Below are positions 1-64,000 of a DNA stretch of 64,000 nt, one piece after another. A program made the position numbers and the translations under genes. Position 1 is the first letter of the stretch, and each line of letters opens with the position of its first letter. Origin of the DNA: Isoetes taiwanensis. Lineage: Eukaryota; Streptophyta; Lycopodiopsida; Isoetales; Isoetaceae. The notes under the pieces are model-generated. The model saw only the letters and a program-made list of their open reading frames with translations, was not told the origin of the DNA and searched no databases. The stretch lies in assembly GCA_021234155.1 (NCBI GenBank), contig JAJEKV010000051.1:8638105-8702104 (forward strand). Direction: 5' to 3'.

Positions 1-2
1 CT

Positions 3-131
3 ATTGTTATAAATGGGCCTCCTTGTACAAGAGACTTTGACTTCACACAAAGCATAGAAGTGTGGAAAAATAAGGCTGAGAATCGTGGTCGTATTATCTA
101 CTCTGGACAACCAAGTCGCTATTTAGCTTAG
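3..131 (+). CDS. C-terminal exon of an unidentified host gene (partial)
   Basis: An open frame enters from the left edge and runs 42 codons to a TAG at 129-131. The peptide begins IVINGPPCTRDFDF and ends GQPSRYLA, with a mixed composition typical of real coding sequence. I do not recognise the family. It is followed by AT-rich DNA that could be a 3' UTR. The gene would be transcribed toward the Harbinger element at 427. It could instead be a chance open frame, since only 42 codons are visible. Confidence 0.35.
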   Translation: MVINGPPCTRDFDFTQSIEVWKNKAENRGRIIYSGQPSRYLA

Positions 132-302
132 TGGACTTTTTGAAGGGAAATTTTTGTGGAATGTAGTATCTTTGCGATGCCATTTTATAATACATATATT
201 TATCATAAAAAACTTGGCTTTTTGTCACTTTGTTTGTATTGTTGTCTAATTTTTTGGTTTAAGGCATTTTTTCGATAGATTTAATTAGTTACAGGATTTG
301 CA
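132..302. other. AT-rich DNA, probable 3' UTR
   Basis: No open frame or repeat is evident. Its position just after the stop codon at 131 suggests 3' UTR and intergenic spacer. Confidence 0.3.
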
Positions 303-426
303 GATTGAAAAAATTATAATCCAATACCCTTAAATATTATTAGGCATTTTCACTAGTGGAGGGAGTTTCTAATTTCGAACTTTGGGCCTTGACATAATCG
401 TACCGATTGAAAAAATTATAATCTAA
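303..426. repeat. 102-bp tandem repeat, left part (transposon target site)
   Basis: The motif GATTGAAAAAATTATAATC starts at 303 and again at 405, a period of 102 bp. The body (TACCCTTAAATATTA... to ...ATAATCGTACCGATT) recurs at 14246-14327 on the far side of the Harbinger element. In the first unit the stretch ...ATAATCCAATACCCTT is continuous. In the second, ...ATAATCTAA is followed by the transposon. The first unit therefore shows what the target looked like before insertion. Confidence 0.85.
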
Positions 427-457
427 GGGTACCTTCGCACTCGCCGTTAAGTTAGGA
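427..457 (+). repeat. Left terminal inverted repeat of the Harbinger element
   Basis: The 31 bp begin GGGTACCTTCGCACTCGCCG. Against the reverse complement of 14212-14242 I count six mismatches, in the GCACTC/AGACCA stretch and at the AGTT/GGTT position. The outer ten bases and the GCCGTTA and GTTAGGA blocks match. Confidence 0.88.
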
Positions 458-830
458 ATAAGTTAATTTTTTTTAACTGCCAGTTAAACTTATAAGAGAG
501 TGTTATGTTCGCACCAAGACTAAGTTAAGTTTCCGTTAAGACTTTAACCTAACGGAAGCTAGTTAAATCCTTTCAGACTAGAACAAGTTAGGTTATTTTT
601 TTTTAACTTAACAGTAAAATAAAAATGTGTTCGCACCTGCCTTAGTTAAGTTAGTGCTAACTTAATGCTAACGGCAATCTTTTCGCATACGTGCCTATTA
701 AGTTAGAGTCTAACTTAATGCTAACGGCAATGGCTTCGCACATTCATCCATTAGGTTATTTTTTTTTTTTAACTTAATGATAACGGCAATACCTTCGCAC
801 ATACCTCCGTTAAGTTTTATTTTTGTTTTC
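430..830 (+). repeat. Subterminal modules of the Harbinger element (putative transposase binding sites)
   Basis: The motif TTCGCA(C/T) recurs about six times (near 434, 508, 630, 682, 732 and 793). Each copy is followed 9-14 bases later by TTAAGTTA or TTAGGTTA. The later modules are closed by TTAACTTAATGNTAACGGCA just before the next TTCGCAC, giving units of about 60-70 bp with internal TTAAGTTA/TAACTTAA dyads. Related TTAACGGAA and GGTNTGAA motifs lie at the right end. Repeated subterminal motifs are a known feature of DNA transposons, where they bind transposase or the Myb-like partner. That role here is inferred. Confidence 0.6.
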
Positions 831-840
831 TATTAAGTGC

Positions 841-985
841 TTCAAACAATTGTCCTCTTCTTATGCCATTAACAAATTAACATACGAACTCATAACCATC
901 ATGATATCATGCACTTGTTGATCATATTCCATCGCATTAAAACACTACATAATCAACTTGTAATTCAAAGCTTATCATTGAATTC
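841..985. repeat. Partial duplicate of the transposase N-terminal region
   Basis: The segment starting TTCAAACAATTGTCCTCTTC is a diverged copy of 2392-2540, which covers the first exon start of the transposase (codons for the MEDDQQAHD region) and its 5' flank. It includes the shared tail AAAGCTTATCATTG. It is not open. It points to an internal rearrangement or older nested copy at the left end. Confidence 0.6.
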
Positions 986-1040
986 AAAGCCTACCATTGT
1001 CATTCAAAACTTTTCTAGTCAATTTTGTAAGAGACAATTA

Positions 1041-2510
1041 TCAAGTGAAGACTATATATTCAGTTAATGTGCGGCGGATCTCCACACCCAATTCATATGG
1101 GTCTGGATCAGTGTTCGCACGTGGTTCTTCTGCTTCATCTGCCTCATTCTCCTCGATCTCTTCTTCTTCTCCTCGTCTTATTCGCCACTGCCTTACTTGC
1201 TCCAACTCTTCCTCAATATCTGCCTCACCAATATCAATAAGCAGATTATGGAGAATACAACATGCGTGAGTAAGTGTTGGAACATTCTCCGGCTTCATCT
1301 TAAGTTTCGTATCGAGACATCGGAACTTGCACTTTAATAGCCCGAACGTTTGCTCCACATATAACCTTCCCTGCGCCAACTTCTTATTGAAGATGTTCTC
1401 TACATTTCAAAACGAATTGCATTAGAACATGAATTGAAATTAAAACAAAACATAAACTATTAACCAATACCAGCATATGATAAAAGTTGAGCATCCCCTT
1501 CATATGGTGTGATCAACCAAGGAGAGCAATGATAGCCTTTGTCTCCTAAGAAATAGGGTCTCAATTCTCTATGGTCGATGCTCATGATAGGACTTTGCAA
1601 GATTTGACGTTCTTGGATCCTCCTTGCTATCCCTGAATTTCTTAACACTCGTACATCATGCACTGATCCCGGGTACCCACAAAATATGTCTAGAAACCTT
1701 CTTTTTGTATCAACAATAGCTTGCATGATAATGCTAAATCTACATTTCCTATCATAATAATCCAATCCAGCAGGACCACATGGTTGCAATATTTCGAAGT
1801 GCGTGCAATCTATGGCACCAACTGAAAAGGTTTATACACAATTAGTTTTTACTGTAATCAAGCAAAATAAGTAACTTGAACTAGAAATGAATTATAATTG
1901 AAATACCTGCATTTGGAAGCTTTGAAACTTGTTGAAACCCAGCTATCACTTCTAATAATTGGTCACCTGTTGGAAATACTATCTTATGTCCAAAAACTTT
2001 CACAATGGCTTTGCATACTTCCATGACGATCATATGAGCCGTGCTCTCTCCAATGCCAAACTTTTCAGATAGTGCCAGGTAATCACAACCTTTGAAAAGC
2101 TTGTAAAGACAACAAGCTACACGTACATTAACGGGAACGGCTTTTCTATAATGTGTATCTTTTTTCTCAATCTCATCCTGGAGACTATTGCAAAGAAACA
2201 TGAACGTAGATTTTTTCATTCTAAACTTTTTTTGCCATCTACGATCATCATAATAAGACATTAGGAATCGGTCAAACCACGTAAAACTTCTCGGTTCCAC
2301 CCACCATCTACCTTCAGTAGAAACATCCGCACAAGAAATCTCCACATGGCCATGTGTTCTCAAGATATTCATCTGATCATCTATTAAACGGTTCAAGCAA
2401 TTGTCCTCTTCTTGTGTCATGAACAAATTAACATATGAACCCATAACCATCATGATATCATGCGCTTGTTGATCATCTTCCATGTCACTAAAACGCTGCA
2501 CAGTGCACAA
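1041..2510 (-). CDS. PIF/Harbinger DDE transposase (HARBI1-like nuclease)
   Basis: Three exons on the minus strand, 2510-1907, 1821-1471 and 1399-1041, have GT-AG introns of 85 and 71 bp. They join in frame to 437 codons plus stop with no disruption. Residues about 60-190 hold the helix-turn-helix-like HARBI1 N-terminal region. The catalytic region follows: AIDCTHF (first Asp, just after the first intron), GYPGSVHDVRV (second Asp), LGDKGYHC and RLYVEQTFGLLK (catalytic Glu). The protein ends ...LTEYIVFT. The upstream ATG at 2510 was used; a second in-frame Met (MEDDQQAHD) at about 2483 is an equally good start. The length matches plant PIF transposases. All catalytic residues are present, so the element may still be autonomous or may have moved recently. 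Confidence 0.87.
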
Positions 2511-2898
2511 TTTTAGTCAGTTTGTTAGTGGAAGCTTATCATTGGATGATCCATAATACAACATTCAACAAGCTCATTCATATCATAAAAGCTCATTCAA
2601 CAATCATAAAAACTCATTCAAAGCTTATCATTAAATGCTATATAATGCAAAAATCATAAAAGCTCGTTCATAAAGTTTTATATTTTGAAGCCCAGTTAAC
2701 ATGAAAGAGTTTTCAAAATTTCAAAGTTTTAACAATAGTTTTGCATTTCAGATTTTACAAGAGAAATTTCAGATTTCTAATCAAATCTTTCTCCTCCAAT
2801 GGCCATTCCATAGTGGGCAATTCAACCTGCAAAAACAATTTCGTGTTAGAATAGTAAAATTCTCATATGCGCATTAGAGGATGAATGAAGAGACAAAC

Positions 2899-3860
2899 CT
2901 GAATTTGGTGGGCGAAATGATGCTTCTTTGGTTGAAAAGTAGCTGCCCATTTTCTCGAACGCCCCCGCCATCGCTCCCACTAAAGTACGTTGTAGCTCAA
3001 GCTTCTCTTTTTCCACTTCTAATGTTTTCACAAAGTGGCTTTCCATCATTTCTATCATTTCCTTGTTATTTTCTGCCATCGTCTTGGATAAAGAGCTAGT
3101 ATTACTCGCTCTACGTTTTCCAGACGAGGCTTCTTCACCAATACCATGGGGATGATGATCCCCCTCACTAGTACCTCTACTAGTGTCAGCAGTGTGCATT
3201 GGTTCCACGTTAGGCCGACTTGATTGAAAAGAATCAAACATATTATAAATGGCCTCATCAAGAATAGGGAGGTTAAAGTTTTTCTTTTCACTCCTTGACA
3301 AAGAAAAGTATTCTGGCATCCCTGTCCTCTTGCTAAAATCATGGATTGTTTTATACTCACCAATCAAATTTTCGTATTTAGCACGACATCCATTTGCGTC
3401 CCTATCAGTATAGCCATTTTCTATCATTCTATTAGCAATCTTTTTCCATCTAATAATGGCAGATTCCATCTTGTCACGCGCTGATGATGCCTCTAACATC
3501 ATCCATTCCTCCTTTTTAAGTTCGACAAGAAATTTGGTCTCTTCAAGAGACCAATTTCTTGACCTCTTTCGTTTGGAGGATGGCGTAGAGGTATTACTTA
3601 GTTCCTAAATTAGACCAAAACCAGTCCTAAATCAGTCTTAAAAAATCAGACCAAAACTAATTCCAAAAATCAGTCCTAAATCAGTCCTAAAAATCAGACC
3701 AAAGCCCTTATATTCTAAAATCAAATCCTAAAAATCAGTCCTAAAATACAAAAAGATTCTTACCTGTTCTTCAATAAGGGGATCTTGAAATTGTTGCGCA
3801 TCACCCACACCAAATCCTCTCCCATGAGCTTGAACATAACCATCATTAGTGAGAGCACCC
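2899..3860 (-). CDS. Myb/SANT-like protein, Harbinger partner ORF
   Basis: Two exons are visible on the minus strand, 3860-3764 and 3604-2899, joined in frame after ...DPLIEEQ. The second exon opens with a basic stretch (SSKRKRSRNW) and a SANT/Myb-like trihelix: NWSLEETKFLVELKKEEW, then WKKIANRMIENGYTDRDANG and CRAKYENLIGEYKTI. A Ser/His-rich linker and a charged C-terminal helix (MAENNKEMIEMMESHFVKT) follow. In this transposon family the Myb-like protein binds subterminal DNA and recruits the transposase. It is encoded next to the transposase on the same strand, about 390 bp upstream of it. The start codon was not found, so a further 5' exon is likely. A short 3' exon at about 2828 may end the protein soon after PPNSG. 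Confidence 0.7.
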
Positions 3861-4966
3861 TGGATGCAAAATCATGACGCCAAATTATTCAAAGCCATTG
3901 CATCAATAGTTCTAAGTTACTCTAAACATTTCTTAAAAGATTTGTCCATTTCTCCACCACTAAAACAAATATAGAGAACAAAACCTTTAAAAAAGCATCA
4001 TGCTATTCAGTTCCCTTTAAACCAAATGCATGCTTACTCGTTATTTGGAAAAGTGAAAGGTTGAAATGTTACCTTTATCTGAACTGTGCTTAGCTGCTCT
4101 TACTTAAAGAACTATCATAAAGAACTGTGCTTAGCTGCTCTTACTTGAGTTCTAACAATTATAAGAACTGTCCTATCATAAAGAACTGTCCAGTAGCAAT
4201 AAGAATTTTGCTAAAATCGATGTACAAAGTAAAAAGCCATTCAAGGCTGACAGCAGGAGCAAACTCCCTTTCTAATTTAAGCAATGCAAAATTGTGTCTT
4301 TTTTTGTGATAAATCCTTTTGACAATTATATAATTTCCAAATGTTATGCCATGGATAAATGCTGATTATGTTGGAAGTCTGCATCGAAGTTTTGGTTACA
4401 GTAACTGCATATGAGACAGGGCCATAGCCATGTTTTTCTTCCAAGTTCCTCACAAAAAACCTCACATTCCTTCAATTCATGCATATGTTCCTTATGATCG
4501 GAAGTGGATAAAAACTCGGGCCTTTCAACACCTGAAGAAACTTGCAGGCCAACCAAGCTGAAACTGTTTAGAACAATATTGAATGCGTTGTGAAGCATTA
4601 GTTAACGCCAATGTACATATTGCTAGCGCTTGGTTACATCTGTGGCCTGTTGGCTTGTCGATTAATTTTGCAGCTTTCATCAACCAAGAAATGTCATAAG
4701 ATTTATGAAGGGGATGATGGGACGGTTGTTTAATATTTACTCGTGCTTCTGAATGCGCCTCAATACTTTATCGTCACCTTGTATAGCTGCTATAGCCTAT
4801 TTTTATTGGCTGAGTACTTTTTACAACAGAGTGTTTCTTTGGCTTGTGCCGCCTTAAAAGTAAAACGTATCTATCTTAACAGTGAGGTGGATGTTTTTGT
4901 GCTTCCACGATTGGCCTTTTGTAATGAAAGCAGGCATTGCATGGTTCTTAACTGAATGATGGCAAG
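3861..4966. other. Transposon interior, no recognised gene
   Basis: A tandem stretch with two copies of AAAGAACTGTGCTTAGCTGC lies near 4080-4140. A minus-strand frame around 4456-4598 looks coding (it contains SSGVERPEFLSTSDHKEH) with a possible acceptor upstream, but I cannot assign it to a family. Nothing else is supported. Confidence 0.3.
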
Positions 4967-4969
4967 CCA

Positions 4970-5069
4970 GGATAAAGTTTGTAAGACAAAAACTTGGCTC
5001 TAAAACATCCTGGAGTCCATGTGTGACGAGGATAAAGTTGGTAAGACAAAATCTTGGCTTTAAAACGTC
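4970..5069. repeat. 60-bp direct duplication
   Basis: GGATAAAGTTTGTAAGACAA at 4970 recurs with few changes at 5030, and the similarity continues through ACTTGGCTCTAAAACATC. There are two copies, period 60 bp. Confidence 0.7.
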
Positions 5070-5311
5070 GACGAGTAGAAATGGTTGGCATTCTTGGCTT
5101 CAAATCCCACCTGGAATATATTTCCCATTTTATTATTGTTACCGGAAAAAGCTGATCACACTCCATTGGCTCGCATGAAGATTTGCTCCTCACTCCACCA
5201 TACAAACTAGAGTTTGCCCAAAGGGGAATTCTAGCCTAGTGTGAGCCTAGTATGTGAACTCATATTTTATGTCCATTCAATGTGCTGAAGATCTTTGTTT
5301 ATATTTGACAG

Positions 5312-5474
5312 GGAATGCTGCAACACAATACCTGGTACATTTTTCTTTGTTAGCATCAGTACTTGGTCTTGCATCAGCAATGTCAGGATTCTGGTATCAG
5401 AGGAGACAAGAAAGTCATGCTGCAGCATGTGCAACTGCTCTCATTGCTTTGGTTGTTGCACTTCTTGCTTTTGG
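5312..5474 (+). pseudogene. Captured AWPM-19-like membrane protein exon
   Basis: The exon lies between an AG acceptor (TTTGACAG) and a donor (GTAAGT). It encodes GNAATQYLVHFSLLASVLGLA, then AMSGFWYQRRQESHAAACAT and ALIALVVALLAFG. AWPM-19 family proteins are small plant plasma-membrane proteins with four membrane segments and an invariant GNAAT before the second. The exon matches segments two and three, including the basic loop between them. The flanking family exons (N-terminal helix and the final ACKEI-type segment) were not found nearby. The next recognisable sequence is a sulfate transporter fragment in the opposite orientation. It is an isolated exon inside the Harbinger element, hence probably captured. 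It has no frameshift. Confidence 0.72.
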
Positions 5475-5577
5475 GTAAGTGAAACAGGCCGTCTCTTGAA
5501 TTTCTTGTCATTTTTGAGCTCTGCACGAACTTTTCTGTTCAAAGATCATATTTCTGATTACAAGAGAACATTATGTG

Positions 5578-5847
5578 CTTTGCAAGGACAGCAGATGCAT
5601 AACAAAAATACCCCCAGTGATAATGATGATTATTATACAATCCAAAGCCAAGCTCTGCAGCAGGGTCTGCTGCAGAATTTTTACTGATTAGTCCTCCCCA
5701 TATGCTGTCATATGCAATAGAATTGGCACGAAATGTTCCATTTAACCAGGGAGTGATAGCCTGAACAAGAAACAACCGAACCTTTTTCACAAGCTTGAAG
5801 CATCCAATTTCTTCTGCAATCAATGCCATCCTTGCTGCCCTTGCAAA
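5578..5847 (-). pseudogene. Captured GH81 endo-1,3-beta-glucanase fragment
   Basis: About 90 codons read FARAARMALIAEE, then FLVQAITPWLNGTF, YDSIWGGLIS and FGFGLYNNHHYHWGYFCYA. This matches the conserved catalytic core of GH81 laminarinases, which hydrolyse beta-1,3-glucan such as callose; the family motif is YNDHHYHxGYFxYA. Here YND is YNN, so a conserved Asp is changed. The fragment continues in the same frame from a sulfate transporter fragment with no stop or gap, and reads on for 12 unrelated codons to a stop at 5539. It lacks the rest of the roughly 650-residue enzyme. Confidence 0.75.
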
Positions 5848-6150
5848 GACATTAGCTAGTCCAATAGCTATCATCTCTTTGTTCCCATCAAGATGGTAAC
5901 CCCTGAGAAATGCAAATGTCCTTCCAACAGCAATGGCTTCCATTAGAGCAACCAAAGCACCCATAGCCCCAATCTTTACGGCAGATAAGACAAGAGGGCC
6001 ATGGAAAATAAGTTTGTGAAGAGATGACGGATTAACTCCTTTAGGCTGGTGGCCAATAATTCGAAGATGAGAATAAGCATGAGTTAACCAGACACAGAGT
6101 GTACTCATGATGATACAGAGTGTACTCATGATAACACCAAATGTAGATTC
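5848..6150 (-). pseudogene. Captured sulfate transporter (SULTR-like) fragment
   Basis: The minus-strand frame reads LRIIGHQPKGVNPSS, then LVLSAVKIGAMGALVALMEA, IAVGRTFAFLRGYHLDGNKE and MIAIGLANV. The GLNPSS, EAIAVGRTFA and YxLDGNKEMxAxG signatures belong to plant sulfate permeases (SLC26/SULTR), in their middle membrane segments. The upstream part (VIMSTLCIIMSTLC) contains a small in-frame tandem duplication of about 18 bp. The frame is open and passes directly into the GH81 fragment, forming a chimeric ORF of 227 codons from an ATG at 6222 to a stop at 5539. The first 25 codons are of unknown origin. Confidence 0.75.
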
Positions 6151-6330
6151 TTTAATTACAGTGCTCGAGTCTGCCATAAAGGATGCTCGAGCAGTGGTGA
6201 AAAATGGTGGCAGCAAAATCATTTTGGCGGACTTTTCCAGTGATTACAGACTACATTTGACGACGAGACCTATGCAGATAACAATGCAACATTCATTCAA
6301 TCAGATGCTATAATCCATTAACCTGCTGAC

Positions 6331-6438
6331 CTGTTCACTAAGATTTGGATCTGGACCCTCAACGTCATCTGCCGCACAATCCCTTGCAGTAATCCACGCA
6401 TTAGAAGTTCCACGACCTCGACCACCAGCATGCACGAT
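6331..6438 (-). CDS. RG-rich exon, diverged copy of the right-end ORF first exon
   Basis: An exon-like segment with acceptor (CCTCAG) and donor (GTCAGC) encodes IVHAGGRGRGTSNAW and ends VEGPDPNLSEQ. The exon at 13795-13940 has the same plan: RGRG repeats followed by EGDEDPLEQ and a GTTAGC donor. I infer that it is a paralogous copy of that exon. The function is unknown. Confidence 0.35.
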
Positions 6439-8919
6439 CTGAGGATTAAACAATTGGATGCTTAGAAAAGAAACAATTGGATGGCCAGAACTAAACAATT
6501 GGCATCTTTATAAATTGAAAAGAACAAGCTGAGCTGACCATCTTCCATCTTATATATGACTAGAAAAAGTGCCCAGCGTTGCTGGGCTATAATGCATGCA
6601 ATATTAGAAAAAAGACATGCCAAAAATTAAATTTATTGAAAAGGCCAATTGAACTTGAGAATCTAAATAAATATAAATATATAAGAAAGATTATTTAGGC
6701 CAGACCTTGGAAAACTTCATGCCTTCTACAATGTTCTTTGCAACATCTAGTTTAGAAAATCACAAAGATTTTCTACATTCTTTGATCCTAGACTTGCATC
6801 TTAGAACATAAAACATGATATTAAGCCCGAGCTAGTCGGTCAAATATTCCTACAATTTGTGGGTTTGATTGAATAGAATTTTCTTAATAGATTAATGGAG
6901 TCAAAGTACTATTATATATGTGTGCAAAAAAAATTATAACATTGTTAATTTAGGGGAGCTCATTTTGCACGACCTTTGGACTTGTTCACGACCTTGTAGA
7001 TAGCATCTGCAAATAAAGATGAGAAATATGAGGCAAATAAGAAACTACCTAAGTTTTTGCCAATGCATATCTAATTTTCTGCCAATACAGTCTTTCCTCT
7101 AGCATAGCACACATGTGACTTGCCATTTTGATGATCACTTCCTCAAGGCCATTGTTTTCACTATGGCCATGCCGAAATAATATAAACACAAATATTTAAA
7201 ATCACGAGGACCTCGCCGAGGAAATCCACCTGCCCAAATAAGATTATGGAATGGAAGCATCCACCAAAGATATCAACGCTCAAAAGGTTAACTCCGCACA
7301 TACTTTCCTTCGCATAATCGATCAACTAACATCTACGACTTCAATTGCTTTCGGTTTTAAGACTATACTTATTCCTAAAAGACAAGTTAGTAAGTTGATA
7401 GCACAAACAGTTTTACAAACCCCAACTTGACAAATCCAACCCTTTGCGGTTCAATCGGCTAAATACGTTGAATCTATTGAATCCATGCCCCGACAACTAT
7501 ATTCCCATTGGAGATGATTATACGAACAAATTTTTTAAAGCTCTCCGGTTTCAATCCACAAAGGGCATTTCATATTCATGACTAATGATGTGTATGGCAC
7601 AAAAAAATTGGAAGCTTCACCTTTTCTCTTGTAGAGAGACAAAACCACGCCAAACCCAACCTTACATATGCATTTTCCCTCAAATATATTTTACTTATCA
7701 CATGGAGAAACCTCCAAGCTGCCTAGAGCTGGTGGATGCTAGAAACCTAGAAGCTAGTATACCAGTCCCTATAACCGGCATTTCCAAAGCACCGGAATCC
7801 CAGCCTTTGAGCCTATTTCTTGCCATAGAATGCAAATGTAAAACAAATAAGAATTTAGAAGACAATAGCTGCAAGAGAATCACATGGTTATTAGCACACA
7901 TTTCAATCTTATATGCTGGTAACTTATAGCAATTTTGTAATCACGAAAATCAATGCAAATACATTTGGGCGTCTAAAGAATGCAAATCCATGGAAGAAAC
8001 GACCAAGGAATGCTTTATCAAAGAGTAAAACTTGGACATTCAAAGCATAACCCAACGCATGCTTACCTCAGATTGCTACATCTTGGGCATACCAGTTTTG
8101 CATGATTCACATAAAGGCCGGGGTAATAAACAACCAACCCAATTTTTTCTTAAGATAGATAAATGCTCGGGCCTATGCGTATGGGGCAGATTTGGGCCCG
8201 AATTCCACCGCAGACGGGAGCAAATGGCGATCCCGGAAAGCATGGGCGCTGGTTCCTACCAAAGAATTTTCACCATTTAAGAACCAGCGGTTGGGTGCTT
8301 TCGGACAATTTTCCTGTTCTACCAATGCTACCATTGTTTCGAATGGGTGGGACCATTGATCCGTGCAAGAGTTTTCGGCTATAAAAATGTCGGCCTTTCG
8401 TCTGCGGGAGATTCTATAAATCTCCCATGATCCGAGGGTCCGGAAATAACAATAAAAAGTATAAGGATAAGGATAATGCTAAAGAAGTCGACAACAGTCG
8501 GTTTTCTAAATTAAAGATTGAAGCCTTAGTAATACAATCCATTATTTCAAGAATTCTTCTATGCAAATCTACTTCCCCATTAGCCATACCAAGGGATTGT
8601 GCGAGAAAACATGCTTAACACGTGGATAGATGGACGTAAGGTGATAGATAACAATACAGAGTATTAAAACCGTGTTTAACCAAAAAACATCACTATCTTC
8701 ACCAAACCAAAAGGAATAATAAGAAAAACATAAAGTACCGATTAATTCCAAGCCGGTAATAATCTTATAAATAAAGCAACACAGTAAACAAAGCGACCTA
8801 TATCTCAAACATACGCGTGTAGTAATCTCAAACCCGTCCAAGACCCATGTTTGCAACCACCTAGAAATGAGCATCCCGCCACTTAAAAGGAACAACACAA
8901 GTAAACCATCCATCTCTAG
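6439..8919. other. Transposon interior without recognised genes
   Basis: Low-complexity and AT-rich DNA. A minus-strand frame at 8569-8913 is hydrophobic with several potential membrane segments, but it overlaps the expected 3' flank of the EF-1alpha copy and matches no family I know. I support no gene here. Confidence 0.3.
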
Positions 8920-10005
8920 TCACTTCTTCTTTCCAAGAGGGTCTTTCTTTTCCACGGCTTTGATAACACCAATGACCCACGGTCGCCTCATGTCACGAAA
9001 CAACAAACCTAGCCAATGGAGGATATTCAAAGAAAAGTTTCCACAGTCATGGGCTTGGTTGGAATCATCTTAACAAAACCTCGCATCACCATTCTTCAAA
9101 AACTTGGGTTCCTTCTCAATCTCCTTTCCTCGACCGCGCCTACCTTGGTCAATCTCGAAAAAACTTGATCGCAATGTGAGAAGTGTGGCAATGCAAGATC
9201 CGCGCGCATAACCATTGCCAATCTGACTGGGTGATTCATAATAATAACTTTGAAAGCGGTGAAGTTTGCGGCTTCCTTTGCTTAGGGTCATTCTTGGAAT
9301 CGGATGCAACAAAACCACGTTTCAAATCCTTGACAAAGAACATTCTTCGATTGAATCCAACATTGTCACCGCGGAGCCTCCGGAGGGACTCATGATGCAT
9401 TTCCACGGACTTGACCTCGTGGTAAGTCCCGTGAGGCGCAAAAGTCACAACCATACCAGGCTTGAGAATACACTGTCTCAACTCTTCCCACCGGCAGTTC
9501 AATACCACCAATTTTGTAAACGTCCCGGTGGGAGACGCAGAGGCTTGTCGGAAGGTCTCTTGGGTTCTGTCCAAATGCGTCGGCCCCCTTGTACCAATCA
9601 AGGTTAGCGAACGTTCAATCATGTTGTCTCCCTCAAACCCCGCAATAGGAACAAATGGGATCTTGTCCGGGTTGTACCCAACTTTCTTCAAATATGAAGA
9701 CACTTCCTTGACAACCTCACTCCCAATGTGAATGCAAGGAGTGCATGCTCACAGGTCCGACCATCCTTAGAAATATCAGCCTCAAAACCTCCAGTTGTAG
9801 AATCAATAATCAAAATAGCACAATCACCAGAAATGCAAGAGAACTGCGTCGATCGGTTGGAAACAAAGAGTGTCAAATCGAGTGAACTTTACCCGTGAGG
9901 TTCCAAAGAATCATGTTCTTAATGAAATCACGATGCCCGGAGCATCAATAATTGATCTGATTGTACCGTGGTCTCAAACTTCCACAAGGCAATATCAATG
10001 GTCAA
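8920..10005 (-). pseudogene. Truncated, frameshifted EF-1alpha copy
   Basis: On the minus strand, pieces of translation elongation factor 1-alpha appear in order. They are TIDIALWKFET (10003), a shifted [124 protein letters not shown], then VIKAVEKKDP and GKKK, with TGA at 8920-8922. The N-terminal about 75 codons (P-loop region) are absent. About 23 codons after LGV (around CCCNKMDA) are deleted, and there are at least five small frameshifts. No intron is visible across the remaining coding sequence, which fits a retrocopy but could also be one large exon. It cannot encode a working factor. Confidence 0.85.
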
Positions 10006-10172
10006 TCGTAAAACACAGCCAAAAAAATAGCATATGCAAGTACATTATATCTTGGTAAATCGATGCCCCTGTTTGCATTAAAAATGTATTAAAAGTCGAC
10101 AATGGTCTTAAGTTTTGGCTCCTTATTGTCACAAAACCGCAACACGATCAAGTTGGTCATCCAAACCGTGGT

Positions 10173-10360
10173 TTACTTTGACAAGCGAAAAAAGATTGTA
10201 TGTCTCGGTGAGGGCTGAAGCAAAGATATCATTGTTGTAGTTTTCAATGCATGCACCAATTGTTGGAAGCACTTCATAATTTGATGGGTTGTAGAGCTAT
10301 CTAGACCGGTTGATATATTATCCATGAATAGGGTTCTTGCTGGCCCCACTACCATTTCTC
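10173..10360 (-). pseudogene. Captured PDR-type ABCG transporter exon
   Basis: After an AG acceptor (TCTACAG) the minus strand encodes [20 protein letters not shown], then [20 protein letters not shown] and [12 protein letters not shown]. This is the Walker B/D-loop region of the first nucleotide-binding domain of full-size ABCG (pleiotropic drug resistance) transporters, whose usual text is [15 protein letters not shown]. The catalytic Glu after the Walker B Asp is Asn here. After LLQPSP a one-base shift is needed to recover ETYNLF. It is a single decayed exon, in the same orientation as its EF-1alpha and laccase neighbours. Confidence 0.75.
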
Positions 10361-10859
10361 CTGTAGAGATTCATGCACAAAATGATGGAGACAAAATTAA
10401 GTTCTATAAAGAACACTTTGAATCAAACATGTAATTGGTAAACAAAGTTAGTTAATAAAACGCTCAAGCGGATACACACTTTCGGTGTCGGCAAAATCCG
10501 GACCACAAAGAATATATGAAGCACTAAATCAACCAAAGCGGGCACAAAAAATACAATCTCGTAACAAAATGCAAATCATACGTACCTTTAATTCTTCAAC
10601 ACGAAAGGTCACGCCTCACGGCCATCCCAATGTTACGGGATTATGGATAGTTTCAAACCAATCGTAAAGAAGATATTTATTATGGAAGAATATGAGAGGT
10701 TTATCCTACTGCTGTCGAGCATTTACGGGGCACATGTAAGCATTTGCCAAATATAAGTGGCAAGTCAAGATCCATATAATAGATATTAAGGTGATAGTCC
10801 ATGCCTCCAACTCCCTGTCCCATTGTTATTTCTTATACACAATGAAACAAACAATACAT

Positions 10860-11440
10860 ACTGTGAGGAGCAATTAAAGTAAAGGGGCCCCGGCCAGCCA
10901 TTGTTGTATAGGCATCGAATTGTTGGGTGTCCCTCCTGCTGATAAGGCCCGGCTTATCACGGACTCAATAAGACATAAGTTAACATCCTAAGATACAACT
11001 CTTTAACAGTTTTGTCTTGTTAGTACCTAGAACAAGGGTAACTTCCTTATCGGGCTTTGCAAAGGGGAATCCATCCCTTCTCTAGGATGAATTATGAATG
11101 CTCCATGGATTGTTGCTCGAGCCATGCTATATGTGCATGCCACCGAGTGTCCCCTGTTTGGCCTTGAGTTGTGAAATTGTATAGGAAAGAGTTTCCGGTT
11201 GAATTGGACATTGTGTAATATATGCCACCCATCGAACCATCCCGAGCGGATTTGCCTCACTCCATGCCCATCAACACAAAAGTTAATATACACATCCATC
11301 TCAAATTGATGAGTATTTGGTAGTGTCTTACCAAAGAATGGTGATGTTATGTGGTGATAGATTATTGACCCTCGATAAGTACCCTATCTCCTTCATTTGC
11401 ATGGATCTCGGTCCGAGCGCCCATTTATCAGAAGGATTTC
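10860..11440 (-). pseudogene. Captured laccase fragment (multicopper oxidase, N-terminal domain)
   Basis: Minus-strand pieces in order are NG..GPEI.A.EGD (about 11420), NLSPHNITI, HGVRQIRSGW, a shifted Y-ITQCPIQP, YNFTTQGQTG, WHAHIAW, RATIHGAFIIHPREGMD, KPDKEVTLV and, further on, DAYT.NGWPGPLYFNCSS. These are the first and second cupredoxin motifs of plant laccases, including the copper-ligand motif WHAH (WWHAH in the family). An HWHGV motif is suggested but broken. Several single-base shifts separate the pieces, so no continuous frame remains. Plant laccases oxidise monolignols and phenolics in the cell wall; this copy cannot. Confidence 0.75.
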
Positions 11441-11880
11441 TAGTCATGCAGTAGTCTGGTAATGATCAGCATTGTCACCTATAAAATGCAAGAATTAACA
11501 CAAAAAAACTATGACACGATGAAAGAGATAAAACGAAATTGAGAAAGGGAGCACAAAGGCAAACATTAAACTCGTAATTCGATGATGGTCGCAAATGAAA
11601 AGCGAGAGAAACACAAGGATAACAAAGCATGTTGTGATAGACTCTTGTGCGCCCATGTTTGTTGGAATTGAGCAGGTTGTTTGATGAATGGGCCACAACT
11701 CGCTTTTTATAAGTTAGGCTAAACCGTGTAGTTGGAGCGTTCAAATCTATTGGGCAAGCACGGAATGCATCAAATCTAAGCTAGGCCTTGCCTACCTCAT
11801 TTTAGTTATAAGCAAGCTCATATATTCAAGCTTCATATCTTACCCGATGTCACCAGCCATCCGGAAAACCCACGCTTTTG

Positions 11881-12080
11881 TTTGCAAAGAAGCGTAGAAA
11901 TTGTGATATTGCCGAGCCGCCGCTGCCGCCAAAAGGGAAGGAACGCACCACATCCGGAGACCCAACGAAACCTTTGGAAAAGCCACGTTTGTTTGCAAAG
12001 AAGCGTAGAAATTGTGATATTGCCGGAGCTGCCGCTTCGCCAAAAGGGAAGGAACGCACCACATCGGAGACCCAACCGCT
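11881..12080. repeat. 111-bp tandem duplication
   Basis: TTTGCAAAGAAGCGTAGAAA starts at 11881 and at 11992. The similarity runs about 87 bp through AAAAGGGAAGGAACGCACCA and ends near GAGACCCAAC. The units differ by a few substitutions and a short indel. Both strands have open frames through the duplication, which I regard as accidental. Confidence 0.85.
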
Positions 12081-12619
12081 CTTGGAAAAAAGAACACACA
12101 TCTCGGCCATCTATTCAATCGAATGGCCCTGCTGCTTGCAAAACGAATTTCGGGGATGTTCAAGGACGAACTTCTAATCAATAACCAAAGCTATCTTTTA
12201 CCGGAAGTAAAGCAATTCTAACCCCATTCCGGCAATCAATAACCATAGCTATCTTTTACCAGAAGCAATTCTAACCCCATTTCGGCATTCAGGAACTGGA
12301 AAGGGAAGATGCGAGAAGCAGAGAGCCAGAACCGTCGTATAAAGAAAACCGCCAAAAGCCAAAATCAAGGGATGAAAATAAGTTGAGAAAATTCAACGCG
12401 CAAGATTGCGCACAGACTATCACAAAACGCCTTTATTATTATAGATGCTTACCCTGTTTATAAAACATCTCCTAAATGTTTGAGAGCATATGTGCTAACG
12501 AATCTCATATGTGCCTAAATTTTATATGAGCATCTGCTCTTACAACTAGTGGAGGGATATCTATAAGAAGGATTGAATTTTCAAGGCAAATTGGAGAAGG
12601 CAAAGGCCTTTGCTGCAGG

Positions 12620-13055
12620 TGTGCTACGCATTGGCAAAGCAGGATGCCTTAGATTGGAGTTTTTCCACCATGTGAAACCCTTAAATTGAAGGTTTTGATA
12701 ACTTAAAATTCCTAGACACCAAATTGTGCACAGCAGCAGCATCGGCCCTCATCCGTTTAGCTAATAAATGTGATTTCTCATTTCCAGAAAATATTGTGGC
12801 AGCAATAATGGCTGCTCTTTTGTTTCTCCTGTTTATTTCAAGCCTTTTGGCAAAGCAAACCTTTGCAGCTTCCTTAGAATCTTCCTGAGAGGCTGGCAAC
12901 AATCTAATTCCTAAACCAAGCTTCCTAGCATATGCTGCTTCTTCTGCCACTCTTTTCTTCTGTGCCCTAAGCTGAGATCTAAGAGCTTTGTTAGATGCAT
13001 AAATCACTGTGCTTGGCAAAAGCAGGATGCCTTAGATTTGGTGTACTACGCAGGA
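12620..13055. repeat. Pair of short direct repeats flanking the last exon of the right-end ORF
   Basis: GCAAAGCAGGATGCCTTAGA (about 12635) recurs as GCAAAAGCAGGATGCCTTAG (about 13014), both next to CTACGCA. The two copies bracket the segment 12660-13010, about 380 bp apart. Confidence 0.55.
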
Positions 13056-13940
13056 TGTTGCAAGTACAGTCCCAGCAGATACAGGCATTTGAAGACAAGA
13101 TGATTTCAGCACCCTTTAGCATTCATGACATTCTGTGTATATCATGCTTGATGGTGTTTGCAGATCATCAGTGGGTAGATCATCGGTGTCCATATTACTA
13201 TGACCAGGTCTTTCAGGGATTTGCATATCAAGGTTAACATCATATTGCTCCAAGGCAGCTTCATTCCTCTTTTCAATTATACAACCATCATGTTCTATAT
13301 CCAAAGGTAAAATCACAGGTATTTTTTTTTACTTTGTGGGACTTCACCATCGAAAATTCCTGAGAGCCAACATCTAATGAAGCCTGCTCTTCATTTTCAT
13401 CAATATCCATAGCTTGGCTCTTCTTTTGATTTTCTCTTTGGGAGGCTAGAAGAAGTCGCATCACCTTGTCCAGGCTTTTGTCCAGGGCTTCCAGCTTCTG
13501 AAGTGTCGGCTCAATATATTCTACCTCTTTCTACTGCTGGTTAATCATATCTTTAGTCTTCTCAAGCCTGTCTGCATAGATGTTGTCATCCAAGTTGTCC
13601 ATAGAAACTCTATGAAATCTCTATTCTACAATGTATTCTACAATGTGAAGGCAGGATCCAGATTCCAGAAGTATAGACATACAGGTTCTTGGTAACGAAA
13701 TACAGGTCTGGCTGAAATGCAACTCAACCCACATCCTTAAAGCAACCTCCAATCCCAGAAATTTGAGTTTTTAGGAAAGCTAACCTGCTCCAAGGGATCC
13801 TCATCCCCTTCTTGTTGTTCTGATGATGCAAGTTGTGAAGAGGCAGACCTACTGCGACCAGCTATCCCGCGACCACGACCAGCTATTGGGACACGTCCTC
13901 GACCTCTAAAAGAAGTTCCGGCTCGAGCTTTATCCGCCAT
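12681..13940 (-). pseudogene. Right-end transposon ORF: RG-rich, coiled-coil protein of unknown function
   Basis: Transcribed inward from about 300 bp inside the right TIR. Exon 1 (13940-13795) starts MADKARAGTSFRGRGRVPIA with an arginine/glycine-rich tract and ends DEDPLEQ before GTTAGC. A second block (about 13605-13116) starts MDNLDDNIYADRLEKTKDMI and contains a heptad-like stretch (LQKLEALDKSLDKVM), then an acidic segment. It has one in-frame TAG after MINQQ. A third block (about 13010-12681) is basic and Ala-rich: NKALRSQLRAQKKRVAEEAA, with stop at 12681. I recognise no family. The internal TAG suggests decay or a misread intron. The position suggests an accessory element-encoded gene or another captured host gene. 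Confidence 0.42.
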
Positions 13941-14211
13941 TTCCGACAGCTTCGTTCCTCCTCGTTCCGACAGCTTCGGCCTCCGTTAAAATTTTAAACC
14001 GACCTCGAAGAGGTCACTTTAATTTCTAGTGTATTTTTTAAATTGCGTTAACTTTGCGTTTAATTTTCTAACTTAGGGTAAATGAGTATGAAGGCATTTT
14101 GAGTTAACACTTTTAGGTTAAAATATTTAACGGAATGTTAAATAAATTTATTAACGCAAAACTAACTTAAGCAGTGGTGTGAAAGGAAAACCTGCTAAAA
14201 GCTTAACGGAA

Positions 14212-14242
14212 TCCTAACCTAACGGCTGGTCTGAAGGTACCC
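14212..14242 (-). repeat. Right terminal inverted repeat of the Harbinger element
   Basis: It reads TCCTAACCTAACGGCTGGTC and ends GAAGGTACCC, the partner of 427-457. The TAA duplication follows directly. The preceding 250 bp carry TTAACGGAAT and AACTTAAG motifs resembling the left subterminal modules. Confidence 0.88.
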
Positions 14243-14245
14243 TAA

Positions 14246-14330
14246 TACCCTTAAATATTAGTAGGCATTTTCGCTAGTGGAGGGAGTTTCTAATTTGGAA
14301 CCTTGGGCCTTGGCATAATCGTACCGATTT
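14246..14330. repeat. Right part of the 102-bp tandem repeat (target continuation)
   Basis: TACCCTTAAATATTAGTAGG through CATAATCGTACCGATT matches 326-408 with only a few substitutions. Together with the left flank it restores a normal repeat junction when the transposon and one TAA are removed. Confidence 0.85.
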
Positions 14331-14732
14331 TATGACAAGGGCTGCTAATTGGTTTTAATTTCAACCTTTGTAAGATTAAGGGAGGGTGCCCGGTATCCGA
14401 ACAGGGGCCCTAATATGGCGCACCTTTATGGCACACTTTAACGGCCAGGATCTTCTCATTGGAGCTTTCTTTTAGGACTTTTGATTTGGATGGCCAGGAT
14501 CTTCCGGTTCTGCTATTTTCATATTTTCATATTTTTTCTGCTTCAGCTGTCGGATTGTTGAAACGTGGCGCAGAAGAGCGCCTCCTACCTCATGTCACAA
14601 TGTCACAGGGAAGGTCACGTCCTGCAGAAAAGATTTCTAGCAGGAAACCTCGCAGCGGGCCGGTTTCGTGCCGGAAAGTTTATCACAAAATCTTCGTAGC
14701 CTCGGAATTTTGCTTTGCAGCACTCCTCCAAA

Positions 14733-17700
14733 ATGGCTTACATTAGCTGTGGATGTGGCCCCCGGCCAAGCGTTCGGTCCATCACAACTTCGGTCGTGGA
14801 GCCCAGAAGGTACTACTTAACCCTGTTGATGAAGTTTGGAGTAGCATAAATATCATATCCAGTTAGCCATAGCAGATTTGCTGTCTTGGGTGCGGGGTTT
14901 GCTGGAATCTCAGTGGCTTGGCATCTATTACAGGTTTGTCTACGGCATGTTTCTGATTAGCAGATTAGGCAAGTATAGAAATTGTAGTGGGAATAAATGG
15001 GTCATTATTTAGATGAACGACATGATATGGGTTCCGTTACTTCTGCATTCGTCAAACTGATTTGTAAAGTGCTCATTTATATAAAACAAATGACGCTTGT
15101 GAATTCAAGGATAAATACCAATTGGCTGAAAACGCCTTCCTTATTTGGCCCTTCTGCTGATGTGGCATCATAAATGAACGTTGATGCTTGAATTGTAGGG
15201 CCAGATTTGATGCCACGTCAGTGGGGGGGCCTAATAAGGAAGGTGTCCCTGTACGGTAGGACATATTGGTTCAATATTTATATTCTTGATAATAGTTATG
15301 TTGACATCCAATAACATCCGCAGCTATGCTCGTTTCATCATCAATGTTGCTGGACAAACTTGTCAAGCACTCTCCACCATCTCAAAATTGGTCAAAGAAA
15401 TAACTTCGTCCAGGTGCAGTTTAATCAACTGCTTAAAAAGTTCCTAGTCAATACTAAACATCTCCATTATGAGGAATACGAACGTTGTTGGGCTTCCACA
15501 AAGTCTTGATTCTGATTGGCCCATTTTTAGCACATCATTTTCATCTTCTAATTAGCTTTTCCATTCATGTTATTGTGCTAAGTCTTTGCACTATGACATT
15601 GGCATATAGCAGCATGCAGATTTATCATCACCAATTTCGGTTGACCTCTTTGATGAAGTTGGCATTGGAGCAGGAGCTTCAGGTGCCTCAGGGGGGCTTT
15701 TGCATCCCTTCTCTCCAAAGGGTATGTTTTGGTCTCTCGATGATGTCCTTCCTCAAGCTAAGAACCTTGTTTCACTCTCATGAAGGTAAACTTCTTTGGA
15801 AAGGAGATGTGGGATGGGTAGCAGCCATGGAACTGCTAGATGTTGCTGAAAGAACCATTTATCAAGCCAGCAGAGGAGAGATTGAACAGCCAACATGTCA
15901 GGAGGTGCCAATTGGTCCCATTGCATGGAGGAGGTCTGAATATCTCTATTTTATCTTTTATATACCTGGCATTGACTGTGAATGTTTATATCAGAGGTAT
16001 TATAAGGCCTATACTAGCTGAAAATCATGCTAGACGTGTTAGGAAAGTAAGCTTAAAAATCACAATTTTATTATATTCACATATTAAAAAAATAGCGCGT
16101 TCTTTACAAGATTGATGGGGCTTGTGTGCAGAACTTAGACAAGTGTTCAGCAGCCATCTCGTGCATAAGTGGTGCAACTGCAAAGTCATATATTTTGGGG
16201 CTTTCTTTGCGTGACGAAGATCTTGTTTTGCACATGCCTAATGCCATTAATATTCATCCTCAGAATTATCTTAAGGTGAGTGCATGTGCCAACTAGTTGT
16301 ACCACTAAGTTAGCAGTTAAGCTAGCCACTAATTCCACTTACTTAGGTAACTATAATTCCACTTTTTTAAGTAACTAATAATGCTGACTTTGACTTGTCT
16401 ATGCATGTTATCATGTGCAGCCATCAACTAAGATGGCAAGTCAATAACACTGCCTTGTTGTTCATGTCAATCTTACCTTTTGTGCCATATCCGTTCCCAT
16501 AATTTGACAAGTATGTTCACACTGTGCCATGCACAAAAATCAAAACCCCATAATGCTCAAATATCAATATTAATGCTAGGAATTAGATGCTAAATTAGTG
16601 GCTAAGTTAGTGGAAACACGAGTTGGTTAAAATTACACTACAACCTGTAATTGTATTAAGCCAGTTTCTGTTCAAATTTAATTCCCTACTATCCCCTAAC
16701 TGCTCTCTTTAAAATGTTCAGTACTTGTAGCGGAATTTGAGTTAAGGCATTGGCATTTCTTTTTTTATTTGAATGGAGGCAAGCTCTCGCTCCTTGAAAA
16801 ATCTTTTGTTCAAAAGTCCTTTTTGCAAGGAAAGAGGGAGTTCTCCTTGGGGAATATAGGAGGTCTTGCCTGAGCTCAACACACTCAGCAACTGCTTAAA
16901 CTGTATCTCTTCATCGAATAAACTCAATACAGTCTTAAATAAGCATTATTTTAAGATGTCCTCTAAAGATCATTATTTTCTCTATTTTTGGGTTGAGATT
17001 GACCTAGTGGGCTCTACGGATCCTTAGATTGGTGGTCTGTAGAGACACACAACATACTACGGTTGTCGTGTGATTTCAGCTTATTAGATTCTAAAGGGAT
17101 AGTTCAGAAAATCCTTTGTTACAGTTTAGGAAGGATTCCCTCTTAGCATGGTGACTTCTTCTTTTTTATGGAGAAACAGAGCTGAAGCGGCATGGATCTG
17201 TTTTTTTTTTGGGGAAAAGCGATGAAGGAAACTTAAGAAGGTATTGGGGGAACAAGAAACCAGCATGTCAAATTGACATTGATCAAGAAAGTGTCTTATT
17301 ATAAGGTTCTATATGAACAAATGTTACGGGCTTTCACGCCCAGAAATGTTTGAGATAGATCTTTAGAAAGAGGAGTTTAACTCCTTTCAGGAAACCTGAG
17401 AAAGAAGCGAGAAGTTCATTTTAAAAAGTGAAACCCTAGAAACTCAGGGTTATGGAAGGTCTGGCCATTGAGCAAGAGATTGCCAGTCAAGATCAAACGG
17501 GGAGAAAAGTATCCGCTAATACTCAGCTTGACCATTAAGCTTTACACAGAAGGAAAGACTAGGGCTTCCATTATGGGAAGTTTTTGCTCCAGTGCAAGGA
17601 TGAGAACAATTGGGGCAATAATGAAATTGGCAAATAGCAAAGTTAGAAATTTTCAATTTGCCTATGGTAAAGGAGTATACAATGCCAATTTAGGAACAAT

Positions 17701-20700
17701 TAGGTTTGCATGTTGAGGAGGTGGACTTAACTAAAGAAGCTATATGCTGGTACAAGATCTTACACAGAGGGCTTTTGACTGCTTATCAGCATATCCAGCT
17801 GAGACTTGGGCATCTTTACTAGTATTTAGGCTTTGAAGTATGTCAGGAACCTGATGGAAGAAGAAGTAGCACATTATCTAAGTTCCACATTCAGAATTGC
17901 TGCAGTGATGAGACTTTCAGCCTATGACAACTAACTGAGATTGAGCTGCCCTGACATCGTGTTTATGATGAAGTTTGACCAGGTTGACCAAAATCCTGAG
18001 AATCCCACTAGAAACCTGCCAAACATGTGGGGGCTTATCTCAAGGGCATAATAATTTTTGGATGCAATCAAGTCTGGCAGAGGTTCAGCATAAATCATGT
18101 ATAGAGTACTTAGGCATTGGGTTATGACAGCCTAGAGTTTATAGACGCAGAATAACAAACATCTTCAGCAGTCACATGAGAGATGGTTTGATGGCAAAAG
18201 TTCTTACATGACCTTGAAATCTAGGGACATCTGCAATTGGCAATCTAATGATGTGTTCCATGCTCCCAGCAAGAAATCACCATTTTGTGCAGGAGAAAGT
18301 TCAAGATTGCCAGGTTAATTCTCAACATTGCTCAGCTCACTATCAGCTGGCGCATAACCTGACCAATGCATTCAAGGATCAGATTTGGATTGATGGACCT
18401 TCAGTTTAATGGCAAAGGAAGCACCATTTGTATGATAAGCTATGAATGAGTCAAATATAGTGATGTGCCAATTACGATATTATGAGCGTATAATGACTTG
18501 GTAATGTTGCTAGCACGTCATCTTAGCTGCCATTTCTGAGTGTACAGACATGCTTGTGCAGTCAAGTAGCCAAGTTAAATGCCTAACTTATTGCTAGATG
18601 ACTTGGTAATGTTGCTAACATGTCATCTTAGCTATCATTTCTGAGTGTACAGACATGCTTGTGCAGTCAAGTAGCTAAGTTAAATGCCTAACTCATTGCT
18701 ACATCAAAGGTGGGAATTAGACACTAATTAATGGCTAAGTTTGTCGAAAGTATTGTAGCAAAGATATCTATAAATAATATCACCCAACAAATTGAATCAA
18801 CCCTTATTCTGCTCTCTGTCTGGTCACCCACTCTGCTTAGCTTATCAGCCAAATAGATCCCATGCACATAAAAGCTGTTGCAAACATTCTGTTCATGGCC
18901 TCGTGGTACCAAATGCCATTAACCATCATCATCAAGTATTGGACATACATTTTTGACGTAGGAGTCGATCTTTTTCCCCTAGTTGATAGGCTTGTAGGCA
19001 CATCTTCAGCAGCAGTTAGAGAATGAGACTGTTTATCACCTTTAATAAGAATTTGTTATTAAAATGGCGATGTACCACTTTGTGCTTCCCAACCAGCAAT
19101 GTAGGTTAGATGCAGACTGCGAGGTTGCCCAGTCACTTAAAAGGTCTACTAGTGAGGCAAATATTGAGCGTTGCTTTTGCCTAGACAAGTCTTTGGTAGC
19201 GGCACTGTATCTTAGCTGCTGCATTTGAAAATGTTGCAGCATCTTTGACAAGTCAAGAATTGGTTAGAATGTCTGATAGAATGCTTAGAAACAAGTTAAT
19301 GTTGAATTCTTTTTTCATCTGTGGTTTTACCCTCAACAGTGGAAATAAAAAATAATTCGATTAAACAGAGCCAAGATTTTGCATCTTAGCTCTTGCTCAT
19401 GTTTGCTCATGCTCTACACAATAGTTATGTACATGTTTTTTTAATCTCAGCATGTCTTAAAAGTTTGCTGGTGGAGGGATCATAATGCCCTGATCCGAAG
19501 TATTGCCTGAGAAAATAGTCATCTCTTCTGCTTTTAATGTTCATTTTATTTACATGATGTTATAGAAACTGCTTATCACCATGCCTTCTGAGTGATTGGT
19601 ACCAATTATTGTTTTTGGGGTTGTGTGTTTGGGGAGGGAGGGATGGTGGTTAATATCCCAGAATCTCTGGATGCACCGATGGTGGGGTGACACTGACCTT
19701 CATTTGCTATGAAATTGTTGATATGAAAGCTGTTGAAAACTCCTGTTGGTTCTTACAAGGGAAAAGCTGATCTGCAAATGTGTTCTTACTAAAAACTCAA
19801 AGAATGCTATATTTCAGGCTTTGTGGGTGTCATGTAAGCTATTTGCTAAAGATGCTGCAAAGAATGGGTGCATTGGAACAAAGGCTACATTCAAAAAGGA
19901 ATTTATCACTTGTCTTTCTGACATTGCAGGTGCAGTCCTCATACAGCTTGCTACTTGCTCCTGTGCAAGTACTCTCATCAAACTCATGAAAGTCATACCA
20001 GAATTCTTATTTTTGTATTTCCTGCATTACGATGTGCTTGTCACTTGCATTTAGTGGTCTTTTTTTTGGGATGCCTGATCTTCAGGGCTAAGTCTGGTAA
20101 TCTTTCTGGACCACAGGCAAGTATGATGGGGTCATTGTCTGCTTAGGTGCAAAATCTGTCTTACTACCCGAGCTTGCTGGAAAGTTGCCTCTTTCATTGT
20201 GCCAAGGAATCACTGCACAGTTATGTCTTCCATCTGAAATGGAGTAAGTTACAAGTTCGATTTCTATCTTTCCATCCTCATTTTCTTTGTGAAAGAATGT
20301 TTTTACGATATATGCTCTCACTTTGTACCTGGTTTTTCGATTAGGGAACAGTACAACAGTGGCGCACCTAACATCCTGTCAAATGCATGGCTTGCATTGA
20401 GAGGACAACGCACAATAATATTGGGTGCAACAAAAGATTGGACATCTGATTGTAGTGTCTCATTATCGAACGAAATAACCGCGTATGCATTTGAGGAGCT
20501 TATAGGCAAAGCAGCAACCTTTTATCCCCCGATAAAAAGTTGGAGTGTGAGTGGTTTTTCGGCTGGTATCCGGGCCATGCCACCCCGGAATGAGATGGGA
20601 ACACTTCCATTGACTGGATGTATAGATGAAATCTTGGATCCTTCAATACAGAAGAAAGGGGTCGCACAATTTTGGTTTTTTGGAGGACTTGGTTCCCGCG

Positions 20701-20810
20701 GTCTTGTTTATCATGCTTGGTTGGGGAAGCAGGTAGCCAAGGCTGCTATTTTGCAGCATGAAGCTATACTTCCAAAAGAGTCTCTTGCTTGGAAGTATGC
20801 AAGACAGTAG
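14733..20810 (+). CDS. FAD-dependent oxidoreductase (DAO family, plant chloroplast-type), nine exons
   Basis: Exons are 14733-14809, 14876-14933, 15613-15721, 15786-15933, 15995-16046, 16132-16275, 19818-19929, 20117-20243 and 20345-20810. All junctions are GT-AG and keep phase, giving about 430 residues. Exon 2 encodes the FAD dinucleotide-binding fold FAVLGAGFAGISVAWHLL (GxGxxG). Exon 3 has VDLFDEVGIGAGASGASGGL and LLHPFSPK, typical of the DAO/glycine-oxidase fold. Exon 6 has HMPNAINIHPQNYLK. Exon 8 has YDGVIVCLGAKS. The last exon holds GLRAMPP-like GIRAMPPRNEMGTLPLTGC, GGLGSRGLVYHAWLG and the stop. The order matches a single-copy plant protein annotated as FAD-dependent oxidoreductase (I recall Arabidopsis At5g48440, about 460 aa). 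Its substrate is not known to me. The N-terminus (MAYISCGCGPRPSVRSITTS) is Ser/Arg-rich, compatible with a transit peptide. The Harbinger right end lies 490 bp upstream of the ATG, so the promoter may be split. Confidence 0.87.
16276..19817 (+). other. Long intron 6 of the oxidoreductase gene
   Basis: This intron is about 3.5 kb, against 61-680 bp for the others. It is AT-rich, contains the 105-bp tandem duplication at 18493-18702, and shows no supported gene. Both splice sites are phase 0, joining ...NYLK to ALWVSCKLFAKDAAK, which fits the family alignment, so no exon appears to be missing inside it. Its length suggests a decayed insertion, but I found no termini. Confidence 0.7.
18493..18702. 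repeat. 105-bp tandem duplication in intron 6
   Basis: ATGACTTGGTAATGTTGCTA starts at 18493 and 18598. Both copies run through CAGACATGCTTGTGCAGTCA with only a few substitutions. Confidence 0.88.
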
Positions 20811-22110
20811 CTATGGCTTGTGGACTGATTTGCAAGGAACCTAGCTCTTAATGCATCTTTTCTGTCCTGAGATTGTGGAGCAGTTTAGAATATTTTCGGC
20901 AGATTGCATAGCTTGATTTTCAACCTATATGATTATATCGGTGTTTTCACACCCTGCTGTAAGATTACCCAATCTCTTGAGGGAGTGTCTGCATGGGGTC
21001 CTCATGTAGTATTTATGTACTACAAGAAATTTATCGCGGCGGCCAAGGCTGCCGCGAACATTTCTCTTCCCCGACTTACTCATGCAAGGGCAGATTTGTA
21101 TATCTTTAGAATGATGCAAAAGATTTTCTTGAAATACAGGACTTAATAATGAAGAATTTGTGTGAGAAGATTCTTTTGTATTGACTTATCTACGTTGAAA
21201 AGTGTGGGCATGAATTTGAGAACTAGGGGACTTAATTCATGTTGTTGCCCCGTGTTTTTTTGCCCATAGGATAGACGAGGGTTGAGAACATGGGTTTTGT
21301 TTGAGCGTAGTTTACCTAAAGAGGTCATTGGTTGAAGATAAGATAAGAGGTGAAAAAGGGGTGAAAATCGAGCATTCGACTATGCATTGAAACGAAAAGA
21401 AAGAATGTTATGTCTTCTTAAATTGCAAGAGTCCCATTGTTCTAGAAATAAAATGTGCTAAGGACATGTATATGTGATAATTTTGCATCACGTTCTATTT
21501 GCTTTTTTGGATGTGATATTATTGTATCACTTGAAAAGAATGCTCATGTCATGACATGTGGACATGTTGGTCTGCAATAACATCCTTTCATATATTGGAT
21601 ACATTAATGTCGTATAAAACATTGATAAACTTTGAACATTACTTATCATTATCAGTGACTACTTTTCAGATTTCCGAGATACAAAGACCTTCCTTGTTCA
21701 AGGATTGATTATATTCCCAAGATACAAAGACCTCCTGTGTTAGAGGATTGAATAATCAACAGTCATCGATCCCTTCATCAAAAACTTCTATATCTCTATC
21801 ATCAACTTGTTGAACCTTTTCTTATGCTTAAATATGCTACACAACCATAAACCTTAAATTACTCAAAATTGTTGCTGCTCCATACTACTACCATACTACT
21901 ACTTGCTGCACACTGCTTTGATCGTGCTTTCAATGATGAAACTGAAATTTAACATAATATTATTTTTCATGCTGTCAGCATATTAAAAGAGATTCAACCC
22001 AACAATTTGAGGACATAGGCATATGTGTAACAATTTGACCTGCAAGAAACACAAACATACCGACAGATTACTTTGCAAAAAGAGATTAAACTACAAAATA
22101 TCTTGAAAGG
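20811..22110. other. 3' flank of the oxidoreductase gene, no gene seen
   Basis: AT-rich DNA. A small direct repeat (GATACAAAGACCT, about 21678 and 21719) is the only structure noticed. Confidence 0.4.
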
Positions 22111-22118
22111 GGATGCAA

Positions 22119-22660
22119 TGTGGCATGTTCACCAGCTAGCAAACATTTGGGCATAACTTGCAAATGCAAGATCCATTGCTCAATCAAGAGTATCCATTGG
22201 AAAGCTTACCGGAAGCTCTAAAAATAAGTCTAGGTACACATCTTTCAAATTCCTAGCGTATGTGTGTCAAATATGGCAAAATACATTTGCTGTTCTAATT
22301 TTACAGCAGAGGACAAACATGGCGGTAACTCCAAAAAGAAAGCTCTATTGTCTGCACAACTACTCTAAACATATAACACATGCATATACAGGGATATACC
22401 TTAAAAAGAATGGCAAATAGTTAATTACATCCTTTTTAAATTCTCACTAAGATGGCCAATGCTCACTATGTGGCATGTCCACCAGCTAGCAGAGATTTGG
22501 GCATAACTTGCAAATGCAAAATCTATTTCTCAAGCAAGAGTATCCATTAGAAAGCTTAATGGAAGCTCTAAAAATAAGTCTAGGTACATATCGTTCAAAT
22601 TCCTATTGTATATATGAGAAATATGGCCAAGTACATTTGCTGTTTTAACTCTACAGCAGA
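22119..22660. repeat. 350-bp-period duplication
   Basis: About 195 bp beginning TGTGGCATGTTCACCAGCTA (22119-22313) recur at 22469-22660. Strong blocks are TTGGGCATAACTTGCAAATG and GCTCTAAAAATAAGTCTAGG. The copies have roughly 10 percent substitutions and are separated by unrelated sequence. Confidence 0.8.
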
Positions 22661-22833
22661 GTACTAAAACTCCAAAAAGAAAGCTCTATCATGATCTAAT
22701 GTTCCTCTTCTCATGATGTAACTATCCAACAAGAATTCAGAGGTCTAAGAATGGCAAAAGAGATATGCATACCTTATATTCATGCTAAAATTACATTTGA
22801 CCAGTTTGAAAAGAAGAATTGGAATGCTCAATG

Positions 22834-22985
22834 TCAAGAAATATAACTGCCATGAGCAGATGTCTCCAAAAATAGCCCACAGCTGCGCTCCATAACCTCC
22901 AACGGAGATTTCAAATCAAGACCTTTAGTACGAAACCTCATCCCCATTGCCACAAGCTGCTCACCAAGCAGTGAAGTTACATAAT
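22834..22985 (-). CDS. Coding-like terminal exon, unidentified host gene
   Basis: The minus strand encodes VTSLLGEQLVAMGMRFRTKG, then LDLKSPLEVMERSCGLFLET and SAHGSYIS with a stop at 22834. The composition is like a conserved protein, and it sits at the 3' end of other coding-like minus-strand segments. I do not recognise the family, and the splice acceptor is not certain. Confidence 0.35.
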
Positions 22986-23375
22986 CAACCAAACACACCA
23001 AAGATAGGCAACTACATTGTAACAATAGAAAATGAAAAGATTCAATGCCATGCCTTTGTATGCTTACATTCTCTTTCAAGCTAGATCGGAAGGCACATAT
23101 TAGTTATCGCCTTAAGATAAATGCATGTTATTGAAGGGTTCGTCAATCATGTCTGCAGGTAGAAAAATATGCCAGCTTCCATGCAATATAATGGAAGATC
23201 ATAAAGTTGCAAGTGTAACTTTGCATGACTTTTATAGGAAAAACACCAGACTTGCACTTTAGGTTCTTCCATAATTGTGGGCTATTTGAGTAATCCCAGT
23301 AATCACAATAACTTAAACCCCAGGCAAGCCTGTACCAAGTGCAACTCATGCACCATTGATAGCCACAGTACTCAC

Positions 23376-23463
23376 ATGTAGACCCACAGCATCGGCACCA
23401 TATGTGCATTTAAAGCATTCAGCAAATCACCAGCATTCCGGTCCATGCTATATTGCAGAGCCT
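23376..23463 (-). CDS. Coding-like internal exon, unidentified host gene
   Basis: Between a possible acceptor (TATTGGAG) and a good donor (GTGAGT) the minus strand encodes EALQYSMDRNAGDLLNALNA and HMVPMLWVYM. It lies about 400 bp upstream of the terminal exon at 22834-22985 on the same strand and could belong to the same gene. The family is unknown. Confidence 0.3.
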
Positions 23464-23559
23464 CCTCCAATACAGCATGATGCTTTATTTACCTTAAAAT
23501 CATGTAAGGCACTAAAGTCTCCATTATCCTCCATTTAAATCTTGTGTAATCACAAAGGC

Positions 23560-24714
23560 GCAAATATATATATTCTAAGCTATGAGCATCTAAAGAACCT
23601 ATCTGCACAACTGCCCCACACAGCACAAACAGACCCCAAGACATAAACGCCAGACTAGCATTACTCTAAGCCACTATAAAACTGTCTAACATGCCTATCT
23701 GTTCAAAGCGTTATTTCGTCTTCCCTGGACATAAAATCAATGAAGATAACCCTCCATAGCAAAGCTTTGCCACCGTGTGAATCGGTTGGCTAAATGGTCG
23801 GTATCACAGATATTATAAATGGCAAAACTAAAAATCTTGTTTTGAGGCCTCTATCCAACCGGAATGGATGAGAAGCGAGCTCCATGGTTGCCATGGCTGC
23901 TGCAAGGTATGCTCTCGCAAAAACTGAGAGGCAAAAACTACAAGGTATTGCTCCTAACAGAGCTGCGTCCTATTCAATCCAAAGCAGGGGACAAAGATGC
24001 AATCCTTGATGCACTTCGCTGAAGCTGAATGAATTTATAGCCATCGCTTCCTTCAGATTAAGGACTTCATCGGAACAGAGACGCCGTGTCGCTGAAGCAA
24101 ATGAGACGCCGTGTCGCTGAAGGAAATGGTAGACACCAGAATGGACGGCCGGGATTGGTGCCCCGGTGACACGAATATTCCAAGATGCAAACATTTCGAG
24201 CAAACATTTCATAGAATTAAAAACTTGACTCAAATAATTACCCGTCGATTGCAATGGAAAACTGCAATGTTTTCAATTGCTCTCCACACATCTAAATTAA
24301 CAGGTTCTTGTCACGTAAAATTTGGGTGAAGCATTTTCTGCCCCATACGCCTATCCCTGTGTGCCACATGGAACACATTCTTTCCAAGAATCAATGATTC
24401 TTCAAGTCCATTTTTCAAGGATCACTGTTTCTAAAAAAAAAAAAATTCGGCATGTTTTTCACTAATTAAGTGTGTTTTTCAGTGATTTCTCAATCTCAAA
24501 CAGAGTTGAAAAACCAACTGAAAAATTAGAGATTGCTTATCATGTGTGTATATTGCATTTCCTGGCCTGCAAAGTACAAAATCCGTCTTGTTTACTTCCA
24601 AAATCCTATATGTCTCTCTCCTGAATAGTTGAACTCAGTAAGCCAGGGTAGAGATAGCTGGATCACATAGAAATCCGAAACAAAGACAAAGTCCTAACCT
24701 CCAGACAAAGACCT
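23560..24714. other. No supported gene
   Basis: Minus-strand open frames exist near 23970-24254, but without recognisable motifs. A 20-bp repeat (GAGACGCCGTGTCGCTGAA) occurs twice at 24078-24121. The 5-bp target duplication TCACT of the gypsy element is at 24715-24719. Confidence 0.4.
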
Positions 24715-24719
24715 TCACT

Positions 24720-25743
24720 TGTTATAACGCAAAAGTTTTTCCTTAAGAACAATCTCTGCCCGCGTGTTAACGCTGACTAGCTTCCACCCGCAGCTTGGAT
24801 CCCGGATCCCCCTCGATGCCTGCGTGTTAACACCGACTAGCTTCCACCCGCACCTTGGATCCCGGATCCCCCTCGCTAATCTTATCGGCTTACTGCTATG
24901 TGAATTTTCCCACAGAAGCCCGGATTCCTTCAGAGAATCCCTCTGAGTTAAGCACCTACCGGATGCTTCACTCTGATTGATCTTTGGCAGTAGCAATCTG
25001 CCTTGAGATCGTAAACACAGTCCCCAGGCTTATGGGTCCAGTGATGATCCGGCTCCTGGCAGCAACAGACTGCCTTGGAACCACACTATCAACTTCGGAA
25101 TTGGCCTGGGCAGAATTGGCTCTCAATCTCTCAAGACCTAGTTTCCTCTATCTGCCCGAAACCTCCCCCTAGGCTTTATAGAACTCTATCTTGAGTTCAC
25201 AGGCAGCCTTGCATGCCTAAATCCGGCCAGATCAGGCCTTTACTTGACCCGAATCCATGCTCTATAGCTCCTCTTAGAGATCTGGCAGCCGGACTTGCTT
25301 CCATGCTTCGTTACTCTGATACAAATCAGGTTTTGAAGACCCATCCAATATTGCGATGCCATGTGTCCATTTTTAATAACATTAAAAACCATAGCTAACC
25401 TTTTATCTTACATTTAAATAACATTGGACCCTAGGGCCTATACAACTTACATTAACATTAATATCTAATGTTAACCTTGTAAGCTTATGGGTCCTCTGCC
25501 CCGGTCAATCCCTGCTAGCTCTTGCCGCGCTAATATTTAATAATATAGCGCCCCCTAGCGAACCATTAACCGCCGCTAGCCATTATTACCTTTTACCCTG
25601 CATCTCGTCACCGTAGACTGATTACAGTCAACACGGCCCATTAAATCACAACTGCCCGGCAATCGCGACCAATAGTACCCCCGTGCTCATGGATGTCCGT
25701 CAAGGGCCCGATCCCGGCTATGCCCGTGGGAGCACCTGTAACA
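24720..25743 (-). repeat. 3' LTR of the gypsy element
   Basis: It is 1024 bp, starts TGTTA and ends TAACA. Compared with the other LTR it has an extra tandem 60-bp unit (24757-24816 and 24817-24876). It lacks about 45-50 bp present in the partner near 47045-47095 (AATCCGAACCCAAAGCCTGG). Apart from these indels the two LTRs differ by scattered substitutions. Confidence 0.92.
24757..24876. repeat. 60-bp tandem duplication private to the 3' LTR
   Basis: The unit contains TTAACNCCGACTAGCTTCCA and GGATCCCGGATCCCCCTCG. It occurs twice here and only once in the 5' LTR. The duplication therefore arose after insertion, or the 5' LTR lost a unit. Confidence 0.85.
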
Positions 25744-25760
25744 TTCCTCCCCCTCCTTTT
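25744..25760 (-). promoter_or_regulatory. Polypurine tract of the gypsy element
   Basis: The minus strand reads AAAAGGAGGGGGAGGAA directly before the 3' LTR start TGTTACAGG. This is the expected primer site for plus-strand synthesis. Confidence 0.85.
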
Positions 25761-27150
25761 GGACCTTGCCCTCAAGGTTGATCCTTTAGATGAGGGAACT
25801 ACTGCACAAATTCCTCCGTCTCCCAGGTGGCATCCTCAAGAGACTGGTCCTGCCATTGAACCAGATGTTATACCACATCTCTATTGCGCAGCTGCCGAAC
25901 TCTTTTATCTAGAAGACGTTATGTCGTTACAGAGGAGTTTAAGACGATCGGTATACTTTGCGGACTAACCACGTTAGCGGTATCCAGTATAGCCCTCTTC
26001 AGCTGACTTACATGAAACACAGGATGGATCCCTACTTCCTATGGTAAGTTCAACTCGTACGCTGTTTCCCCGATCCTTTTAGTAATCCTAAAAGGTCCAG
26101 CATACCACGGAGTAAGTTTAGGCACCCGACCTTTGGTTAAAGGCCGCAATATGTTCATTCTTAATGCCGAAGGATAAATGACCCGTAAGAAAATGTAATC
26201 ACCTTCCGCATAAGAAATATCTTGTCTATGCTGATTAGCAGACGCTCGTGCCCTATCTTGAGCTTTTCGCAACGCTTGCTTGCATTGCCGCAGGATTGCA
26301 TCCATATCATGAAGCATGTGTACTGCAACTTCGGTTCTAAGGTACTTATGTATACCAGAATAAGCCCTTGGGTTTCTGCCCATCATAACCACAAAGGGAG
26401 TCATCCGAATTCCCGTGTGATGGCTATTATTATAAGCGAACTCTAGATAGGGTAAATAATCTTCCCACCTAGACTGCTTCTCGTGGACAAAACTTCGCAA
26501 CATGTCCTCCAAGATCATGTTTATGTGCTCAGTTTGTCCATCCGTTTGTGGATGATTACCACTACTCATGTATAATCGAATCCTTAATCCTTTCATGAGA
26601 TCTCTCCAGAAGTGACCCATGAACTTAGTGTCTCGATCACTTACAATGGATAAGGGAAGTCCAAAAGTTGGAAATATGTTTTGCATATAGGCAACTGCTA
26701 TGTCGTGTCCCGTAGCCTCCCCTTTCAATGTTATAAACTTAACATACTTGGTTAACCGATCCACTATTACTAAAATCTGAGTATGTTGCCTAGCAGTTCT
26801 AGGTAATGCGACTATGAAGTCCATACTCACGCTTTCCCAGCGTTCATTTGGTATAGGGAGAGGTTGTAACAATCCCAGAGTTTTCCCATGATCCGCTTTC
26901 ACCGCTTGACACACCAAGCAGTGACTTATCAAGTCCTTGACTTGATCTTGCAACTCTGGCCAGTAGTAGAACCTTTTAACCAACTCATACGTCTTCCATT
27001 CACCTCCATGCCCAGCTTGTGGAGTGTCATGCCCTAAGGTCCCCACTTGAAGGAACATAAATCCTTCCCTTATAGAAATGCAAACCCTCTTGCTCAGTCC
27101 ATAGCTCCCCGAGCTTGACCATCGCCGGATCTTGCTGATCCTCAGGATAT
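25761..27150 (-). pseudogene. Gypsy integrase with degraded chromodomain-like C-terminus
   Basis: The zinc-binding HHCC module is visible as [11 protein letters not shown]...RFYYWPELQDQVKDLISHCLVC. The DDE core has MDFIVALP, IVSDRDTKFMGHFW and a Glu in TEHINMILEDMLRSFV. The GPF/Y-like region PWYAGPFRITKRIGETAYEL follows and the open frame stops at 26039. Past it, other frames give HPVFHVSQLKRAILDT, RRVRQLRNRDVV and HLVQWQDQSLEDATWETEEF. This is a chromodomain-like segment interrupted by three stops. A frameshift near 27050 separates the integrase from the RNase H frame. The domain order identifies a chromovirus. Confidence 0.85.
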
Positions 27151-28353
27151 GCATCCTTGATCCTTTGTATAAGATCACTTGCCAAAGTCGTATTTATATG
27201 CTTAACCCTTGATAATGCATCGGCAACTGGATTATTTTTGGCCGGCGTATGCTCAATGGAAAAATGGAACTCATGGAGGAATTCTAGCCACCTAGCCTGT
27301 CTTGGGCTAATTTCGGCTTGACTTTGCAAGAACCTTAATGGTTTATGGTCGATATAGACGATAAACTTGCGCGGCTCTTGGCTCGTCCCACTACGTAAGT
27401 AGTGCCTCCACGTCTTTAACGCATGTACAATAGCTAGCAACTCTTGCTCATAAGTTGCATAATTCCTTTCCGCAGGACTTAGTTTTCGACTTTCATAAGC
27501 CACTACATGACCCTGCTGCATTAGTACTGCTCCTAACGCTTGGCCACAAGCGTCAGTATAAACCTCAAATGCCTGATTTAAATCTGGCACTTTTAGCACA
27601 GGACTGCTCACTAGCAAATCCGTAATGTGCCGAAACGCCTCGTGCTGCTCTCTCTCCCACAGAAAATCGTGATTTTTCTTCAAAAGATCAGTGAGAGAAG
27701 CAACAACTTTAGAAAATTTAGGTACAAATTTACGGTAGTACATGGCTAATCCCAGAAAACTGCGTAACTCAGACACGTTTTCTGGCGGGATCCATTGCTG
27801 TACCACTTGTATCTTAGCGGGATCTGGGGACACGCCGTCACCAGACAGGATATGTCCCAAATAGGCCACTCGTTGCTTAAAGAAATCACATTTGGAAATC
27901 CTGGCATAGAGCTTGTGGTCCCGCAAAATCCGAAGAACGTATTCCAAATGAGCGAAATGTTCTTCAACAGTTTGCGAATAGATGAGAATATCATCTAAAA
28001 AGACCTCGACAAACTTGTCCAACTGCTCAGAGAACACTTGATTTATTAGCCGCATAAATGTTGCGGGTGCATTCATAAGCCCAAACGGCATAACCAGGAA
28101 CTCATAATGTCCTTGATGAGTTCTGAATGCAGTTTTAGGTTCGTCCCCTTCCCGAATCCTAATCTGATGATATCCACTGCAGAGGTCAATCTTGGTAAAC
28201 CATTTGGCACCCCCAAGATGATCCAGAATATCATCGACCCGGGGTAAAGGATATCTATCCTTTACAGTTGCCTTGTTAAGTGCCCGGTAATCTATGCACA
28301 TCCGCATAGTACCATCCTTTTTCTTAACAAGCAAAACGGGACTCGCATAAGCT
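27027..28353 (-). pseudogene. Gypsy reverse transcriptase and RNase H
   Basis: The frame starts abruptly at [20 protein letters not shown], without the preceding RT leader. RT motifs follow: [48 protein letters not shown] and the active site [10 protein letters not shown] (FLDD instead of the common YIDD). The RNase H part begins [18 protein letters not shown] and includes [24 protein letters not shown] and NPVADALSR. The frame ends at 27027 after the linker [13 protein letters not shown]. The start coincides with the junction to a LINE fragment at about 28357. Confidence 0.93.
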
Positions 28354-28356
28354 TGA

Positions 28357-28490
28357 TTTTGCTAAAGCTTACGATAGTGTTGATTGGGGTTTCTTGGAGA
28401 AGTATCTTCTTGCTCTTGAGTTCAGGGAGTCATTTACAAGAAATGTCATGAAGCTTCATACGTCGTAAATGGTGAGCCTGTCAATTATGC
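28357..28490 (+). pseudogene. LINE reverse transcriptase scrap
   Basis: [20 protein letters not shown], then LALEFRESFTRNVM and, after a frameshift, SYVVNGEPVNY, correspond to the non-LTR RT palm region (LDFxKAYDxVxW is diagnostic). The fragment starts at the gypsy junction, where both sequences share AAGCTT. It is about 45 codons and clearly truncated. Confidence 0.7.
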
Positions 28491-29183
28491 TAGCAGAAAA
28501 TGGAAGCAAGGAAGTGGTAGTGGCAGCAGCAAGAGAGTTAAGCAGATAGACGATTTTGAAAGCGCCTTGGGTCTTGTAGATGCTATAAAACTTTTAGAAG
28601 TGGCGGGGGTTGCGGATGCAGTTGCAGTGACTGAAGAGGCAGATCTCAAGGCTCAGTTGGAAAATGAAAGAAGTCAAAATCTTACTCTATCAGAGGAGAA
28701 CTTGCGCTCAAAAGACCGTGCAAATGCTCATGACAAGATGCCTATGGAATTAGCAGACACGAAGAATCAGCTTGTAGCTTTGGGTAGGGAAAACACAGTG
28801 TTGAGGGTAGATAATGAGCATATATGCGCGATTTGACCAGAGCTTTAGATTCTGATCCCCTTAGAGTCTCGAAGGAGCAGGGTATTGCATACCTCCCTCC
28901 CGAATACCTATATAAGATTTAGTGGGAGGATATGAACAATGTGGACTACAGATATTGTGCAAGTTGTGGGGATAATTAGACTCAAGTTGGTTGGTATGCC
29001 TTAGGATGTGGACATCATCTACATTTGAGGTGTTTGTTGGATTGGATGCTGGGCAGTAGGTTCTATCCAGCGATTACAATGTTGTTAAAAAACGCGATTT
29101 TTATTCATAAAATACTTTTTTAAAAATCCGTACGTATTTATGAGGATTTTTATGTTTTCGTATAGTCAATAGTCCAAAAACAT

Positions 29184-29560
29184 TTGTTTGCCTCAAAATA
29201 TTTTCATGCACGTTTAGGGTTTAGGGCAGCGAAGAATTCTGTGGCAAAACCTTCCCGTGGCCGCTGTTTGGCTGTAGCCGATTCTCCCTGTGGCAGAAGA
29301 CTCCCTGTCTGTTTGTGGCCGATTCTCTGTGGTCGATTCTCCCTGTGGCAAAGAACTCCCTGTAGTCTCATCGATTCTATTGATAGCAAGGAATGCTTCC
29401 TCTGTAGCATATCAGGGAACAAGATCATATCTATCGACAATGCATGAAGCTTCAATAGAATATCTAACTCGCCAATGCTTCCTCTGTAGCATAGCAGGGA
29501 ACAAGAGCATATCTATGGCTGCATGAAGCTTCAAGGTAATCTGGCTTTCAAGGTTTATTC
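29184..29560. repeat. Short direct repeats inside the nested element
   Basis: GCCGATTCTCCCTGTGGCA and related GATTCTCNNTGTGG units recur four times at about 29276-29355. Further on, GCTTCCTCTGTAGCATATCA (29394) and GCTTCCTCTGTAGCATAGCA (29478) form a duplication with period about 84 bp. No gene is supported. Confidence 0.6.
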
Positions 29561-30288
29561 TTAGGCTTAGCTTTAGTGTTTAGAAAAGCTTACTAGTGTG
29601 GTTGATTTGCATTCCACAGTAGCTCCATTGCAGATGAGAGAACAGATCAGAAATACCTTGGACGATTTAGCCAAGGCTGTTTACCGTGGACATGTTTACC
29701 CAAGACGATTTAGCCAGGGTTTTACTTATAAGTTATAAGGTAGATGCTTTACTCTCTCTTGGACTTAATGACTTATGCAAAGTATGACTTTGAATACTCT
29801 GTTTCATTCTGTTAATAATTCTATGAAGTTTCTAGTGATTGCTGTTGAATTTGAAGTGGGCGTTCATGCATTTGCAAAAAATGTGGACATTAAAAAGGTA
29901 CTTCTGTTCAAAAGGTAATTTTGTTCAACTGTTCAGCTAGAAGATGGTGCTTTTTCTTGATTATTTAGCTACACAATTCCATTAATTTGTTAACATAGTT
30001 TGTTGGGCAGATAGTCCTTGAAGCGGACGTAGTTCTTGTTCAACTAGAGTTGGCAGAAGTAAGTTAAATAAGTTATTACATTTATAATTGATAATTTACT
30101 TCAATGTTGTTAAAAAATGTTGGTTCTAAGTTGTAGTTGATGCTGGTTCTATGTTGATGCTGGTTCTAAATTGTAGTTGATGCTGGTTCTATGTTTTGTA
30201 GTTGTTAATTCTTCGGTTAATTCTAGTTGTATTTCTTTATTTATTTATTCTGGTCTTGACTTTTGATGCCATGGCATGTCAGATACTT

Positions 30289-30501
30289 TTCATCACGATG
30301 GCAAAAGGGAAAAGCAAGTTATGGGATAAATATATGAAGAATAGAAAAAATGCAGGGTCAGCTGGAGTTTATAGTTGGAACTGTATTTATTGCGATGATT
30401 ATTGCACAGGAATGAAGACATGTCTTGTTGCTCAACTTGCTGGGCTACCAGGTTATAGAAAATCAGCACAACAGAGTCTTCTGATGAGGAAGATGAACTA
30501 G
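30289..30501 (+). pseudogene. BED-type zinc finger fragment (hAT-like N-terminus)
   Basis: MAKGKSKLWDKYMKNRKNAG is followed by YSWNCIYCDDYCTGMKTCLV and AQLAGLPGYRK. This resembles the W-x-C-x2-C...AHLAGxPG pattern at the N-terminus of DUF659-type hAT transposases, but the first zinc-ligand His is Gln (AQLAG). It stops after about 70 codons. No catalytic domain follows, so it is a deletion derivative. Confidence 0.5.
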
Positions 30502-31462
30502 TTACTTTAAATTTTCAACTTCTTTACTCTAATTTATTTGATTGTTTGTTGGGTTGTCTCACTACTTATGCGCTGCTATAAAAAATCAGCAAGTCTACAC
30601 TAATATGCTCTTGTAGAACAAGCTTTCTACTACTATTAGAGATAATTAGTAAGTGGATTTAATGCTAATGTAATGCTGAACATACTCTTTTTGGGGCTAT
30701 TATTACATGTACAAACAAAGATCAACTGTTTTTTGACATGAACTCTCAAGGCAAGTTAAATAATATAAGAACTTTTACTGGAATTCCATATATTTCTGAA
30801 ACATTCAAAGATTTTTAAAGATTTTTAAGATTTTTAATGTTTTTTAAATAAAAAACGTATTTAAAGATTTTTTTGAAATTTTTTAAAAAACCTCAGAAAA
30901 TCTTAAAAAACGTACGAACCCCGTCTGGATTTTGACGTACGTGACAACCTTGCCAGCGAAAGATAGATATATTATACCGGAGCGGCAAAATGTCGTGCTG
31001 AACATGCTATTGCGCATCCCCCCCTTGCCACCTTTGATTGCTCGCAGGAGGGACGCAAACATGCCTGCGTTCCGAAGCCAACATGAGCTGGACCTTTGGA
31101 GGGGGGTGGAAGAACCACACGAAAGTGAGGATGTACCAGATATTAACTAGTACCTGCCTCCGCTCCTGGGCCACAGGGTGATTGGGTGAACCCTTGTCCA
31201 GACATGGGGGTGGAGGACGATTTCCTTGCGTGAGCTTCCAATGCACTTCTATCTATATTATTTTTTTGATATTTTTTCCTGAGATGAGATGCACATGAAC
31301 CCACGTGATTTGACAAGGATTTGTTTGACTTAATAGAATTTTGGCCGTTGCATTGCCACATTGAGTTGTGTATTAGTTAAGTATACGAGTGAATCAAAAC
31401 ATCTGGACATGCAATGTCTTTGACATCTCGACCTCTAGTCAGGCCTTCTTTTCTTTGAACAT

Positions 31463-31499
31463 CATAGTAGATAAAACCATAGTGGTTTTATCTACTATG
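31463..31499. repeat. Perfect 17-bp hairpin
   Basis: CATAGTAGATAAAACCA, a 3-base loop TAG, then the exact reverse complement. It could be the joined ends of a deleted inverted-repeat element. Confidence 0.85.
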
Positions 31500-31555
31500 G
31501 AAGGAGGAAATTTGATGACATCTCGCCATTCAGTCAATCTGCAAAAGATCAGACC

Positions 31556-31927
31556 ATGAAGAACAACATTGCATCTTCAATGGAATCCTATCTTATGAGA
31601 ACAGGCCACAAAAGATATCAAAAAGAAAGTGGGGATTTATGGACGGCCATATTCTGCAGGGAAGTTGTACAGGTCCATTGCTTGTGGACGTTCTTGTCAA
31701 ATCACAACTTCATACTCACAGAGAGACAGATGACAAGATACAGAACAATGTACTACAACCACAAGCTCCTTGCTAATCTATATGGATCCTTGCTGATACT
31801 TTTGGAGGACAAGGACAAATTCCGGCTCTTCTATAGTAGCAACAATTGGTCCCCTGATCATTACATCTTTGGCTCAACTGATGCATTTAATACCTACTTC
31901 AACTCAATCTTCTTCTCTGATTCCTGA
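31556..31927 (+). other. Open frame of 123 codons, function unknown
   Basis: It begins MKNNIASSMESYLMRTGHKR and ends FNSIFFSDS. The composition (YRTMYYNHKLLANLYG) resembles transposon-derived coding sequence, but no motif can be named. Confidence 0.2.
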
Positions 31928-31929
31928 GC

Positions 31930-33860
31930 TTTACATCCTTCGTCCTCAAAGAAACATGCTCCGGCTTCTGTTTAATTTTGATCTAGATTATTTTTTTAAA
32001 AAGATTAACTTGTTCGCAGGATTTTACACTACAGGCAAATTGATACTTCATCTGATCTCTACATCAAAATGGTCTATCTTGGAGCTGTTCTCACACATGA
32101 ACATCTTGGCTCTATGCATTTACTTATCTGCTGCTGATTGTTCTCTTTCCATGTTTTAGAGCTCATAATTCCTATAATATGAAGCTCCATGCTGGTTTTC
32201 ATAAGTTCATTTTGGTGTGCTTCTCTAGCAAAGCAAATTCTATGCTATGTACTTGAGATTTTATAATTAATGATAAAACCGTCTCTTACTTTCAAAAAAG
32301 AAAAAAAAAACCATAGTGACCACTGAAAAGAAGGGACTGATGTAGAGGGACAGATGCCATTGGGATTAATGGACCAACTGCCATCTCCTTCACCTCGGCT
32401 TAGTCTTTTTTTGTTTGTCTTGTTTGATGTATCTAAGGTGCCCCCTAGCCCTCTCCAATGGCTGTTGACTAACCAGGCTTGTATTGTTGATGACAAACAA
32501 TATTAGATTTCTCGGAATTCTTGTTACCTCCTTTAGAAAGAGCGAGCTTTGCTCTCGCTCTCTTTTGGAGACTCTCTGTAATGTAGCTTAGTGTTTTTGC
32601 TAGGTTACATTACACAAAGAGGCTCTAAATAGGAGGTGGGGCAGAACTCATTCCTTCTAGAGGTGGAAGTTCTTATATGCAAGTTGCTATAACATCAAAG
32701 GTGAGAGCATTCCCTAATTTCAAGCCAAAGTGCTGCCTGAGCTTTATCCATCCGTATAGCTGCTGTTAGGCGCCAAATCATGGATTATCCTATCCTGCTA
32801 TTGATGGAGAACCTTGAGTAGCATTGTGACTTGAAATTAGAGGACATGTCCCCTTCTGAGTCATGGTAGATTGTATAAGGACGGAGGTAACAAGATTTCT
32901 GAGTACTCTATTTTATTGTGGCCATCGATGATATAGCCTGGAGGTTGCTTGCGATTTTGTGGCTTCAAGTTCATGAGACGATGGTGAGACGAGTCACTGA
33001 AAAGAAGGAAGGAACTGATATAGAGGGACAGATGCCATTGGGGTTAGCGGCCCAAGCGTGGAAGGGTTCATCAGAATTCATGTGGTTGATGAGTAAAAGC
33101 ATCAAGACTTCCCAATCTTTCTTTCCCCGCCTCTTTAAGCAATGTAGCTTAGTCTACATTCTAAGCTCCATTGTTCAAAGAGGCGTGAAAGCAAGATTTG
33201 GGAATGCGCGATGCTTTCACTCTGATGTTCCTTGATGCAGCTGATGATTCTTGCCATGCTATACGCCACTATGTATGGACAATATAGTTGATCGTGGGCC
33301 TTGTGAACCTTCTTTAACCACTGCATCCTCTAAACCGATCCGTGATTGTTCCAGAATGATTACTTTGGAGCAAAATTCTATAGTACGCGAAGGAGAAACT
33401 AAAACGGAAGTCAATAGGGTGCAGTGGTTGCAAAGGGAGGTTCTCAAGGCACTAAGGTCGAATGTTAAATCTGAATATCACATGTGGATCATGTATCTTG
33501 TGAACCCTCTTCTGGATCAGGTTCGTCTCAACTGGCCCATGGCTATTTGGCCCCTTGGCATGCGTAGATTACTTCCCATCAGCAAGATTCTGTGGCATGC
33601 GACGGGGCAAGTAGCAACGGGAGTCAAGAATTCTGATCCAGAGAGGGTCCTCAAGGTACTTAGGTCGACTGAGGTTATAGTAATGATCAGTAGAAGATTC
33701 TCAAAGCACGTAGGTCGAATGTTGAACCCGAATTACATGAAAACGACAAAAACTAATATACATGAAACATGGAATACGGTAACAATTTGTTAAAATGACA
33801 AAAACTTATGACAAAAACTTTACTTTTTTATTAATAGTGCCAAAACGGTTACAATAGTTT
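31930..33860. other. Mosaic non-coding DNA with small duplications and foldbacks
   Basis: TAGAGGGACAGATGCCATTG occurs at about 32345 and 33020 in similar contexts (ACTGATNTAGAGGGACAGATG). AGAGCGAG...CTCGCTCT (32538-32560) and GTAATGTAGCTTAG...CTAGGTTACATTAC (about 32579-32614) form foldbacks. A plus-strand open frame at 33251-33793 has no recognisable motif. Confidence 0.4.
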
Positions 33861-33870
33861 GAAGAACTTT

Positions 33871-36376
33871 CTAGGCAGCACCATCTTCATCAGTTTCATC
33901 GTCTGGAGTTCCATCCTCTTCTGCCTGCTGGCCTAGATTCAACCTTCTATGGCCCTTTCTCTTACTACAACGTCCTCGAGATATGTTTCTTCTGACATGT
34001 TGTCTGTTTATCAGGGTAATTGGCATTGGAGAGTCCGCTGGATTACATATAGTTAAGTCCTCAAACGGAACTCCAGTATTACTTGGACCTGGCCTTTCTG
34101 TATCAGACTCCTCCTCAGTATCTTCGCTGTTGTCTGACTCGTCCGAGAGCATGTTTTGATCGAAATCATCTTCGGCATCAACAAAATAGGTACGCTGAAT
34201 GTCTTCGTCAACATGGTTAGCAGCATTTATTGCAAGTAGCCCATCCTCACTGTCTAGCTATCCTCTTCCACTTCGGAATCTGCATCCATGAAAGGAAACT
34301 GTAGCTTATCGACTGCGGCTGCACCACTGTTGCGATTCAAGAGCCGCCAGTTTGAGAAGTTATATACAAGTTTGTCAGCCTTCTTATGCCACAGGCAATT
34401 TCGTGTGACACTGTGTATGTACTTATAGGCACCCTAATTCCTCTCACTTGCACTATTGGAGGATACCAAGGAGAGGATAGTCACTGCGCCTGTAATGTAT
34501 CAGTAACTTGTCTGTGGGCTTGTCATCATGCATAGGATTCCATATTGGCTCCTTTTTATGACTCTCCAACACGTCGTGAAGCTCTTCATCTGCCCACCTT
34601 CCACTCAAGTTTTGGTACTCGGTTAACTCGGCAATGAAAAGCTTGTAGTCCGAGCTATTAGGATAGTACAGTTTTGCAACCTTCTTCAACGAACCCATAA
34701 CTTCCTGTATGTTGGTCCATATCATGGTTGTGCGGGTCTAAGGCATGTGCGGCACCATGAAGGTCATTGTACGACTTCTTCCATCGTACAATGAAGTCCC
34801 TGAGCAGTGTTGCATGTTTGGCATTGTCAAAAAGCGCATTGGGCCTGTCACGTTCTAAAAACGATTGAATTGAGTGCCAACACCTCCAGACCTTACCAGT
34901 GCTTCCTCCGAAGAATCAAGGGTTTTGATGGCATGACAAACAGGTTGCATGCACCTCACAACATTCGTTATGCCTTTCCAAAACGACTCCCGCCCAAGCA
35001 TTTCTCGAAGGGCTGCGGCTTGCTGCCAGTGTTTGGATGCATTTTTGCCCTTCTGCCTTCTCTCCCATTCAAAGAAGTCTATATGATTGAAGGTCGAGAT
35101 AATTGGGCCACAACACCTAAGCACTTTTTCAAGACAAATGTAATTGGAACCAAATTGGGTCTAGCCAGGATTCATGAGTGCTAGGGCCTTCTGACGCAAT
35201 GTCTTATATATGGCATAAATTGCCGGCTTTTTTGTGATGAACTTTACAAGGCGATGCGGTTTTTGAATGGGATTTTTGAACCAAGTGTGCTGTGAGAACT
35301 AATCCTTAAGCAACAGGTTTAGACAATGGCATTGGCAGCTGGTAGCGTGCAATCTTAGAAATTCGGACTTTTAACAATTCACCCGCTAACTTACAATTAG
35401 ACGCATTATCCATTACAACCTGAAATATTCTCTTCGATCCAAAACTCTCTATCACAGCCTCTATTTTCTAAAAAATCCAATCTCCTATCATTTGGTCAGT
35501 TTTAGTTTCCACGGTCTTCAAAAATACTTCGCCGCCTGGATACACGATCATGAAGTTTATAAGGTGGTCCTTGTTTACATTGCTCCAACCATCAGTCACT
35601 AGTGAAGCCGGCCTGGCTTCAGTAACACGACACAACTTCATCTCCACCCTCTTTCCCATATATTTCATCGACCATTTTATTATTGGCATGCTTGTATGAA
35701 GGCAACCTGAAAGCCGACCCTTCTTTGGCAACTTCTTGGAAGGCTTCTTTTATTGCTTTGTGTTTCAAGACATGTGGAGACAATCCGGCATATAAAAATG
35801 CATCTAGAACCTTCAATTGTGTCTTCTTCAGTTGCTCTGATATTAAACACTGGTCAATCCTCTGTTGCTTAGTCTATCTTTCCACTATTTTAATTGTCTC
35901 TGCCATTCTTTTTTCGCTCGTGCTTATACGTATTGACCCTAATCCACCCTCTGGTTGGTACATCGGCACTGCAGGAGGGGTGGTGTAATTAACCTCTTCT
36001 GGTTGGCACGGTCCTTGACTATCCCTTAGCTGTGTTTTTCTGCTGATGTTCTTCTTCGAGACAACACTTCAATTGCATCCTGTCGTAGGTCGGCATATGC
36101 AGTACAAGTTTGCACTCCAATTTTAGAGTTCCGTAAAATATAAGCTCGAATTCTTGTCGCATATCCATTTATTGACGTGTACCCACAAAACACACATTGC
36201 CACTCGTTCTGACCAATCTTCACAAATCCCCACTCTGGACCTCTCCTTTGACCACCAGTATTTTGACACACCTTCCACGTGCTGCTGCAACCCCGTGGCT
36301 CTGCCATGACCATGCGTAGCTCCCCCACCCCTAGATGATGATACATGACCACCGGCACCGCCTGATGTAGATGCAT
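33871..36376 (-). pseudogene. Decayed hAT transposase (DUF659/hATC type)
   Basis: On the minus strand from 36300 down are a BED-like finger (EWQCVFCGYTSINGYATRI), DUF659 pieces (LDAFLYAGLSPHVLKHKAIK, then SLVTDGWSNVNKDHLINFMI with TDGW), and KTVETKTDQMIGDW. A shifted middle region follows (FDNAKHATLLRDFIVRWKKS), then LDPHN and the hATC dimerisation end RNCLWHKKADKLVYNFSNWR. An acidic tail (SDESDNSEDTEEESDTERPG) ends at 33871. Several stops and frameshifts separate the pieces. hAT transposases use a DDE core with C-terminal dimerisation. The BED finger has lost a His (RAYIL for AHIL-like). Termini were not found. Confidence 0.8.
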
Positions 36377-36834
36377 GACCAGCTATGATTCCTGCTGCTA
36401 TCTAAAATTACTATCTCTACTCTTCTATTCTAACTCCTTAATCGTCCAAACTAAAGGCCGACGTGTATATGTGCGACGGAGCAAGCACACTACGCATATG
36501 TTACATCGACGTTTCGTTCGAGCGTAAGGAGAGAAGGACAAGAACCTATAGTTCTCTAAGGAACAGGGTAGGAACCCAAGGTCGAAAAACTCTGGGAAGG
36601 AATAATCTCACTTCACATATTCCGGCGTCAGGCCCCAAATACAAAACCCACACCTCAAAGGCTGACCGTTTCCCAAGGAGTATGATGACTCAACCTGGTA
36701 GTCAACGTCTGAGGTGAATTCTAAGGCTAAACACGTTTTTCTTATATATAATAATACACCTGCTCAAAACAGACCAAACAGTGGCGCAAAAACTTTTTTT
36801 CCCTTAACAAAATGCCCTAAATTGCTTTGCAATT

Positions 36835-37085
36835 TTTCGCGTAAGTGAAACAACTGTTTCGTTAAAGTTCAAAAATTTTCGCGTAAGCGAAACTTCTGTT
36901 TTGCTTATGCGAATGCGAAAGCGAAACTGAAGTTTCGCTTATGCAAAAATGTTTTCCTTTAAGCGAAACTGAATTTTTGCTTATGCGAACATTTCTGCAC
37001 TTCGTGTAAGCGAAACTTCAGTTTCGCGTTGCTTACGCGAAAATGTTTACGCGGTTGTTTCGTTTACACGAAAATTTTTCGGTGC
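36835..37085. repeat. Cluster of GTTTCGCTTACGCGAAA-type inverted motifs
   Basis: The stretch repeats TTTCGCTTATGCGAA and CGTAAGCGAAACT motifs in both orientations at least eight times in about 250 bp. Examples are GCGTAAGCGAAACTTCTGTT and GTTTCGCTTATGCAAAAATG. Motifs of this kind near a hAT gene could be its subterminal repeats, since the cluster lies about 450 bp beyond the transposase N-terminus. Confidence 0.7.
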
Positions 37086-37429
37086 TGGAAATGTATTTTT
37101 GACGTATTATACTTCAAATTTGTGCCGTATCTTTCGAATAATATATAATGCGTCTAAAATGTATACAGTATTGAACCTATCCCTGATTGCTTGCATGGAT
37201 CAGCTGCTAGAGCTATGGCGCAATGGCAAATGGATTGAGGAGTGGCTTTTATGCTAATAATTGCCTTGATGCTGAGAATATTGCAAGAAGAACACTTTAG
37301 CAAAATCGTGTGTTTGATCCAACTTCCCCTGTTGTTCTTCTTCTGTATCAACTTTTTGTTTGTATTACTCTGTTTGTTGGGCATTTTCTATGTTGCATGT
37401 ATTTATGTTGATTGATGGATGTTCTATAT

Positions 37430-37735
37430 CATAGGGTTGTGATGCATCAAAACTATTGCATTCTTTAAAATTTGTCAAAGCAGAGACTGAATCTGAGACG
37501 AACTTCTTCATTAGGCGTCTAAATTACATTGATATTATTAAGGCTGCAATTGAGAGTGTCCTAATATTGTATCATGTCAAAAGAATCAGTGGGTTCATCT
37601 ATGTAGAAACTAAGTAGATGCCATTCGTGATGCTGCCACTTATTTTGAGCATGGCCGTCGCAAGACTATAACTGCTGTGGATGTGGTTTACTCTTTCAAG
37701 AAACAGGGCAGGGCTCTTTATGAATTTGGAGGTTA
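37430..37735 (+). pseudogene. Histone H4 C-terminal fragment fused to unknown coding sequence
   Basis: From 37576: [13 protein letters not shown], a stop, a deletion of about nine codons with frameshift, then [20 protein letters not shown] and [17 protein letters not shown]. This is the histone H4 core (family VKRISGLIYEETR...[20 protein letters not shown]) with non-conservative changes (Phe for Thr before EH, Ser for Ala, Glu for Gly). The frame upstream (KLLHSLKFVKAETESETNFF, IDIIKAAIESVLILYH) is open and continues directly into the H4 part but is not H4. The normal stop after FGG is lost. It is a fragment, not a gene. Confidence 0.75.
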
Positions 37736-37886
37736 CATAAAGACGCAAGATCGTGCGTCTGGTAAGAAATTGATTCTAGGACTACACCACCTACTTTCAA
37801 TATAACGGCCGCTGCATTGTCTTTTCCCTTTGATGGCCGACCTGCCTTCAGTTATGCCCGACAGACTATAGCAAAAGAGAAAGTGC

Positions 37887-38375
37887 TTGATCTACTACTC
37901 CCATCCTTGTTTCCTGAGCAATACAAATAAGTATCTTCACTGCACCAGCATGTAAGCTTTCTTCGATTTTCGTGTATCATTGAGAAATTAAACATATCTA
38001 CTATAGATTTACGACGTTCCATCTTTCCTTTTTTCTGGGAGTTCCACTTCTTACCAATTCAACTAAAGGGTTTGTTGCACCCGTAGAGCCTTAGATGACA
38101 GGATAAATAGAGTTGCAGCTGCATTTTGCTTTGTTTCTGAAATGCCATTGTTAAGGTTGTCCAATAAGAAATTTACTGCACCTGATTGACTAATTCTAAT
38201 ATTGTTGTCTTTGTTAAGGTCCTCCGTGAAGTTGATCTAGTATTCCCATCCTTGGTTCCTGCGCAATACAAATAAGTATCTTCACTGCACCAACATGTAT
38301 AAGCTTTCCTCAATTTTCATGTATCATTGAGAAATTAAATATACCTACTGTAGATTTACGGCGTTCCATCTTTTT
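37887..38375. repeat. 345-bp-period duplication
   Basis: About 145 bp beginning TTGATCTACTACTCCCATCC (37887-38032) recur at 38232-38375. They share AATACAAATAAGTATCTTCA and TTTCATGTATCATTGAGAAA-like blocks. The first copy ends an open frame (FDGRPAFSYARQTIAKEKVL ... FPEQYK, stop) of unknown family. Confidence 0.8.
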
Positions 38376-38397
38376 TTTTTTTTTTTTTTTTTTTTTT
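38371..38397. repeat. 27-base poly(T) run
   Basis: It directly follows the second copy of the 345-bp duplication. On the minus strand it reads as poly(A), which could mark the 3' end of a retrotransposed sequence. Confidence 0.8.
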
Positions 38398-39279
38398 GGG
38401 AACAGGCTTAGCAAAGCAGTGACAAAAACTTCTTTAACACCAGGATCTTTAGATTGAGCAAATTGATCAGATGTTCAATTGCTCCTGAAGCTCTTTCCAT
38501 TGATTTTTTCCTGGCAAGAATTCCCAGGAGCTTCTTTCTATAAAGACACAGAGCTAGACTGAAGCATTTCTACCAGGTGGCTTAGGTCCTCATTATCATA
38601 AACTTTCAAGTGTGTATCCAGGTCAGGAACGTGCTTTGGTTCTCCATCCATCAGCAAAGTTCATGTAAGTTAGACAAATAACGTCTCTCATGGCATAAAT
38701 TCTTAACGTGCATGCACAAATTGAAAGATGTGCTTTGTTGTCGAGAAATCCTGGAGAAATTGTGCCAGGCAGTAAATTGAAAGATGTGCTTTGTTGCTGG
38801 TAAAATCTGAAAGAAAATGTACACAGGCGGTAAATAGGTAATTACCTTTATCAATGTCAATGACGCTTATTCTATAATATTTGAGTAATCTCTTTCCTGT
38901 AATAATACTGCAACATGCAACAGGATGTTGGAAGGAATACGACATTGTGGCTGTAAGCATGAATAAGAATGATTGTACATTATAAATGATACATGATATT
39001 ATATATTGTAAATGATACATGACAGCTTAGGCAGGTCTATTTATACTTTCAACGCTCTACATAGATGAGCTTCCATGGCAATAGTGATCCGTACTCCTTA
39101 TCCTTTGTCTTCAATCATAAATCCAGGATAATGAGAGATTATCAATTATGCTATTACCATGGCTATAACTGTGTATTTAGATTGTTTTCATTACAAATGT
39201 TCTACAAAGTTTCTACTAACTCAAAGCATTCATATGCTTTGATATATTCATAGAGATCAGAACATACCAATTCTACCAT

Positions 39280-39864
39280 CACTACTATAAAAATAGGCAT
39301 AAATGGCACGAAGAAATGGTATAATTTCTTGAATTTGCCATTTGTATCATTGTAATTGGCACATCAAAATACATGACAAATATGTGCCATTTAAATGACA
39401 ATTACATTGCCATTATTGACCTTATAAATAGCACATAAATTAGTGTCAAGCATGTGCCATTTAAGTGTGGTCTATGTTTTGCCATTTTAACATGCATAAA
39501 TGGCAAAGCAATAAGTGTCAAGTAAGTGCCCCGTAAGTGCCACATGTTTGTGCCATTTGCGTGCCAACAAATGTCACCTGTTTGAGTGACTTGAATGTGC
39601 CATTTATATGCGGGCTTATTTTTGCCATTTTGAGTGACGTAAATGGCAAAGTAATAAGTGACACATAAGTGCCGCGTCTTTGTGCCATTTGCATACGAAC
39701 AAATGACTCTTGTCTAAGTGACTTCTATTTTCCATTTAGGTGTGATGGAACTTTTGCCATTTGTCTAACACAAATGTCATATATACAAATGTTATCTAAT
39801 CATATATGCAATATGCTTGTGATTTAAGTGTGACTATAAACACTCCATCCATTATGATATAGTG
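39280..39864. mobile_element. CACTA-like transposon end or MITE with AAATGGCA subterminal repeats
   Basis: It starts CACTACTATAAAAATAGGCA, the typical CACTA terminal form. The next 550 bp are packed with AAATGGCA/TGCCATTT and AANTGNCA variants in both orientations, as subterminal transposase-binding arrays are. A possible other end is ATTATGATATAGTG at 39851-39864, which is only loosely complementary (CACTATATCATAAT). No matching 3-bp target duplication is visible, so this may be a single end truncated by the LINE at 39872. Confidence 0.55.
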
Positions 39865-40067
39865 CTATAGCAAAAAAATAGAATAGAATAGAATAGAATA
39901 GGTTTTTAGCGTCCACGGAGACCAATTGGCCTATGGGACCCAAATAAAAAGAGAGCAGCAAGCGTATTACTGACAGGATTAAAAAACCCCCACCCCGAAG
40001 GGTTTTCGAGGGAAAAACCTTAGCAGTAATAAGCATGCTGGCAAACTGTATAATTGCATAGGACAGT

Positions 40068-40325
40068 TCAAGACCGTCCCGTAGGACACAAACGAGTCCG
40101 TGCATCCATAACCTCCTGGAGGTATGACCCCAACAAACCCACTGACGCTGTAGTCAATAACCGATGCAACGGCTGGCCAGGCACTAGTAGTCGAACATAC
40201 CTCTCTCGGATATGGGAAAATGCCGGGCAGATCTGGAGGGTATGACATTCATCCTCAATCGCGCCCTGTGGCAACACCGCAAAGCCTTTGCTCTCGTGCT
40301 TCCCGGAGCCCAACGCCTGCTTCAA
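40068..40325 (-). pseudogene. LINE C-terminal zinc-knuckle-like end
   Basis: AIEDECHTLQICPAFSHIRE matches the C-terminal region of the other LINE copy at 60852-61043 (MIEDEHHALQRCPAYAHVRK). The second copy keeps an upstream CQCC pair, giving a CxxC...H...C pattern. Here the CxxC part is lost or shifted. Confidence 0.65.
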
Positions 40326-41938
40326 TGCGGGGCGATGTGCACCCGCGCGAATGGAAGCTATAAGTCGGGCCTTTGCTTCTTCATGGGCACCGGGTGTACA
40401 AGTATCGGTGTGGGCCTCTTGTGAGCCTAGGATTGACTTGCTGGCGATAGTGTGCCAACTTAACGTCGCGGCCGAGCCTCTGCATCCCGTGAGCTTGCGA
40501 AGGAAAGTAGCATCTAGGTACGGTTTAAGTGCCTCGCAATCTTTCTTTGTCCCGACACGGACGCATCACGTTTGCCCTTGCGCCAAAATGAGAGAACCAC
40601 CGAGCTTGCTTATCTTTCCAGCCAGGATTTCGGGCATTGGGGACCCATCAATCGTGGCCAAAGCAAGATGGGGCAAGCGTGTATCGCCCATAGCGACCAC
40701 CTTCCGAAGTAAACGATATGGCGTTCCAATGCAGCCCGAAGGGGTAGAAAGCCCGTCTCACGGAGTAGGATCTGTGCGGGCTCGTGGACTTCACCCCGTG
40801 GCCCGTGGCAAGAAGGCCTTCTCTTTTGCCGAGGTCATTCCAAAGCCGAGGGATATCACCGGACCCCACACTACGCCCCATACAAAAGGACCGCTCAACC
40901 AAGGCCCGAAACAAATGTGACTGGTGGCCCCAGCGCATAACTTTGCCTTGTGGTCGTTGTTCTCGCATGGCATACGCGATTTTTCCAACCCGCCGCGGAC
41001 CCGCAATCGATAGCCGCATCCCAATGGGTGGTAGTTGAGAACTCAATCCCCAAGTACTTGTAGGTCGGAGCCACCTCTACCTCTTGCCCCCGGTAAGTGA
41101 AGGTGGGAAGCCCCGACCGACGGGACAATGCAACTAGCAAAGACCCTAGTTTTGGCCAAGTTAACTTCGCATGCCGCTGAATTGGCAAAAAGTGTCAAGA
41201 GCATCCGGTGTGACGCATCTCCTCCGGAGTATAGGCCATGAGGTTGACATCGCCGGCATATATGAGTTGCCGGATTGTGTGATGCATGAGATGTGCTGGC
41301 GCCTCCATGCTCGTTCGAGCCAATCTTCCAACCGATCAATGTATAGGCCAAAGAGTGTGGGGAGAGGGGGCAACCCCGACGCGACTCCAATGCTACCGAT
41401 TACGGCCGTGATGCTGATGTGATACGGCCCGAGCATGCCTCGTCATGCACCTATATCTTGCATTCTCGCAAGTCCGGGGGTCCCCAAATGCCGCAATTTG
41501 TCCCGAGCTTGTTGCGGGTAATCGTGTCGAACGCTTTTGCAAAATCGGCCAAACAACAATGCACGGTTCTGCGGCGCGATTCTTGCTATCCTCAATCAAT
41601 GTGCGCAGAGTGAAGATATGATCAATGGTGGAATGTCCGGTCCTAAACCTCGCCAGTATAAGAGCTCGCACCTCCGTTTCCTCTGCCCATATTGTCAACA
41701 CCGCTCAAGGATGCCAGATAACAGTTTTGCAAAGAGAGAGCTGACCATAATAGTACGGTAGTTGGCGGGCATTGAGGGTCCCTCGCTTTGTATATGGGCA
41801 CTACTCGCTAGTGGTCCATTCGTGGGAAGCCTTCTCGCAATGCTTTATTGAATAATGCCGTGAGGACAGGCACCGCAAGAGGCCCGGCCCCCCATTTGAA
41901 GTTCTCGCCGCATGCCATCTAAATCTGCCGCCTTCCCA

Positions 41939-43006
41939 TTAGCTAGACGGCCAGTAGGCCCATGATAACATCCCCTTCGTGGATAACCGAGCCATGCCTA
42001 TCTGTGGAGGGACTGGTGCCCGCCCCCGAAGCCGGGTCGTGCACTGCAAGTAAAGTCTTGTACCCATTGCTCCAAGGTGATGTTCCCCGTGGGGTCGCGG
42101 CGGGGCTTGCTCAAGACCCTTCTCCGTAATGTCACGGGGTGCCGGTCCAGAGACCAAACATCCGTCTTTGATGTTCTCATGAGGTATCCGGCCTTCTTGT
42201 TCTTGAGAAAGGAGCGGTATTGACCGATGGCCTCGTGGGGGGAGATGGGATCGATGACTTGCGGAGTGTGCGTTTGAGCTCCCGACACTCATCATCAAAC
42301 CATTTATTGCGGGGAAGGTGGTAGTGCTCGTGGTTCGCCGTGGCTGCCCTCTCCCAAAGCATCTTTCAGCCAGCCGTCGGAAGCGGTGAGTCAGCTCGAT
42401 GATTGCTCTTGAAGTGTGGGGAGTTGCGGCCCGCCCCCGCCAGATCATGCTCAAGCAGTAGGCATAGGTCCCCGCGACGGCCGTAGTCCAGCGCAACCGG
42501 GGCACCCGTGTGTTGAAGCGGCGAGGTGCACGGGAGCCTCCCAATGGAGATGCATGAACAGGGGGGCGGTGGTCGAATCTACTTCCTCGCCCCGAAAGTG
42601 TCCGGGTCCCGATGGAAAAATGAGTAACCAGTGCGAGATCCCGTTCCTCAACCAGCAGATAATCCACCATACTGGAGCCGCCCCCTTGGTTCTCCTGTCT
42701 ACAAGTGTAGCAACTGGAAGACGGCCATTGTGCCAACCCATTACAAATAACCAGGTCAAAGATACTACCCAGCAACAACAACTGCCTGCCATAGCGTGAA
42801 ATATGGCTGTCATCTGATATCCTTGACCAAGCCACCTCTGCGGGGTTCAACTGCAAGACGTCCTCTGCCAGGGGGTCAAATTTTGGAACCTGCTCAGCTC
42901 CTGTGCGTGCATTAAAGTCGCCAAGCAACATAACCCTGCCCAATTGTTTGTGCTGCTGTATGTCATCATGTAGATCGACATAGGGCTCCAATCGATCCAC
43001 ATCCAA
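41939..43006 (-). pseudogene. LINE endonuclease and linker
   Basis: VMLLGDFNARTGAEQ is the GDFN motif of AP-type endonucleases. SMVDYLLVEERDL and RFDHRPP correspond to the D-Y and SDHRP motifs (Ser replaced by Phe). Then follow the linker RNKWFDDECRELKRTL (in an overlapping frame) and GNITLEQWVQDF. The frame is open for 355 codons but shifts out of phase in its second half. This domain nicks target DNA to prime reverse transcription. Confidence 0.8.
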
Positions 43007-43149
43007 ATGAGTGTTATAGAAGTTGCTCTATATAGAAGCACTCATTCGCTAGTAACTTCACTTTCTCCTTTATTTTATAAGATAGGATATTACAATGCTA
43101 GAACCTTAAAGTTGAATTGAACTGCACTTGTGATGTTCTCCGAACTACA

Positions 43150-43770
43150 AAAACTAAATACAGGATGTCATCATCGATGATCATAAATTTACTTTACACT
43201 TTCATCGTAAGTACTAGCCCATCTACGAGATGGGTTTCGAAGCACAATAGACCAACCTACATTATGGGGATCATCAAAATAGAAAACCTGCATATATTTA
43301 GATGCATACTTATTATATAAGATTTGATGACATATAATGAGCATATTTAGAGATGGTTTACTTTACCTAGCTTCCAACACACGCTCCTTTGTAACTCAGT
43401 TTTCCCATAGCCTACATATTTGTTATGTAAATGATATAAGTGGCTATGCTCATATTATATTTATTACATATGAAGTAGCTAAGAACAACCAATAAAGATG
43501 ATTTCACAATACCTGGCTTCCAACTGATGCTTCATTGTTGATCATTTTTCTAGCAACCTACGTAGATTATAGGATTATTGATGGTATAGAAAAATGCAAA
43601 AATATATCATAGAGATGTTTTGACATATCTGGCTTCCAACTGAAGCTTCTCTGCTCGTCATCTTTTCCAAAGCCTATTATGTAACGAATTAATGATATAA
43701 GGTAAATAGAAATAATTAATACAGATGTTTTCACATTGTGGCAGAATGATCAGGGTGAAAACTTGCATGT
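43150..43770. repeat. Degenerate tandem units of about 130 bp
   Basis: CTNGCTTCCAACNNANGCTTC recurs at about 43368, 43520 and 43630, each preceded by GATG-TTTNACAT-like sequence and followed by a T-rich stretch and GCCTA. Divergence is high. Confidence 0.5.
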
Positions 43771-44734
43771 ATCTAGCTCTAACATGTATATGATTAGATG
43801 AGCATAGCGTGTCTAGCCTGAGTACTTATCCAAGGGAGTTTTATACATGCATATGATTAGATGCGCATAGAGTGTCTAGATAGGAACTATGGGTGTTGGT
43901 GAGGTGAAGTCTGTCATTGCTATGGGATGGTGGTAGATGTAGCCAACAGCCTATGTGACCTAGGTTCTTATATTGCTTGCAGTGTTATCCCTTATAATGG
44001 ATCCACCAGTGGGGGGTTCTAGACGATGTGCACCTCCATGGCAGATGCTAGGGTGCATGTGGTGGATTCCATATTTGTATTCTTGCCGTCAGTCAGTCTT
44101 TACTTTGTGATCACTTTACTTGATAATGCTTATGCATGTTACTAACACGTGGAGTCATGTGCAGGCTATTTGATAGCTGGCAGGACTACGCGTGTATATA
44201 GTTATCTTGTATTGTAGATTTTTCTCTGCATACATGGCAAGTATATAGTTATCTTGTATTATAGATTTTGTTTGCATATGTGGCTTGCATGCAAGATAGC
44301 CTCGTGGAAGGTAGTGACTTGTTCTGTGTACTCTAATAGTTGAATGTATAAGAAAATTGTGTTTTGTTGCTATTCTGGCATGGAAGCTGTGACAACGTGC
44401 GTCAGCGTGGAGGCACACCTGATACACCAGAACTGCAACAAGAACACAATTAGTGTAACGTGCAGTTTTGGTTAGGGTTAATTCTGGTTGCTCGGTATGG
44501 CTTGTTCTAGCTATGGCGCCTCCAGTTTGCAATGCCGCCTTGCTCCAGCTATAGTTTTGCAATGGCTCCATGCTACAGGTTTGCAATGGCATCCCAATCT
44601 CAGCGATGGCGCCCTCCTTGCAGCTCATGACTTGCTTGCAGATCATGGTTTTCTCACGTTTACCATGTCCAAATCTCCCCAGTGTTTGAAACGATGTTGG
44701 AAAGAGAATTGTAATGCATAGTTTGCCCGCTGGT
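43771..44734. other. Unassigned DNA next to the gypsy junction
   Basis: A 45-bp direct duplication (TATATAGTTATCTTGTATTN, about 44195 and 44248) is the clearest structure. A minus-strand open frame (44155-44751) shows no known motif. The stretch starting TGTTACTAACACG (44137) and ending CCGGAACA (44751) could be a solo LTR with near-matching flanks (ATGCA/CTGCA), but this is weak. Confidence 0.35.
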
Positions 44735-45229
44735 TTATGCAACCGGAACACTGCATGGTGTCAAATCATCTTTTCTCAAATACATCAAAGAAAAAACATT
44801 TGTATTAACTTTGAAAACTTTTTTAGCCTGAGTGGCTGACATGAGCTTACTAGGCTCTACATGCGGTAAACCTTGAACCCTAACTACTCCATTTGATGGT
44901 AAATTAAAAATTAAGGTGTGTGTTGGCCAAAGAATCTGGGGCTCAACTTGCTGTAACCATTTTATGCCTAGAATGACATCATATCGCTTTAACTGAGCGA
45001 TGTCTAGATCTATGGACATAGATGTTACAACCCGGGATTCCTTGTCCAATAACTCCAAACAAACACCCCTTGCTTGCTCATTGTGATACTGAATTTGTGG
45101 TTCAACCTCAGACTCGATCACGTACGGAGCCACCTCATTCAATTCCAGCCCTAGATCTTGTGCTAGATCTGCAGAAATAAAGTTATGAGTGCTTCCAGAA
45201 TCAACCAAAACATTGATTCTACCTAACAA
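44735..45229 (-). pseudogene. Gypsy aspartic protease
   Basis: RINVLVDSGSTHNFISADLA carries the catalytic DSG of retroviral-type aspartic proteases, followed by DLDIAQLKRYDVILGIKWLQ (family motif D-ILGMDWL). It ends ...YLRKDDLTPCSVPVA at the junction with the nested block. The enzyme matures the gag-pol polyprotein. About 165 codons are open. Confidence 0.9.
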
Positions 45230-45247
45230 TCTGATAACTTTATCCGC

Positions 45248-46695
45248 CTAAGAGCGTGGAGTAGGGCTTACCATCTCTTCTCGAGCGATAACTGATAACG
45301 CCTTTACCTCCAGCTTATCATTTACCTTTGCAGTGCTGGTCAAAACTTTCTTGCGAGGCTTTGTACATTCTCGGGAAAAGTGTCCGACCACCCCGCAACG
45401 ATAACATCCCTTAGACTTATCCGTTTTGGCCTCACCTTCCTTGGCCTTGGCCCCGGTGGCCTTATCCTTATCCTTAGAATCATTCTTCTGCTTCTTAGAG
45501 AGAGCAGATCTCTGGGAGTTTCCCCTGGCCCTCTTTGCCTTCCAATTAGCAAAGTTCTGAGCCTTCTTGGATTCTTCCCTACCCACCAGTTTCCTGGCCA
45601 TCTCCACAGCCAACTAGCGGGTTCTGCCTGCAGCAAATGCGTGTGAATGCTAGCATCCCCTAGACCATTTATAAAATGATCTACGCGCATCCTGCAGTAA
45701 TTTCGGGTAAACGCGAAAAGAGCGCCCTCAGCTCCGTCACATAATCCCACAGAGACCCTGTCTGAGTGAGCTCCTTCAGCTGTATGAGCGCATGACGCCG
45801 GTCATAATGAGGTGCATACTCTTGTCGGAATAAATGACAAAATTCCCTCCAAGTACGCAGCTTCTGACCATTCTCGGTGTGAATGTCCCACCATGTAGCC
45901 GCCGGTCCCTTCAGCTTCAGGGTGGCATACATAAGTCGGGCATTCTCGCCCTTCTTCGTGGCTGCAAAATATACCTTCATTTGATTGAACCATCGCATAG
46001 CCTGCTCCGGCGTTACATCCTTGCCATAGAAATCTGGCATTTTTACACGCTCTAGAGATTTAATCTCTCAGAAAGTTCCCCCAGGGACTCTTCTAGCTGA
46101 GCAATACCTTCTATGACATTCTGAGTTGCTGGTTCCTCGGCCAACCCCGTGTTTAATCCCGGTGGTGCACTAGGTCCCGGTCGTGCAACCCCGTGAGAAA
46201 CACCATGGCTTGCCCCTGGAGCAGTGGGAGCTGCCCCAGCCACCTGCAGAAACTTCTCTACCACGCTACTCAAGCGAAGTTCTCGGGCCTTCCCTTCAGC
46301 AGCCCACTTCTGCAGGTTTTCTTGTATCAACCCCAGGGTGTTCTGAAACCTGGCTTGTTCCGCCCTTATCTCGTTCAGTTCTCCAGTTAGACGGTTGATA
46401 TGACTTATACTTTCGTCAGGTAAGTTTCTATCGACCGGACCCCGCTCAGTATTTGCTCCCAGAGCGTTCCCGGCATTCACATTAGCTGCACTTGCAGCAT
46501 TAACGTGATCAGCACCTTCAGGAATAGCTGCTCTAGGAGCAGCTTCTGGGGGTGCCCCCCTTCCAGCTCGAACTCGGGCAATTCATCGTCCAGATGAATG
46601 TCCTCAAGAGCAGGTATTATGCCGTCCTCTGGCGGTTGCACTTCAGGCATACCGTCAATTGGTCCAGCTGGCATATCAGGCACAGGTTCAGCCAT
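45248..46695 (-). pseudogene. Gypsy gag with zinc knuckle (frameshifted)
   Basis: The start codon is at 46695 (MAEPVPDMPAGPIDG), about 16 bp downstream of the 5' LTR and overlapping the PBS region, as is common in plant gypsy elements. Frames change at about 46480, 46040 and 45680. The capsid-like domain reads MPDFYGKDVTPEQAMRWFNQ, then AATWWDIHTENGQKLRTWRE and QEYAPHYDRRHALIQLKELT. A CCHC zinc knuckle CYRCGVVGHFSREC follows near 45370-45410. gag forms the particle and binds the RNA. The frameshifts make it non-functional. Confidence 0.88.
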
Positions 46696-46696
46696 T

Positions 46697-46710
46697 AGGC
46701 TCTGATACCA
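46697..46710 (-). promoter_or_regulatory. Primer-binding site of the gypsy element
   Basis: The minus strand reads TGGTATCAGAGCCT one base after the 5' LTR. It is complementary to the 3' end of plant initiator-Met tRNA, the commonest plant LTR-element primer. Confidence 0.9.
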
Positions 46711-46711
46711 C

Positions 46712-47702
46712 TGCTATAATGCAAAACATTTTCCTTAAGAACAATCTCTGCCTGCGCGTTAACACCGACTAGCTTCCACCCGCACCTTGGATCCCGGATC
46801 CCCCTCGCTAATGTTATCGGCTTACTGCTATGTGAATTTTTCCACAGAAGCCCGGATTCCTTCAGAGAATCCCTCTGAGTTAAGCACCTACCGGATGCTT
46901 CACTCTGACTGATCTTTGGCAGTAGCAATCTGCCTTGAGATCGTAAACACAGTCCCCAGGCTGCACTCCGACCCTATGGGTCCAGTGATGATCCAGCTCC
47001 TGGCAGCAACAGACTGCCTTGGAACCACACTATCAGCTTCGGAATCCAAATCCGAACCCAAAGCCTGGTTATTGAATCTTACAGCAATCTCTCTGGGCAG
47101 AATCGGCTCTCAATCTCTCAAGACCCGGTTTCCTCTATCTGCCTGAAACCATCCCTTAGGCTTTATAGAACTCTATCTTGAGTTCACAGGCAGTCTTGCA
47201 TGCCCAAATCCGGCCAGATCAGGCCTTTACTTGACCCGAATCCATGCTCTATAGCTCCTCTTAGAGATCTGGCAGCCGGACTTGCTTCCATGCTTTGTTA
47301 CTCTGATACAAATCAGGTTTTGAAGACCCATCCAATATTTCGATGCCATGTAACCATAGCTAAATCTTACATTTAAATAACATTGGCCCCTAGGGCCTAT
47401 ACAACTTACATTAACATTAATATCTAATGTTAACCATGTAAGCTTATGGGTCCTCTGCCCCGGTCAATCCCTGCTAGCTCTTGCCGCGCTAATATTTAAT
47501 AATATAGCGCCCCCTAGTGAACCATTAACCTCCGCTAGCCATTATTACCTTTTACCCCGCATCTCGTCACCGTAGACTGATTACAGTCAACACGGCTCAT
47601 TAAATCACAACTGCCTGGCAATCGCGACCAATAGTACCCCCGTGCTCATGGACGTCCGTCAAGGGCCCGATTCTGGCTATGCCCTTAGGAGCACCTGTAA
47701 CA
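46712..47702 (-). repeat. 5' LTR of the gypsy element
   Basis: It is 991 bp, partner of 24720-25743, with TG...CA ends and followed by TSD TCACT at 47703-47707. It retains a segment absent from the 3' LTR and has a single copy of the 60-bp unit. Confidence 0.92.
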
Positions 47703-47707
47703 TCACT

Positions 47708-48789
47708 GTCTTTGGTTTTTTAAAACCTTTACCGCCTTTGGTTTTTGAAGCAACCGTAGGATGCCCGACATGGCAAACATGCAACTGCGGCTGTTAGACT
47801 GTCTCTATAGGCTCCCGATGCACTGGATTTAAATATCAAACCTACTTCACATGTTCTTTGCAAACCCTAGGCCATGCAAACATGCAATAGCAGAGGCAAC
47901 GAATAGCCTTTTTACGAAGGATGAGACGAAGTCTTTGAATTCAAAAGCTGTGGACATACAAAAGGGATTCATGGTCGTCCATTGTATGATGCTTCGTTCC
48001 ACCGGCCCTGCTTCGCCCCTGCTTCATTCCGGCGCCGCAAGTGCTCCATTCTAACGGCCCTACTTCTGGCCATCACCCCTGCTTCAGAAAGAACTGCCTA
48101 AAAGAAAGATCTACAGGAAGTAAGCTCAGGAAGTAAAGATCCACAGCTATAAGCCAGCTCCAAGAAACTCGTCCACTGCTATAAGCCAGGTCTAAGAAAC
48201 TCGTCCATAGCAAGAAACTCGTCCAAGAAACTCCAAGAAGCTCGAAAAATGATAGAAAAGACACAATAAACCAAAGATCATCCACAAGCTTACAAAATCA
48301 TAGGCGCTCTACTTGAAAATGGAATCAAAAGAAGGATCAGGCACATGCGCCTCAGAAAATGGCAAGAACAAGTGGATCCGAGATGCCTAAAGCCTTGGCA
48401 TCACGTCCATGCCATAGCCGGAGCTCGTCCGGCAAGACCAAAATGTGAACAGTGAAATTGGCCACGTCAGCAGAAAATGCTCCACCGAAATTTCACGTAT
48501 GAACATTCCTGTATACGGAAATGCCAGCTTCCTAGAGTATCACTCATTATTCTTTAGTTGTTGCATTTCTCACAGTTGTTTTTATTGGAAAACTCATAAA
48601 TTGCCCACCGTTAGTGGGCTTTACATGTAATTGTTCACTTTTTGTGATCATTCCATGTGATTGTTCACGAATAATGGGATAGTAATGTGTTATCAGTAGT
48701 TTGAGGGAGCCCCGTAAATATCGGATGCCATCACTTGTAAACCGTGGGTATATCGGGGTCTTTAACATGTTAAAACGGCCATTAGCCAT
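47708..48789. other. No supported gene
   Basis: The notable feature is a short run of AAGAAACTCGTCCA repeats (about 48160-48235). Host coding is not evident. Confidence 0.4.
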
Positions 48790-49512
48790 GTTGCCCTTTA
48801 TGGCCATATCTTAAGTCCGGTGCCAGAGTACCCCTATCAGATTTTTCTCTTTCCTTCCTTGTCTCGGAGTGTCTTTCTACTCCAGCCTGCCGCCTCATAT
48901 GCAGACCTGCACTAACCATCCACCCAGAATTGGTCGGCGCATTGCCGGACCGGATCTGCAGATTCAAACAATCTGTGATCACCCATTTTAACAGTTCTAC
49001 CTGCATGCCATCTAAATCTGCAGCCTTGCCATTTGTGAGATGGTGCAAGTCTTTAGTGACATCTACCTTTGATATAATCGGTACTGGGCCTAGTCGTGTT
49101 GGCACTTCATTCCACACTCTGTTAAGATCGTAAAGCCGGATCAAGTATTGCTTTCACTGTCCTTGAGATATGTTTCCAGTAGATTGCACGAGTCTTTGTA
49201 ACACCCTTCTCCAAAATGCCTTGGGTTGACGATCAAGGAGGTAAAACACTTCCATATATTGTGCCTTCTTGCCCTTGAGGAAAGTTTTTAGTGTTTAATC
49301 GCCTGCAATCTAAGAGTGGGATCAGCCACCATCCTGAGTTGGTGCTTAAGCTCCTTGCACTGAGAACCATGTTTCGAGGAAAGCTTTTCAAACATGAAGT
49401 CCTTGTGCGTTTTCTTCTAAAACATTCTTCTGTGGCACTCAGAAGGACTGTGACCAACTGGTTAGTTTGTTGCTCTAATGCAGGAGCTGCAAAATTCCTC
49501 CAATTCTTCTGA
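48790..49512 (-). pseudogene. Second LINE fragment (endonuclease-RT linker)
   Basis: The minus strand encodes DRQPKAFWRRVLQRLVQSTG near 49150-49235 and LTNGKAADLDGMQVELLKW near 49010. The same order occurs in the LINE at 39872-43006 (SLDRHPVTLRRRVL; LANGKAADLDGM). The NGKAAGxDG box opens the RT. Both ends are truncated, and there are frameshifts between segments. Confidence 0.7.
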
Positions 49513-49571
49513 TAGTACTCCGTCTAATCACAATCCAGGTCTAATCATAATCCAGGCGAAGCTGATGCATG

Positions 49572-50047
49572 TGTTACGAATCAAAGGTTAGTCAATAATC
49601 AAAAGATCGAACCAACACTAAATCACCAAGGATTTCCAAACCAGGCCTTCAGCCCAAAGCTCTCCACCCAACCGGGCTCGCAAAAACAAGAGTCACTAAG
49701 ATAGTCCATGCGCAACTTTGGTCAAGCTAGAAGAGGGTTTGAGATCATCAACCCTTAGAGAATCCTCTCTAAGACATAGATACAGAGTTTATAGAAGGTG
49801 GCAAGAAGCAGTCGAAGGAGCAGACAGGGATGAGGATGGATCTCCCTCCAATAAGCGCACCTCTTCCCCTTATATAGGGATTAAGGAGCCTTTTGGGAAA
49901 AAGGTAAAGGTACATCGGCTAATTATAGGATCTCAACCTTTTCCGAGATTCCATAAATATCCCAATGATGCAAGTCTCATGTTCTTTTTCCCATGTAACT
50001 ATCTTGCTCTTGCTTTCCGAACCACTCCCCCGAGCACCACCATATCA
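49572..50047 (-). repeat. 3' LTR of the 2.8-kb element
   Basis: It starts TGTTACGAATCAAAGG and ends CACCATATCA. Very few differences from 51903-52377 are seen by eye. Confidence 0.93.
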
Positions 50048-50100
50048 ATTCCTCCCCTTCCCGGGATTGATCGTCCTCGATCAAGAATTATGGCAGAATA

Positions 50101-50270
50101 ACATAACCAAATCCATGGTTACAACCCTGATTGAATCCACAATCAGAAATATTCAATAATATAACCAAGTCCATGGTTACAACCCTGATTGATAACCAAG
50201 TCCATGGTTACAACCCTAATTGAATCCACAATCAGAAAATAATCAAGTCCCTTAGAAAATAATCAAGTCC
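50101..50270. repeat. Short tandem units in the element interior
   Basis: ATAACCAAGTCCATGGTTAC (first copy AAATCC) occurs three times, at about 50101, 50160 and 50192. Each is followed by AACCCTGATTGA or a variant. Near the end, AGAAAATAATCAAGTCC occurs twice. Confidence 0.8.
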
Positions 50271-51902
50271 AGCCCTTTAAGGCTAAAAATTTCTAAGTTC
50301 AGTAAAGACTTTCATTTCAGTTCTACTAGAAATGGCCTCAATTCACTTAGAGGACTTGACATCCTTATAATCGTTAATAAGGAATTCTGGCAAGGCTTGC
50401 TGATACTCCTGCGCAAGTCTCATTTGCATCGTAATGTCCATGTCCTGCGAAAACTCAATCACAGCTTTAGATTCTGCAAACCCAGTAACTGCTAACTGCA
50501 CATATCACCTAACATAAGTTCACGAAAAATTTCCACCCAATATGCCAAAGTGAACTTAGTTAGCATTGAACCATTACCGTCAAGCTTTTTAGTTTTTAGA
50601 TTTTTTTTTTTAAATTAGAACTTAATTTTTGGTCATTTCCCATAGAAATACATCAGTTCTTAAAACTCTCTCGTTGCTATACCACAACTAAATATAGAAT
50701 AATTCTTTCCGAGTCCATCTAGACAAAATTCGAAGCTTATAACAAGGTTTTAAGGGTAAATTTTTCCATACAAGTATACCCTTACCGTTGAGCATTTCAT
50801 GGTCCATTTTCTTAGTCCAAGCAAACACATGCTATACTCTTGTAAATAATGGATTCAAAAAAAATATCGTAAAGGCATTTTTTTGAAATACCTTTAAAGC
50901 CATCGAAACTCTTAAATCATAAACTGTTAAGGCCAGCGTTAGGGTTTCCGACGGGAGTCCTTGTGCTTATTTATTTATTATTTTTTTTCCTAGTGCGGGA
51001 TACCCATGCCTGATATCCCTTCTTAGTCAGCAATAAGAAAACATTTCGTATGCTGCTTCGTCCCAACCCCTAAGGAAGGGCTCAGGGCCTCGAAAACATT
51101 TCCAGAAAGAGGCTTCGGCTGGATTTGGCGGAAGACTCCATCGATTAAAAAAACTTCATCGACCTTGAACAGGGAGGTATTTGCATGTTCGATCATTCCT
51201 GCATCCCGATTTAGGGTCTTGCTTGCAGCCAAGATCCAAATGAAAGCATGGCTTGACCGATTAGGCATGGCCCGTCCGATTAGGGATAAGGCTCTGTATG
51301 AGCACCGGTAACTAGAAACGGATTAAAACTGAAGGTTTTGGCTTAATTCTGACGCAAAATTTGGCAGAGGCTATAGCGGAGCGGTAATCACAATCCTTGT
51401 TTTCATATTCGATAGAACAAAAAGGTCTTTTTGCATATTCGACACTTTTGGTATAGAGTATCTCAGCAGAATATCAAACTTCCTTTTTTTTCTTAAGAAA
51501 AAAGGTCTCCTTTTCCACCAGAAAGGTAAAATCGGCTTGAGATTTCCGACAGTTCTACTGGTCGATTCTTCCTGCAGAACATGTATAAGCTAGATAATTC
51601 ATTCATAGACTAGCAGTAGCATAAGTTTACTGCCGGTTTAAACTGGAACTGTTGTTCATCCAGATTCTTTGCACGAAAGAGATTCTTAGATACTCTTCTC
51701 TTAGATACTCTCATCAAGGAAATTATTATTCTAGCTAAACTTTTTGCTAGCAAAGCATCCAAAATCCTAGTTGTTAACTCTGATGGTTAACTGTAACAGT
51801 TATTTTTAATTCATCCAAATTCTAGCATCTTAGTTTCACTCTCAAAGATACCAAACCATTTTCCACAGCCTAGAAAAGAAAGAACCACGCTCTGATACCA
51901 CT

Positions 51903-52377
51903 TCTTACGAATCAAAGGTTAGTCAATAATCAAAAGATCAAACCAACACTAAATCACCAAGGATTTCCAAACCAGGCCTTTAGCCCAAAGCTCTCCGCCC
52001 AACCGGGCTCGCATAAACAAGAGTCACCAAGATAGTCCATGCGCAACTTTGGTCAAGCTAGAAGAGGGTTTGAGATCATCAACCTTAGAGAATCCTCTCT
52101 AAGACACAGATACAGAGTTTATGGAAGGTGGCAAGAAGCAGTCGAAGGAGCAGACAGGGATGAGGATGGATCTCCCTCCAATAAGCGCACCTCTTCCCCT
52201 TATATAGGGATTAAGGAGCCTTTTGGGAAAAAGGTAAAGGTACGTCGGCTAATTATAGGATCTCAATCTTTTCCGAGATTCCATAAATATCCCAATGATG
52301 CAAGTCTCATGTTCTTTTCCCCATGTAACTATCTTGCTCTTGCTTTCCGAACCACTCCCCCGAGCACCACCATATCA
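51903..52377 (-). repeat. 5' LTR of the 2.8-kb element
   Basis: Partner of 49572-50047; followed by TSD GCATG. Confidence 0.93.
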
Positions 52378-52382
52378 GCATG

Positions 52383-53936
52383 TGGAAGTTAGCTTTGTAG
52401 TGGACAAACCCAATTTTGAATCGAGGAATCCCAGTTTTGAATTGGTTAGAAGTCAACTGGCACTTCTAAGTTTTTTGAAATTGTATAAAATATGGATCAG
52501 TCAAGGGGGATTCACTCATGTATAAGGGGGATATGCCATCTGCGTGCATGGGTGGCAAAAAACCCCCGTATACAGATCTTTAAAAGCAAATTTTGACCCC
52601 TTTCGAATAAAAATTACCTAGGATAGTGCAAAAAATACCAGAAAAAGGACCCCCTGCCGACCGTATATGTACGAAAATGGGTCCAAAAAACCCCCTTCCC
52701 ATGCATGCAGATGGGTTATACGCCCAAAACTGTGAACCCCCCTTGGGATCAGTAGCCCAAATTATAAGACAAAGAGTTTTTGCAATAAGGCCAATTTTGA
52801 ATTCAGAAATTCAGAAGTCATCCAGTACTTCTAAGTTTTTTGAGATTGCCTTTGACACAGGATAAAATTGGGTTGGAGGAGAAAGAATTAAGGCAACAAA
52901 ATTTGCCGATAAAGCAAAGGCAAGGCTTCGAAACTCCCTAATGGGGATGCACCCTTATAATGATAGACGCCCACCTATACAACCTATGTCGTTTTTCTTT
53001 AGTCCCACAATTTTCAGACAACCCTATGTGGGACAACAGCTTATGTGGGACAGCAGCTTGTTTTAACTTTGACCTCCATTGCTATCTTTTTACTCTTTCT
53101 GCCTTTTATATATAGTATTGTCTTATTATATTTCTTCGATTCGACAATAACATAATTGTGAACCTTCAGCCTCAAACACACTTACATCTCTTATACCCAA
53201 TATACAGACTTATTATTAGTCCAGCAAAAAGTTCTTGATGTGACCCGCATACTTGCTGAACCTTGCGTACCCGTCATCCTCCTATTCACATAAAGTTCAA
53301 TAATCATTCATTGAGCAGGCCTCCACGTGATAGAAAAACATGCCCATCAATGCCTCTAGTTCATAAAAGGATCATACAAGAGTGGAAGAAGAATCTTCTA
53401 ATGCTTGCCATCTTTTATGATGCCAATCACCACTCTTCCATTTAATATGGAGTCCATAAGCCAGGTCTGAAACAGCGACGGACCAGAATTGGAACCTTTT
53501 AAATATTCATCTCCGAATTGAAACTGGAACTCACCCAACAACCACACATGGGCCATGTCTATATGTTGATTGGATTGTAGGCATCTCAGTGTGACACAAC
53601 CAGCATCAACATGCCCCACAAGATGTGCAGAATTTGACGACTTGTTTACATCTCCACAAACTGCCTTTGTTTACTGTATCCTCATCTGAGATGTCCGTAT
53701 ATGTGATGTCACAACAAAGCCATAGTAACAATGAAGAGCTTCCGTCAAAGCATGCATCAGCAATTTGAAATAGCACGATAATATAAGCAAAGGTCTTCTG
53801 GCTTCTTCCAAATGTAAGCCCGAACTGTTGCTAGACTCATCTCTGGGGGTAAGACCTAGATTTATATTGATCAAAAAATATTCAAGCAGTAAGTCCATAA
53901 AATTTCACATATTAAAAAGCTCAAACAATTGCCCAC
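52383..53936. other. No supported gene; one diverged duplication
   Basis: A block ending CACTTCTAAGTTTTTTGAAATTG (52410-52485) recurs diverged at 52790-52850 (TACTTCTAAGTTTTTTGAGA). Both follow CCAATTTTGAAT. The minus-strand frame at 53398-53619 shows no known motif. The expected last exon of the WDR48-like gene was looked for here and not found. Confidence 0.4.
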
Positions 53937-56900
53937 CTGCTGATTGCATAAGATCTGTATAACAGGTTTAGGCTGCTGCTGCCAAGACCGTAAACCTGAT
54001 CGATAGGTAGCAAGAGCACTTCCTGCCAGCTGTTGGCCCAACTGTGCAGAGTTTGCTGCTTGTTCACTGCCACTTTCCTCTGCAGGTTTCTCCACAACCA
54101 GCTTTTCCAAAATATAGTTAACAACCTGTACATAAGCAATACATTGAATTGATTTTCCATAAGAATGCACAACCTGAGCTCATCTAAACAATCTGTACCT
54201 TTTGCATTCTCAAAATACGTGGCACACTAAGCTTGCCCTGCTTAAGCACCTGCAATGAATTTCCCTCAAAGGGGTGCAGGAAGAAGTTGCACCTGCATAA
54301 AAAAAGAAGCAACAATGCATAGGTCAATTTCATAGTAACATGTTTTTGCGCCTTGCATAAATGAAAGGACAAAGGTGCTTCATACTAACATGTTTTTGCA
54401 CCTTGCATAAATGAAAGGACAAAGGCGCTTCATACTTTGCATGTTCTCATGGTGGGATTTGACCATGAATGACACAATCAATACACCACTTAGGGAGCTC
54501 TTTTTCATCTTCTGTACCATCTAAGTCTGTGGCCTTCTTCCTCCATGGTCCACCTTGTGAACCCTCCGTGATAATAGATGGGGGCAAAGTAGTTGAAAAC
54601 TCGAAGGCAGGCAGCACATCCATGTCATCATGTGAAGACTCACTCGGTCCTCTATGAGTGATGATCTCCAGGTATTGGCAATGGCATGTCTACATTTGCC
54701 AAATGTGGAGGGGTTGCCTTCTGTCTCCTGCGAGCCAACCAATGACTCAATAGTCCACGTAGTGTCTCCTGACCAAGGTTCAACTGCAACAATCTTCAAC
54801 ATAATAAGTTCCAAACGTGGTGATTAAAATACTATTTTGAGAAGCATATATCAGTTATGCATATGTAGAAAAAATATACAGAAGTATAACTGACTCTGAC
54901 ATATTTCTATTTCCAGTTCTTCTGTCTAAATTGTTTTCATATTCATATCTATCTCCAGATCTGTGTAGGAGAGATGTTTTTGCTGTTAGACAGACTTCTG
55001 TATAATTATGCCATGTGAAGGATTCTATAAAGCAAAAATGAGAATACAGTTTTATACTGTAAAGGTTTCTCTTCTTTTCTAGCGTATACTTTTTCCTTAC
55101 TCACAACTTCAAATATAAAAAAAAATCAAGTAAAGTACGGCCAACCTTGTTCTCTTCAGAAGCACCAGGAACCTGCAAATCTACAGAATCTATTTCCGCC
55201 GAAAAACATTGGGGTGTATCAAGATGCACAGAATTGTGAACCAAGCTGGAACACTAACCTGGTTAGGTAATAAGATTTTAGCAGGTATATTTGTCAAAAA
55301 AAAGGAATAACTTTTGTTGAAATCTTTACCATTTCAAATAACTCTTTTTCTTTTTCCTCAAAGGATATCTGCACATAAATCAAGAGCATTATGAGATGTG
55401 CATGAACCTCTTAGTCAACAACACCACAAGTGCATGTATTTTCATACCCTTCCAAAATCCTTAACAACGGCACCACGAGTTATCTCTGTGACGTTCCAAG
55501 GAAATATACGCTATAAATACATATATTTTCGGGTCCGTCACTATACAAGTCTACTTCTAGCCTTGTATACCTTAGGAAGTGCCATGGGTGCATATCTAAG
55601 TTATGTATATAACTTAGATAACCTTAGGATAAGACCCATATCCCACATGCCCTTATCCTATTGGGCAATCGCCACATGGCCACATCCCATTGGAGCCACG
55701 TGTCATCCCATTTGGACCCTAACCTATATTAACCTAAACCCTAACCCTAGGCCTCTTTTTCTAGCCCTATCACCCTAGGAACCTTCTTCGCACACGAAAC
55801 CCCGTTTCGAGCGCCGTTTGCTGTGGCATCTAGCCTAGTGCAGCAGCCCCCAAAGCGTGTGCACGATCTTGGAGTGAGCACGGCTTCGACCACTTCGAGG
55901 AGCATGGAGACGCCAGGAATGGGAGGGAGCGCTTCGGGAGCAGGTATTTGGAGTAGTGTCCATAGTTAGTTCATCTGGAAGTTAGCACTCCATATGGGTC
56001 AGTATGTTGTATCTAGAGTAGAGCCATCCTAGAACCCTTATTCAACATCTTGAACCCTAATCAAGGAACCCTAACTGTAAGTTAGATATGTATGATTAGG
56101 TTAGATGTTATTCTGATGATTATCATGATATGATGTTGTATGATGATGGTTGATCATGTTTGCTCCTCTGGGTAGAGACCTAGTAGCCTTACTTAATAAT
56201 GCTCCTAGTTAGACCCTTTAGTTCCTATTATTATGCGGCCTGTGCATAGGAACCCACCGGGCTACGGGGGCTATGATGTGACTCAGCACTACACAACAGG
56301 GCTAGAGGAGATACGGAGGGAGGGTCCCTGCTGAGCGTGGCTACTGGGGACCCCATAGCGGGCTAGGCTTATGGCCGGTCACTTCATGTGGGCCAGGCAT
56401 GGGTCCGACACACCCTGGGGCAATGGTGTTGCCCTGCCTCTCAAGAGTTGCAGGTGTTGGCCTGGCTCTTGTTTTGGGGGGTAAGTCGGGGACGAATCAT
56501 GTGTCGTCACGATTCTCTAGCTGCCCAAGGAACCTCTAGACCCTGGGGAGGGGAGATGCAACCCTTCCTGCCTCGACAGACCAGGGAGATGCAACGTGGA
56601 GTAGTCCCGATCGGTGATACCATGGGATTGCGTATCCGGAAGGTTAGAGTCATGCCAGAGCCTGATTTAGCCCATCTGCAAAGTATGCACAGGAGGGGCG
56701 GATGGAGTGGTCAACCCTAGCCATTGTCTATAGCCAGCCCCGCCATTGTTATGACTCAGTCTGCTCTATCTTGAGACCTAGCCGTCAGTCTACTTTCCCC
56801 AAGAGTCTGAGCCCTGGGTAGGAGCTCCTCATGTTTTACGGTATATGTTTATCTCTGATGTAACTATGGATATGTGGATGTGCTACCCTTCAAGGTAGTG

Positions 56901-57150
56901 TGCTGTATTGTTATTGCTAGTTCTGACGTTGTTTATGCTTCTGCTGTGATAGGAGCCCATAGGGGAAGGGCGCGCAAGACACCTTCATGTCCCCTTTCCG
57001 CACTAAGGTGATCCCAGAGTGCGGGATAGACGGAGGGCACGTGCGGTCGAAGGACCAGATGGGGGATTTCCTACGGAGTGTACGGCCGTGCGCCGTATAT
57101 TTTGTAGGGAGCGTCACAATCTCCCAAAGCTTTACAATATCTGATGCATC
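53937..57150 (-). pseudogene. WDR48/UAF1-like gene, 3' half, disrupted
   Basis: Minus-strand exons are 57150-57119 plus 55486-55448 (one exon, split by a solo LTR), 55368-55330, 55258-55146, 54783-54436, 54292-54199 and 54125-53937, all with GT-AG borders. They encode DASDIVKLWEI / TRGAVVKDFGR (end of the last WD40 repeat), ISFEEKEKELFEM, VSVPAWFT, VHLDTPQCFSAE, LNLGQETLRGLLSHWLARRR, FEFSTTLPPSIITEGSQGGP, DGTEDEKELPKWCIDCVIHG, FFLHPFEGNSLQVLKQGKLS and VVNYILEKLVVEKP. This matches the C-terminal DUF3337 part of WDR48 (UAF1), a WD40 cofactor of ubiquitin-specific proteases with plant homologues. Defects are a deletion/frameshift in the third exon, a frameshift and a TGA (Arg position of PPREN) in the fourth, the LTR insertion, and no final exon. 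Upstream WD40 exons were not seen. Confidence 0.78.
55487..57118. mobile_element. Solo LTR, 1.63 kb, inserted in the WDR48-like exon
   Basis: It starts TGTGACGTTCC and ends GGAGCGTCACA (short inverted termini), flanked by ATCTC at 55482-55486 and 57119-57123. Removing it with one ATCTC restores the exon frame ...VKLWEI-TRGAVV.... It has no gag/pol motifs and is G/C-rich in its middle. Solo LTRs arise by recombination between the two LTRs of a full element. Its full-length relatives are not in the window. Confidence 0.9.
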
Positions 57151-58015
57151 CTGCAAAACCACACTCCATTCATATGCATCGATCCACAGTAGCAGACAAT
57201 ACTAATAATTTCTCAGAGCAACACGACGGCATAACGTAGACACAACTTTAGCATGGTCATTCGCGATGTCTAGATTTCAAACACACACAGTAGTACTTTA
57301 GATTTAATCCGAGCTGCCTTTAAACTACAGGAGTCCACCGAGCTATGTACCCATCTTGTGGAAATTCTAATCAAGATGTGGGCTTCCGGATTTAAGCCTT
57401 GCATTATCAATATATTGTTTTTTAAAATTTAGTTTAAACCATGGGTATCCAAAGATTGTCTCTTATTACAAATATTTTGAAGTTTTTAGCAGATATGAGC
57501 AGATCATGTTCATATTGTGCTTGAGAAAGATGCTACCAAAAAAAAAAAAAAAAAAAAAAAAGGTTATATCTACATGCTTCATCTGGCATTTTGAAGATGA
57601 AACTTAACTTGAGTCTGATGATGCTTCTGGAAGTAGCCAAGGTTCCATGATGGCACTTTTGAAAGTAGTCAAGTTTCCATGATGGCACTGTTGGATGGCA
57701 CTGTTGGATGCAACACTTGTACTTCTAGAAACTTTTGAATGACATTAAAGTAAAGCATCCACTGCTTTAAGTGAAAATAATTTCGAAAATCTATAAAGAC
57801 GAAAATTTGGAAAGACAGATCCAAAACTTATGTTCAAAATTGTCACCCTTGGAAGTAGTTAAGTACATCAACAAAAAATAGGTACAAAAGTCCAAAACAC
57901 AAAATCTTGTCTTGGCTGATTGACGTATTTTAGTTCATGGTGGAACTCTAAATATGCACCTCCACGTGGTGCACATCACCAAGGGCCTAATGTTGTACTT
58001 TGTTGGCTGCTCTCA
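57151..58015. other. No supported gene
   Basis: A 24-base A run lies at 57538-57561. GGATGGCACTGTTGGATG-type repeats lie near 57680. Earlier exons of the WDR48-like gene would be expected on the minus strand here or beyond, but were not recognised. Confidence 0.4.
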
Positions 58016-58570
58016 TGATATCTTCACTTCTTCCATAGATAACATCTTAGCCGGCATAACAGTGAAATGCATGGGCGAATCATTAATTCGAACTGCCCAT
58101 GATGTCTCACGACTATCAAGCACGTGAAACAATTCATCCCGAAAGTAGACTCATATAGTGGAGTCAGATACTACCTCGGAAGAAACGATTTGTAGACCCA
58201 AAAATGCATTCCATTACATATTCCAACACATGTGAGTTCTTTTGCTACTAAAATGTCAATTCGTCAGTGCACGGTGTCGTTTCTCATCTGATAAAAAAAA
58301 AACAATTGGAGGTTAGTCAAAGCACTACATTACCCAATAGATAGATACATGTACTCTGTCATCCACCTACCTCTCTCAAAGCACATCCGCGTAAACAACG
58401 TTCCCTTGGGTAGACTCGAGCAAATAGGAAGCCATCAATTAATTGGATGAAGCGCACCAACTTGACAACCTCATAAGTGCAAAATATTTCTTTGAGCTTT
58501 GCAATGAGCTCCTCAATTTTCACGCTTGCTACTCCATGCTCATCCTTTCTGGCAATTTAAAATGATGTTG
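58016..58570 (-). pseudogene. Coding-like minus-strand segments, unidentified
   Basis: 58560-58375 reads ARKDEHGVASVKIEELIAKL, then KEIFCTYEVVKLVRFIQLID and RVYPRERCLRGCALRE before a GTAGGT donor. 58160-58016 reads DELFHVLDSRETSWAVRIND, then SPMHFTVMPAKMLSMEE, with a stop. The intervening frame has stops. It is likely a remnant of one host or element gene. I cannot name the family. Confidence 0.3.
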
Positions 58571-58734
58571 GACGTGTAGGGATGTATCTGTCACACCTTT
58601 AAAAGCCCCCAAATTACATCAACATAGTTACAATTCTATCAAGTTGTTTGACTGACACAATATCGAGAGTCTCTTGTCTATAATTCCATCAAACATGAGG
58701 ATAACCCAAAATAGCATATGGTATTTGTATCACG

Positions 58735-58840
58735 GCTTTTTAACCCGGACAGTGATACGCTTGTTGCGCCTCCTGTTTGGGTCCCATAGGCCAATTGGTC
58801 TCCATGGACGATAAAAACTTTATTCTATTCTATTCTATAT
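58735..58840 (+). mobile_element. 5'-truncated LINE 3' end with TTCTA tail
   Basis: TTTGGGTCCCATAGGCCAAT, then TGGTCTCCATGGACGATAAA and TTCTATTCTATTCTAT. This matches the 3' end of the LINE at 39872 read on its own strand, and extreme 5' truncation is usual for LINEs. Confidence 0.8.
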
Positions 58841-58912
58841 TCTAATAAGTCGTATTTAATTAAAGTGGGACAAATCTCGAATTTTGGGAATTTTGGGAAT
58901 TTTTCTCGAATC

Positions 58913-59226
58913 TCAGGGGGAGGGAGATGGGGCACACCTTGATAAGGAGAAGGGTAGGAGGAGAAGGAGGGAGGGGCCACAGGTTGAAGAGGGGAAGGGG
59001 CTAAGTTGGAAGAAGAGGGGAAGGCGCTAAGTTGGAAGAAGAGGAGGGGAGAGGAGAGAAAAAGGGCAAAGGAGGACGGGGAGGGGATATGTTGGAAGGA
59101 GGAGGGAAAGGGGGAGGGGGGAGGGAAGGGGCAGGGGGATAGAGAGCAAAGAGGCAAACGAGGAGGGGAGGGTAGAGAAGAGCAAAAGGGGCAAAAGAGG
59201 AGAGGTTGGGGCAAAGGGGGCAAGGG
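58913..59226. repeat. GA-rich (GGAGGG/GAAGAGG) low-complexity block
   Basis: Over 300 bp are almost purely purine on the plus strand. Long open frames on both strands here (for example a Pro/Ser-rich minus frame) are a by-product of composition. Confidence 0.85.
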
Positions 59227-59394
59227 TCTCTCCCCCAACCTTTCCAAAATAATGGAATATTAAACCCCTTGAGATTAAAAATAACTAAACCCCTTGAGAT
59301 TAAAAAAGATTAATATTAAAATATAATTAATAATTTCTTTAATTAAATATAAAATATTTTAATTAATTAAATAAAAAAAATATAAACCTTTCTC

Positions 59395-59416
59395 TTCTCG
59401 ACTAGTGAGTCGAGAA
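59395..59416. repeat. Palindrome related to the 62-kb array
   Basis: TTCTCGACT-AGTG-AGTCGAGAA: the same arm sequence as the palindromes at 62219-62539, but isolated and with a different centre. Confidence 0.7.
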
Positions 59417-59559
59417 TTGGAAAGTGGATCCCCTTTACACCGGGAGGAGCAAGTCCAAGGGCGCCAAGGCCTCCAGTCTGCGAGAGCCTCTCCCCGCAAC
59501 CGATCCCCAAGAGTAGCCATGTTGCTATTTACCCGCCTCCAAGCACCACAACACAACAT

Positions 59560-60540
59560 TCAATGTTTATGAAATCGTGGGTCGTTCTTTTCGGGCAGTG
59601 CTAGGAAAGTCCCCTTTGCTCCCCGCTACTTGTTTAAAGTTGGCTTCCACTTCCACGGCCGCCTCTCGGCATCGATGCCGATTTAAATTTGATGGGTTTA
59701 TGCAACGGTGTTGTGCTCGCCTAATATTCTCTTAGGCGACGGTCTTGTTATCAGCCCCGTCTTGCCGATGGACTTGGGACTTTTCATCAACATTACCCCT
59801 GCTTTTGCCGATTTTTGTGCACTCACAACTCCATTTTCTTTTCAGTATTCTCGTGAACCCCGCTTTTCTTAATATTAGTCGCACAACAACGATACTCTCG
59901 TCGAAATGCGCATTACGCATAGTTCATAAGTTATTTGAAGTTGTTCTTACCTTGAGGAGCTTTTTGCTAGCTTGGATTTGGAAGCGGGGAAGGGCTTGCC
60001 GAGAACGACATCGTAATAACAAAAGCAATTTCAAACCGTCATCGCAATTCTCCATCGAGAATGCCAATTCTTTCTCATGGAGCGGCCGGATTCACCGCCG
60101 CATCCAGTGTCCATTATAAGTTCTTCCGAAGCTTTGCGTTGTATCAAGATCTTGGAAAATCGTTGTAACCGGAAGAAAGGTGATTCAAGTAAATTGGAAG
60201 CGAAAAAAGCCGTAATCGGGAGCGCCTATAAGCGGATCTTCTTCCCCTTCATCTCTTTCAAGAATAATAGAGTCAGCCTCGACATGTCGTTGTTTTCACC
60301 TTCCACGGTCGCTCTCTGTTTTTCAGCCATAGCCAAAGCATAAATGGCTGCCATAGACTTAAGTGGCGAATGTTTAAGCTCCAACAACAGATCGGGCAGT
60401 TTTGCCAACAGATCCGGCTCCTCGCCTCGACTCGCAGAATCATGCTCCGCGATCTCCGCGCGATCTGCCACGATCTTGACCATCTCGGTTAACACATGGT
60501 GCGGATTCTAATAACAGAGAAGAAGATTGCCGGAAGCAGA
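59560..60540 (-). other. Exon-like minus-strand sequence, unidentified
   Basis: A frame at 60495-60226 reads MLTEMVKIVADRAEIAEHDS, then LPDLLLELKHSPLKSMAAIY and ALAMAEKQRATVEGE. Another near 60016-59953 (RQALPRFQIQASKKLLK) ends at a GTAAGA donor. The composition suggests a real gene fragment, perhaps captured, but no family is recognised. Confidence 0.3.
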
Positions 60541-60587
60541 TTGGGCGCTTTTGCCAACGCCGGATCTTACGCAACGCAGCGGATGAA

Positions 60588-61510
60588 AGGAAGGAAGGAA
60601 GGAAGGAAGGAAGGAAGTTTATTTTAACGCCCACGGAGGCCGAGGCCTATGAGACGGCACGTAATCGTGCAAAAAGCCAAAACCCCAACACCAAAACAAA
60701 CAATGTAATCGGAGACAAGAGAACCCTACTACCGGGATGAAAAAACCCCCACCGGGAGGAAAAACCCTAACAAAGAGGGCTCTCAAATACCATGCCCCGA
60801 AGAGCAAGTCCGACGGCCGAAATCTGCAGGATGTAAGCTCCTACGGCCAAGCTACCATAGGTGATGCGAGTAATCGATGTAGCGGTGTGTCGAGCATCTA
60901 AGATCGGTGTGCCTTTGCTTTCGGACATGGGCATATGCTGGGCACCGCTGGAGGGCATGGTGCTCATCCTCTATCATGTGCATCTCACAACACTGACATA
61001 TCCTCTCCTCCCTGGGGATCCCGTGCCCGCCATTCACCCCCAAATGACTGCCTCAATTAAGAGGTAATGGGAACCCGTCCTTATGGCGGCAATAGCTCTC
61101 CGTTTCTTCACAGAGATGTGTGCTTTCAAGTACCGATGGGGTCCATGCTCAAGGCTGGGATTAATCTGAGCGTGATAGTGCTCTGTCTTGGGCTTTGCAA
61201 GAGTAGAGGCATCCCACAGAGTGGCAGCATAGCCCGCATCCAATTGCCCATTCTGCGCATCAGAATCTGCCAGTGCCACCATCTGTTGGTAATCCATAGA
61301 CCACCTCCTAAACCATCCCTTACAGTGCTCGTGCCATACCCTCTTCAGCCGCTGGGGGCCCTGCGTTAACACATCTCCGCTTCCATGCCATAGCCAGGAT
61401 CTTGAGACTTCGCCATAGCCAGCCACGATTTCGTAAGTGTACCAAATTTCTTCTTCTAAAAAGGTACGTACCAAATCTCCCCCCCTTTTCAATTTCAAAT
61501 TTCGAAAATC
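60588..61510 (-). mobile_element. 5'-truncated LINE with (CTTCC)n tail
   Basis: Minus-strand pieces include VWHEHCKGWFRRWSMD, RAIAAIRTGSHYLLIE and the C-terminal finger ICQCCEMHMIEDEHHALQRC. The 3' end carries the family core (CATAGGCC..GG-CTCCGTGGGCGTTAAAAT) and terminates in CTTCC repeats (plus strand GGAAG, 60588-60616). It has the same C-terminal plan as the LINE at 39872 but a different tail. Confidence 0.75.
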
Positions 61511-61570
61511 CCCCCCTTTTCAATTTCAAATTTCGAAAATGTCCCCCCTTTTCAATTTCAAATTTCGAAC
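61479..61570. repeat. 31-bp tandem repeat, three copies
   Basis: CCCCCCTTTTCAATTTCAAA followed by TTTCGAA(AAT) starts at about 61479, 61510 and 61542. Confidence 0.88.
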
Positions 61571-62010
61571 TTAAGAGGTGGGAGAAAAAAAAAGCCAAAT
61601 ACGGAGAGAAAAAAGCGGAATAATAGTGTGTACTCAAAAAAAAAAAATGGATACAGATATATACGGTTATTTTTCTAAGGTTAATGGAAAAAAAATAGCG
61701 GGGTACGTACCAAATTTTAAATTTCTAGGATACCATTAATTGGGCTATAATTTTATTAGTGTCGCCCATATAAATATTTGAATTTTTGTCGCAAATTGAT
61801 AGCATGGTTGTGTTCTTGTATAATCATATTTTACACCTTATGTTGACCTTAGAGGTGCTAGGCATATAATTCTTATGTCTAAGATAAAAAGTTGGCTTAT
61901 ACAAGATAATAGTATACTTTAAATTAGTTCACTTTATTTCTAATGCTAATGCGTGCATTATGAAATTGTAGTATAAAGTACTAAAGTCTGCTAATTAAGG
62001 TGTGCTAGTT

Positions 62011-62123
62011 TATACTAGCACACATTAGTATTAGCACACATTGCACAGCACATTAGTATTTAGCACACATTAGTATGTAACAATTGTTTTTATACTAGCA
62101 CACATTAGTATTAGCACACATTG
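62011..62123. repeat. 33-bp direct repeat, period 80
   Basis: TATACTAGCACACATTAGTA...CACACATTG at 62011-62043 and 62091-62123, with partial copies between. GTGCTAGTTTATACTAGCAC just upstream is an inverted version. Confidence 0.85.
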
Positions 62124-62581
62124 TTCTTAGGGCCATTTTTGGAAAATACAGGCCCGAGAGCCTTTTCGACTCATGAGTCGAAAGAAAAAGGCAGTTAAAA
62201 TGCGAAGGGGTCATAGGGCCTTTCTCGACTCGCGAGTCGAGAAAGGAGGCTCAAAGCGAAAAAACGCAGTATGACCCCTAAAAACTGCGTTTTTTCGCTT
62301 TGAGCCTCCTTTCTCGACTCGCGAGTCGAGAAAGGCCCTATGACCCCTAAAAACTGCATTTTTCGCTTTGAGCTGCCTTTCTCGACTCGCGAGTCGAGAA
62401 AGGCCCTATCACCCCTAAGAACTGCGTTTTTCGCTTTGAGCCTCCTTTCTCGACTCGCGAGTCGAGAAAGGCCCTATGACCCCTAAAGCTTGTGTTTTTC
62501 GCTTTGAGCTGCCTTTCTCGACTCGCGAGTCGAGAAAGGCTCTCACTCAGGCCTGTATTTTCCAAAAATGGCTCTAAGAAC
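62123..62581. mobile_element. 459-bp inverted-repeat element with a palindromic 68-bp array
   Basis: 32-bp terminal inverted repeats (GTTCTTAGGGCCATTTTTGG...ACAGGCC) lie at 62123-62154 and 62550-62581. Inside, a perfect 28-bp palindrome (CCTTTCTCGACTCG and its complement) occurs at 62219, 62308, 62376, 62444 and 62512. The last four are spaced exactly 68 bp, and a diverged copy (TTTCGACTCATGAGTCGAAA) lies at 62163-62182. Arms 62219-62270 and 62284-62335 are 52-bp perfect inverted repeats with a 13-base loop. No coding capacity and no clear target duplication are seen. Confidence 0.8.
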
Positions 62582-64000
62582 TATGTTTTATTTTTTTTTT
62601 TTGCATGTAGCATCACTTGACTAACTTGATTTTGTCTTTTGCAGTCCTTATCTCGACCAGATAGTACATGCTTGGGAGCAATGAAAAGACCAGTTTATTG
62701 AAGAAAGATGCCGAGAAGAGGGTGGTGACATCAGTTGGACATAGAAGCACGTGGCCTATGAAGGAACTCCTCATACAAATTTCTATCGTCTGTAAGTTGC
62801 TCCGTGACTTGGACAGAGCTCCACGCGCCGTTTGCAGTAGGTGGTTCATGTGTGAAGAGGGTGACAATACGACCACTATGGTCTCTTCACCTACTGTAAT
62901 GTATATTGTAATGAGCCCATTTATAAATATAAGGTATCTCAAAACTAGTGTTTTTGGTGATTAAGTAAACAATTTGCTTAATTTTTGTTGGAATTTATGA
63001 TCTCTTGTCTACCCACCTAAGAAAATAGAGCCAAAAAGTCTTGGTAAAGGAATTCACCCTCACGCGAAAAACTCTTATTTTGAATGACAAATAAGCCCCA
63101 AAACAGGGACTCGACTCGATATCCAAGAAAACTGGGAGAAAGCTTGGATGCACAGTTTCAGACAACAATTCGAATTAAGGACAGTTTTCGGGTCGGGTTG
63201 CTCCTTTTTGTGTAAAATAACAGGGTTCCAAAAAAAAGTGGGAATGGAATGAGTCCCACTTTAATTAAATACGACTTTAATATAAAACATATACGTCTGT
63301 TTCTTATAAATATGACTACATTTGTTTTTTATAATATGATCATGTTCTTTGTACCAAGGTTGCCAGATGTATACATAGACTACTAATGCAACACTTGGAT
63401 AGGCTTCTAGAGGATGAGGGTCCAATCGATGATTGAATTTGTGAGCATTTACTTAAATGTAAACCACAATAAATGGGAGATATTTAGTGTAGTGGTAGTT
63501 GTGCATGTTGATGCAACAAAGTAGTGCTTCGTTAAGTTGGAATGATGTGTCATAAAGAGTGAATGCATGTGACACATTGTTGTAGAAATGCATGCACAAA
63601 TTTAGATCATACACCAATTGCAAAAAGTATGACAACTTTTTCAAAGTAAAGCATGTCAATATGGTACATAGTTGATGCTTCAATGTTGAGCGTGTAGGAA
63701 GTTAACCTCATAATGGCACCGAGGAAGGGGAAGGGGAAGGGACACTAACATTGTATGCAGGTTTTTGTATTATTGGCATGGGCAGGCACTAATAATGCAT
63801 GCCAGTTTCCCTATTATCTATTGTTACATTTAAATGCATTGGGGCAAATGTTATTCTATTTCTAAATCTTGCAACCATTCGACTAAATGTTTCAATATTG
63901 CAAGTTGGTTCGGCTTTCTTTGTCCTTAGTAGTGCAATATGACAATGCTAAAAGACCTCTTGTCATTAATCAGTTTACAAATCCAGAGTGTCAATATCAT
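62582..64000. other. Right end of window, no supported gene
   Basis: A plus-strand open frame at 62668-62964 has no recognisable motif. One arm of the 24-bp inverted repeat is at 63253-63276. The remainder is AT-rich. Confidence 0.4.

Follow-up and report, generated by a model that had tools for sequence, protein, structure and literature searches.

A PIF/Harbinger element of Isoetes taiwanensis with a mosaic of host DNA in an ORF1 intron and gene fragments of a separately inserted Helitron

The element and its own genes

Positions 427-14242 of the window (the whole 64,000-nucleotide stretch of I. taiwanensis DNA that was analysed) hold a single PIF/Harbinger insertion, with terminal inverted repeats (TIRs) of the form GGGTACC...GGTACCC and a 3-bp target site duplication (TSD) that is TAA, one of the usual TTA/TAA of PIF/Harbinger elements (Table 1). 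The locus is duplicated 44 kb upstream, where a perfect empty site (C1058:8593900-8594700) has window 1-426 fused to 14246-14349, with 530 bases, 0 differences and a single TAA. Because this site joins both flanks perfectly, the outer TIRs are not the coincidental ends of two elements, and the preliminary description of one element with TIRs and a TAA duplication is borne out. The insertion is very recent. First-look searches listed 317 and 205 candidate termini. Identical 3-bp flanks (TAA, TTA or TGA) surround 11 of the 17 other oriented copies; copy C1 has CTA/TTA, and in five copies one side has no exact end motif within the stretch examined.

The transposase and Myb-like genes named in the preliminary description are both present, with open frames. 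Spliced at predicted GT/AG sites, the transposase has 428 aa and matches DDE_Tnp_4 (Pfam, 6.5e-16 and 8.4e-11); among DDE transposases of the PF13359/PF04827 type it matches PF13359, with PF04827 under its cut-off, and HARBI1 and ALP1 figure among the names of its 112 homologues. ORF1, the second, Myb/SANT-like frame of PIF/Harbinger elements, is predicted to encode 372 aa with a Myb_DNA-bind_4 match (1.3e-8). Its N-terminal exons are RGG-rich. Sixteen pairwise comparisons of the two genes with relatives gave dN/dS values of 0.12-0.57; their conservation is partial, since several relatives carry frameshifts or stops in them.

Table 1. Features of the PIF/Harbinger element, in window coordinates; percentages are DNA identities unless stated otherwise
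Feature	Position	Strand	Evidence
TSD TAA, left	424..426	none	Sequence; single TAA at empty site (L053)
Left TIR, GGGTACCTTCGCAC...	427..472	+	Inverted pair 426-472/14197-14243, 47-nt arms, 79% complementary; other copies with identical terminus
Subterminal copy of part of transposase exon 1 (2380-2500), 87%	829..949	-	Direct repeat
Transposase gene, predicted exons 2483-1907, 1821-1471, 1399-1041; DDE_Tnp_4	1041..2483	-	Pfam; GT/AG splice sites read from sequence; homologues
ORF1 (Myb/SANT-like), predicted phase-0 GT-AG exons 13940-13785, 6438-6331, 3859-3764, 3604-2846	2846..13940	-	Pfam and gene model
ORF1 intron 2, with captured mosaic	3860..6330	-	Gene model
Stretch partly common to family copy C1007 (to 3916; 3910-3964 at 93%), excluded from donor pieces	3893..3964	+	DNA comparison
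Piece 97% to GH81 locus C1081/C1070, outside GH81C domain	3987..4082	+	Donor match
Piece 97% to C941:14898169-14898401	4208..4440	-	Donor match
Piece 94% to C1031:10402616-10403412 and 90% to a second locus, C956	4468..5228	-	Donor match
AWPM-19 piece, 97% to C1038:11068319-11068668; coding stretch, then GTAAGT and downstream sequence	5233..5578	+	Pfam and donor match
Stop-to-stop frame, 234 aa, sulfate-transporter and GH81 pieces fused, sense to ORF1	5539..6243	-	Open reading frame and Pfam
GH81 piece, 98% to C1081:20501-20769	5578..5846	-	Pfam and donor match
Sulfate transporter piece, 98% to C1037:11279809-11280076	5844..6111	-	Pfam and donor match
Piece 96% to C1076:5200175-5200225	6135..6185	-	Donor match
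Piece 94% to C1056:25318511-25318572	6197..6258	-	Donor match
ORF1 intron 1, with nested Helitron and one captured piece	6439..13784	-	Gene model
Nested Helitron, 5886 bp, 5' TCTATAATAATAAAGG at 12445, 3' hairpin GCCCAGCAACGCTGGGC and CTAG at 6560, target A^T	6560..12445	-	Empty sites L018, L021, L027; copies elsewhere
EF-1alpha fragment(s) carried by the Helitron; 9236-9748 tested, match of 9715-10002 to same C1045 locus	9236..10002	-	Similarity match; genome copies
ABCG/PDR transporter fragment, Helitron cargo	10173..10370	-	Similarity match; genome copies
Laccase fragment, Helitron cargo	11027..11383	-	Similarity match; genome copies
Further captured piece, 97% to C1026:17887039-17887409	12646..13014	+	Donor match
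Right TIR, ...GAAGGTACCC	14197..14242	-	Inverted-repeat pair; other copies
TSD TAA, right	14243..14245	none	Sequence; empty-site comparison

Two sources of host-gene fragments

The preliminary description also listed fragments of six host genes within the element and inferred that it had captured them. All six are present, with matches to AWPM-19 (4.3e-11), Sulfate_transp (3.9e-15) and GH81C (1.8e-18), the last two on the minus strand of the window, EF-1alpha (3.7e-34) and, weakly, ABCG/PDR (1e-4) and laccase (1.7e-4). Capture by the element stands for AWPM-19, GH81 and the sulfate transporter, as well as for other pieces without a Pfam match, whereas a complete nested Helitron carries those of EF-1alpha, ABCG and laccase.

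The Helitron inserted separately, with these three fragments, into ORF1 intron 1 of this copy. It lies between A and T without a TSD, and A...T flanks were found in all four copies inspected, as were CTAG (the 3' CTRR) and ...AGA^T (the 5' TC on the opposite strand). Between its 3' hairpin and CTAG stands ACTTTTT, which places the hairpin at the distance of about 10 nt from the end typical of Helitrons. Six frames of 427-14242 gave no Rep or helicase Pfam match at E 0.01-0.05; because the ends and the target fit, and such an absence is expected of non-autonomous members, 6560-12445 is probably a non-autonomous Helitron. Plant Helitrons carrying gene fragments are known, and this one is like them in its TC/CTRR ends, 3' hairpin, A^T target and multi-gene cargo; by comparison we noticed nothing unusual in it.

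The Harbinger's own cargo is a mosaic of about 2.3 kb, of which the AWPM-19, GH81 and sulfate transporter pieces are parts. Eight pieces of about 50-760 bp, 93-98% identical to loci on seven contigs, stand nearly end-to-end, with sharp breaks at their edges in the alignments to the donors. The GH81 and sulfate transporter domains are far more complete at the donor loci (GH81C 3.6e-85, Sulfate_transp 2.2e-73) than in the pieces, and the GH81 locus served as donor at least twice, at positions separated by other pieces. The AWPM-19 piece runs past its coding stretch through GTAAGT into sequence downstream, so genomic DNA was copied there. We did not count 4189-4214, a 26-nt match to the GH81 locus (7e-6), and dropped 3910-3964 as a donor piece, its C1007 source sitting inside another family copy. 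The latter was still among the nine pieces used in the junction and divergence analyses, in which divergence was homogeneous (p = 0.11). Neighbouring pieces overlap at just two of eight junctions (1 bp at 5578, 3 bp at 5844-5846), and the other six are fills of 4-125 nt. Three junction repeats of at least 15 nt were observed, against 0 in 200 shuffles. Local re-copies at the junctions were rejected as proof of templated repair: such repeats, one or more in each case, also occur in 11 of 20 further window stretches of 2374 bp.

Among the candidate loci, all 25 of which were scored, the whole mosaic is present only in 427-14242 and its sister copy C108, and other matches are to single pieces; for a flanking stretch of equal length, no comparable mosaic was found in the 40 of 186 candidates scored. 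C108 has different flanks, which means that the cargo moved with the element, as gene fragments inside TIRs do in Pack-TYPE transposons. The fragments of the mosaic recur inside another family copy; the Helitron is absent at its site from three sister copies.

The core tree groups the two copies with support of 98/97. They share 45 differences from the donors in 2101 positions (2.1%), against 0.26% suggested by the core stem. When second copies of three donors are used for comparison, 10 changes fall to the element and 14 to the donors in 1320 columns; two comparisons with C1070, which does not differ from the donor, were excluded. The tension between cargo divergence and core stem is therefore mild but real. 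Placing the capture on the stem branch of 0.0026 is held loosely, since intron states conflict with the tree: 3893-3964 is partly common to the distant copy C1007 and absent from the closer C101 and C1030. This conflict implies that copies recombined or that cargo turned over.

Other Harbinger copies hold different mosaics in the same ORF1 introns, and the cargo of all three searched by DNA is multi-source and unlike that of 427-14242. For C101, several sources were found by DNA matching and no Pfam match in six of six frames; Pfam therefore misses small or non-coding pieces. The Pfam scan of the C1018 cargo covered four of six frames. A 10.4-kb insert in C1030 gave 0 Pfam families in 12 frames and is not claimed as gene capture.

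How the cargo was acquired

The reading that we consider quite probable combines a very recent Harbinger whose own two genes are open, an ancestral capture of the mosaic by break repair, and a separate Helitron insertion. The common ancestor of 427-14242 and C108 would have taken up the host-DNA mosaic in ORF1 intron 2, and the piece at 12646-13014 in intron 1. In the course of repairing an internal break or excision gap, the polymerase would have switched among ectopic templates, and selection for a working element would largely restrict tolerated cargo to introns. The likely route of capture is break repair with template switching.

That one Harbinger captured all six fragments itself, as a single TIR pair and a single TSD around them would suggest, is very improbable: 6560-12445 ends like a Helitron, three sister copies lack it precisely at the A^T site, and nine other long copies of it exist in the genome. 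For EF-1alpha, ABCG and laccase, which lie within the termini of an unrelated transposon, this reading is refuted, and half of the six families must be withdrawn from the count. Equally hard to credit is capture through reverse-transcribed transcripts; two C1018 cargo pieces omit about 550 bp of their source C914, but the AWPM-19 piece continues through GTAAGT into donor downstream sequence at 97%.

Two further routes are unlikely without being so remote. The mosaic could be cargo of another nested transposon no longer recognisable, a second Helitron or a Pack-MULE, in the ancestor of 427-14242 and C108, and a cargo-bearing Helitron does lie directly beside it; yet an informal inspection by eye noticed no TIR pair or Helitron end at the mosaic edges, the genome has no other copy of the mosaic, and different mosaics occupy the same introns of other Harbinger copies. 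Slightly less probable still is the route of Catoni and colleagues, proposed for maize Pack-PIFs (PMC8903248), in which two neighbouring elements are mobilised with the intervening DNA and trimmed later. The sulfate transporter donor on C1037 is indeed flanked by two family ends separated by about 18 kb, but the pieces, of 50-760 bp and in both orientations, have donors on seven contigs, no family terminus was seen between them, and the repeated use of the GH81 locus is interrupted by other pieces. This co-mobilisation route is already weakened, and break repair remains the reading that we prefer.

Known systems and significance

The preliminary description suggested that the element would be a notable 'Pack-Harbinger'; this is not a new category, as PIF elements carrying transduplicated gene sequence have been described before, in grapevine and in maize and rice (PMC2528002; PMC8903248). 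Grapevine Pifvine-3 elements are reported to contain, frequently, one long stretch of as much as 3.5 kb of transduplicated genomic sequence including exons and introns, sometimes common to several copies, and grapevine PIFs to keep transposase and ORF1 coding capacity (PMC2528002). As described there, the region is 5' and outside both genes, whereas here the cargo lies inside ORF1 introns, as a mosaic from seven contigs. In Pack-PIFs of maize and rice, PIF termini enclose short stretches of host genes that are 97-98% identical to genes; Pack-TYPE elements are defined as non-autonomous, lacking a transposase of their own, and the maize example averages 535 bp (PMC8903248). For Pack-TIRs of animals, gap-filling/FoSTeST models propose template switching as the route, with microhomology of a median 2 bp, present at one or more breakpoints in 67.6% of Pack-TIRs (PMC8277862); these are animal elements, and the word Harbinger is absent from the main text of that report. 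Turmoil-1 of C. elegans, as reported, has a Harbinger transposase and two captured coding pieces, which stem from only two genes and sit within its inverted repeats (PMC2572040). Among titles and abstract openings, in a coverage leaving aside most subscription journals, and in a 2026 review (PMC13317346), we found no PIF element with cargo in ORF1 introns. Unlike Pack-PIFs, 427-14242 has 13.8 kb and two open genes with dN/dS below 1, and from these features we would not class it among Pack-PIFs strictly defined.

TIR transposons that capture genes are generally regarded as stripped, non-autonomous passengers, and there is debate over how they gather pieces from several loci. In this case the element is coding-competent, its empty site is perfect, a sister copy shares its cargo, most pieces have identifiable donors, and relatives carry other cargo. 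Models of capture (tandem re-mobilisation against break repair with template switching) can thus be tested nucleotide by nucleotide within a single young family. The case also illustrates that nested elements can inflate capture counts, half of the six fragments having belonged to another transposon. Speculatively, the family may even be a self-mobile gene-shuffling machine, in which ORF1 introns would serve as cargo holds refilled repeatedly by break repair at no cost to transposition, and the sense sulfate transporter-GH81 frame might be spliced to the RGG-rich N-terminal ORF1 exons and expressed from the element's own promoter.

Boundaries and genes of the element

The preliminary description delimited a single Harbinger element at 427-14242, and these boundaries are borne out by an empty site. 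Its TIR arms pair over 47 nt at 79%, between TAA/TAA duplications. With the right flank (14244-16617) as query, we found a second copy of the locus on the same contig, C1058 (2.27 kb at 99% and 106 bp at 100%; the window is C1058:8638105-8702104, genome total 1.658 Gb). There, at C1058:8593900-8594700, positions 1-426 and 14246-14349 are fused after the TAA and identical over 530 bases; overall, 550 of 580 alignment columns match, with every mismatch beyond 14349. The empty sister site therefore makes 427-14242 one unit, which either entered after a recent duplication of the locus or left the sister precisely. The second unit of a ~101-bp tandem repeat (D3) holds the element. The sister also carries ~3.3 kb extra (C1058:8594489-8597828; window ~14349), which begins 104 bp beyond the empty site on its right side and reflects either a separate insertion there or a deletion in the window locus.

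Elsewhere in the window, two long minus-strand ORFs (26039-28361) by eye resemble reverse transcriptase/RNase H and integrase of a Ty3/gypsy-type element, and a 362-aa minus-strand frame (41939-43027) a LINE-type endonuclease region.

Genes, captured pieces and Helitron-borne fragments (splicing predicted from sequence, not transcripts; C-numbers are contigs with the matched loci)
Feature	Coordinates	Strand	Details
Transposase	exons 2483-1907, 1821-1471, 1399-1041	minus throughout	428 aa; PF13359 at 6.5e-16 and 8.4e-11
ORF1 (Myb-like)	exons 13940-13785, 6438-6331, 3859-3764, 3604-2846	minus throughout	372 aa; GT-AG borders, phase 0 throughout
Captured piece	3987-4082		GH81 gene, C1081/C1070 (same gene as 5578-5846)
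Captured piece	4208-4440		donor C941
Captured piece	4468-5228		loci on C1031, C956
Captured AWPM-19 piece	5233-5578		loci on C1038, C1050
Captured piece	5578-5846		GH81 gene, C1081/C1070 (same gene as 3987-4082)
Captured piece	5844-6111		sulfate transporter gene, C1037
Captured piece	6135-6185		donor C1076
Captured piece	6197-6258		donor C1056
EF-1alpha fragment	within 6560-12445		E 3.7e-34
ABCG fragment	within 6560-12445		E 1e-4
Laccase fragment	within 6560-12445		E 1.7e-4

Of 34 alignment gaps in the best matches to ORF1 exons 1 and 2 elsewhere in the family, 21 have a length divisible by three; the remaining 13 are all confined to the copies on C108, C1057 and C1048. Many relatives are damaged, since frameshifting gaps or stops occur in some exon among ORF1 exons 3-4 and the transposase in C108, C1049, C1067, C1108, C907 and C1030. 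Pairwise dN/dS between the window copy and eight others was 0.12-0.52 for ORF1 and 0.12-0.57 for the transposase (NG86, 162 to 427 codons, gaps and stop codons excluded; close pairs hold few changes). Subterminal positions 829-949 (121 bp) are an 87% copy of the transposase exon 1 stretch 2380-2500, and most of this duplicate also occurs in short copies, e.g. C1056b and C1095.

Helitron and Harbinger cargo

Positions 6560-12445 are missing from the copies on C108, C1018 and C1049, whose join reads ...ATATATGA|TGCT.... On the minus strand this segment begins TCTATAATAATAAAGG and terminates in a hairpin and CTAG, with host A and T on either side. Among 40 of 801 candidates scored (query 6558-12443), at least nine further long copies are 81-95% identical; four (C1042, C257, C930, C1069) are unbroken to within one base of each query end, all four flanked by A and T, and three more span to both ends as two pieces. 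EF-1alpha, ABCG and laccase had been counted as Harbinger captures; all three lie inside this nested Helitron, which has copies elsewhere, and are therefore its cargo. Their best other loci in the same scoring, assigned by position only, are 80-96% identical.

The AWPM-19, GH81 and sulfate transporter pieces, in contrast to that reassignment, stand as the Harbinger's own: donor loci were identified, and the mosaic in ORF1 intron 2 is common to C108. With 3893-6266 as query and all 25 genome candidates scored, the entire segment recurs only in C108 (92%); otherwise it splits into pieces, with a separate locus for each. The nine pieces (3910-3964 included) account for 2141 of 2374 bases, overlaps counted twice, and similarity to the donors stops abruptly at their edges. 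The GH81C profile is matched at 5-330 by the donor locus vs 37-128 by the captured piece, and Sulfate_transp at 95-378 vs 192-290; AWPM-19 is covered equally by its 1-kb donor locus and the piece. Because the AWPM-19 piece continues through GTAAGT into the donor's downstream sequence, it was copied from genomic DNA. In intron 1, 12646-13014 is 97% identical to C1026 and is also present in C108. No mosaic like that of intron 2 was found in one control stretch, the equal-length right flank 14244-16617 (40 of 186 candidates scored, so that weak single-copy matches may have been missed), which matched the segmental duplicate, two repeats of high copy number and, over three short stretches, loci on C1102 (33-123 bp, 83-97%). 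The sulfate transporter donor lies in an 18-kb interval (C1037:11269300-11288280) bounded by one left and one right terminus of this same Harbinger family, both in the same orientation.

A core tree of nine copies gave (((window copy, C108) 98/97, C101) 100/95, C1030) 100/100. Over 2101 ungapped columns of the nine pieces, 2 differences are private to the window copy, 133 to C108, 45 separate both from the donor and 1 is three-way; divergence is homogeneous among pieces (p = 0.11). C108, with many 1-2 bp indels (45 vs the window copy within the core), is degenerate or poorly assembled. Second donor copies (sequence stretches L055, L056, L059; 1320 columns) assign 10 differences to the window copy and 14 to the donor, with 1 three-way; comparisons with C1070 (L057, L058; 6 and 3 differences) were excluded because C1070 is identical to the donor and has no polarising power.

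Cargo across the family

Cargo is not the same from copy to copy. That of C1018 combines pieces from C914, C1036, C1044 and others (76-96% identity) and is common to C1049 at 84%; of four frames scanned, two showed purple acid phosphatase signals. C1057 holds pieces from C1052 and C1018:25.13 Mb (85-97%; 40 of 608 candidates scored). Inside it, a 240-bp repeat (L026:885-3677, query 481-719) has many copies in the same scoring, a fair share of them at 95-99%, and is perhaps a young small repeat family. C101 carries pieces from C1018:37.38 Mb, C1067, C1026 and C1081 (81-97%; 40 of 47 scored), partly common to C1030. When 18 frames of the copies on C1057, C1095 and C1067 were scanned together against Pfam, two families were detected, DIOX_N (2.5e-7) and CAP (1.3e-4); 12 frames of the 10.4-kb insert in ORF1 intron 2 of the 16.25-kb C1030 copy (L019:2641-10000 and L020:1-3072) gave zero Pfam matches. 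The C1007 intron is common with the window copy up to 3916, at 3910-3964 (~820 bp further in) and at 6246-6266, and differs between, a pattern that fits loss of intron sequence and refilling by foreign pieces. A 16.9-kb candidate on C1 (L029/L030) has mismatched flanks (CTA/TTA), and is perhaps two elements or has a mutated TSD.

Origin of the mosaic and relation to known elements

We favour a process in which a break within the element would be repaired while the polymerase switches templates, the model put forward for Pack-TIRs (PMC8277862), because the pieces come from several contigs in both orientations, meet at overlaps of 1-3 bp or across short fills, use the GH81 gene at least twice, show uniform divergence and accompany loss of intron sequence. 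Tandem insertion followed by re-mobilisation, a route treated in PMC8903248, could draw on a donor such as C1037, flanked by two family ends, but does not fit well with donors that are scattered. Selection on ORF1 would most simply account for the location of cargo in introns.

Gene-capturing PIF elements are a known category, since grapevine Pifvine-3 (PMC2528002) and the maize and rice Pack-PIFs (PMC8903248) precede this one; 'Pack-Harbinger' is thus no new category. As far as the literature searched shows, two features are new: the placement of cargo within ORF1 introns in a copy that is coding-competent, and the extent of the mosaicism.
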